DNA of 37,240 nt. Origin: an uncultured SAR116 cluster alpha proteobacterium. GTDB taxonomy: Bacteria; Pseudomonadota; Alphaproteobacteria; Puniceispirillales; Marisalimonadaceae. Shown one piece after another: positions 1 to 37,240 of the stretch (its first letter is position 1; each line of letters opens with the position of its first letter). The notes beneath the pieces were generated by a model. The model was not told the origin of the DNA. It worked only from the letters and a program-made list of their open reading frames with translations, and searched no databases. The position numbers and the translations under genes were made by a program. Where the stretch lies: NCBI GenBank assembly GCA_902592615.1, contig CACJFI010000012.1, positions 1 to 37,240 of the forward strand, given 5' to 3'.

Positions 1-1
1 A

Positions 2-115
2 GAAAAAAGTAAAACTTTCAAACCTAAACCATGGTGGGCTTATTTATTATTTTATTGTTATTTAATATTTTACGGATATATTTTTTGGATGAAGCCACTA
101 GATATTCCAGTATAA
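2..115 (+). CDS. C-terminal fragment of an upstream gene (partial)
   Basis: An open frame enters from the left edge and stops at TAA 113-115. It would encode the last 37 residues of a protein. The tail has a basic stretch (EKSKTFKPKP), then an aromatic-rich hydrophobic run that could be one membrane segment, and ends in KPLDIPV. The stop lies 31 bases before the next gene, which has its own ribosome binding site, so an upstream gene ending here is plausible. The fragment is too short to assign a family. A different frame gives a 66-residue open frame from 31, which I judge a shadow because it runs into the next gene out of frame. Confidence 0.4.
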   Translation, partial: EKSKTFKPKPWWAYLLFYCYLIFYGYIFWMKPLDIPV

Positions 116-146
116 TTTTTTACTTTTTCTCTAGGAGTTGTATTAA

Positions 147-623
147 ATGCATGACAATGGAAAGTCAGCTATTTGGGAACCTGGTGAAGTTATATATGAA
201 GCTGGTAATGAAGCTTCGGAAGCGTATTTAATTTTAGAAGGATATGTAAATATTGAAACAAAAGATGGTTTGAAACTTAATCGTCTTGGTATAGGGGAAA
301 TATTTGGAGAAACTTCTATTTTATTAAATGTTCCTAGAACAGTTACCGCTAAGGTATGTGCTCAAAAATTAGTAGCTAAAAAAATACCTAAGTCATATTT
401 TACAAAAATGACAAAATCAAATCTTGTGTTAGGTGCATTGATTAGAAAAACTCAGATAAGACTTTTAGACTCAAATAAACAAAGTAATGAATTAGCCAAC
501 GAAATGTCTAAACTTCTAGACCAATTTGATACAAATAATCTACCAAAGAAAAATGTACTTGAAGAGAGAATGAAAAAAATTAGAAATAAAATTAATCAAA
601 TTAAAAATTCTATTGATGCTTAA
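147..623 (+). CDS. Single-domain cyclic nucleotide-binding protein (Crp/PKA-R fold)
   Basis: The protein has 158 residues. Residues 8-75 form a cyclic-nucleotide-binding beta roll with a clear phosphate-binding cassette: GEIFGETSILL followed by NVPRTVTA (about 50-68). It includes the Gly-Glu pair (54-55) and the Pro-Arg-Thr (63-65) that contact the ribose and phosphate of cAMP or cGMP in this family. No helix-turn-helix follows. The rest (about 80-158) is charged and helical, probably coiled coil, so this is not a normal Crp-type transcription factor. It may bind another protein. The start is supported by AGGAG about nine bases upstream. The gene ends two bases before the stop of the opposing monooxygenase. 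Family assignment is firm; role and ligand are unknown. Confidence 0.8.
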   Translation: MHDNGKSAIWEPGEVIYEAGNEASEAYLILEGYVNIETKDGLKLNRLGIGEIFGETSILLNVPRTVTAKVCAQKLVAKKIPKSYFTKMTKSNLVLGALIRKTQIRLLDSNKQSNELANEMSKLLDQFDTNNLPKKNVLEERMKKIRNKINQIKNSIDA

Positions 624-625
624 TG

Positions 626-2242
626 TTAATTCAAATTGAATTCTTTATAATTATTATTTTTAATACTATTACATACTTCAGTATACCTTGGAAGACCACC
701 TGCATAGGGCATAAAAACTCTTGGCTTGCCAGGGATGTTTGCTCCCAAATACCAAGAATGTTTTACAGTCGGTAGAAGTGTTTTATTGGCTACCGAATTG
801 ACTTCTGCGCCCCATTTCTCGGCAGCATTTGTATTAGCCTCAATTGTTGAGTAGTTTTTTGTAATCATATATTCGATACAGTCTCTTATCCATTCTACAT
901 GTTGTTCAATAGCCATAGGCATATTTGTTAAAACTGAGGGACTGCCTGGTCCGGTAATTGTAAATAAATTTGGAAATCCTGGAATTTGTAAACCTAAAAA
1001 AGTTTTTGGGCCTTCTTCCCATACATTCTTCAGCTTTAAATTATTTTTCCCAGTTATATTCATATTTAGTAGAGGTCCTGTCATTGCATCATAGCCAGTT
1101 GCAAAAACAATTATATCTAATTCAAAATGATTATTTTTAGTTTTAATTCCAGTTTTGTCTATTTTCTCAATAGGATCACTACGAAGATCAACTAAATTTA
1201 TGTTATCCCTATTAAAAGTTTCAAAATAATTACTGTCAATGGGTGGACGCTTACCACCATAAGGGTGGTCAATATCTGACAATATTGAAGCAAATTTTTT
1301 ATTTGTAACAGTTTCTCTTATTTTATTTTTTATAAAATCAGAAGCTGTTTTATTAGCATTAATATTAGTTACTAAATCATTAAATACTGCCCTAAACTGA
1401 AGTCCCCCTATTTCCCAGGCCTTTTCATAAATTTCATTTAATTCATTTTGATTTACATCAGCAACTTTACGATTACTTATTTCAAAAGGATGAGCATTAG
1501 GTGTGCGTTTAACTAGTTTTTTGTATATATTTGAATTTTCTTTTACATGTTTTTTAAATTCTGATGTTAAAGGTTTATTTCTTGCAGGAATACTGTAATT
1601 AGCGGTTCTTTGGAAAACAGTTAAGTATTCTGCTTCTTCGGCAATAACAGGAACAGCTTGAATACCAGTAGATCCAGTTCCAATTTGACCAACTTTTTTC
1701 CCAACAAATGAAACACCATTTTTAGGCCAGTTTCCAGTGTGGTAGTATTTTCCCTTAAAATTTTCTAATCCTTTTATATTTGGAATATTAGCATTTGATA
1801 AACAACCAACTGCAGATATAAGAAATTTAGCTTTAAACTCAATCTTTTTATCAGTGACTACTTTCCATTCATTTTCATTACTATTAAAAGTTGCACTAGT
1901 AACTTTTTGCTTAAAAAGAATATCTTTTTTGAGATTAAATTTGTTAGCAACAAAATTCATATATCTTCTAATTTCAGCATGCCCTGGATATCTCTCAGAC
2001 CATGTCCACTCTTTTAGTAATTCATCAGAAAAATAATAGGAATAGGCATGACTTTCTGTGTCACATCTAGCACCTGGATAACGGTTCCAATACCAAGTAC
2101 CACCTACATCATCTCCTGTTTCTAAAACTACACAATTAAGTTTAAGCTGGTCACGTAGACAGATCAATTGGTATAATCCTGAAAAACCAGCTCCTACGAT
2201 TATGGCGTCATAATCTTTATTATTTAATTTAATTTGGTTCAT
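626..2242 (-). CDS. Flavin-containing Baeyer-Villiger-type monooxygenase
   Basis: The protein has 538 residues, the usual size of type I Baeyer-Villiger monooxygenases such as cyclohexanone monooxygenase. Visible features are an FAD-binding GAGFSG (17-22), the stretch DVGGTWYWNRYPGARCD (45-61) typical of this class, the family fingerprint F-x-G-x-x-x-H-T-x-x-W-P (FKGKYYHTGNWP, 162-173), and an NADPH-binding GTGSTG (188-193). Family knowledge says such enzymes use NADPH and oxygen to insert an oxygen next to a ketone, or oxidise sulfur or nitrogen groups. The substrate cannot be read from sequence. It stands alone on the minus strand, diverging from the YdjM-like gene, with a possible promoter at 2270-2299. 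Confidence in the class is high. Confidence 0.88.
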   Translation of the reverse strand: MNQIKLNNKDYDAIIVGAGFSGLYQLICLRDQLKLNCVVLETGDDVGGTWYWNRYPGARCDTESHAYSYYFSDELLKEWTWSERYPGHAEIRRYMNFVANKFNLKKDILFKQKVTSATFNSNENEWKVVTDKKIEFKAKFLISAVGCLSNANIPNIKGLENFKGKYYHTGNWPKNGVSFVGKKVGQIGTGSTGIQAVPVIAEEAEYLTVFQRTANYSIPARNKPLTSEFKKHVKENSNIYKKLVKRTPNAHPFEISNRKVADVNQNELNEIYEKAWEIGGLQFRAVFNDLVTNINANKTASDFIKNKIRETVTNKKFASILSDIDHPYGGKRPPIDSNYFETFNRDNINLVDLRSDPIEKIDKTGIKTKNNHFELDIIVFATGYDAMTGPLLNMNITGKNNLKLKNVWEEGPKTFLGLQIPGFPNLFTITGPGSPSVLTNMPMAIEQHVEWIRDCIEYMITKNYSTIEANTNAAEKWGAEVNSVANKTLLPTVKHSWYLGANIPGKPRVFMPYAGGLPRYTEVCNSIKNNNYKEFNLN

Positions 2243-2269
2243 TAAAAAGTCTCTTTTAATTCTCTTAAT

Positions 2270-2299
2270 ATGTTAAAAGAAAAAAATATGAACAGTCAA
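2270..2299 (-). promoter_or_regulatory. Possible sigma-70 promoter of the monooxygenase gene
   Basis: On the minus strand TTGACT (2299-2294) is followed after 18 bases by TAACAT (2275-2270). These are fair matches to -35 and -10 boxes and lie about 30 bases before the monooxygenase ATG. In such AT-rich DNA the -10 box is weak evidence; the -35 box is the stronger half. Confidence 0.3.
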
Positions 2300-2345
2300 G
2301 ACAACTTAGTGTATAAATAGTTTATTTAATAATTTTGGTTATATA

Positions 2346-3365
2346 ATGGATCCTGTTACTCAAGGTGCATTTGGTGCAATTTTTGCTCAAACAATTTCTA
2401 ATAAGAAAAAATTTTTAGTAGGATCAATAGTAGGTTGCCTTGCTGGTTTAGCACCTGATTTAGACATTTTTATTAGATCTGCAACTGATCCTTTATTAAA
2501 ATTAGAACATCATAGACAATTTACACACTCCATAATCTTCATACCAATTGGCGCTTTAATTGTAAGTTTATTTTCGAGAATACTTTTCAGAAAATATTTA
2601 AGTTGGGGTGAAACTTATCTTTTTAGCTTTTTTGGCTACGCTACACACGGCTTATTAGATGCTTGTACTAGTTATGGAACACAGCTTCTATGGCCATTTT
2701 CTGATGAAAGAATTTCTTGGAATTATATATCAGTAGTTGATCCTTTTTTGACTATTCCCTTAATTCTAGCTATAATTTTTGCAATTATAAGGAGCAATAA
2801 ATTAATTACCTTTTTTGGTGTTTTTTATATTGTAATTTATCTTACCTTTGGTGCCTTTCAAGAAAATCGTGCAGAATATGTTGGAAAATCTATCGCTAAT
2901 TTTAGGGGTCATGAAAGCAAAAAACTTACAGTTAAGCCAAGTCTAGGAAATTTATTTTTATGGAAAACAATTTATGAGGATAATGGTTTTTATTATGTTG
3001 ATGCAGTAAGGTTGTTTTCTAAGTCAGAATACTGTCAGGGAACAAAAATTAAGAAACTTGATCTTCTAAATGATTTTTCAGAGCTAGATAAAAAAAGTCA
3101 ACAATACAAAGATATAAAAAGATTTGACTGGTTCTCACAAGGTTATCTAGGAAAAGGAATTGATAAAAACATAATAACAGATGTCAGGTATTCAGCAGTT
3201 CCTAATGAGGTTGACGGGTTGTGGGGAATTAGAATAAATCTAGAGAAACCTGCTACTGATCATATTGATTGGGTTGTAAATAGAACTAATTATGTTGAAA
3301 AATGGCAAAGATTTTTTGATTTGCTCCTAGGAAAAAATTGCAGGGATTTAATTAATAGAAGTTGA
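2346..3365 (+). CDS. YdjM-like membrane-bound metal-dependent hydrolase
   Basis: The protein has 339 residues. Its N-terminal half fits the YdjM/DUF457 family of inner-membrane putative metal-dependent hydrolases: MDPVTQGAFGA at the start, PDLD (37-40), HHRQFTHS (55-62) and YATHGLLDA (99-107) supply the conserved Asp and His residues. Hydrophobic segments lie between and after them (about 64-80, 90-105, 135-170). The C-terminal half (about 175-339) is soluble and more divergent. Biochemical function in the family is poorly known. No clear Shine-Dalgarno precedes the ATG, but the MDPVTQ start is typical. The 3' end overlaps the opposing MmgE/PrpD gene by 14 bases. Confidence 0.75.
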   Translation: MDPVTQGAFGAIFAQTISNKKKFLVGSIVGCLAGLAPDLDIFIRSATDPLLKLEHHRQFTHSIIFIPIGALIVSLFSRILFRKYLSWGETYLFSFFGYATHGLLDACTSYGTQLLWPFSDERISWNYISVVDPFLTIPLILAIIFAIIRSNKLITFFGVFYIVIYLTFGAFQENRAEYVGKSIANFRGHESKKLTVKPSLGNLFLWKTIYEDNGFYYVDAVRLFSKSEYCQGTKIKKLDLLNDFSELDKKSQQYKDIKRFDWFSQGYLGKGIDKNIITDVRYSAVPNEVDGLWGIRINLEKPATDHIDWVVNRTNYVEKWQRFFDLLLGKNCRDLINRS

Positions 3366-4731
3366 CATCATCTAACCCATTTAGATTTTTTAATTTAAAA
3401 ATATTTTTAATAAAATCATATAATTTTTTAATCTCACTAGCCTTCACATTTGCAAATTTTAAATTAGCTTCAAATTTTTCTCTAACTTCATTTATACTGA
3501 GAGGGTCACGTTTGCCTCCTCTTAAACATTCTTGTGAAGTAGAAAAAATTGTCCCATCTTTCATAATTATTTTTATTTTACCAGTATAATTTCTTGGATA
3601 TTCGTCATTTGGATTAATTTCATAATTTACTTTAGATGCTAATTTTATCACCTCTAAATTTTCCAAATATTTATCAGAAAACTCATTTAATCCTGCAGAT
3701 CCATTGATTAATCCTATTGAAATACAATATGGAACTGAAAATTTTGCGCCATAAGGACTAGATGGATTTTGTTTCTCCTCTAACGGCTCCCACAACCTGT
3801 GTACTGTTCCCTCACCAACGCTAGCTATTACTTTATCTATATTCTCAACATCACTAATTTTGCCTTTTAATTTTATAGCGCAATCAATAAAAGGTTGTGC
3901 CATTGTTCCACAAGCATATGGCTTTAAAGCAAGGTTTTTTGATTCCCATCTTTTTCCTAAATCTGAAATTATATGTGAAAAATCCGGTTTAATATTGTTC
4001 TTAGCAAAACTATTAAATACACCGTGTTGACCTTCAAATACTGTTCTTGGTCCTAAAAATCCAGATTTAGCAAAATTAGCGGATTGCCATCCACAACCTG
4101 CAGCCCATCCTGGGTGAAGTCGTTTTGTTGATGTGCCTTCAGCTAAATACTCTATAATTCCAGAAGCCATACTCCCTACAATACCCAATCCTGAACTCAT
4201 TTCATCAATAGAATTTCCGAGCAAAGATGAAACACCTATTGATGCACCAAAAGCTCCAAAAATTGCTGTTGGGTGAAAACCTTGTCTATGAACTGCTGTA
4301 GGCGCAACCAAAGCTAGTCTACAAATTAGTTCTGATCCTACAACCAAACCTTTTAAAAAATTTTCCCCGTCTAAATTTTTAGCTTGAGCCGAAGATAACA
4401 TTGCTGGAACCATTACTGAACCGACGTGAACAGGTGTTCCTTCAAAAGTGTCATCAAAATCTTCACCATGAATTGCTGTCCCATTGATTATAGACGCATT
4501 AAATGGATTTGTATTTTTATTATGTCCAACTAATGTGCAATTTCCTTGTTCCTGAAGGGCATTGATAAGACTTTTAATATATGGTTCATTTTTAGCAGAA
4601 ATCATAAGTCCAAAAGAGTCCATTACAATAAGTTGTAATTTTTTCACAACTTCTTCTGGTACATCATTTATGTTAAGGTTATGAACCCAATCTGAAAATG
4701 TTTCTGCAACAGAAATTTCAATAATATTCAT
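3352..4731 (-). CDS. MmgE/PrpD family protein (copy 1)
   Basis: The protein has 459 residues, full length for the family that includes 2-methylcitrate dehydratase (PrpD) and cis-aconitate decarboxylase (IRG1/CAD). Residues aligning with the IRG1 active site are present: DFDDT (91-95), His102, GFHPTA, the Lys-His pair in TKRLHPGWAA, and the Lys of LKPYACG. It is the last gene of a six-gene minus-strand operon and lies 19 bases after tctA, so it probably acts on whatever the adjacent TTT transporter brings in. Substrate is unknown: methylcitrate, aconitate or another acid are all possible. One of three paralogues in the window. Confidence 0.85.
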   Translation of the reverse strand: MNIIEISVAETFSDWVHNLNINDVPEEVVKKLQLIVMDSFGLMISAKNEPYIKSLINALQEQGNCTLVGHNKNTNPFNASIINGTAIHGEDFDDTFEGTPVHVGSVMVPAMLSSAQAKNLDGENFLKGLVVGSELICRLALVAPTAVHRQGFHPTAIFGAFGASIGVSSLLGNSIDEMSSGLGIVGSMASGIIEYLAEGTSTKRLHPGWAAGCGWQSANFAKSGFLGPRTVFEGQHGVFNSFAKNNIKPDFSHIISDLGKRWESKNLALKPYACGTMAQPFIDCAIKLKGKISDVENIDKVIASVGEGTVHRLWEPLEEKQNPSSPYGAKFSVPYCISIGLINGSAGLNEFSDKYLENLEVIKLASKVNYEINPNDEYPRNYTGKIKIIMKDGTIFSTSQECLRGGKRDPLSINEVREKFEANLKFANVKASEIKKLYDFIKNIFKLKNLNGLDDVNFY

Positions 4732-4750
4732 TTTAATACATCTAACAAAA

Positions 4751-6223
4751 TTATTTCTTTGAGAAGTACTTTGTCCAAAAAGGAGATGATAAACTTAAGA
4801 ATGTGAGTACAAAAAATAACAAAACAACTGGACTTTCTAGTAATGCAAAAAAGTTGTTATCATGAATAATCATAGATTGAGAAAAGCTTTCTTCAACCAA
4901 TTTTCCAAGTATTAATCCCATAACTAGTGGGGCAGCTGAGAAACCATGTCGATCCATAAAATAACCTGCTAATCCAGCAGCTAACATTACCCAGACATCA
5001 AACATTGATGATGCAAAAGAATAAGAACCAATCATAGAAAATATGAATACAGCTGGCCATAGAAGTTTTTTGGGGATGAAAGCAACTAGGGAAAAGAATT
5101 TTGCACCAACTAAGCCTATAAAGAGAAATCCTAAATTAGCTATCAACATAGCTCCAAAAATTGCGTATACAAACTCTGGTGTCTCACTAATTAAATAAGG
5201 ACCAGGTCTAAAACCATGCATAATTAATGCAGCTAATATAAGCGCGGTTGAGCCACTTCCAGGTATTCCTAAAGCAAGTGTGGGAACCATAGCCCCACCT
5301 GCAGCCGCATTGTTCGCAGCTTCTGGTCCAACTATGCCTTCAGGAGAGCCTTTACCAAAGTTATCTTTATCCTTAGACCATCTTCTAGCCTCATTATAAC
5401 CAATTATGGCTGCCACTGTAGAACCTTCAGCAGGAAGAATACCTATAAATGTTCCAATTCCAGATGATCTAAGTATTGTATATTTTAGTTTTTTCAATTC
5501 AAATAAGGTAGGCAATCTTAGAGCTTTTGCCTGTATTCTCTCAACTACTGCATTTAGTTTTTCAGATTGTTTAAAAAGTTCACTTACGGCAAACAGACCA
5601 ATAAGAACAGGGACAAAATGTATACCTTCTTCTAGATCAGGGATATCAAAAGTAAATCTTTCAACACCAGTAGTTAAATGAATTCCTATAGTGCCAATTA
5701 ACACACCTACAAGACCTGAAATAAGGTTTCTTAAAGAAGACTTTCCGCTCATAGATGCAAGCATTGAAAGAGCAAAAACAGCAAGTCCAAAATATTCTGC
5801 TGGTCCGAATTCTAGAGCAAGCTTTGCTAAAAGAGGAGCCGCAAATATAAAAATTATTAAACTAAAAATTCCACCAAAAACACTAGATACGGCAGCTAAA
5901 CCAAGAGCTCTTCCTGGTTCACCATTTTTTGCCATTGGGTATCCATCAAGAGCAGTTGCTACAGCTGGTGGAGCACCTGGAGCATTTATTAATATAGCTG
6001 TAATGGAGCCTCCAAAAGTTCCAGCACAATAAAGGGCGGCCATCATAGCTATTGCCGCAACTGGGTCTAGAGAAATTGTAAAAGGTATCAGAAGAGCAAT
6101 TGCCATAGGAGAACTTAAACCTGGTAGTGCTCCAACTAACACGCCAATTAAAACACCTGATAAAATTAAGAGTATATTTTGAAACTCTAATAATAACCCA
6201 ATACCTTTAATTATATCTTCCAA
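4751..6223 (-). CDS. tctA: TTT transporter large membrane subunit TctA
   Basis: The protein has 490 residues and about twelve hydrophobic segments, normal for TctA. It carries the family signatures GVLVGALPGLSSPMA near the N-terminus and NAPGAPPAVATALDGYPMA (about residues 80-98), plus a second internal PAEGSTVAAIIGYNEA region. With TctB it forms the membrane part of a secondary transporter that takes up carboxylates delivered by the periplasmic TctC. It follows tctB by 13 bases and precedes the MmgE/PrpD gene. TTT systems vary widely in substrate, so citrate is only one possibility. Confidence 0.92.
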   Translation of the reverse strand: MEDIIKGIGLLLEFQNILLILSGVLIGVLVGALPGLSSPMAIALLIPFTISLDPVAAIAMMAALYCAGTFGGSITAILINAPGAPPAVATALDGYPMAKNGEPGRALGLAAVSSVFGGIFSLIIFIFAAPLLAKLALEFGPAEYFGLAVFALSMLASMSGKSSLRNLISGLVGVLIGTIGIHLTTGVERFTFDIPDLEEGIHFVPVLIGLFAVSELFKQSEKLNAVVERIQAKALRLPTLFELKKLKYTILRSSGIGTFIGILPAEGSTVAAIIGYNEARRWSKDKDNFGKGSPEGIVGPEAANNAAAGGAMVPTLALGIPGSGSTALILAALIMHGFRPGPYLISETPEFVYAIFGAMLIANLGFLFIGLVGAKFFSLVAFIPKKLLWPAVFIFSMIGSYSFASSMFDVWVMLAAGLAGYFMDRHGFSAAPLVMGLILGKLVEESFSQSMIIHDNNFFALLESPVVLLFFVLTFLSLSSPFWTKYFSKK

Positions 6224-6236
6224 ATTTAAACCCTCT

Positions 6237-6755
6237 TTAATTTTTAATGAGTTCTAATAGCCCAGGTTCAAAATGAACACCAAGAATTATGTTAAATAAA
6301 ACTATTACAAATAATGGGAACCCAATAACATATGAGATCAATACTTTTAATCTTCTTTCACCCCAATATATAGGCAACGAAACACTTACAGCAATAATTG
6401 TTAAAGCAGCGCCTAAAACTTGTGAAGAAGCTATAATTGCAGATAAAATAAACATAGTTCCAATTGTTGAAAATTCCACAGAGTTTTTTCTAGATGAGTC
6501 TATATCTTTACCATTTTTTTTTAAAAAAATGTGCTCAAAAGGTATAATTAAAACCATACCAAAAATAATTATTAGTAATATTTGTGGAAACATTTCTGGG
6601 GGAATATTATTTGAAAATAAGTCAGGGACTTTTTCAAATTTAGTTGTTTCAAACCATAATAAACCAATAATAAAAGTTAATAAAATTGCAATAATTGTAT
6701 CGCTTTTATTAAATAATGCACCCAAACTTTTGGGTGCATTTTTGTTATTTTTCAT
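6237..6755 (-). CDS. tctB: TTT transporter small membrane subunit TctB
   Basis: The protein has 172 residues with four hydrophobic segments (about 19-36, 55-74, 98-130 and 140-160), the TctB layout. It sits between tctC and tctA, which settles an otherwise weakly conserved family. Codons 6-14 contain a perfect 12-base inverted repeat (6715-6740), so the start of the message would fold into a hairpin right after the ATG. That could limit translation or slow transcription relative to the binding-protein gene upstream. Confidence 0.85.
   Translation of the reverse strand: MKNNKNAPKSLGALFNKSDTIIAILLTFIIGLLWFETTKFEKVPDLFSNNIPPEMFPQILLIIIFGMVLIIPFEHIFLKKNGKDIDSSRKNSVEFSTIGTMFILSAIIASSQVLGAALTIIAVSVSLPIYWGERRLKVLISYVIGFPLFVIVLFNIILGVHFEPGLLELIKN
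6715..6740 (-). promoter_or_regulatory. Perfect 12-bp inverted repeat at the start of tctB
   Basis: Twelve bases (AATGCACCCAAA, 6715-6726) repeat inverted at 6729-6740 with only two bases between. In the minus-strand transcript the hairpin starts about 35 bases after the tctC stop, inside tctB codons 6-14. No U-run follows in that direction (TTATTTAATAAAA), so it looks more like an mRNA-stabilising or translation-limiting hairpin than an intrinsic terminator. A T-rich tract follows on the plus strand, where it could end antisense transcription. Confidence 0.6.
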
Positions 6756-6775
6756 ATCTTAAAAAACCTAAAAAT

Positions 6776-7771
6776 TTATTTTATTAAACCAAGTTCTTTA
6801 AGAGCAGATGCTGCGACTTTAAATTCAGCTTTAAGTTGCTTGTCCCATACTTTTGTTCCGGCAACGCTACCCTCAACTGTTAGTCCAGCTCCGGCAAGAT
6901 AAGATGCAAAAACATCATGTTTCATTGCCTTAACCATAGCTTTTGATATTTGATCTATAATTGGTTGAGGAGTAGAGGCTAATACGGCATAACCCCTAGT
7001 TGTTGAACATTTTGCCTTTATTCCTTTTTCAAAAGTTGTTGGAACATTTGGATAATCTTTAAGTCTATCTTCAGCCATAACAGCAAGAGCTTTAAAACTA
7101 CCATCAGCTACTTGATTAGCAGCTTCACTCACATTCGGTAAAGTTGCGTCTATTTTACCTGCCATAAGTGCTTGCACCATTTGAGCACCTGAACCAAATG
7201 GAACGACTTTAAATTTGATTCCAGCTTCTTTTGCAAACTGGGCTAAACCTATATGTTCAGTTCCTCCAATTTGAGCAACTCCCCAGTTTAATGGCGCTTT
7301 CTTTGAAGCAGCAACAAGTTCTTCTAATGTATTAAATTTTCCTTTTCCAGATACTGTGATAAAAGTTGGATCATCCATTGCTCTAGCAACGCCAACTATA
7401 TCGTCAATCTTCATATTAGACTTTCCTCTTGCCATTGTATAAAGATGAGATTGTGTTAATGCCATAATTGTATAACCATCAGCAGGTTTGGTTAAAACAT
7501 AGTTTTGTGCCTTAGCTCCAGAACCTCCTCGCTTGGCAACAATAGAAATGTCAGTTTTTAAATTTCTTCTTGTTCTAATTGAGACCATTCTAGCCGTTGT
7601 ATCTGTACCACCACCATATTTTGCATGGATTACTAATTCTATCGGTTTACTAGGATATTTGTCTGCACTAGCAATAGAAACTAAACCAACTGTACTTATT
7701 CCTGCTATAGCAACAAAACCTAAACTAGCTTTTACAATACTTCTTCTAAAAGAATTTTTAAGTTTTTTCAT
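6776..7771 (-). CDS. tctC: TTT transporter periplasmic binding protein TctC
   Basis: The protein has 331 residues, the usual size of Bug/TctC receptors. The N-terminus has a Tat-like FRRSIVK followed by a hydrophobic stretch and a likely cleavage after SIASA. The mature start DKYPSKPIELVI and the binding-loop motif KYGGGTDTTARM (about 53-64) match the family's PGGxxDxxAR region. It binds an organic anion in the periplasm and hands it to TctAB. A strong GGAGG lies upstream of the ATG. The gene follows the dioxygenase with an 82-base gap that holds an 8-bp inverted repeat, so it may also have its own promoter. Confidence 0.92.
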   Translation of the reverse strand: MKKLKNSFRRSIVKASLGFVAIAGISTVGLVSIASADKYPSKPIELVIHAKYGGGTDTTARMVSIRTRRNLKTDISIVAKRGGSGAKAQNYVLTKPADGYTIMALTQSHLYTMARGKSNMKIDDIVGVARAMDDPTFITVSGKGKFNTLEELVAASKKAPLNWGVAQIGGTEHIGLAQFAKEAGIKFKVVPFGSGAQMVQALMAGKIDATLPNVSEAANQVADGSFKALAVMAEDRLKDYPNVPTTFEKGIKAKCSTTRGYAVLASTPQPIIDQISKAMVKAMKHDVFASYLAGAGLTVEGSVAGTKVWDKQLKAEFKVAASALKELGLIK

Positions 7772-7804
7772 ATTTTCCTCCGGTTAATTATATTATATTC
7801 TGCA

Positions 7805-7826
7805 ATTGATTTTTTCATAAATCAAT
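7805..7826. repeat. 8-bp inverted repeat upstream of tctC
   Basis: ATTGATTT (7805-7812) pairs with AAATCAAT (7819-7826) around a six-base loop. It lies 33 bases upstream of the tctC ATG, between the dioxygenase stop and tctC. It could be a weak processing hairpin or a regulator site. AT-rich sequence makes chance pairing possible. Confidence 0.35.
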
Positions 7827-7853
7827 AAGAGTCTTAAGATTATTTTAAAAAAA

Positions 7854-8708
7854 CTACGCCGTAATTTTCATTTCTCCTTTTATTTGTGTTCTGTGCATTA
7901 TTCTTCTTGTATTAGGATCAAAAGCATCTCTTTTGTGAAGCACATTTAAATTTTTCCACATTAATAAATCTCCTTTTTGCCATTGTTGAGTCCAAGTGAA
8001 TTTTTCTTGAGTTGCATGTTCCCAAATCTCATCCAATAAATTTTCACTTTCCTCTATTTCTAAACCAATTATATATGCGTGCGGTCTTCGTCCTAGAAAT
8101 AGTAGTTTCTTATTAGTATTTTTATCTGTGATAACCATGGGATGTCTTGCTCCTGGAGTGTCAGATGGGTTATCTACTTCTGAATACCCTTTTCTAAGCA
8201 TTCCAGCACTATTATGAGCAGAATCATGTATCAAAATTTTACCATCAATTTTGTTCTTTAGTCTGCTTGGTAATTCACTATATGCCAGTCCCATATTTGC
8301 AAAGTGAGTATTACCTTGATTTTCAGGCACCTCAAGAGCATATAAAATCCCAGCCTTAGGAGGTAGTTGTAGGTAAGTCATATCTGCATGCCACACTGCT
8401 TCCCCATCTCCTAAATTGCCTATAGGAGTACCTTTTTCATCTTTAACGTTTGAAATTACATTAATTTCAGGAAAGTCTGGTAAAAATGTTATGCCATACG
8501 GATTAGGGCCGGGAGGGTCAAGTTCACCAAAATATTCACTAAAATTTATTAATTTATGATCATCTAAGTTTTGTTTTTTAAATACTAATACGAGTCTTTC
8601 ATCCCAAGATTGATTTATGAAACTAATTTGATCTTGAGTTAATTTATTGCTTAAATCTAAACCTACAATCTCACCACCCAAGCCCTTAACACTATTAATT
8701 AATTTCAT
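7854..8708 (-). CDS. TauD/TfdA-family Fe(II)/2-oxoglutarate dioxygenase
   Basis: The protein has 284 residues, typical of TauD/TfdA enzymes. The iron-binding facial triad is visible: His107 and Asp109 in VWHADMTY, and His258 in NVLHKRDAF. Arg269 (or nearby Arg273) is placed to bind the 2-oxoglutarate carboxylate. Family members couple 2-oxoglutarate oxidation to hydroxylation, often releasing sulfite or cleaving ethers and amines. The gene follows the enolase-superfamily gene by 20 bases and precedes the tctCBA genes, so its substrate is probably imported by that transporter or derived from the import. Taurine itself is not supported by any neighbour. Confidence 0.88.
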   Translation of the reverse strand: MKLINSVKGLGGEIVGLDLSNKLTQDQISFINQSWDERLVLVFKKQNLDDHKLINFSEYFGELDPPGPNPYGITFLPDFPEINVISNVKDEKGTPIGNLGDGEAVWHADMTYLQLPPKAGILYALEVPENQGNTHFANMGLAYSELPSRLKNKIDGKILIHDSAHNSAGMLRKGYSEVDNPSDTPGARHPMVITDKNTNKKLLFLGRRPHAYIIGLEIEESENLLDEIWEHATQEKFTWTQQWQKGDLLMWKNLNVLHKRDAFDPNTRRIMHRTQIKGEMKITA

Positions 8709-8728
8709 TACTTATTTTCCTATATAAT

Positions 8729-9823
8729 TTATTTGTAAATTTCCTCTTTATTAATACTGTATTTTTCTAATTTATCTCTGTCAATTTCAAGTTTCCAATT
8801 CTCAGAAACTATCAGAAAACCTTTCTTAAATTTTAGAGGGTTTAATAAAATTCTTGCTTTTGGATCAATTTTTAAAAAACCGTTATATTCTCCAGCATTA
8901 TCAATTAAGCTGTTCGCAATTCTAGCTTCCATCCAACAATTAATTTCAGTACCTAGTCCGTCACCAAGTACAATTTTTAAACCTAATTCATGCGCAAATT
9001 TAATGGCTTCTTTTAATCTTGTAATAGATAAAAATCTTTTTAATTTAAGTTTGCATAACCCTACTCCTTCAATGCGAGAAGCCTTTTTTATGTCCTTGAT
9101 GCTACAAATAGGTTCGTCCAACATAATTGGTATGTATGATAGTTTAGCCACAGCAGCATTTGCATCCCAATCATTGGCATCACAAGGCTGTTCGAATAAT
9201 TCTATGAAATCAGGCTTTAATCCTTGAACAAATTTACAACCGTCTTTTTTTGAGTATCCCCTATTAGCATCTATTCTTAGAGTAGCTCTACCATTTAAAT
9301 GAGTTTGTATATTATTTATCTTTTTAATATCGGCATTAACGTCCTTTCCAACTTTAATTTTTATTGTTGTAAATCCTTGTTCAGTTACTTTGTCCAATTC
9401 ATCTTTTATTTCAGTTTCTTCCTCTGCATTAAATGAGGTTAATAATTTAAGTTTCAGAGAACTCTTATTATTTAAAACGTCATTTTTTTCTAGCATCTCG
9501 ATTGCTGTATAAATTGCACTTGAAGCAACAATGCTTATAGAGGAATGAGATAAAATGATTTCTTTTGCTTCGTATATTTTTTTATTTAAAATTGATTTTG
9601 ATATGTCTCTGGCAAATGTCCAACCACCATCTCTAGTTTCACTGCTTGAGCCTGGTGATATGTGCTGTTCACCCCATCCTTCATTTCCTTGATCATCTAC
9701 AATATGAATCAACAATGGCTCGAAAGAGTTAAAAGTGTTATAGGATAATTTATAAGGCTTTATTAAAGGAACATCTAGTCTATATATCGTAACTTTTGAA
9801 ATAATATTATCTCTAATAACCAT
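8729..9823 (-). CDS. Mandelate racemase/muconate lactonizing enzyme family protein
   Basis: I place the start at ATG 9823, preceded by GGGGAT, giving 364 residues. A longer frame to 9865 adds 14 hydrophobic residues without a good binding site. The enolase-superfamily barrel residues are clear, numbered from this start: KIK (155-157), Asp185 in RIDANRGY, Glu211 in LFEQP, Asp236 in MLDEP, and a Lys in CKLKLKR on the sixth strand. This places it in the MLE subgroup, which includes cycloisomerases, dipeptide epimerases and betaine or proline epimerases. It is the first gene of the minus-strand operon with the dioxygenase and tctCBA. The reaction cannot be told from sequence. Confidence 0.85.
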   Translation of the reverse strand: MVIRDNIISKVTIYRLDVPLIKPYKLSYNTFNSFEPLLIHIVDDQGNEGWGEQHISPGSSSETRDGGWTFARDISKSILNKKIYEAKEIILSHSSISIVASSAIYTAIEMLEKNDVLNNKSSLKLKLLTSFNAEEETEIKDELDKVTEQGFTTIKIKVGKDVNADIKKINNIQTHLNGRATLRIDANRGYSKKDGCKFVQGLKPDFIELFEQPCDANDWDANAAVAKLSYIPIMLDEPICSIKDIKKASRIEGVGLCKLKLKRFLSITRLKEAIKFAHELGLKIVLGDGLGTEINCWMEARIANSLIDNAGEYNGFLKIDPKARILLNPLKFKKGFLIVSENWKLEIDRDKLEKYSINKEEIYK

Positions 9824-9926
9824 AAAGAATCCCCACAGTTTTTTTAATAAAAATATTAACAACAAGAAAAAATTATATAAGATATAATATATTCAATTAT
9901 TATTAACTTATTATAAAGGAGTGCAA

Positions 9927-10457
9927 ATGCCAATTTATAGTTTAGGTGAAAAAAAACCTCAGTTACCTGAAAATAATCTATATTGGGTTGCGCCAGATGC
10001 ACATGTTATAGGAAACGTTATTTTAGGAAAAGATGTTGGTGTATGGTTTGGATCAGTTTTAAGAGGTGATAATGATGTTATTAAAATTGGTGAAGAAACA
10101 AACATACAAGAAAATACTATCATTCATGTAGATCCAGATTGTCCTGTAGCTATTGGCAATAATTGCACCATTGGACATAATGCAATTATACACGGTTGTA
10201 CAATAGGTAATAATTCTTTAGTTGGAATGGGTGCAACAATTCTTAATAATGCTAAGATAGGTAACAATTGTCTTGTAGGTGCTGGTGCCCTTGTTACAGA
10301 AAATAAAGAATTTCCGGATGGTTGGTTAATTGTTGGTTCACCTGCTAAGGCTGTGAGAGAATTAAGTCAAGAGATGATTGATAACATGACGAGATCTTCA
10401 AAGCATTATGTAGCAAACTTCAAAAAGTTTGCAAAAGAGATGAAAGAGATTAAATAA
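9927..10457 (+). CDS. Gamma-class carbonic anhydrase-like protein (left-handed beta helix)
   Basis: I choose ATG 9927 rather than GTG 9921, because AAGGAG (9916-9921) is well spaced for the ATG. The product has 176 residues, as in YrdA/PaaY-type proteins. Hexapeptide repeats form a left-handed beta helix. The three zinc-binding His are present: His67 in TIIHVDP, and His84 and His89 in IGHNAIIHG. Members are trimeric and either carbonic anhydrases or, as PaaY, thioesterases linked to CoA catabolism. Next to a CoA-transferase gene, the latter role is possible. The 3' end overlaps that gene by eight bases. Confidence 0.85.
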   Translation: MPIYSLGEKKPQLPENNLYWVAPDAHVIGNVILGKDVGVWFGSVLRGDNDVIKIGEETNIQENTIIHVDPDCPVAIGNNCTIGHNAIIHGCTIGNNSLVGMGATILNNAKIGNNCLVGAGALVTENKEFPDGWLIVGSPAKAVRELSQEMIDNMTRSSKHYVANFKKFAKEMKEIK

Positions 10458-11661
10458 CCTTATCGTCTTTCAAATTATCAATTTCATCTTTAGTATAACC
10501 TAAATTAGACAGTATTTCATTGTTGTGTTCACCGAGTTTAGGCGCTCTTTTTATGTTTGCGGGTGTTTTAGAAAATTTCCAAGGAGTACCATGTACTTTC
10601 ATATTTTTATTTAGTTCTGGGTACCATACATCAGTTACATAATTATTTTCTTTAATATTTGGATCATCAGATGCTTCAAGCATTGTGTTAACGTGGGTGG
10701 ATATCATATCGGCTTTTCTTAAAATTGATATCCAATTATCCCTAGTATCTGTCGAGAATAATTCAGCAAGTTTATCTAATATTTCTGTTTTCTTTACTTC
10801 AGATTCAAATGCCAAACCAAGGTCTATAAGACCATTTTCTGTCAGAATATCAAAAAAATTAAGAGCTTTCATTGCTTCTTGCCAATCATCTGGGTCGAGT
10901 TGGAGTGCAAAAGGTTTACCATCAACATCATTAAAACATGCCGCTATTCCTGGTCTTTCTCTTGTTCCATTTATTCTAGCTCCAGTGATTGGTGGCCTTT
11001 TACTCCACATTGCTGTAGTCATAGTCCAACCAAGAAGTCTAAAAGCACTACCAACTAAAGAAGTTTCTAACTTTTGACCTTTTCCTGTTTTTTGAGCATT
11101 TATATATGCAGCTAAAATTCCTCCAAAAGTAAGAATTGCACAGCTTTCATCTGCAACTGAGGCTACTCCAGTTCTTAAATTATTTCCTGGTATTGAATAT
11201 GCCTCAGCTATTCCACTTAAAGCTTGTCCTACCGCGTCGGTCCCTGGTAAATGTCCATCTGGTGCATCAGGTCCATAAGCAGAAACTGAAGCGTAAACTA
11301 TCTTAGGATTAATTTTGCTAAGAGTTTCATAATCAAAATTAAGTTTTTCAGCAACACCCGGTCTAAAATTTTGTCCAAATACATCGGCATCTTTTATTAA
11401 ACTATGAAGTATTTTTTGTCCTTTTTCTGACTTAAGATTGAGAGTTAAACTTTTAACTCCTCTGTTATTAGTCTCAAAAAATGATCCTATCTCTCCCTCT
11501 AAAAAACCAGAGTTACGATTATTATCACCTTTACCTGGTGTTTCAATTTTAATTACTTCAGCACCAAGATCTGCCATTAACATGTAGGGGACTGTTCCAG
11601 CTTGTGCTGTTGAACATGCAACTATTTTTAACCCAGAAAGAGCTCCATTTATTTCACTCAT
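10450..11661 (-). CDS. CaiB/BaiF family CoA-transferase (copy 1)
   Basis: The protein has 403 residues, full length for class III CoA-transferases. It starts with the family pattern LSGLKIVACSTAQAG and LMADLGAEVIKIETPGKGD. The catalytic Asp, which forms the acyl anhydride, lies in GVASVADESCAI (about residue 169). The C-terminal APKLGEHNNEIL is also typical. It moves CoA between carboxylic acids. It follows an enoyl-CoA hydratase-like gene by eight bases, the same pairing as the carnitine genes caiB and caiD, but nothing else in the window supports carnitine. Confidence 0.88.
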   Translation of the reverse strand: MSEINGALSGLKIVACSTAQAGTVPYMLMADLGAEVIKIETPGKGDNNRNSGFLEGEIGSFFETNNRGVKSLTLNLKSEKGQKILHSLIKDADVFGQNFRPGVAEKLNFDYETLSKINPKIVYASVSAYGPDAPDGHLPGTDAVGQALSGIAEAYSIPGNNLRTGVASVADESCAILTFGGILAAYINAQKTGKGQKLETSLVGSAFRLLGWTMTTAMWSKRPPITGARINGTRERPGIAACFNDVDGKPFALQLDPDDWQEAMKALNFFDILTENGLIDLGLAFESEVKKTEILDKLAELFSTDTRDNWISILRKADMISTHVNTMLEASDDPNIKENNYVTDVWYPELNKNMKVHGTPWKFSKTPANIKRAPKLGEHNNEILSNLGYTKDEIDNLKDDKVI

Positions 11662-11669
11662 TTTGACCT

Positions 11670-12479
11670 CTAATTTTCCTCTAATTTTGGCATGTTATAT
11701 CTATCTTCTGGTTTAAGCCAACCTTTGAAGTTTGGTTTTCTTTTTTCAGCAAAGGCTCTTCTACTTTCCATTCTATCCTCAGTATCGCCGTGAAGATGAA
11801 GTTTTTCAGCAAGGTCAGCAATATTAGGGCTAATTTTTGGTGCCATATGTTTCATCATATAAAGCGTGTTTACCCTTGCTGCAGGAGGAAGTGAAAGTAA
11901 ATGTTCTGCCATAGAATGAGCTTCATTCATTAGGTCTTTAGCCTCCACTAAACGATTAATGAAACCTACTTGATGCATCCTCTCTGCGGAAATTCTATAT
12001 CCAAAAGCCATTTCGGTTGCAATTGGATGAGGTAGATTGCCATAGTGCCCATGGTTATAACCACCAAGAAGCCATCTTTTTGCTTCTGACATTTCAAAAA
12101 TTGCTTCTTTTACAGCAATCCTCAGATCTGTTCTTTCAACTAACATAAATCCACCACCCATGGCATATCCATTCACTGCTGCTATGACTGGTTTTTGAAG
12201 TGAGCCTGTCTGAAATGGGTCAACTAAATTTTCTTCTACAAATTCTTTTGGCGATCCAGGAATGCCTCTATCAATAGACTCTTTCATATCTTCGCCGGCA
12301 CAGAAACCTCTTCCAGTTCCCGTCAAAATTGCAACTTCTAGATCTTCATCCTCATGAAATCTATTGAATGCTTCCGCCATGCCTTTTCTTATAACGGTAC
12401 TTAAAGCATTCAATCTTTCAGGACGATTTAATCTAATAGTAATTATTTGGCCATTAATTTCGGTTTCAACAAAGCTCAT
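11670..12479 (-). CDS. Enoyl-CoA hydratase/isomerase family protein (atypical active site)
   Basis: I place the start at ATG 12479, with AGGAG seven bases upstream; an upstream frame to 12539 adds 20 residues with no binding site. The 269-residue product has the crotonase oxyanion loops FCAGEDMKE (59-67) and NGYAMGGG (103-110). Of the two catalytic Glu of true hydratases, the second is kept (Glu132 in MSEAKRW), but the first position (GGG-F-M) is Met112. The following loop is also unusual (LLGGYNHGHYGN). Simple water addition is therefore doubtful; an isomerase, racemase or decarboxylase-type reaction is possible. Probably co-transcribed with the CoA-transferase. Confidence 0.82.
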   Translation of the reverse strand: MSFVETEINGQIITIRLNRPERLNALSTVIRKGMAEAFNRFHEDEDLEVAILTGTGRGFCAGEDMKESIDRGIPGSPKEFVEENLVDPFQTGSLQKPVIAAVNGYAMGGGFMLVERTDLRIAVKEAIFEMSEAKRWLLGGYNHGHYGNLPHPIATEMAFGYRISAERMHQVGFINRLVEAKDLMNEAHSMAEHLLSLPPAARVNTLYMMKHMAPKISPNIADLAEKLHLHGDTEDRMESRRAFAEKRKPNFKGWLKPEDRYNMPKLEEN

Positions 12480-12601
12480 AGAGATGCTCCTAATATTAAA
12501 ATCTATTAAAAGTAATCTATATACTAAAAAATCTTGCAAGTCATGGATATTAAATCATAATAAATTTTAGTTTTTAGAAAGCTATTGTTTGGGGGGGTAT
12601 A

Positions 12602-13711
12602 ATGAAAACTAGAGCTGCAGTTGCTGTTGAGGCAGGAAAACCGCTTGAAATTATGAATGTGGATTTAGAGGGTCCTCGTTCTGGAGAAGTTCTGGTAGAA
12701 ATAAAAGCAACAGGTATATGTCATACTGATGAATTTACACTTTCTGGTGAAGACCCTGAAGGACTTTTCCCAGCAATCTTAGGTCATGAGGGAGCAGGAG
12801 TAGTTAGGGAAGTAGGTAAGAATGTAACATCTTTAAAAGAAGGTGATCATGTAATTCCTCTATATACACCCGAATGCAGGGAGTGCGAGTATTGCTTACA
12901 TCCAAAGACTAATTTATGTCAGGCAATAAGAGTGACCCAAGGTCAGGGGGTTATGCCAGATGGTACTAGTAGATTTTCTATAAATGGTAAACCAATATTG
13001 CATTATATGGGCACATCTACCTTTTCAAATTACACTGTAGTTCCTGAAATTGCACTTGCAAAAGTAAACAGAAAGGCTCCCTTTGATAAAATTTGTTATA
13101 TCGGTTGTGGAGTAACAACTGGTATTGGAGCCGTTATCAATACAGCAAAGGCAACTGCAGGTTGTAATGCAGTGGTTTTTGGGTTAGGCGGAATTGGACT
13201 TAACGTCATTCAAGGTTTGAGAATGATTGGAGCGAACATGATTGTTGGTGTTGACATGAATACCAAAAAAGAATCATGGGGAAAAAAGTTTGGTATGACA
13301 CACTTCGTAAACCCATCGCAGATAAAAGGTGATTTAGTTAATTACTTGGTAGATCTTACAGGTGGTGGTGCTGATTACTCTTTTGAATGCATTGGGAATG
13401 TGAATGTAATGAGACAAGCTCTAGAATGCGCTCATAAAGGCTGGGGAGAAAGTATAATAATAGGGGTAGCTGGAGCAGGGCAAGAAATTAAAACTAGACC
13501 TTTCCAGTTAGTTACAGGTAGAAGTTGGAAAGGTACAGCTTTTGGAGGAGCAAGAGGAAGAACCGACGTTCCTAAAATTGTGGAATGGTATCTTCAAGGC
13601 AAAATTGACATTGATCCAATGATAACTCACAACCTTAAGTTAGAAGATATTAACAAAGGTTTTGATTTAATGCATGCGGGTGAGTCAATAAGATCAGTTG
13701 TAGTTTTTTAA
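12602..13711 (+). CDS. frmA: S-(hydroxymethyl)glutathione dehydrogenase / class III alcohol dehydrogenase
   Basis: The protein has 369 residues, the class III alcohol dehydrogenase length. Catalytic zinc ligands are visible as Cys40 in GICHTDE, His62-Glu63 in GHEGAG and a third Cys in GCGVTTG. The structural zinc site has Cys92, Cys95, Cys98 and Cys106. The Rossmann motif GLGGIG follows. It oxidises the glutathione adduct of formaldehyde with NAD to S-formylglutathione. The next gene overlaps by one base (TAATG) and encodes the second enzyme of the same pathway, which makes this assignment firm. A G-rich tract before the ATG serves as the ribosome site. Confidence 0.95.
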
Positions 13712-14535
13712 TGAAAAATATATCTGAAGTAATTTCATTTGAGGGGAAACAATTAGTCTGCAGTCATCAGTCTCTGGTTAATAATTGTGAGATGACTTTT
13801 GCAGTTTTTATCCCTCCAAAAATAAAAAATCCTCCAGTTGTGTGGTATCTATCTGGTTTGACTTGTAGTCACTTAAACGTAATGGAAAAAGGTGAGTACA
13901 GAAAAAAAGCTGCTGAATTAGGCATGGCAATTATCTGTCCTGACACTAGTCCAAGAGGCGAAGATATACCTGACGAAAAAGGTAATTGGCAATTTGGTAG
14001 TGGGGCTGGTTTTTATCTGGATGCAACAGAATCTCCCTATGACAAAAACTATAATATGTATAGTTATATAATTGATGAACTTCCAAGTGTTATTGAAAAA
14101 TATTTTGATTTTGATATGTCTAGACAAAGTGTTTTTGGTCATTCAATGGGTGGACACGGAGCTATTATGATGGCTCTAAGAAATCCAAATAAATTTAAAA
14201 GTTGTTCCGCATTTGCCCCAATTGTCGAACCATCGACAGCTAGCTGGTCTAGTGAGGCTTTTAAAAAATATATTGGTTTAGACCAAAGTGATTGGCAAAT
14301 GTATGATAGTGTAGCTTTAGTTAAAAAGGGTTATCATTTTCCTGAAATGCTCGTTGACCAAGGAGATGCTGATAGCTTTTTAGAAGAGGGGTTAAGGCCA
14401 TGGCTATTAGAGGATGCATGTAAAAACACAAATATTAACCTAAAACTTAGAATGCAGCCAAATTATGATCATTCATATTATTTTATTTCAACCTTTATGG
14501 CAGATCATTTAATTTGGCATAGAGAGAGAATCTAA
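13711..14535 (+). CDS. fghA: S-formylglutathione hydrolase
   Basis: The protein has 274 residues, typical for this esterase-D-like alpha/beta hydrolase. The nucleophile is Ser145 in GHSMGGHG, the acid is an Asp in DQGDADSF (most likely Asp219), and the base is His254 in YDHSYYF. The early motif WYLSGLTCSHLN is also characteristic. It hydrolyses S-formylglutathione to formate and glutathione. Translation is probably coupled to the dehydrogenase gene through the TAATG overlap. Its stop codon overlaps that of the opposing thioesterase gene by four bases (CTAA). Confidence 0.94.
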   Translation: MKNISEVISFEGKQLVCSHQSLVNNCEMTFAVFIPPKIKNPPVVWYLSGLTCSHLNVMEKGEYRKKAAELGMAIICPDTSPRGEDIPDEKGNWQFGSGAGFYLDATESPYDKNYNMYSYIIDELPSVIEKYFDFDMSRQSVFGHSMGGHGAIMMALRNPNKFKSCSAFAPIVEPSTASWSSEAFKKYIGLDQSDWQMYDSVALVKKGYHFPEMLVDQGDADSFLEEGLRPWLLEDACKNTNINLKLRMQPNYDHSYYFISTFMADHLIWHRERI

Positions 14536-14954
14536 AGTTTTTTTTGTGGAATAGAATATGTAAGTGAAGCGTGGGCAACAGGCTCGTCAATATCTTCTGA
14601 ATAAATTAAAACATCACCTACACTTAAAGTTTTTCCTAATTTTAAAATTCTGGCTTTACTAGTTAAATTTTTCTCATTTGGTTTCCTTAAAAAATTTATT
14701 GAACAATTAGTTGTAACAGTAAGACTTTTAGGACCTATAACACTTAAAGTTGCTAAATAAAAAGTTACATCTGCTAATAAAAACATTGTTGGGCCCGAAA
14801 CTGTTGCCCCTGGTCTCAAATGATCTTCAGTAATATACATTAGCATTGAAAAAGACTGATCATTTACATCTAATATCTTGAAGTATTTGCTTACTTGAGG
14901 AAATTCTTTATTTAAAAATTTATCAAGACTTTCTTTTGTCATCAGTTTTTGCAT
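14532..14954 (-). CDS. PaaI-family hot-dog thioesterase
   Basis: The protein has 140 residues and a single hot-dog domain of the PaaI/YbgC-like type. The central stretch LRPGATVSGPTMFLLADVTF (46-65) corresponds to the usual HGG...D active-site helix, with SGP in place of HGG and Asp62 kept. NCSINFLRKP (83-92) matches the second conserved strand. Such enzymes hydrolyse acyl-CoA esters. It starts four bases after the stop of the PcaB-like lyase and is the last gene of that minus-strand group, where it could release a CoA product. Confidence 0.75.
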   Translation of the reverse strand: MQKLMTKESLDKFLNKEFPQVSKYFKILDVNDQSFSMLMYITEDHLRPGATVSGPTMFLLADVTFYLATLSVIGPKSLTVTTNCSINFLRKPNEKNLTSKARILKLGKTLSVGDVLIYSEDIDEPVAHASLTYSIPQKKL

Positions 14955-14958
14955 TATG

Positions 14959-16314
14959 TTAGGATAACCTTCTTTTATCTAAAAGTCTCTGTGCCATAGA
15001 AGGGGCAGCTCCTAAGTAATTGGATGGATCTAAAATTTTTAACAAATCTTTCTCATTAAAAAAGTTAGAGATTTTTCTATTTTTTAATAACGTATCTATG
15101 AATGAAATGTTGTTTTTAATTGATTCTCTACAACAGTCATAAACTAAATCGTGTGCAATTTGTCTTCCCATCTTGGGTGCCAGGGCCATCATAACAGACT
15201 CTGCAACAATTAACCCATTGGTTTTATAAATATTTTCTTTCATTTTTTTAGGTGAAACTTCTAAACCTTCTAAAAGATATTTAGCTGAGTTAAGAGATGA
15301 AGAAGCAATCAAAAAAGCGTTAGGAATTGCATTCCATTCTACATGCCACTGACCAGTAGCTCTTTCATGATCAAGGACCATAGCATCTAGCATAGAAGAA
15401 TGATGTTCTCTTAATAGTTTTGAACAAGCCAGCATTACCTCAGAAGAAATAGGGTTTCTTTTTTGAGGCATCGTTGAAGAAGAACCTCGTCCGTGAAGAT
15501 ATGGTTCAGCAACTTCTTGTGTTTCTGTTTGCATCATTAACATCACATCATAAGCTATTTTACCGAGTGATGCAGCAACCATTGCAAGCCAACCAGTTAC
15601 TTCACAAAAATTATCTCTAATAGAATGCCAACTAACGTCAGGAACATTTAAATCTAATTCCTCAGCTAAGGCTGACTGCGTCTTGAGGCCATTACCTTCA
15701 CCTAAAGAAGCAAGCGTTCCTGCTGCTCCAAAAAACGATACAACGAAAACTCGTTCCTTTATTTCTTCCAGTCTTTTGTGATGTCTATCAATCCCAGACA
15801 ACCAGGTAGATGCCTTGTAACCAAACGATATAGGTAAAGCATGTTGCAAATGTGTTCTACCAGCCATAGGTGTTTTAATATGACGCTCAACAATTTTTTC
15901 TAAAGCATCTGAAATTGACTTTAGGTCTTTAGATAATAATTCAAGACCCTTTCTAATTTGAAGGACATCTGCTGTGTCCATAATATCTTGTGTTGTAGCG
16001 CCCCAATGACAAAATTGTCCAAAGTTGCCTTCAACTTTTTCACTTAGTTGTTCGACCAGTGGAAGAATCGGATATCCAACTATAGACGTCCTCCTTTCAA
16101 GTTTTCCCCAATCAATTATCTCTACATTTGCTGCCTGAGTTATTTTCCCCCCAGCTTCTTTTGGTATAATGTTTAACTTTGACTGTGATCTTGCTAAAGC
16201 TGCTTCTACATCTAAATATAACTGTGTAGTACCTTCATCAGAAAATAACAAATGCATTTCTTTTGTTCCAAACATTTCTCCCCATATTTTTGAATTCGTA
16301 ACTAAAGCAGGCAT
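14959..16314 (-). CDS. Fumarase/aspartase-superfamily lyase, PcaB/adenylosuccinate lyase-like
   Basis: The protein has 451 residues. The superfamily signature is GRGSSSTMPQKRNP (275-288). Other conserved regions are HWGATTQD (103-110), GRTHLQHA (152-159) and FGAAGT (195-200) with WH at 229-230, which fit 3-carboxy-cis,cis-muconate cycloisomerase (PcaB) better than biosynthetic PurB. The family adds or removes a carboxylated group across a double bond. The neighbours (crotonase-like enzyme, thioesterase, tautomerase-like protein) point to catabolism of an unsaturated or aromatic-derived acid, but no other protocatechuate gene is present. A purine role is unlikely but not excluded. Confidence 0.8.
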   Translation of the reverse strand: MPALVTNSKIWGEMFGTKEMHLLFSDEGTTQLYLDVEAALARSQSKLNIIPKEAGGKITQAANVEIIDWGKLERRTSIVGYPILPLVEQLSEKVEGNFGQFCHWGATTQDIMDTADVLQIRKGLELLSKDLKSISDALEKIVERHIKTPMAGRTHLQHALPISFGYKASTWLSGIDRHHKRLEEIKERVFVVSFFGAAGTLASLGEGNGLKTQSALAEELDLNVPDVSWHSIRDNFCEVTGWLAMVAASLGKIAYDVMLMMQTETQEVAEPYLHGRGSSSTMPQKRNPISSEVMLACSKLLREHHSSMLDAMVLDHERATGQWHVEWNAIPNAFLIASSSLNSAKYLLEGLEVSPKKMKENIYKTNGLIVAESVMMALAPKMGRQIAHDLVYDCCRESIKNNISFIDTLLKNRKISNFFNEKDLLKILDPSNYLGAAPSMAQRLLDKRRLS

Positions 16315-16332
16315 TTTATATTCCCTATCAAT

Positions 16333-17124
16333 TTAATTTTGGTACCAAGATGCAGCTCTTTTCTCAAGAAAACTATTAAGCCCTTCTTTTGCTTCATCCG
16401 TCATTCTTTTTTGAGAATGTTCAAAAACAAGTTCATCAAATTTTTCTTCAGATAATATTAAACCACTTTCTATTAAAGTTCTTCTTTTTGTTGCTTCCAA
16501 TGCATCTGGAGCACACATCAATAAGTTATCAATAATTGGTTTGACGGTATTTTCAAGATCACCAGTCTTACAAACAAGGTGCACTAACCCCATATCTTTA
16601 GCCTGACTGACATCGAAACGCTCACAAGTAAGAGCATATTTTCTAACATTCCTAACTCCAATACTTGCATTTAAGTGAGGAATTATAATTCCTGCCATCA
16701 CCCCCCATCTAGCTTCAGAAATGGAAAAAATTGAATCTTCACTCGCTATAACTATATCAGCAGCAGCAGCAATTCCAGTGCCACCCCCAAAACATCCGCC
16801 ATGGATCATTGCTATTGTTGGCTTAGGGAATTCAGTAAGACCTTTAATTGCTGAAGCAGTTTTTCTAGAAACTTCTATATTTTCTTTTTGACTAAGATTA
16901 CCAATCTCTTTAAGCCATTGTAAGTCGGCACCTGCTTGAAAATGTTTTCCATTACCTTTAATAATGACTATTCTTACAGAATTGTTTTTATCTAAAGCTT
17001 CAAAACTTTTAATTAATTCAATAATCATGTCACCATTGTATGCATTGTTTTTTTCTGGACGGTTTAAAATAACCTCTGCAATTCCTCTTTCATTTACATT
17101 TGTTAATATGATATTTTCACTCAT
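16333..17124 (-). CDS. Enoyl-CoA hydratase family protein, methylglutaconyl-CoA hydratase-like
   Basis: The protein has 263 residues with the crotonase fold. HFQAGADLQWL (61-71) resembles the AGADLNWM loop of methylglutaconyl-CoA hydratases of the Liu/Atu type. The second loop is HGGCFGGGTG (108-117), and FSISEARWGVMAGIIIPHL (133-151) carries Glu137 in the usual catalytic position. The first catalytic Glu position is Gly117, as in several branched-chain members. It hydrates a branched unsaturated acyl-CoA by family knowledge. It precedes the lyase by 18 bases and follows the tautomerase-like gene. Confidence 0.82.
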   Translation of the reverse strand: MSENIILTNVNERGIAEVILNRPEKNNAYNGDMIIELIKSFEALDKNNSVRIVIIKGNGKHFQAGADLQWLKEIGNLSQKENIEVSRKTASAIKGLTEFPKPTIAMIHGGCFGGGTGIAAAADIVIASEDSIFSISEARWGVMAGIIIPHLNASIGVRNVRKYALTCERFDVSQAKDMGLVHLVCKTGDLENTVKPIIDNLLMCAPDALEATKRRTLIESGLILSEEKFDELVFEHSQKRMTDEAKEGLNSFLEKRAASWYQN

Positions 17125-17157
17125 TATCGGTCCTTCTATCTTATTGGAAATACAATT

Positions 17158-17501
17158 TTAATTTTCTAAATCTACTGCTGCTATAGATGCATCTTTTATC
17201 GAGAATGCCCTAAGTCTTATAAAAACTCTAAATTTATTTTGTAAAATCTCACCAATTTTATTAAGCAATCATTTATGCTGTCTATATTTCTAGTTTTTTT
17301 CTCTCTAAACTTCAATTCTCCAAAAATTTTATAGTTTGAAGTAATTATTTTGCTCTTAATCCATATAACTTGACAGTTATTTTTTTCAGCCTCTAACTCT
17401 TCTTGAATAATACCTATTATGCTTTTTTCTATTGCTTTAACAGCAGAAATTTCAAAAATATTTTTTAAGGTTTCATCTATATGTAAAATTAAAGAAGGCA
17501 T
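17158..17501 (-). pseudogene. Tautomerase-like gene interrupted by an apparent one-base frameshift
   Basis: The intact frame from ATG 17501 gives 94 residues and stops at 17217. It begins MPSLILHIDETL, so Pro2 would be the exposed catalytic proline of tautomerase-type enzymes. After about residue 82 the sequence turns unfamiliar, while the next frame from about 17260 reads NKIGEILQNKFRVFIRLRAF, then SIKDASIAAVDLEN, to a TAA at 17158. Joining the frames, by one added base near CTTAATAAAA, restores a protein of about 114 residues, fits the usual tautomerase size and ends 33 bases before the next gene. AGGA precedes the start. It may be a real mutation, a homopolymer sequencing error or a recoding site. 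The family call is moderate; the frameshift is directly visible. Confidence 0.55.
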
Positions 17502-17597
17502 TTCAAAGTTCCTATCACATAAATATTTTATTAATTGATATTAACATAATTTTTATATTTAATAGTTTCAAATATTGTTAAAATAAAGGTTCGGCAA

Positions 17598-18455
17598 ATG
17601 GAAAATGAAGCGCTTGATATCAATCACTTAAATAAATGGTTAGGTAACATAGAGACTGTAACAGATTATCTTACACCAATTGTTGAACAAAGGTATAGAG
17701 CAACATTAAATATTGATCCAGGCGATCCCAAAATTGGGGAGGACGCAACCTCTGGTTTGCATTGGATGTTAGGTTGGGATTTAAAAAAAAATGATGAACT
17801 TGGTGTGGATTCTCATCCTGCAAGAGGTGATTTTTTGCCTCCAGTCCCACTTCCAAGAAGAATGTGGGCAGGCAGTCAGATCAAAGTAAACAAACCTTTA
17901 AGAGTAGGTGATAAAGTAATTAAAAAATCTAAGGTAGCTGACATAAAACTGAAGGAAGGTAGGACGGGACAGCTTTGTTTTGTTACAGCAGAGTATGAAT
18001 TTTTAGTTGATGAAGATGTAAGATTACATGAACTACATAACATTGTTTACAGAGATGTTACTAAAGCAGGTGGTGGTTCTGGTGTGTCAGACACAATACC
18101 TGAAGATGCCGATTTTACAGAAACAATTTTTATGCATCCAACAATTTTATTTCGTTATTCAGCAATTGGCTTTGTAGGTCATAGAATTCATTATGATTAT
18201 CCATATACTAAAAATGAAGAGAATTATCCTGATTTAATAGTTCATGGTCCCTTACAAGCTACTTTTTTATTAAGAGCAGCCGAAAAACTAAAAGGTAAAA
18301 CGGTAACCTCTTTCAATCATAAAGTTATGGCTCCTGTTTTTGCAAACAGTGACTATATAATTGGTGCAAAAGAAAACACTGATGGAAGTGTAAGTTGTTG
18401 GGGCGCTGTAAAAGGTTCAGGAATGACCATGCAAGCTGAAGCATATTTTGAATAG
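17598..18455 (+). CDS. HTD2/MaoC-like acyl-CoA hydratase, mesaconyl-C4-CoA or itaconyl-CoA hydratase-like
   Basis: The protein has 285 residues, a double hot-dog of the HTD2/FAS1-dehydratase type. The stretches GLHWMLGWD (53-61), PARGDFLPPVPLPRRMWAG (73-91) and YPDLIVHGPLQATFLLR (about 213-229) are the conserved core of mesaconyl-C4-CoA hydratase and of itaconyl-CoA hydratase in bacteria that degrade itaconate. The family reversibly hydrates a C5 enoyl-CoA to citramalyl-CoA. It is the first gene of a six-gene plus-strand operon that also encodes CoA-transferases and a CitE-like lyase, which fits such a pathway. AAAGG lies about eight bases before the ATG. Confidence 0.82.
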   Translation: MENEALDINHLNKWLGNIETVTDYLTPIVEQRYRATLNIDPGDPKIGEDATSGLHWMLGWDLKKNDELGVDSHPARGDFLPPVPLPRRMWAGSQIKVNKPLRVGDKVIKKSKVADIKLKEGRTGQLCFVTAEYEFLVDEDVRLHELHNIVYRDVTKAGGGSGVSDTIPEDADFTETIFMHPTILFRYSAIGFVGHRIHYDYPYTKNEENYPDLIVHGPLQATFLLRAAEKLKGKTVTSFNHKVMAPVFANSDYIIGAKENTDGSVSCWGAVKGSGMTMQAEAYFE

Positions 18456-18475
18456 TTTTTAGAAAAGGATAGATT

Positions 18476-19795
18476 ATGTCGATTACAAAGTTATTTGGTA
18501 GTTATGGATTTAGCACTAAATTAGATAGTTTTAATGATGAAATGAAGTTTTTTGCAAAGATGTCTATACTAGATTGGTGTGGTGTCGCTTATGCAGCTAA
18601 ACAAGAACCAGTTTCCAAAATTGTTTCGGAAATGGTTAAAGAGGAAAATGGTGTTAATCAAGCAAGGGTGATTTCAACTGGTGATGGAGTTTCTTCACGA
18701 GGTGCAGCTTTAGCCAATGGAGCTACTGGTCATGCATTAGATTATGATGACACACACTTTCTTTTTGTTGGTCATCCCACAGCCAGTGCTTTGCCAACTG
18801 CTTTAGCTTTGGGTGAAGAATTAGAATTATCTATAGATAATTTATTGCTCGCATATATGACTGGAGTAGAAGTGTCTACAAGAATTGGTCATATCTTAGG
18901 CTATTCTCATTATAACTCTGGTTTCCATCAAACTGCTACTAGTGGATCATTTGGTGCAACAATTGTGGCATCAAAATTACTAAATTTGAACAAGGACCAG
19001 ACAATAAATGCGCTTGGTTTGGTCTCCACAAGAGCGTCTGGAATTAAATCCCAATTTGGCACTATGGGTAAACCGTATCACGCAGGAATGGCTGCATCAA
19101 ATGGTATTGAGGCCGCCAAATTATCTAAACTTGGATTTGTGTCAAGAGAAGATGGTATTGAGTGTGATCAAGGTTTTTTCCAAACTCATGGTTGGGATAA
19201 AAAAACTCCCACAAGAGCTTTAAAAAACTTAGGAACAGACTTCCTGTTTCCTGAAATTAAGTATAAATTTCATGCTTGTTGTCATGGTTTACATTCTTTC
19301 CTAGAAGCACTTGAGGAATTAAAACAAGAAAACAACTTTAATCCTGAATCAATTGAAGAGATTGCGATTGAAACTAATCCTTCGTGGCTCAAAGTGTGTA
19401 ACATTCAAGAACCTAAAACTGGTCTAGAATCAAAATTCTCTTATAAATTAACAGCCGCCATGTCAATTTATGGTAAAGACACAGCTGACTTGGGCACTTA
19501 CAACGATGATATTTGTTTTGATGATAAAATGAATAATATTAGGGATAAGGTAAAGGTTATACCTAACGATCAATTGAGCAATACTCAGTCTTTAATTTCT
19601 ATTAAAGATGGTTCTAGGGATGTTAAAAACAAACATGACTTATCTGATAAGATTGATCAAAATATTTTAGAAACTAAAATTGTTAATAAATCTGCTTCGT
19701 TACTATCCAAAAATAAATCTTATGAAATTTCTAAAATGTTAAATTCACCCTCTGAAAGTAAAGTTACTTCTCTAGTAGATTGTTTGGTCAGCTAA
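18476..19795 (+). CDS. MmgE/PrpD family protein (copy 2)
   Basis: The protein has 439 residues. Active-site-like residues are present: DYDDT (89-93), His100, GFHQTA, and Lys-His in GKPYHAGMAA. The later Lys lies in YKFHACCHG, where the other two copies have KPY. The C-terminal region after about 340 is more divergent than in the other copies. It lies inside the C5-dicarboxylate-type operon, one base overlapping the CoA-transferase gene. A PrpD-family gene also sits in the Pseudomonas itaconate cluster, as I recall. The family catalyses dehydration, isomerisation or decarboxylation of tricarboxylates and related acids. Confidence 0.85.
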   Translation: MSITKLFGSYGFSTKLDSFNDEMKFFAKMSILDWCGVAYAAKQEPVSKIVSEMVKEENGVNQARVISTGDGVSSRGAALANGATGHALDYDDTHFLFVGHPTASALPTALALGEELELSIDNLLLAYMTGVEVSTRIGHILGYSHYNSGFHQTATSGSFGATIVASKLLNLNKDQTINALGLVSTRASGIKSQFGTMGKPYHAGMAASNGIEAAKLSKLGFVSREDGIECDQGFFQTHGWDKKTPTRALKNLGTDFLFPEIKYKFHACCHGLHSFLEALEELKQENNFNPESIEEIAIETNPSWLKVCNIQEPKTGLESKFSYKLTAAMSIYGKDTADLGTYNDDICFDDKMNNIRDKVKVIPNDQLSNTQSLISIKDGSRDVKNKHDLSDKIDQNILETKIVNKSASLLSKNKSYEISKMLNSPSESKVTSLVDCLVS

Positions 19796-20949
19796 TGGAA
19801 AAACAAAACTCTGGAAAGGATTTAGAGGGTTTATTAGTCGTGACCGTTGAGCAAGCTGTAGCTGCTCCTTATACATCTTGTAGACTAGCCGATGCCGGTG
19901 CAAGGGTTATAAAAGTTGAGAGACCCGAGGGTGATTTTGCCAGAAACTATGACAGTAACGCGCTTGGTAATAGTGCTTATTTTGTGTGGTTAAATAGAGG
20001 CAAAGAGTCAATTTCTCTGGATCTTAAAAATACTGAAGATTTTGAACTATTTGAGAATATTATTTCAAAATCTGACATTTTAATTCAAAATTTAGCACCA
20101 GGGGCATTTGATCGTCTTGGTCTGGATTTAAATGAATTGAGAAAAAAATATCCATCTTTAATTACATGTTCTATTTCTGGGTTTGGAGACGAAGGTCCAT
20201 ATAAAAACCAAAAAGCTTATGATATGTTAATTCAAGCTGAAACTGGCGTTATTGATATAACTGGCCTTCCAGATAAAAATGGGATTGATGGAAGAGCAAA
20301 GGTTGGGCCATCAGTCTGTGATATATCTGCAGGGATGACAGCTTATCAAGCAATATTGCAAGCTCTTATTAAAAGAAGTGTAAGTGGAAAAGGCAGACAC
20401 ATATCAGTGTCCATGTTCAACTCGCTCGCAGATTGGATGAACCCTTTTTATCTTGGTTATGTTTATAATAAAAAAATTCCAAAAAGAAACGGTATGACCC
20501 ACCCAATAATTGTTCCTTATGGAGCATATAATTGTAAAGATAATTTGACTATTTTAATTGCTATACAAAATGATCGAGAATGGGTGAAATTATGTAAAAT
20601 TGTATTAAACGACGAAACCATGATTAATGACACTCGCTTTAAAACTAACTCAGACCGTGAAGCTAACCGAGAATTAACAGAAAAAATTATTCAAGATAAA
20701 TTTATTACTTTTGAACGTGAGGAATTAATTGAAAAACTTGAAGAAGCAAGTGTTGCTTATGGAAGAATTTCCGATATGGAACAATTGAAAAACCATCCTC
20801 AAAATAATTTTTTAGAAATTGAAACTAAAAATGGCAAAGTTAAAGTTTTAGGTCCAGGCGCAATTCATGACAATTTTATACCAGAAGTAAATAAAATGCC
20901 CGAATTAAATGAACATGGAAAAAAAATTAGAGCTGAATTTAGTTCTTAA
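19795..20949 (+). CDS. CaiB/BaiF family CoA-transferase (copy 2)
   Basis: I place the start at ATG 19795, overlapping the previous stop as TAATG; an upstream TTG at 19780 is less likely. The product has 384 residues. CRLADAGARVIKVERPEGDF at the N-terminus and the catalytic Asp in GPSVCDISAGMTAYQA define the family. In this context (hydratases, CitE-like lyase and TRAP transporter) it is a candidate itaconate or mesaconate CoA-transferase using succinyl-CoA or an intramolecular CoA shift. Substrate is inferred from neighbours only. Confidence 0.88.
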   Translation: MEKQNSGKDLEGLLVVTVEQAVAAPYTSCRLADAGARVIKVERPEGDFARNYDSNALGNSAYFVWLNRGKESISLDLKNTEDFELFENIISKSDILIQNLAPGAFDRLGLDLNELRKKYPSLITCSISGFGDEGPYKNQKAYDMLIQAETGVIDITGLPDKNGIDGRAKVGPSVCDISAGMTAYQAILQALIKRSVSGKGRHISVSMFNSLADWMNPFYLGYVYNKKIPKRNGMTHPIIVPYGAYNCKDNLTILIAIQNDREWVKLCKIVLNDETMINDTRFKTNSDREANRELTEKIIQDKFITFEREELIEKLEEASVAYGRISDMEQLKNHPQNNFLEIETKNGKVKVLGPGAIHDNFIPEVNKMPELNEHGKKIRAEFSS

Positions 20950-20966
20950 AAAAATAGGAGATAAAT

Positions 20967-21779
20967 TTGAGAAGTATTTTATTTTTACCAACGGATAAAA
21001 TTGAGAGGTTGCCCAAGGCTATAGGATCTGGAGCTGATAAAGTTATTTTCGACTTAGAAGATGGTTTGGCCCATGACAAGAAAGCTATTGGACGATCTAA
21101 TTTTGCTGATTTAGCAAATAGAAATTATGATGGTCAATCAGATATGCTTTTATTACGTATTAATGCTTTAGATACTGAAGAATATAAAGAAGATATAAAA
21201 TTGTTAAGGTCTTTACCTTTTCTTCCTTACTCTATCGCTGTTCCTAAAATTGAGTCTGCTGATGAATGTAGAACTTTTTTAAAAGATCTTGGCACTGATA
21301 TATTAGTTTTACCTCAAATTGAAACGCCGCGGGGTATAGCAAATATCGAAAGCTGGGATTGTTCAAATATAAAGTTTTCTGGGATTGGATTTGGGTCAGC
21401 AGATTATTGTGCATCAACCGGTGGTGATATGGGCAAAGCTAGTTTAGCATATGGAAGGGGTAAAATAATTAACGCTGCGGCATTATATAATACAATTGCT
21501 CTTGACGGTGTTTGGCTAGACTTCAGAGACCCTGAAGGATGTAAAGAAGAGACATTATATATCAAAACCATGGGTTTTAAAGGACGTTTTGCTATACATC
21601 CAGATCAAATTAAACCTATTCATGATGCTTACAGACCTACTACAGAAGAATTGGAATGGGCAAAAGGTGTTTTAGAAGAAGCAAAAACAGCAGGTTCTGG
21701 TGCTTTTAAATATCAAGGAAAAATGGTTGATGCACCTGTATTAGCGGTTGCAAGGCTGATTATATCAAGGGAGGATTAA
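20967..21779 (+). CDS. HpcH/HpaI-type CitE-like CoA-ester lyase (citramalyl/malyl-CoA lyase-like)
   Basis: The start is a TTG at 20967, six bases after AGGAG; RSILFLPTD then matches the CitE N-terminus, so the rare start is well supported. The product has 270 residues. Conserved residues are FDLEDG (28-33), Arg64 in LLLRINA, Glu119 in LPQIETPRG, Asp146 in GFGSADY, and KGRFAIHPDQI (205-215). The two acidic residues bind magnesium. The family cleaves beta-hydroxy-acyl-CoA esters, here probably citramalyl-CoA or methylmalyl-CoA to give acetyl-CoA plus pyruvate, or propionyl-CoA plus glyoxylate. It abuts the MaoC gene with no gap. Confidence 0.88.
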   Translation: MRSILFLPTDKIERLPKAIGSGADKVIFDLEDGLAHDKKAIGRSNFADLANRNYDGQSDMLLLRINALDTEEYKEDIKLLRSLPFLPYSIAVPKIESADECRTFLKDLGTDILVLPQIETPRGIANIESWDCSNIKFSGIGFGSADYCASTGGDMGKASLAYGRGKIINAAALYNTIALDGVWLDFRDPEGCKEETLYIKTMGFKGRFAIHPDQIKPIHDAYRPTTEELEWAKGVLEEAKTAGSGAFKYQGKMVDAPVLAVARLIISRED

Positions 21780-22319
21780 ATGGATGAAAATTCTTATGGA
21801 ATTAAAAAAATAGGACCCCAAAGGTATAGAGAAGATCCAGGTAGATATTTTGAAGATTTTCAGATAGGTGATGTTTATGAGCATTGGCCTGGTAGGACAG
21901 TAAGCGAAGCTGATAACATATGGTTTACAAATTTAACAATGAATACTCACCCAATTCACTTTGACGCAAATTATGCTTCTAAATCTGAGTTTGGAAAATA
22001 TTTGGTAAATTCTGCATTTACTTTAGCCCTTGTAACAGGGATGTGTGTTAGTGGTACTAGCCAAAAAGCAATAGCTAATTTGGGATGGGAAGAAATAAAA
22101 ATACCTGCACCTGTGTTTGTAGGTGATACATTATATTCTGAAACTGAAGTTTTAGACAAAAGAGAATCAAAATCAAGACCCACACAAGGTATTGTAAAGG
22201 TAAGACATATAGGTAAAAATCAAGACAAAGTTGTTGTAATGGATATGGTGAGATCTTTCTTGGTTGCCAAACGTGGGCATAGTGTAGTTGACGAAATTAT
22301 TAATGAAGCAGCTAATTAG
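21780..22319 (+). CDS. MaoC-family acyl-CoA hydratase
   Basis: The protein has 179 residues, a single hot-dog MaoC domain. The motif NLTMNTHPIHFDANYA (51-66) aligns with the R-hydratase motif D-x-N-P-[LIV]-H, with Asn55 and His57 in place of the usual Asp and Asn, while His60 and Asp62 are kept. This form recurs in mesaconyl-CoA and methylmalyl-CoA dehydratase-like proteins. The ATG follows the lyase stop directly and GGAGG lies inside the lyase end. It probably supplies a second enoyl-CoA hydration step in the C5 pathway, possibly on a different CoA isomer from the first hydratase. Confidence 0.85.
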   Translation: MDENSYGIKKIGPQRYREDPGRYFEDFQIGDVYEHWPGRTVSEADNIWFTNLTMNTHPIHFDANYASKSEFGKYLVNSAFTLALVTGMCVSGTSQKAIANLGWEEIKIPAPVFVGDTLYSETEVLDKRESKSRPTQGIVKVRHIGKNQDKVVVMDMVRSFLVAKRGHSVVDEIINEAAN

Positions 22320-22330
22320 AGTATAACACC

Positions 22331-23536
22331 ATGGATTTACCTTTATCAGGAGTCAAAGTAATTACTTTTGAGCAATATGGGGCGGGACCATTTGGCACTC
22401 AATACTTAGCTGATCTTGGAGCAGAGGTAATTAAAGTTGAACCAGCAGGTACAAGTGGTGATTATCTGAGAGCAATTGGTCCTTATTTTATCGATGGTGA
22501 AGATAGGAATTCAGCTTCAAGTATTTTTTTTCAAGCTCTTAACAGAAATAAAAAAAGTATAACTTTAGACATACTGTCTAATGATGGAAAAATTATTCTG
22601 CAAAAATTAATTGAGAATGCTGATGCAGTTTCTAACAATTTAAGAGGAGATGTTCCTGAAAAACTTGGAATAACCTATGATCAGCTTAAGAAACATAACA
22701 AAGCAATTGTTTCAGCACATTGTTCTGCTTATGGCAGAGAGGGGCCAAGAAAAAATTGGCCAGGATATGATTATCTTATGCAAGCAGAGGCCGGTTATTT
22801 TTCGCTTACAGGTGAGCCTAATGGTCCTCCCTCAAGATTCGGACTTTCAATTGTAGATTATATGTCTGGACTAACTATGTCATTTGGGCTCGTAAGTGCG
22901 ATATTGTCTGCCAGGGCTACGGGTGTTGGAAGAGATGTAGATGTCAATTTGTTTGATACGGCCATGTTTAATCAAAGTTATATGGCAGCTTGGACACTAA
23001 ACACTGATTTTAAGAGTGAAAGATTAGACCGGTCTGCTCATCCAATTTTAGTTCCATGTCAATTATATAAAACTAAAGATGGATGGATATTTTTGATGTG
23101 TAACAAAGAAAGCTTTTGGCCTGTATTATGTAAAAAACTAGATAGGGAAGATCTAATTGATAATTCAAAGTTTGTTAATTTTTCATGCAGGCAAAAAAAT
23201 AGAGACGAAATAACTAGAATTCTTGACGAAGAATTAATGAAAAAAAATACATCTGAATGGCTAGATGAATTTGGTGGAATTGTTCCAGCTGCTCCAATTT
23301 TAAATTTAAAGGAGTCTCTGGAAAACCCATTTTTAAAAGATAGAAAAAATATCCAAAAATTAAAAACAAAAAGGGGGGTTGATATCAGTTTATTGAAAAC
23401 ACCAGTAAATGTGAAAGATAGCAGCTTTCAAGATAAAACTGCCCCAGAACTTGGTGAAGACACAGATGATGTACTTAGAGAGATTGGTTTTACAGGTGAA
23501 CAAATAATCACTTTCAGAAATAAAGGCACAATCTAA
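22331..23536 (+). CDS. CaiB/BaiF family CoA-transferase (copy 3)
   Basis: The protein has 401 residues. It begins LPLSGVKVITFEQYGAGPFG and QYLADLGAEVIKVEPAG. The catalytic Asp is in SIVDYMSGLTMS, and the C-terminal APELGEDTDDVL is typical. It differs clearly from the other two copies. As last gene of the six-gene operon it may activate the imported acid, while copy 2 handles an intermediate or the CoA shift between C1 and C4. The two roles cannot be told apart from sequence. A 109-base gap then separates it from the TRAP genes. Confidence 0.88.
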   Translation: MDLPLSGVKVITFEQYGAGPFGTQYLADLGAEVIKVEPAGTSGDYLRAIGPYFIDGEDRNSASSIFFQALNRNKKSITLDILSNDGKIILQKLIENADAVSNNLRGDVPEKLGITYDQLKKHNKAIVSAHCSAYGREGPRKNWPGYDYLMQAEAGYFSLTGEPNGPPSRFGLSIVDYMSGLTMSFGLVSAILSARATGVGRDVDVNLFDTAMFNQSYMAAWTLNTDFKSERLDRSAHPILVPCQLYKTKDGWIFLMCNKESFWPVLCKKLDREDLIDNSKFVNFSCRQKNRDEITRILDEELMKKNTSEWLDEFGGIVPAAPILNLKESLENPFLKDRKNIQKLKTKRGVDISLLKTPVNVKDSSFQDKTAPELGEDTDDVLREIGFTGEQIITFRNKGTI

Positions 23537-23581
23537 ACAGAATTACATAACATATTAACTAATTAATCGGTTTTATTGCAA

Positions 23582-23598
23582 TTAAGGGTTTACCTTAA
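23582..23598. promoter_or_regulatory. Inverted repeat upstream of dctP, possible operator
   Basis: TTAAGG (23582-23587) and CCTTAA (23593-23598) form a perfect six-base inverted repeat around GTTTA, 47 bases before the dctP ATG. It could be an operator near the dctP promoter. No U-run follows, so it is not a terminator of the upstream operon. Confidence 0.35.
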
Positions 23599-23645
23599 AA
23601 GCATATCGTTATAGGTTGTGATTCTAAATATTTGGAGGAAATTTA

Positions 23646-24815
23646 ATGAAATTAAATAAACTATCATTGTTAGGTGCGGCTGGCGCTGTTGCCCTAACTT
23701 TTGCGGCTGGAACCAATTTAGCTTTAGCTGATGGACATGCTGTAAAACCTATTAAAATGCGTTGGGCTTCTGACCATTCTGGTCCGCCACATCCTGCAGC
23801 TATCGCAGAAATGTTTTTTGCAGAGCAGGTTGAGAAGAAAATTCCTGGAAGTAAAGTTCAAATTTATTGGGCTAAGTCACTTTATAACGTTCCAAAAGGA
23901 ACTCAAGCTCTTACAAAAGGTAATCTTGAGATGATGACTGGTCAATTTGGTAAAACTTCAAGTGTTGAGCCCTATGCTAATACGATTGTTGGTGCTGGAA
24001 AATTAACATCTCCTGGTGCTATAAATGGACTTGATGGAACAAAAACTTTCGCTCAATTAAAGAAAGTTTTTAACGACAAGCATGGTATTACTATTTTTGG
24101 TTCTGGTCACTTGAGTATGTATATGGGTGCTGGGGCTGTTAAAAGTAGAATGCTAGTTCCTGCTGACTTTTCTGGTAAAAAAGTTAGAAGTATGGGACCT
24201 GCTGAAAATGCATTGTTAGGAGCCTTAGGTGCAAACCCAACAACAATGGCTTTTGGTGATGTTCCACCTGCTCTTCAAACAGGTGTTATTGACGGATTGC
24301 TAACAAGTCTAGGTGGATTTAATGCTACTAAGGAACAAGCTCCATATTTCACAGTTGCTGGAATTAATGGAATTGTTGGCGATTACTATTGGATTGGTGC
24401 ATCAAATAAATGGTGGGCTACTCTTGATAAAAAACAACAGGCAGCTTTAACTGACATTATTATGAATGATTTTATTCCTTATCAAAAGGCTATTAACTTT
24501 TGTAATGATAAAAGATTAGTTGATAAGTTTAAAGTAACTGATAAAAGCGCACCTGGAATTTATGTGATGAGTCCTAAAGAAGCTGGAGTTCTTCAAGCAA
24601 AAGAAGGTGGCGCAACTAACAACTGGATTAAATCTAAAGTTGATGATACTGGAGATAAAATGGTTGATCAATTCACAGCTGAAGCAAAAGCTTTAGTTGC
24701 AGCCAATCCAATGGGATCAAGTGCCTTAGAAAAGACTGATTGCACAGCGTTCGCTTCAGATTTTGCTAAATTCGCAAAAGGAACAGCTTTATATAAGAAA
24801 AAGTCAAGAAAATAA
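23646..24815 (+). CDS. dctP: TRAP transporter periplasmic binding protein DctP
   Basis: The protein has 389 residues, longer than the usual 330 or so. A cleavable signal peptide is clear: KLNK, a hydrophobic stretch, then LALADGHA. The DctP core is recognisable, with KGTQALTKGNLEM (about 80-92), the Arg in KKVRSMGP that usually holds the ligand carboxylate, and GDVPPALQTGVIDG. The C-terminal extension has two Cys (NFCNDK and KTDCTAF) that could form a disulfide. It delivers an organic acid to DctQM. TTTGGAGGAAA gives a strong ribosome site. A terminator-like hairpin follows the stop, which would favour high binding-protein expression. Confidence 0.93.
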   Translation: MKLNKLSLLGAAGAVALTFAAGTNLALADGHAVKPIKMRWASDHSGPPHPAAIAEMFFAEQVEKKIPGSKVQIYWAKSLYNVPKGTQALTKGNLEMMTGQFGKTSSVEPYANTIVGAGKLTSPGAINGLDGTKTFAQLKKVFNDKHGITIFGSGHLSMYMGAGAVKSRMLVPADFSGKKVRSMGPAENALLGALGANPTTMAFGDVPPALQTGVIDGLLTSLGGFNATKEQAPYFTVAGINGIVGDYYWIGASNKWWATLDKKQQAALTDIIMNDFIPYQKAINFCNDKRLVDKFKVTDKSAPGIYVMSPKEAGVLQAKEGGATNNWIKSKVDDTGDKMVDQFTAEAKALVAANPMGSSALEKTDCTAFASDFAKFAKGTALYKKKSRK

Positions 24816-24823
24816 ATTAATTT

Positions 24824-24856
24824 AAAAAGGCCTGGCTTGAGTCAGGCCTTTTTTTT
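24824..24856 (+). terminator. Intrinsic terminator between dctP and dctQ
   Basis: AAAAAGGCCTG (24824-24834) pairs with CAGGCCTTTTT (24843-24853) around GCTTGAGT, followed by further T residues. It sits 9 bases after the dctP stop and three bases before the first possible dctQ ATG. As the only separation between dctP and dctQM it is probably a leaky terminator that lowers membrane-subunit expression. Confidence 0.85.
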
Positions 24857-24858
24857 AG

Positions 24859-25419
24859 ATGATTATCATGGATAATTTTTACAAAATCTCAAGCAAAATT
24901 CAGTCTTCTATTACTGCTATATTGGGCAGGTGTTCTGCTTTTCTAATGATAGCTGTTACACTATTTGCGTTAGCTGAAATTATTAGAAGATATATCTTTG
25001 GTGTTGTTTTTGAATGGGGTCAAGATGCTGTTATTTACATGATGGTTTCTTCAGTTGCTTTTTACATTTGTGTAACACAAATTAATAGAAATCACCTCGT
25101 AATGACTGCTGTTTTACAACTCTTAAATGCAAAAGGGTTTCACAGAACAGTAGGTTTTTGTAAAATTTTTGTTTCTCTCTTTGTTTCTGTATTCACTGGT
25201 TCTCTAACTTATACAGCATATTCAACAATTGAGTATTCAATCCAGATAGGCGAAAGAACTGAAAGTTTATTTTTATTTATGTGGCCATTTTATTTTATAT
25301 TGGCTCTGGGTATGGGATTAATGTCTTTAGTCGCAGCTCTTCAATTTATTGAAGATATCCATAGTTACATAAAGGGTGATCATTTTACTGCAGAAGTTGA
25401 AGCTGCTACAGATGTTTAA
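24859..25419 (+). CDS. dctQ: TRAP transporter small membrane subunit DctQ
   Basis: The protein has 186 residues with four hydrophobic segments (about 27-47, 60-80, 102-125 and 145-167). RRYIFGVVFEWGQDAVIYMM (about 38-57) is the characteristic DctQ stretch. Two starts are possible, ATG 24859 or ATG 24868 (MDNFYKISS); neither has a clear Shine-Dalgarno because the dctP terminator lies directly upstream. It forms the membrane complex with DctM and follows dctP, which fixes the assignment. Confidence 0.88.
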   Translation: MIIMDNFYKISSKIQSSITAILGRCSAFLMIAVTLFALAEIIRRYIFGVVFEWGQDAVIYMMVSSVAFYICVTQINRNHLVMTAVLQLLNAKGFHRTVGFCKIFVSLFVSVFTGSLTYTAYSTIEYSIQIGERTESLFLFMWPFYFILALGMGLMSLVAALQFIEDIHSYIKGDHFTAEVEAATDV

Positions 25420-25443
25420 TACTTATAATACAGGAAATGTATA

Positions 25444-26727
25444 ATGTGGGCTTTAGGAGGATCTTTATTCAGTTTATTATTTGCTGGTGCCCCAATAGGT
25501 ATAGCTCTAGCAGGTGCTACAGGTCTTCTCGTACTCTTTGATGATTTTTTAACATATAGTACTTTATTTGAAGCTTTTTTTAGTTTTCTTACTAAATATA
25601 CTTTAGTAGCTATCCCATTTTTTATTTTTGCTGGTTTTTTAATGGAAAAGACTGGTTTAGTAGCAAGTCTTTTTAAATTTGCTGATTCAGTAGTTGGATG
25701 GGTTCCGGGTGGTTTTGCTTATGCAACATTACTTGCTGCTGTTTTATTTGGAGCAATCTCTGGTTCATCAACAGCAATGGCTGCTGCAATGAGTGTGATA
25801 GCTTATCCCGAGTTAATTAAAAGAGGTTATCCAAAATGGATGGCTGCGGGAGTCATTGCTTCTGCAGGTGGTATTGCGCTTCTTATACCACCAAGTATAA
25901 CTTTGATACTTTTTGGTGTCATAACAGAAATGTCTATAGTTGATTTGTTTTTCGCAGGTATAATTCCTGGATTGATGTTGGCTATGAGTGATGCAGTTAT
26001 AATTGTTAGCGTCTCACTTTTTATTAAATTACCTCGAGGGAAATTTGATTTATGTGAAGTTTGGAGGTGTTTCAAAGAAGCTTTACCTGCTTTGTTAATG
26101 CCTGTAATTATTTTAGGTGGTTTATACGGAGGTTTATTCACTCCAACTGAAGCAGGTGCTGCCGCTGCTAGTTATGCTCTTTTTTATGGATTAATCTTTA
26201 AAAGAAAAACATTTACAAAAGAATTAATGCCGACAACTCTTAGGACTATGAACCTTACTGCAGTCGTATTTTTTCTATTGGGTTGCGTTGGTATCTTCCA
26301 ATTTTATCTTGCAAATATGGGTTGGCCTCAAATGATTGCTGAATGGGCTGGTGAGTTGGGTCTGAGTAAAACAGGATTTTTATTCGCACTTATGGGATCG
26401 TTACTTTTTTTATCAATGTTTCTAACAGGTGTAGCTATTTTAGTCTTAACAGTACCTATATATTTCCCGGTTGCTTTGGCTCTTGGCGTGGATCCAATTC
26501 ATTTAGGAATTTTAACAGCATTATGTATAGAAATAGGAAGTGTTATCCCACCCGTTGGTTTAAATTTGTTTGCTGTTAGTGGAGTAACTGGTTTACCAGT
26601 TACAACCGTTATAAAAGGATCATTTCCTTTCTGTATTTCTGACACAGTTGTATTAATTATAGTGCTTCTATTCCCAGCTTTAGCACTTACACTTCCAGAA
26701 CTATTAGTTGAATCTCACTTTAATTAA
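25444..26727 (+). CDS. dctM: TRAP transporter large membrane subunit DctM
   Basis: The protein has 427 residues with about twelve membrane segments, standard for DctM. Conserved features are the N-terminal GAPIGIALAGATG, FAGFLMEKTGL, FGAISGSSTAMAAAMSV, IPPSITLILFGVITE and the late EIGSVIPPVGLNLF. It is the sodium-driven permease subunit of the TRAP system. AGGAAA precedes the ATG. The stop codon shares TTAA with the stop of the opposing amidase gene. Confidence 0.93.
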   Translation: MWALGGSLFSLLFAGAPIGIALAGATGLLVLFDDFLTYSTLFEAFFSFLTKYTLVAIPFFIFAGFLMEKTGLVASLFKFADSVVGWVPGGFAYATLLAAVLFGAISGSSTAMAAAMSVIAYPELIKRGYPKWMAAGVIASAGGIALLIPPSITLILFGVITEMSIVDLFFAGIIPGLMLAMSDAVIIVSVSLFIKLPRGKFDLCEVWRCFKEALPALLMPVIILGGLYGGLFTPTEAGAAAASYALFYGLIFKRKTFTKELMPTTLRTMNLTAVVFFLLGCVGIFQFYLANMGWPQMIAEWAGELGLSKTGFLFALMGSLLFLSMFLTGVAILVLTVPIYFPVALALGVDPIHLGILTALCIEIGSVIPPVGLNLFAVSGVTGLPVTTVIKGSFPFCISDTVVLIIVLLFPALALTLPELLVESHFN

Positions 26728-27998
26728 AGTTCTAAGAGAGCTTTTGCATAATTTAAAAGTTGATCATCTTCTCCAAACCTGGCCACAAGTTGACACCCAA
26801 TTGGTAATTCTTGTTTACCCTTAAATAGGGGTAGGGTGATACACGGATTTCCATTTAGAGACCACGTCGTATTAAATATTGGTGATCCTGTATATTCTAA
26901 TCCTTTTAATGCTTCGCCAGGTGCACTAGGAGTAATAATTAGATCTATTTCATTGAAGATAGCGTCAATTTGATTTTTGAGAATAAAAAGTTCTTTCATT
27001 GCAATTTTGTATTGTTTGTTGGTGACTTGATTTCCATCGTTAAGCCTTCCGTTTCTTAACTGATCACTTAATTCATCATAATGATTAAATCTTTCATGAG
27101 ATATTGATCTTTTAAATTCATATCCACTTATATCTAAATGTAGTGTATCAGATTTTAAAATAAGTTTATCAATCTCTAAATCAATTACATTTAATTTCTC
27201 TGAACGAAGTGAATTAACAAAATGCTCAAAAGCCTCCTTTGTAGAATCGTCAGTTTTATCCCAGTGAGGTGTCCTAACAAATCCAATTTTAATTTTACTT
27301 AAATCTACTTTTTTTATTGAAACTAACTCTTCTTCGAGAAGGATTGATCGAAAAAGTGCAATATCATCTACTGACCTAGACATCAGTCCTAAAGTGTCAA
27401 TTGACGGAGAGTTTGGTAGAATGCCTGATTTGTCAAAATCACCATAAGATGGTTTGTACCCAATAATTCCGCAGTAAGCAGCAGGTCTTATTACCGATCC
27501 AGTTGTTTGTGTACCAAAACAAACTGGTGCCATCATAGACGCTACGGCGGCAGCTGAACCAGAACTTGAGCCACCAGGTGTAAAATCTATATTATGTGGG
27601 TTTGTTGTTAATCCAGGAGCTCTATGTCCTAATTCAGTAGATACAGTTTTGCCAATAAAAATACATCCTGATTGTTTTGCAACAGCTACCGAAGCAGCGT
27701 CTCTCATAGGAACATTATTTTGATAAAAATTAGTTCCAAATCCAGTTGGTGTATTGCTTGCATCAATTATATCTTTAATTCCGAAAGGAATTCCAAGTAG
27801 TGATTCATCATTTTCATTATCTAGTAGCTTAGCTTTTTCTAAAGCTCTATCTTCATCCAAGTATACCCAAGCTTTTACGGAGTGTTCTTTTTCACGTATT
27901 CTTTCGAAGCAACTTTGTACCCACTCATACCTTGATAATTTATTCTCACTAATAAGTTTGATTGCATCCGTTGCGGTTAACTCAAAAGGAATTGTCAT
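26724..27998 (-). CDS. Amidase signature family protein
   Basis: The protein has 424 residues, slightly shorter than GatA-type amidases. The Ser-cisSer-Lys triad is complete: Lys75 in PFGIKDII, the cis-Ser in PGGSSSGSAAA (141-151), and Ser168 in TQTTGSVIRPA. It hydrolyses an amide or possibly a urea-type bond. It is the only minus-strand gene inside the putative C5 catabolic region and diverges from the third MmgE/PrpD gene across a 105-base spacer with a 12-bp palindrome. No gatB or gatC is near, so a tRNA amidotransferase role is unlikely. Confidence 0.88.
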   Translation of the reverse strand: MTIPFELTATDAIKLISENKLSRYEWVQSCFERIREKEHSVKAWVYLDEDRALEKAKLLDNENDESLLGIPFGIKDIIDASNTPTGFGTNFYQNNVPMRDAASVAVAKQSGCIFIGKTVSTELGHRAPGLTTNPHNIDFTPGGSSSGSAAAVASMMAPVCFGTQTTGSVIRPAAYCGIIGYKPSYGDFDKSGILPNSPSIDTLGLMSRSVDDIALFRSILLEEELVSIKKVDLSKIKIGFVRTPHWDKTDDSTKEAFEHFVNSLRSEKLNVIDLEIDKLILKSDTLHLDISGYEFKRSISHERFNHYDELSDQLRNGRLNDGNQVTNKQYKIAMKELFILKNQIDAIFNEIDLIITPSAPGEALKGLEYTGSPIFNTTWSLNGNPCITLPLFKGKQELPIGCQLVARFGEDDQLLNYAKALLEL

Positions 27999-28021
27999 GG
28001 TGTTTTCTCATATGATATTAA

Positions 28022-28033
28022 TAAGATATCTTA
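28022..28033. promoter_or_regulatory. 12-bp palindrome between divergent genes, possible operator
   Basis: TAAGATATCTTA is a perfect 12-base palindrome between the amidase ATG (27998) and the MmgE/PrpD ATG (28104). Its placement in a divergent promoter region suits a dimeric regulator, but it is AT-rich and no regulator gene lies nearby. Confidence 0.35.
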
Positions 28034-28103
28034 ATGATTATTTTTTAGTTTTGTAAAATGAAATTTTAGTTTAACCTTTTCAATATATTTTGGGGAGAAA
28101 TAA

Positions 28104-29486
28104 ATGGAAAATATGACTGAAAAGTTTGCTGAGTTTTGTGCTGAAATTAGATACGAAAATTTATCTCCAGAGGTTATAAAAAGAACAAAATTGTTAATTC
28201 TTGATACTGTTGGAATAATAATACGAGCAAGACATGATGCAGAATCAACTGCTAGTTTAGTCGCAGCAATCGACAGATTAGAAATGAGTAATGGAAGTTG
28301 CCAAGTATTCTCAGATAAAAATAGTTACTCTCCAAGTGCAGCGGCACTACTTAATGGAACACTAGCTCATTCTCTTGATTTTGATGACACTCATGCAGAA
28401 GCCTCTTTACATTCCAGTGCCCCAATACTCTCCGCTGCTTTGGCTGCAGCACAAATGAATAAATCATCAGGACAAGAGTTAATAACGGCATGTGTGGCTG
28501 GTTATGAAATACAAATAAGACTTGGATTAGCTGGAGGCTCGTCAGCACATTATAAAAAAGGATTTCATCCAACTGCTACATGTGGTGTGTTTGGTGCTGT
28601 AGCTTCAGCGGGCTACCTTATGGGCTTAACAAAAGATCAGTTTGTTTCTGCATTTGGAATAGCCCTAAGTCAATCAGCTGGATCGATGCAATTTTTAACA
28701 GATGGCGCTTGGACAAAAAGATCGCATGTAGGACAAGCAGCACAGAACGGTCTAAATTGTGCAACAATGGCGGCGGAAGGTTTCAAAGGTCCTTCTCAAG
28801 CTTTTGAGGGTCAGTGGGGTTATTTACATGCATACGCTTCAGGAGGAGATTTAAAAAAAGCATTGGAAGGTTTAGGTAGCAAATTTGAAACACTTAACTT
28901 AGGAGTAAAACCTTATCCATCTTGTAGATATAGTCATGCAGCAATTGATGGGATAATAGATCTAAAAAAAGAATTGGATTTCTCTATTGATGATTTGGAT
29001 GATATTGATATTGGTCTGTCCGAAACAGCATTGAATATAATTGGTTATCCATTAGAGGATAAACAAAATCCTAAAAGTATTGTTGATGGTCAATTTTCAA
29101 TGCCTTTTTGTGCTGCTGTAGCTGCTAAAAGTGGTGGATTAAAGTGGGATGATTATAAAGATCACTTAAATAACAGTGACACACTAGCGCTGTGTAACAA
29201 AATAAAAGTAAATCCTGATAAAGATGCTGAGAAGTGCTGTCCAGAATTTATGAGTGCAAAGGTAAAAATGGTTGTAAAAGGAAAGACTTATGAAAAGTTT
29301 GTAAAGATTCCAAAAGGAGAGCCAGAAAACTTTATGAAAGACGAAGAATTTATATCAAAGTTTAAAAGTTTAACAGAACCATATTTATCAAATGAAAGAG
29401 TTAACCATTTGACAGATTTAATGCTTAAAATTGATCAAGCAAATAATGTCAGTTCAATATTTGAGTATAGTCATATAGATCTGTAA
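28104..29486 (+). CDS. MmgE/PrpD family protein (copy 3)
   Basis: The protein has 460 residues. It carries DFDDT (92-96), His103, GFHPTATCG, Lys-His in TKRSHVGQAA, and the Lys of VKPYPSCRY, so the set of residues that line up with the cis-aconitate decarboxylase active site is complete. It is closer in layout to copy 1 than to copy 2. GGGGAGA precedes the ATG. It is followed after 21 bases by an acyl-CoA dehydrogenase gene, probably in the same transcript. Substrate is unknown. Confidence 0.86.
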   Translation: MENMTEKFAEFCAEIRYENLSPEVIKRTKLLILDTVGIIIRARHDAESTASLVAAIDRLEMSNGSCQVFSDKNSYSPSAAALLNGTLAHSLDFDDTHAEASLHSSAPILSAALAAAQMNKSSGQELITACVAGYEIQIRLGLAGGSSAHYKKGFHPTATCGVFGAVASAGYLMGLTKDQFVSAFGIALSQSAGSMQFLTDGAWTKRSHVGQAAQNGLNCATMAAEGFKGPSQAFEGQWGYLHAYASGGDLKKALEGLGSKFETLNLGVKPYPSCRYSHAAIDGIIDLKKELDFSIDDLDDIDIGLSETALNIIGYPLEDKQNPKSIVDGQFSMPFCAAVAAKSGGLKWDDYKDHLNNSDTLALCNKIKVNPDKDAEKCCPEFMSAKVKMVVKGKTYEKFVKIPKGEPENFMKDEEFISKFKSLTEPYLSNERVNHLTDLMLKIDQANNVSSIFEYSHIDL

Positions 29487-29507
29487 TCATTAATTTAGGA
29501 GATATTA

Positions 29508-30680
29508 ATGAACGAACATAAAATAATTGAAGTCGAAAATGAAAAATCAGACTCTGAAGATAATTTAATAATAGAATCTGTAAATAAATTCTTAGAAAAA
29601 AATGTAAAGCCTTATGTAAAAGAATTTGAGTCACAAGATAAATATCCACAAGATATTGCTGATAAAATGGCAGATTTAGGTCTCTTTGGTGCTACAATTT
29701 CTCCTGAGTATGGTGGTTTAGGTTTGTCAGCAGTTACTTACTCAAAAATTGTAGAAAATGTGTCAGCCGTGTGGATGTCAGTTTCTGGTATTTTCAACTC
29801 TCATCTGATAATGTGTGCTGCTGTAGAAAGATTTGGCACTGAAGAGATGAAAAGATACTATCTTCCTAAGTTTGCAACTGGAGAGATAAGAGGTGGTATC
29901 GCACTTACAGAACCAGATTGTGGTACTGACCTTCAATCGATAAAAACCAAAGCAAAAAAAGTTGGGAACGAATATATTATTGATGGTACAAAAACATGGA
30001 TTACAAACTCAGTTCAAGGAACTATTTTAGCTGTTTTAGTAAAAACGAATACTGAAATTCAACCAGCCCATAAAGGTATGAGTTTAATTCTCGTTGAAAA
30101 GAAAGATGGATTTGTATCTAGAAAACTCAAAAAATTGGGTTATAGAGGTATTGATACAGGAGAAGTTCAGCTTGAAAATGTAAAAGTACCTATTTCTAAC
30201 TTGATCGGCGAAACAGAAGGCAAGGGTCTTAAACAAATTTTGGCGGGCCTAGAACTGGGAAGAATTAATGTAGCTGCACGTGGCGTTGGTGTGGCTAGAG
30301 CCTCTCTTGAAGATTCAATAGAATATGCAAAAATAAGGAAGACATTTGGAAAACCAATTAGTGAACACCAAGCAATTCAAATTAAATTAGCTGAGATGGC
30401 AACTAAACTTGAAGCTTCTAGATTATTAACTGAACAAGCTGCAAAGGCATATGATTCTGGTAATAGATCAGATTTACAAGCCGGAATGGCAAAGCTTTTT
30501 GCTACTGAAACAGCGTTGTTTAACTCTACAGAAGCAATGAGAATTCATGGTGGATTTGGGTATTCACCCGAGTATAACATTGAGAGATATTATAGAGATG
30601 CTCCTTTGTTGGCTATTGGTGAGGGAACAAATGAGCTGCAGAAATTGATAATAGCTAAGCAACTTGTGTCTGAAGATTAA
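29508..30680 (+). CDS. Acyl-CoA dehydrogenase
   Basis: The protein has 390 residues with the full three-domain acyl-CoA dehydrogenase fold. ALTEPDCGTDLQSIKTKAKK (about 125-144) is the FAD-binding signature region, and the catalytic base is Glu372 in GEGTNELQ, the position used by short- and medium-chain and glutaryl-type enzymes. FGKPISEHQAIQ and MRIHGGFGYSPEYN are also typical. It oxidises an acyl-CoA to the 2-enoyl-CoA and passes electrons to ETF. Next to a C5-dicarboxylate pathway, a methylsuccinyl- or glutaryl-CoA-like substrate is a reasonable guess. AGGAG precedes the start. Five bases separate it from the opposing azlD stop. Confidence 0.92.
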   Translation: MNEHKIIEVENEKSDSEDNLIIESVNKFLEKNVKPYVKEFESQDKYPQDIADKMADLGLFGATISPEYGGLGLSAVTYSKIVENVSAVWMSVSGIFNSHLIMCAAVERFGTEEMKRYYLPKFATGEIRGGIALTEPDCGTDLQSIKTKAKKVGNEYIIDGTKTWITNSVQGTILAVLVKTNTEIQPAHKGMSLILVEKKDGFVSRKLKKLGYRGIDTGEVQLENVKVPISNLIGETEGKGLKQILAGLELGRINVAARGVGVARASLEDSIEYAKIRKTFGKPISEHQAIQIKLAEMATKLEASRLLTEQAAKAYDSGNRSDLQAGMAKLFATETALFNSTEAMRIHGGFGYSPEYNIERYYRDAPLLAIGEGTNELQKLIIAKQLVSED

Positions 30681-30685
30681 AATAT

Positions 30686-31033
30686 CTAAGATAAAAATAT
30701 TCCAACGCTAAAGAAAAGCACTCCTATTGCTAACCCAAAAATTGGTTTTTTTGGGAAAAATAAAAATACAATTATACCAATTAAAAAAGGTACCATCCTC
30801 TCAATTAATTCAGTTTCGGCTAATGCTCCTGTTGGGAAAATTATAATTCTAGTCATTAAAGCTGTTGTCATAGCAAATGCAATAGCATTGATCCATTTTG
30901 CAAAAAAACTATCTTTTTGTATTTTACTAGATAAAACTACTCCTAAAAATCTCCAGACAAAAATACCTGAACTAGCGACTAAAAGCATAATCCAAGGCAT
31001 TATTTCAGTTATAATCGTTGAATTCTCATACAT
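30686..31033 (-). CDS. AzlD-like small subunit of a branched-chain amino acid exporter
   Basis: The protein has 115 residues with three to four hydrophobic segments, the AzlD size and shape. The sequence MLLVASSGIFVWRFLGVVL near the N-terminus matches the AzlD pattern. It begins inside the last codons of the azlC-like gene (eight-base overlap), and this pairing is what identifies it. AzlCD systems export branched-chain amino acids or related compounds; the substrate here is not known. Confidence 0.78.
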   Translation of the reverse strand: MYENSTIITEIMPWIMLLVASSGIFVWRFLGVVLSSKIQKDSFFAKWINAIAFAMTTALMTRIIIFPTGALAETELIERMVPFLIGIIVFLFFPKKPIFGLAIGVLFFSVGIFLS

Positions 31034-31745
31034 TAATTTTATCCTTTTTCAAAAGATAACTGACCATTAAGCCAACGGATCCGCCAACTAATCCTGCAAT
31101 AATCAAACTCCAATCACCAATATATGGAAATAAAAGGGGCCCGATAATCCCTCCAGTAACAACTGCTAATCTGTAATAAATTTCAATAGTTCTTAGCATT
31201 AAGATGGTTAAATATAATGGCATTATAAATACTGGAATAGAAACAATATCACTAGGTAAAAAATAATATAATTTGTAACCAATAATTGTTGTAGTTGAAT
31301 TAAATATTACCAATGCCAAACTAAGACCCTGAAAAAATTTAAATAAATCTTTTTCGTCTATTTCATTTTTTACTTTGGTTAACTCAGCCCAACCAGTAGG
31401 ACTAATGAGGTGAGCCCAAAATAATTTTGTTATGAAAGATAACTTATGTTTATGAATATTCATTAATGTAAGACCAGATAAGACTAAAAAAAATTGTCTC
31501 ATGTTAGCCAATAAAATGGTAGTAAATAGTAAAAAGATTGGTGTGCCAATTGAAAAAAGAGACACAAAAATAACCATGCCAGGCATACTCCATAAAATTA
31601 AAACAGAACCTAAACACAGATATAGATCTACTCCAGCTTCTGCAGCAAAAACACCATAACCAAACATGGCTGAGCTCATTCCTATGCCTGGAAAACCAAA
31701 ACCAGTAAAGATACCTTTTTTAAAAGGGCTGTATTTTCTTTTCAT
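31026..31745 (-). CDS. AzlC-family permease
   Basis: I place the start at ATG 31745; a TTG at 31751 adds two residues. The 239-residue product begins MKRKYSPFKKGIFTGFGFPG and has about six to seven hydrophobic segments. The N-terminal GMSSAMFGYGVFAAEAGVDL and ILLANMRQFFLVLS match AzlC (YgaZ) family permeases. It works with the overlapping AzlD-like subunit. It follows the RidA gene by 16 bases, which fits amino acid or enamine metabolism. Confidence 0.83.
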   Translation of the reverse strand: MKRKYSPFKKGIFTGFGFPGIGMSSAMFGYGVFAAEAGVDLYLCLGSVLILWSMPGMVIFVSLFSIGTPIFLLFTTILLANMRQFFLVLSGLTLMNIHKHKLSFITKLFWAHLISPTGWAELTKVKNEIDEKDLFKFFQGLSLALVIFNSTTTIIGYKLYYFLPSDIVSIPVFIMPLYLTILMLRTIEIYYRLAVVTGGIIGPLLFPYIGDWSLIIAGLVGGSVGLMVSYLLKKDKINV

Positions 31746-31761
31746 AAACAAATTTTCTTAT

Positions 31762-32148
31762 CTAAACTTTTGCGACTAGATCAATCTCAACTGAAGCACC
31801 CACAGCAAGTCCAGTTACACCAATACATGTTCTAGCAGGAAGTTTGTCTTCTTCGAAATATGATTTATAAATTTTATTGACTTTGTCGAAGTCTTGGAAG
31901 TTAACTAAATACACTCTTACAAAAGTTACTCTCTCGAGAGAAGAGCCACAATTATCTAAAACATTAATTAGATTTTTCATAACTTGATGTGTTTGTTTTT
32001 CAAGATCATTACTGACTAGTACGTCAGGATTTTCTGGTAATGTTGGCATTTGTCCAGTAATAAAAATAAATTCACCAGCTTTAACAGCATGACTAAAGGG
32101 ACCAACTCTTTTAGGTCCATTTTCAAATACTAAATGTTCTATGTCCAA
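31762..32148 (-). CDS. RidA/YjgF family enamine deaminase
   Basis: The protein has 128 residues, the normal RidA size. The start is a TTG at 32148, seven bases after GGAG, with no other usable start before the conserved region, so I accept it. The family features are GPFSHAVKAGEFIFITGQMP (16-35), the conserved Arg in LPARTCIGVTGL (about 104) that binds the substrate carboxylate, and the C-terminal VEIDLVAKV. RidA hydrolyses reactive enamines or imines from PLP enzymes; relatives act in specific catabolic paths. It probably shares a transcript with azlCD. Confidence 0.88.
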   Translation of the reverse strand: MDIEHLVFENGPKRVGPFSHAVKAGEFIFITGQMPTLPENPDVLVSNDLEKQTHQVMKNLINVLDNCGSSLERVTFVRVYLVNFQDFDKVNKIYKSYFEEDKLPARTCIGVTGLAVGASVEIDLVAKV

Positions 32149-32225
32149 TCGATTACTCCAATAAAGATTAATGTTGTCAAAAAGGCTAATTCAAATAAAC
32201 TTTGCATTAACAGGGGGATTTTTCA

Positions 32226-32987
32226 ATGAGATTTACAAACAAAACTGTGTTTATTACTGGAGCAGCAGGTGGGATTGGTCGTCAAACAAGTTTAAGTTTT
32301 GCAAAAGAAGGTGCAAATGTAGCTGTTTCAGATTTAGATTTTGATATGGCTAGCAGAGTGGCTACAGAAATAAAATTTGCAGGTGGTAATGCTGAGCCAT
32401 TTAAATTAGATGTAACAAATCAAAATGAAACTATTGAAAACATGAAAAATGCGTATGAACATTTTGGGAGTTTAGATATTGTATTTTGTAATGCAGGTAT
32501 TAGAGAGATTGTCTCTCCATTAGAATTGTCTATAGAAGAATGGAGAAAGGTTATTGATATAAATGTTACTGGAGTTTTTATAACTGCACAAACATTTGCA
32601 AAGCACTGCATCGAAAAAAAAATAAAGGGTAATATTGTAATTACTTCTTCAACTCTAAGCGTAACTTCTGCGCCTAATAGGTGCGCTTATACTGCCTCTA
32701 AACATGCTACTGCTGGAATAACTAAGCAACTAGCAGTAGATCTAGCAAAGTATGATATTAGAGTAAATGCTATTGGACCAGGTGTTATTAGAACTCCATT
32801 AACTGAAAGATATTTTCAAGATGAAGAAGCTTCTCAAAAAGTAAGGAACTTGCACGCCATGAAACGTTGGGGAGAACCTAATGAAATTTCTAGTGCAGTT
32901 TTATATCTTGCAAGTGACGAAGCAAGTTTTTGTACTGGGACAAATTTAATCGTAGATGGTGGATGGACAGCTGGAAAAGATTGGTAG
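32226..32987 (+). CDS. Short-chain dehydrogenase/reductase (SDR)
   Basis: The protein has 253 residues, a classical SDR. The cofactor motif TGAAGGIG (11-18), Asp36-Leu-Asp at the end of the second strand (suggesting NAD over NADP), NAG (89-91), and the catalytic Ser142, Tyr155 and Lys159 in YTASKH are all present, as is the C-terminal DGGW. The substrate cannot be told. GGGGG lies upstream of the ATG. It diverges from the RidA gene, and its stop directly abuts the stop of the opposing hydrolase. Confidence 0.92.
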   Translation: MRFTNKTVFITGAAGGIGRQTSLSFAKEGANVAVSDLDFDMASRVATEIKFAGGNAEPFKLDVTNQNETIENMKNAYEHFGSLDIVFCNAGIREIVSPLELSIEEWRKVIDINVTGVFITAQTFAKHCIEKKIKGNIVITSSTLSVTSAPNRCAYTASKHATAGITKQLAVDLAKYDIRVNAIGPGVIRTPLTERYFQDEEASQKVRNLHAMKRWGEPNEISSAVLYLASDEASFCTGTNLIVDGGWTAGKDW

Positions 32988-33827
32988 TTAATTAATTTTA
33001 TTTAAGACTGGATGTAGATATTTTAAAAATTCTTTTGGATTTTCACTCATTGGAAAATGACCTACATTTTTCATTTTGACCATTTCGATACCAATAGTGT
33101 CAGCTAGAGATTTTGTTTCCTCTGGTGTTGCTGAGTAATCATATTCACCAGTTAATAAATAAATTGGACATTTTGAATTATCAATTTTTTTAATTTCATT
33201 GCCAATATTTCCATCGAACTTATAAAAAAATAAATCTCCCTTAAAAATTCCAGGTCCACCTTGCATATAATGCCACATCGTTTCAAACTTATCACTTTCA
33301 GGACTTGTTGGTGCCATTAACCCATAAGCAATGCCTCCGCAAACCTCTCCTCCATGTACATCTTGTCTATGTAACCAACTGATATCATAATAAGGATCCA
33401 AATGACCAGCACTTTGAAGCCCAATTAATGCTCTAAATTTATCTGGAAAATTTATTGCTAAATGTAGAATAATTCTTCCTCCAATAGAACAGCCCATTAC
33501 AACAGGCTTTAATAATTCCAAACCATTTATAAAGCTCATAATTTGAGAAATATAAAAGTCAGTTGATAGTTTATAATTTCCAACTCTAGTATTTTCGGGT
33601 GGTGAAGATTTTCCATGCCATGGCATATCAAACACAATAACCCTAAACTTTTCTAATATTTTTTTATCATTCAAAAGAGCTCTATATTGTCTCCCATCAG
33701 ATCCCGCGGTATGTAGACAAACTAGAGGAATGCCCTGACCGGCTTCTTCCCAATATATCCTATAGTCAATACCATCAATTTTAAATTTCCCATATTGACC
33801 AGAAATAGGTTCTTTTTCAATTTTCAT
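32988..33827 (-). CDS. Alpha/beta hydrolase
   Basis: The protein has 279 residues. The nucleophile is Ser114 in GCSIGGR, the acid is Asp230 in GEYDYSATP, and the base is His257 in VGHFPMSENP. The oxyanion region CLHTAGSDGRQ (37-47) and DMPWHGKS (67-74) are typical of carbon-carbon or ester hydrolases of the MhpC type. The ATG has GGAGAG eight bases upstream. It overlaps the end of the small SCP2-like gene by 11 bases, suggesting translational coupling and joint function. Confidence 0.88.
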   Translation of the reverse strand: MKIEKEPISGQYGKFKIDGIDYRIYWEEAGQGIPLVCLHTAGSDGRQYRALLNDKKILEKFRVIVFDMPWHGKSSPPENTRVGNYKLSTDFYISQIMSFINGLELLKPVVMGCSIGGRIILHLAINFPDKFRALIGLQSAGHLDPYYDISWLHRQDVHGGEVCGGIAYGLMAPTSPESDKFETMWHYMQGGPGIFKGDLFFYKFDGNIGNEIKKIDNSKCPIYLLTGEYDYSATPEETKSLADTIGIEMVKMKNVGHFPMSENPKEFLKYLHPVLNKIN

Positions 33828-34191
33828 TTCTACTCTCCACTGGTCTTAAGGAGGCTAGAAGCAACTTGAAGTAAAGTAAGTGAGACATTAAAGGATGGAG
33901 ATCTCCTTCAAATTTCAAAACTTTTCTTCGAAGCATTGCTATAATGTCGTGTGAACCCGGTTGAGGAGTATGTTGTAAAAACTTCAACCACTCATTCTCA
34001 GGAGCTTTTAATTTAAAAACATAGCTTGGCATTACAAAAGGACCTTTTTCTACATTTTTTACAACGCCTTTTTCAATATTCACTAAATATTCATTCTCGG
34101 TTGTACTAATAATGAAACATGTATTTAGGTATTGAGCCATTAAAGCAAGGGATTGACGTTTATTATTTTTTTCGGCTAATTTTTCAAACAT
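33817..34191 (-). CDS. Small SCP2-like (sterol carrier domain) protein, tentative
   Basis: The protein has 124 residues, no signal peptide and no clear membrane segment. The end, LKFEGDLHPLMSHLLYFKLL (about 93-112), resembles the last strand and helix of SCP2-type domains, where a G-D-x-x-P-L-M pattern is common. A short beta-rich segment precedes it (FIISTTENEYLVNIEKG, 31-47). It is translated just ahead of the alpha/beta hydrolase with an 11-base overlap. A lipid or hydrophobic-substrate binding role for that hydrolase is a guess. No strong ribosome site is visible. Confidence 0.5.
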   Translation of the reverse strand: MFEKLAEKNNKRQSLALMAQYLNTCFIISTTENEYLVNIEKGVVKNVEKGPFVMPSYVFKLKAPENEWLKFLQHTPQPGSHDIIAMLRRKVLKFEGDLHPLMSHLLYFKLLLASLRPVESRNEN

Positions 34192-34306
34192 AAATTAATC
34201 TTTTTTAACTCTAACAATAACATTAAATTAATAATTCTATTTAAAGCAATTATAATAAGGACTAGATGATTTTTTCTGAATAAATTTGTAAACATTATAT
34301 ATTCGT

Positions 34307-35794
34307 TCACTTATTAGTATTATTTTGTTTTTTTAGTTTAAGATAAACTGGCCATAAAAGTGATAAAAAAGTTATTATTAGAAATGTAACTGCAAAAGGA
34401 CGTAAAAACATAGGTGCCAAACTACCCTCAGATGCCATTAATCCAGATCTTAATTGTATTTCAGCTATTGGTGACAGAACAAATCCAATCACAAAAGGTC
34501 CCAAAGGCATTTTGAATTTTTCCATTAAAAATCCAATAATTCCAAAAAACATCATAACCCAAACGTCAAAAAAATTATTACTTACTGCATAAACCCCAAT
34601 AATGCAAAACAGTAAAATTAAACTTAATAAGTAAACTCTTGGAACAAATAATAATTTTGCAATGTGGAAAACTGAAAAAATTAAAATTCCAAACATTATT
34701 ATATTACCAATTAAATATGCTGAAATAACTCCATAAGCTATTTCAGGATTATTTGTGAAAAGTAATGGTCCGGGTTCAAGATTATGTATTATCAATGCCC
34801 CAATTAAAATTGCTTCTACCAGAGATCCAGGTATGCCCATGGTTATTAATGGAATTAATGCGCCACCAATTGAAGCGTTATTAGCTGTTTCAGCGGCAAC
34901 CACACCGGGTTCATGACCTGTACCAAATTTCTCAGGGGTTTTTGAAACATTCTTAGTTATTGAATAGGATATCATTGCTGCAATATTAGCTCCAATACCT
35001 GGTAAGAGACCTATCCAAGTTCCAATTATACTTGATCGTAAAAAATTTATATAATGCTTCTTTAAATCATCAAGTTTAATTAAAAATTTAGATTTTTTAA
35101 TAATTACTTTTTTTGGGATTTTTTCTATTTCAATAATATCCTTGAAAATTTGATTTATTGCAAAAGCACCAATTAAAACAGGCATTAAACCAATACCACT
35201 TTCCAAAGCCTCAAAACCAAATGTTAATCTTAATTGTCCAAGTGATGGGTCTATACCTGGAAGATGAACCATCATGCCAAAACATGCTGCCATAAGAGCT
35301 TTTGTCATTGAACCTTCTGTTAAACTTGAAAGCATGACTAAAGCCATCAAAACCATAGTAAAATATTCCCAAGGACCAAAAGTAAGAGCCAATTTTGCCA
35401 AGGGGGGTGATAAAACTGCCAGGAATATCCATGAGACAATACCACCAATAAATGAGGAGGTGATGCCTATCCCTAATGCTCTAGCAGCTAGCCCTTTTTG
35501 GGCCATTGGGTAACCATCAAAAGTAGTCATTATTGAGGCAGGGGTTCCCGGCATTCTCAATAAAATTGCTGCAATCTGACTGCCTGAAATTCCGCCAACA
35601 TACATACCAATTAGTAAAGTAATGGCATTTACACTGTCCATAAAAAAGGTTAGTGGTAAGGTCAAGGTAATTAACATTGTCGTTGTAAGGCCTGGGATAG
35701 ATCCAACTAAAATACCAAGTGTTACTCCAAAAAACAGTAAAAAAAATGGCCAAAAGTTTGTTAAATATAAAAGAGAATTTATTAAATTTTCCAT
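34307..35794 (-). CDS. tctA: Second TTT transporter large membrane subunit TctA
   Basis: I choose ATG 35794 (495 residues), because MENLINSLLYLTNF lines up with the start of the other TctA; a GTG at 35803 adds three residues. TctA signatures are GILVGSIPGLTTTM, LRMPGTPASIMTTFDGYPMA and NNASIGGALIPLITMGIPGS, with about twelve membrane segments. It differs clearly from the first TctA and so probably serves another substrate. It is the last gene of the second tctCBA set, and a 115-base spacer with no visible gene follows. Confidence 0.92.
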   Translation of the reverse strand: MENLINSLLYLTNFWPFFLLFFGVTLGILVGSIPGLTTTMLITLTLPLTFFMDSVNAITLLIGMYVGGISGSQIAAILLRMPGTPASIMTTFDGYPMAQKGLAARALGIGITSSFIGGIVSWIFLAVLSPPLAKLALTFGPWEYFTMVLMALVMLSSLTEGSMTKALMAACFGMMVHLPGIDPSLGQLRLTFGFEALESGIGLMPVLIGAFAINQIFKDIIEIEKIPKKVIIKKSKFLIKLDDLKKHYINFLRSSIIGTWIGLLPGIGANIAAMISYSITKNVSKTPEKFGTGHEPGVVAAETANNASIGGALIPLITMGIPGSLVEAILIGALIIHNLEPGPLLFTNNPEIAYGVISAYLIGNIIMFGILIFSVFHIAKLLFVPRVYLLSLILLFCIIGVYAVSNNFFDVWVMMFFGIIGFLMEKFKMPLGPFVIGFVLSPIAEIQLRSGLMASEGSLAPMFLRPFAVTFLIITFLSLLWPVYLKLKKQNNTNK

Positions 35795-35809
35795 TTCAAA
35801 CACTATTAT

Positions 35810-36280
35810 TTAAGTCAAATCAACATAAAAAAACTTTGTAAACACATAAAAACTAATAAATGATAAAATTACAGAAAAAGATATAAACCATGGTAATTTC
35901 TCTTTTTTAGGATCTATCATAAAACAGACAAGAATTAAATAAATGATGCAAGTTGGCAAAAAATGTAAAATCTTATTTTCCAATATAGAGATAAAAATAA
36001 TAGTAGATAAAAATACACCTACTGCATTAAGGTATTTTGGTTTATAATTGATTTCTTGAAATTTTCCTCCTCTTTCTTTTCTTAACTTGATTAGTGAATT
36101 TGACATTATCAAAATCGAGAAAATTATCATAATTATAGATAAAGAAATTGGCAATGCAGCTGAGCCTAGAGGTTCATAATCACTTTCAGGAATATCTAGA
36201 GAAAAATAAATAACTATTACACTCAAAATAATTAATAAAGAGCAAATTATTATCTCAAATTTTGGATTAATTTCTGTCAT
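35810..36280 (-). CDS. tctB: Second TTT transporter small membrane subunit TctB
   Basis: The protein has 156 residues with four hydrophobic segments (about 9-28, 42-61, 86-103 and 112-150) and a charged loop KLRKERGGKF in the middle, as in TctB. Its position between tctC and tctA supports the weakly conserved family call. It starts after a 49-base spacer that contains a hairpin following tctC. Confidence 0.82.
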   Translation of the reverse strand: MTEINPKFEIIICSLLIILSVIVIYFSLDIPESDYEPLGSAALPISLSIIMIIFSILIMSNSLIKLRKERGGKFQEINYKPKYLNAVGVFLSTIIFISILENKILHFLPTCIIYLILVCFMIDPKKEKLPWFISFSVILSFISFYVFTKFFYVDLT

Positions 36281-36290
36281 TTTAAAATGT

Positions 36291-36322
36291 TTGCCTATGC
36301 AATAATAATATTACATAGGCAA
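36291..36322 (-). promoter_or_regulatory. Intercistronic hairpin between tctC and tctB (second TTT operon)
   Basis: TTGCCTATG (36291-36299) repeats inverted at 36314-36322. Inside it AATA (36301-36304) pairs with TATT (36309-36312), giving about 13 paired positions with one mismatch. It begins eight bases after the tctC stop in the transcript. No U-run follows (AACATTTTAAAA), so it fits a 3' stabilising hairpin for the tctC part of the message better than a full terminator. Confidence 0.6.
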
Positions 36323-36329
36323 GCTTAAA

Positions 36330-37240
36330 CTATGATTTTTTACTAATTTTGTTTTCTTTTACTACCTTTTGAAGCTTATTTAAAACGTTTAGAGAATCCT
36401 TCAAGGCTTCATCTCCAGGTGTCCAATAAGGATCTAAGGCATTATTACTATAATATTCCTTGATTTCTTTGCTATTTATTGCTTGTTTCAAAGCAGAGGC
36501 CCATTTTTGAGTTATTTCTTTAGACATACCTTTTGGTCCAAGCCATGAGGCAGGGTTTGCCCAAACCGCATCATATCCTAACTCTTTTGCAGTTGGCACA
36601 TCTTTTATAACATTAATACGTTTAGGCCCAAAAAAAACTAGAGCTTTAAGACCTGAGGCTTGATGCTTTAAAAATCCAGCAGCTGAGAATAGTGCAATAT
36701 CTGCGTTGTTTCCTAAAACTTTTTGTAATCGATCAGCACTTCCTCCAACTGAACCAATCATCTTGGTTTCAAAGTTAGCTGAATTTTTTAACATAACACC
36801 AACCAAATGTGGAATAGTCCCAATAGGAACTGCCTCAACTAGACTTCTAGGATTATTTTTTGATTCTGTAATAAGCTCATTAATGGTATTAAATTTAAAA
36901 TCTTTTCTCACTGCCCAGACGGGACTACCACCCCCAGTGTATCCAATAGTTGTAAAATCATTAGGATGAATTTTGTTAACACCCATAGCGTTTGCTATCA
37001 GCATTTGATGATGCCAATGTAGTAAGGTGTGACCATCTGGCTTAGCTTTTAAAACTGCTCTAGCAGCGTTTGCAGCTGCAGCTCCTGGCTTATTAACTAT
37101 TGCTATAGGATGAGCCATTAATTTGTTTTTATTTATGTAGTTAGATATTAGTCGTGCCAAAACATCAGTTCTACCACCAGGTTTAAATCCAACGAATACC
37201 TTTATAGGCTTGCTTGAATTCCATTCAGCGTTTGCTGTGT
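36330..37240 (-). CDS. tctC: Second TTT transporter binding protein TctC (5' end cut by window)
   Basis: The frame stays open to the right edge, past an internal TTG at 37160 that could be mistaken for a start. The visible part has about 303 residues and begins TANAEWNSSKPIKVFVGF, so only the signal peptide is missing and cleavage probably falls near TANA. The PGGRTDVLARLISNYI stretch is the family's PGGxxDxxAR binding region. It ends KENKISKKS at TAG. It is the periplasmic receptor for the downstream tctBA genes and differs from the first TctC. Confidence 0.92.
   Translation of the reverse strand, partial: TANAEWNSSKPIKVFVGFKPGGRTDVLARLISNYINKNKLMAHPIAIVNKPGAAAANAARAVLKAKPDGHTLLHWHHQMLIANAMGVNKIHPNDFTTIGYTGGGSPVWAVRKDFKFNTINELITESKNNPRSLVEAVPIGTIPHLVGVMLKNSANFETKMIGSVGGSADRLQKVLGNNADIALFSAAGFLKHQASGLKALVFFGPKRINVIKDVPTAKELGYDAVWANPASWLGPKGMSKEITQKWASALKQAINSKEIKEYYSNNALDPYWTPGDEALKDSLNVLNKLQKVVKENKISKKS

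Follow-up and report, generated by a model that had tools for sequence, protein, structure and literature searches.

Does a dense group of genes for dicarboxylate uptake and CoA-ester chemistry in a SAR116 alphaproteobacterium represent the itaconate pathway known from Pseudomonas aeruginosa, or a pathway put together from other parts? The window (the whole stretch of DNA that was analysed, 37,240 nucleotides) had been read in a first-pass annotation as an itaconate/mesaconate locus closely following PA0878-PA0886. That resemblance holds only in part. In trees and by gene order the locus falls into two sources, one Pseudomonas-type (A) and one of other kinship (B). Judged by its gene families, the SAR116 gene set probably serves to take up and degrade a small branched dicarboxylic acid.

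Organization and Conservation of the Locus

One SAR116 family carries a colinear block (17598-26727) with three further genes behind it, for an amidase, another PrpD and an acyl-CoA dehydrogenase. All genes lie on the plus strand except the amidase (26724-27998, minus strand), which the first-pass annotation did not mention. Pfam and NCBIfam searches recovered the other named genes at or within their original coordinates and in the families first given to them, the exception being dctQ, which was called by position only. The order ich-prpD-citE-maoC-caiB2 is colinear in 43 of the 45 SAR116-type contigs examined (L071 is rearranged and L086 truncated), and the association of these genes is thus not a matter of chance. 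As far as the listings of a literature search go, no publication describing such a locus was found.

The Pseudomonas-Type Portion

Source A consists of ich, prpD and caiB1 (starting at 17598, 18476 and, as listed, 19780). Two of these, ich and caiB1, arose by duplication within the family from an Ich/Ict pair located elsewhere in relatives. The first gene (17598-18455) encodes a V-type Ich family protein (FAS1/HTD2-type) whose best PDB match is the itaconyl-CoA hydratase 8khg (E 1.5e-50; 8huc likewise) and which is 37% identical to P. aeruginosa Ich and 43% to Shinella Ich, bearing out its earlier assignment. The assignment of an Ict-type CoA transferase also held: caiB1 (19795-20949) falls in the clade with P. 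aeruginosa Ict (SH-aLRT 100), shares 42% identity with it and 54% with Shinella Ict, and is present on 36 of 45 SAR116-type contigs. Its start is likely the ATG at 19795, which overlaps the prpD stop codon (TAATG), rather than the listed TTG at 19780. For both class III transferases of the block, the 2-methylfumaryl-CoA isomerase of the 3-hydroxypropionate bi-cycle (TIGR04253) was considered and rejected, with caiB1 scoring 29.2 and caiB2 71 bits against a curated score of 725.

Between these two genes lies prpD (18476-19795; PF03972/PF19305). It belongs to an MmgE/PrpD clade found alongside genes of the Ich/Ict type, both in strain La6 and in the order relatives L047 and L048. Its best PDB matches are Bacillus subtilis IRG1 and IDS epimerase. 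An iminodisuccinate pathway, combining this IDS-epimerase-like PrpD with the adenylosuccinate-lyase-family protein encoded at 14959, was considered; the Ich loci of the order relatives L047-L049 contain nothing that matches the lyase.

In sister genera, caiB1 is absent from the locus and an Ict-type gene adjoins a second Ich elsewhere. An Ict-type transferase was found in 46 of the 57 family genomes searched, most of them drafts in which a missing Ict or second Ich may reflect gaps, and it is single in 45 of the 46. This single gene sits in the present locus in genus g1 and beside the second Ich in g440 and g442; because it occupies one site or the other, the two sites look metabolically coupled.

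The in-locus Ich differs from its homologues at a motif residue. Its motif reads G-F-V-G-HRIHYD, that of the others T-F-N-G-HRIHYD, and position 193 is Val in 42/42 distinct in-locus copies and Asn in 55/55 distinct other Ich homologues (sorted by identity to the window Ich, at least 75% for the former and at most 53% for the latter). The motif Asn of Pseudomonas-type Ich (T-x-N-x-HRIHYD) is therefore lost. In a deeper hhalign profile comparison (probability 88.7), position 193 lined up with the Asn that is invariant in the MaoC motif; in a shallow comparison of the two proteins (probability 22) the motifs were not aligned. The itaconyl-CoA hydratase of characterised clusters has both isomerase and hydratase activity. 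Judged by its altered motif, the in-locus Ich has probably ceased to be an ordinary hydratase; its remaining role may be confined to enoyl-CoA isomerisation, or it may use a different ester. In one genome, G013 (99% complete), the V-type is the sole Ich, but MaoC is present.

A Cassette of Different Kinship

Source B is a cassette of citE (20967-21779), maoC (21780-22319) and caiB2 (22331-23536). Most closely related to it is a citE-maoC-caiB module that is linked to TRAP genes in Rhodobacteraceae and Hyphomicrobiales; the cassette itself lies outside the sampled Ccl and RipB clades. As the three genes share one common sister group across three separate trees, they were probably transferred as one cassette. 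The CitE-like CoA-ester lyase (PF03328) scores 165.8 bits with the NCBIfam model RipC_Ccl (NF038242), under the cut-off of 375 for a RipC equivalog. In a quick tree it groups with the lyases of L097, L098, L100-L104 and L108 (SH-aLRT 100), outside the clade holding P. aeruginosa Ccl, to which it is 34% identical; for this lyase the first-pass likeness to the P. aeruginosa cluster was not supported. MaoC, although RipB-related, reaches 233.1 bits against a RipB equivalog cut-off of 340 (RipB_Ich, NF038241) and in its tree (100/99) lies outside the RipB clade, which was sampled by two rows only. Its motif, N-T-H-P-I-H-F-D, is intact and keeps the Asn. MaoC is a probable working hydratase, and this unrelated protein probably does the job of the altered Ich.

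CaiB2 is 52% identical to an Azospirillum CaiB whose gene adjoins maoC, acad and prpD, and it belongs to the module-B clade (SH-aLRT 98, quick tree); its best NCBIfam model, succinate-glutarate CoA-transferase, scores far under the cut-off. Of the supposedly duplicated enzymes, the hydratases Ich and MaoC belong to different families, and the transferases caiB1 and caiB2, at 30% identity over 353 residues, are not the product of a recent duplication. The further proposal that the duplicated enzymes handle both CoA isomers of mesaconate is weakened by the loss of the invariant residue in the in-locus Ich, and also by the sister genera, whose version of the locus lacks caiB1 and whose Ict-type gene stands beside the second Ich.

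In 5 of 52 non-SAR116 maoC loci (L118, L120, L124, L127 and L159), MaoC relatives share a stretch with a homologue, 60-66% identical, of one of three Mcd-type queries, and this ties the MaoC family to C5 chemistry.

Transporter and Flanking Genes

The TRAP solute-binding protein DctP (23646-24815; PF03480) has its conserved Arg at R181. In an alignment with IctP at only 23% identity, and thus with some uncertainty, the contacts R169, K94, F192, V234 and Y236 are the same while V34, V35, K41, S91, Q171, N209 and N213 differ. Foldseek searches of the PDB with an AF2 model (pLDDT 80.4) indicated the TRAP solute-binding fold only and no ligand, with the sialic-acid-binding SiaP ranked first and IctP entries coming 40th, 44th and 49th among the best 50 matches. 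The small permease DctQ (24859-25419) gave no NCBIfam match at E 1e-10; it lies between dctP and dctM and is colinear in relatives. The large permease DctM (25444-26727) scores 353.8 bits with TIGR00786 (cut-off 268.45) and is 39% identical to IctM.

The amidase (PF01425) is 26% identical to an Azospirillum amidase, and amidase-like genes recur beside MaoC modules in L094, L135, L136 and L161. Beyond it, the second MmgE/PrpD protein (28104-29486) is 42% identical to the PrpD of a Shinella cluster and 31% to P. aeruginosa Msi, and groups with PrpDs of Shinella, Bosea and mcd- or acad-linked clusters (SH-aLRT 96, quick tree). Both PrpDs fall outside the Msi clade, with 31% identity, and are not Msi orthologues. 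The acyl-CoA dehydrogenase (29508-30680) is of the FadE3 type (PDB 4iv6, E 4.6e-123), 55-62% identical to five module-B dehydrogenases and 32% to P. aeruginosa Mcd, and related ones adjoin maoC in other bacteria. The cluster itself holds no Mcd orthologue; a 64% identical Mcd homologue is encoded elsewhere in the genome (G000:C5). The likeness to the P. aeruginosa cluster (compared at locus L143) therefore stands for TRAP, CitE, PrpD and dehydrogenase content, but not for orthology of CitE, the dehydrogenase or the PrpDs, and DctP keeps only part of the contacts. Counting against the reading preferred below are these differences in DctP contacts, the dehydrogenase and both PrpDs, which are not orthologues of characterised enzymes, and related MaoC modules found in other company, such as the one in Halalkalicoccus (L149) that adjoins a PrpF-domain protein and TcuA, the dehydrogenase of tricarballylate.

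Proposed Route and Competing Explanations

The reading we prefer, to which we give about an even chance, is that the locus is a catabolic hybrid which takes up a branched C5 dicarboxylate (one of the methylsuccinate/mesaconate/itaconate group), or a closely similar substituted succinate, and cleaves it in a CoA-dependent manner. From the enzyme families we infer its reactions, its substrate and how MaoC and Ich share the work. The TRAP transporter would import the acid, the PrpD proteins would act on the free acid by inversion or isomerisation at C2, and a CaiB transferase would move CoA from succinyl-CoA. The FadE3-type dehydrogenase would form the enoyl-CoA if the substrate is saturated, MaoC would carry out hydration, and CitE would cleave the 3-hydroxyacyl-CoA, yielding acetyl-CoA and pyruvate in the case of a citramalyl-CoA intermediate; the Ich copy of the locus would have been retooled. 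With CitE outside the P. aeruginosa Ccl clade and MaoC outside a RipB clade of two rows, citramalyl-CoA is not established as that intermediate. A bolder version, rather unlikely, has Ich split: the V-type protein would be a dedicated itaconyl-CoA/mesaconyl-C4-CoA isomerase unable to add water and the unrelated MaoC would hydrate, giving a third type of pathway from parts like those of both convergent ones.

The separate placement of CitE and MaoC from sampled Ccl and RipB would also suit the degradation of a different substituted dicarboxylate or amide (tricarballylate or aconitate via citryl-CoA, for example, or a 3-methylglutarate-type compound via HMG-CoA) by the same enzyme classes, with Ich and Ict as an evolutionary addition. 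The recurrent amidase, TcuA and the PrpF-domain gene adjoining MaoC in L149, an HMG-CoA lyase adjoining the module in Aminobacter (L137) and the best model of caiB2 all lean this way; yet caiB1 is in the Ict clade, Ich is in the itaconyl-CoA hydratase family, Mcd homologues accompany MaoC relatives, and the single Ict-type gene is placed at one of two sites. We regard this explanation as possible and the less probable of the two. A plain itaconate/mesaconate locus, a functional orthologue of PA0878-PA0886 in which one transferase and one hydratase are redundant, would account for Ich and Ict homology and for the TRAP, PrpD and dehydrogenase content, but it is made improbable by the lost Asn, by CitE, dehydrogenase, PrpDs and DctP that are non-orthologous or only partly alike, and by the Mcd homologue and second Ich/Ict site elsewhere in the family. 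More improbable still is a V-type Ich that is merely on its way out of an operon able to function without it. The altered residue is otherwise invariant, and MaoC could replace the protein; against this, V-type Ich keeps 50 of 56 conserved columns and the motif His in 42/42 copies, and its dN/dS is 0.03-0.17 against five relatives (dS being near saturation in the distant ones).

Were the hybrid reading true, small-genome marine bacteria would maintain a pathway devoted to branched dicarboxylates, which have received little thought as a pool in seawater, and the locus would exemplify the fusion of two convergent itaconate pathways with one enzyme retooled. V-type and N-type Ich paralogues within one family would then allow direct comparison on the same CoA-esters. 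Gene content alone is unsafe ground for calling such loci itaconate degradation.

Comparison with Known Systems

A five-gene methylsuccinate/itaconate cluster has been characterised whose enzyme classes match the SAR116 locus (PMC12290011). Cupriavidus necator C39 (L024) was considered as an instance of that cluster and set aside, as ccl, mcd and msi all lacked a match at this locus. The Pseudomonas-type cluster, ich-mcd-VOC-msi-ict-ccl-ictPQM (PA0878-PA0886; PMC12290011, PMC12599236), has its enzyme classes in common with the locus, including MmgE/PrpD, acyl-CoA dehydrogenase and TRAP, along with homologous Ich and Ict. The SAR116 locus differs in its extra MaoC and second CaiB, its amidase, the absence of the VOC gene from the block and the Asn to Val change in Ich, beside the non-orthologous enzymes and partly kept DctP contacts described above.

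Compared with the Yersinia-type rip system (RipA-RipB-RipC), MaoC is 58% identical to Paraburkholderia caribensis RipB and a CitE-like lyase is adjacent, but both score under the NCBIfam cut-offs, MaoC is outside the sampled RipB clade, and the block is without a RipA-type gene. For Serratia entomophila, a rip cluster is reported in which a 393-residue CoA transferase replaces RipA (PMC9615192). Clusters of the form maoC-prpD-acad-caiB-citE(-TRAP) (L111-L113, L115, L133, L136 and L146) have MaoC and PrpD of other clades and no Ich match on their stretches; their enzyme set is that of module B of the window, their dehydrogenases are 59-63% identical to the window's, and the Azospirillum example (L136) includes an amidase. 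The TRAP/citE-maoC-caiB module of Rhodobacteraceae and Hyphomicrobiales (L097, L098, L100-L104, L108) has no Ich, PrpD, FadE3-type dehydrogenase, Mcd or amidase match within the stretches of these loci, and its TRAP genes are divergent (dctM 36-37% identical to that of the window). It has the same gene order and is the closest kin of the SAR116 cassette, with identities of 37-43% for citE, 72-75% for maoC and 52-55% for caiB2.

Gene content and conservation of the block

The block at 17598-30680 is real and conserved. It is most likely catabolic, and the likeliest candidate substrate is a dicarboxylate, either a branched C5 acid or a closely related substituted succinate. The points worth testing are its altered Ich and its MaoC-CitE-CaiB cassette. 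Near-identical loci assign it to the SAR116 cluster of Alphaproteobacteria. The genome that carries it spans 1.72 Mb at 84.6% completeness, and all three places matching the MmgE/PrpD N-terminal model genome-wide lie inside the window. Every gene named in the first-pass annotation is present there, and an amidase (26724-27998), on the strand opposite to the block, is added to them. From 17598 to 26727 the genes are co-directional and spaced by -16 to 109 bases; for caiB1 the probable start is 19795, which overlaps the stop codon of prpD. Two minus-strand gene groups lie at lower coordinates. The one divergent from ich (14532-17124) encodes a PcaB/adenylosuccinate-lyase-family protein, an enoyl-CoA hydratase and a thioesterase-like gene, and its synteny is kept in SAR116 relatives. 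The other (3352-9865) forms a cluster of its own for carboxylate uptake and breakdown, with a third PrpD, a tripartite-tricarboxylate-type transporter, a TauD-like dioxygenase and an enolase-superfamily protein (labels partly by eye).

The order ich-prpD-citE-maoC-caiB2 is colinear in 43 of the 45 SAR116-type contigs fetched with MaoC, the exceptions being L071 (rearranged) and L086 (truncated); caiB1 is found in 36 and missing from nine, L086 among them. Two draft contigs, L071 and G015:C21, have an in-locus order that is partly inverted or duplicated, and these changes are probably assembly chimaeras. A scan of 136 genomes of the order, with the threshold for close MaoC relatives set at E 1e-40, detected one in 46, all belonging to one family. 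With the window's own genome counted, the in-locus Ich occurs in 33/37 genomes of the genus and a second Ich, at 51-54% identity, in 28/37.

An altered Ich and the hydratase of the locus

Ich matches in all loci were ranked by identity to the window protein, and the motif was not used for sorting. After three short or interrupted matches were dropped from 135 places, 97 distinct sequences were obtained. All 42 copies at 75% identity or more to the window carry Val193 with Gly191 (V-type), and all 55 others (53% identity or less) carry Asn193 (N-type), with Thr at position 191 in 54 and Ser in one. The motif His198 is retained in 97/97. By an earlier count V-type Ich keeps 50 of 56 conserved columns, and its gene is under purifying selection, with dS near saturation in distant pairs. 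The Asp/Asn position of the motif is catalytic in (R)-hydratases (PhaJ D31/H36). Profile comparison of deep alignments paired N183 of P. aeruginosa Ich with N55 of MaoC from the window (probability 88.7, E 2.5e-6); in PDB 1q6w, the residue aligned with N55 is the motif's Asp.

Within the family, V-type and N-type Ich form sister clades (SH-aLRT 99 and 95, joint 100), as do the Ict-type transferases from inside the locus and from the second site (100/100). An Ict-type gene was found in 46 of the 57 family genomes searched. In genus g1 it is present in 35/39 genomes, single and sharing a contig with the window-type locus in all 35; in G015 it lies inverted about 6 kb from maoC. For genera g440 and g442, nine of 16 genomes have one, always adjoining a second Ich (48-51% identity; gene context read in three of the nine), and in g441 G759 has an Ict-type gene at both sites, while G760 has just the in-locus one. 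Having one Ict-type gene at either site suggests that a single shared Ict activity serves both Ich sites, the main caution being gaps in draft genomes. Since G013 (99% complete) holds only V-type Ich yet has MaoC, MaoC is favored as the putative hydratase of the locus.

Two evolutionary sources

Set in trees against characterized families, as the first-pass annotation had proposed, the proteins of the locus part company. While caiB1 and the first PrpD do group with Ich-linked genes, from order relatives and Paracoccaceae strain La6, maoC, citE and caiB2 go with another module, from Rhodobacteraceae and Hyphomicrobiales. Support for this placement is 100/99 for MaoC; SH-aLRT is 100 for CitE and 98 for caiB2. 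For CitE, PrpD and the large CaiB set the trees are quick ones that carry a single support measure and include some long branches. The module consists of citE-maoC-caiB flanked by a divergent TRAP transporter, and a GntR-like gene (by eye) follows it in all four loci read (L099, L101, L102, L104).

The acyl-CoA dehydrogenase is FadE3-like and 55-62% identical to five dehydrogenases that other bacteria encode in loci linked to maoC or caiB, one of them from Tistrella L147, where maoC is elsewhere on the plasmid. Dehydrogenases of its type, taken as at least 60% identical to either of two queries, occur in 15 of 52 non-SAR116 maoC loci, counting L136, itself a query, and homologues matching one of three Mcd-type queries at 60-66% in five; this is a non-random set (35 from a genome scan, nine picked plasmid hits, eight from a family search) with several short stretches. 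In these five (L118, L120, L124, L127 and L159, from diverse bacteria) a RipB-related MaoC and the Mcd homologue share one stretch, although PMC12290011 describes the Yersinia-type cluster as devoid of methylsuccinate genes. The MaoC modules of L135 (Tistrella) and L149 (the archaeon Halalkalicoccus) have amidase and nitrile hydratase genes in their vicinity, hinting at amides or nitriles of the acid as possible upstream substrates.

Elsewhere in the window's genome, an orphan dehydrogenase (G000:C5:23177-24325, L207), with no Ich or Ict gene nearby, is 64% identical to P. aeruginosa Mcd. Homologues were found in 17/21 family genomes searched. Where its surroundings were inspected, in three genomes of the genus and one of g441, the homologue (64-65%) is remote from Ich, Ict or CitE genes and sits among housekeeping-like genes (by eye), an amidase lying about 5 kb away. 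Because Thermus and Limimaricola dehydrogenases of the same family show similar identity, its predicted Mcd function is not certain.

Comparison with known itaconate clusters

The reference for direct comparison was L143, the record of an 847 kb conjugative plasmid from a clinical P. aeruginosa strain that bears the whole PA0878-PA0886-type cluster. Its flanks are chromosome-like in appearance, and the presence of the cluster on this record may be a large duplication or assembly effect. In the characterized cluster, according to PMC12290011, Ich has isomerase and mesaconyl-C4-CoA hydratase activity, the MmgE/PrpD protein is an (S)-(R)-methylsuccinate isomerase and the acyl-CoA dehydrogenase acts on methylsuccinyl-C4-CoA. 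Identities to the L143 proteins are 37% for Ich, 42% for Ict against caiB1, 34% for Ccl, 32% for Mcd and 31% for Msi against either PrpD of the locus; for the transporter, they are 23% (IctP) and 39% (IctM). With PMC12599236 as the source on the transporter, a low-identity alignment has DctP agreeing with IctP at R169, K94, F192, V234 and Y236 and differing at V34, V35, K41, S91, Q171, N209 and N213. The DctP model (pLDDT 80.4) matches TRAP binding proteins in general. The first-pass annotation had likened the locus to the P. aeruginosa itaconate cluster; that likeness holds only in part, and the locus is orthologous to neither of the known itaconate clusters.
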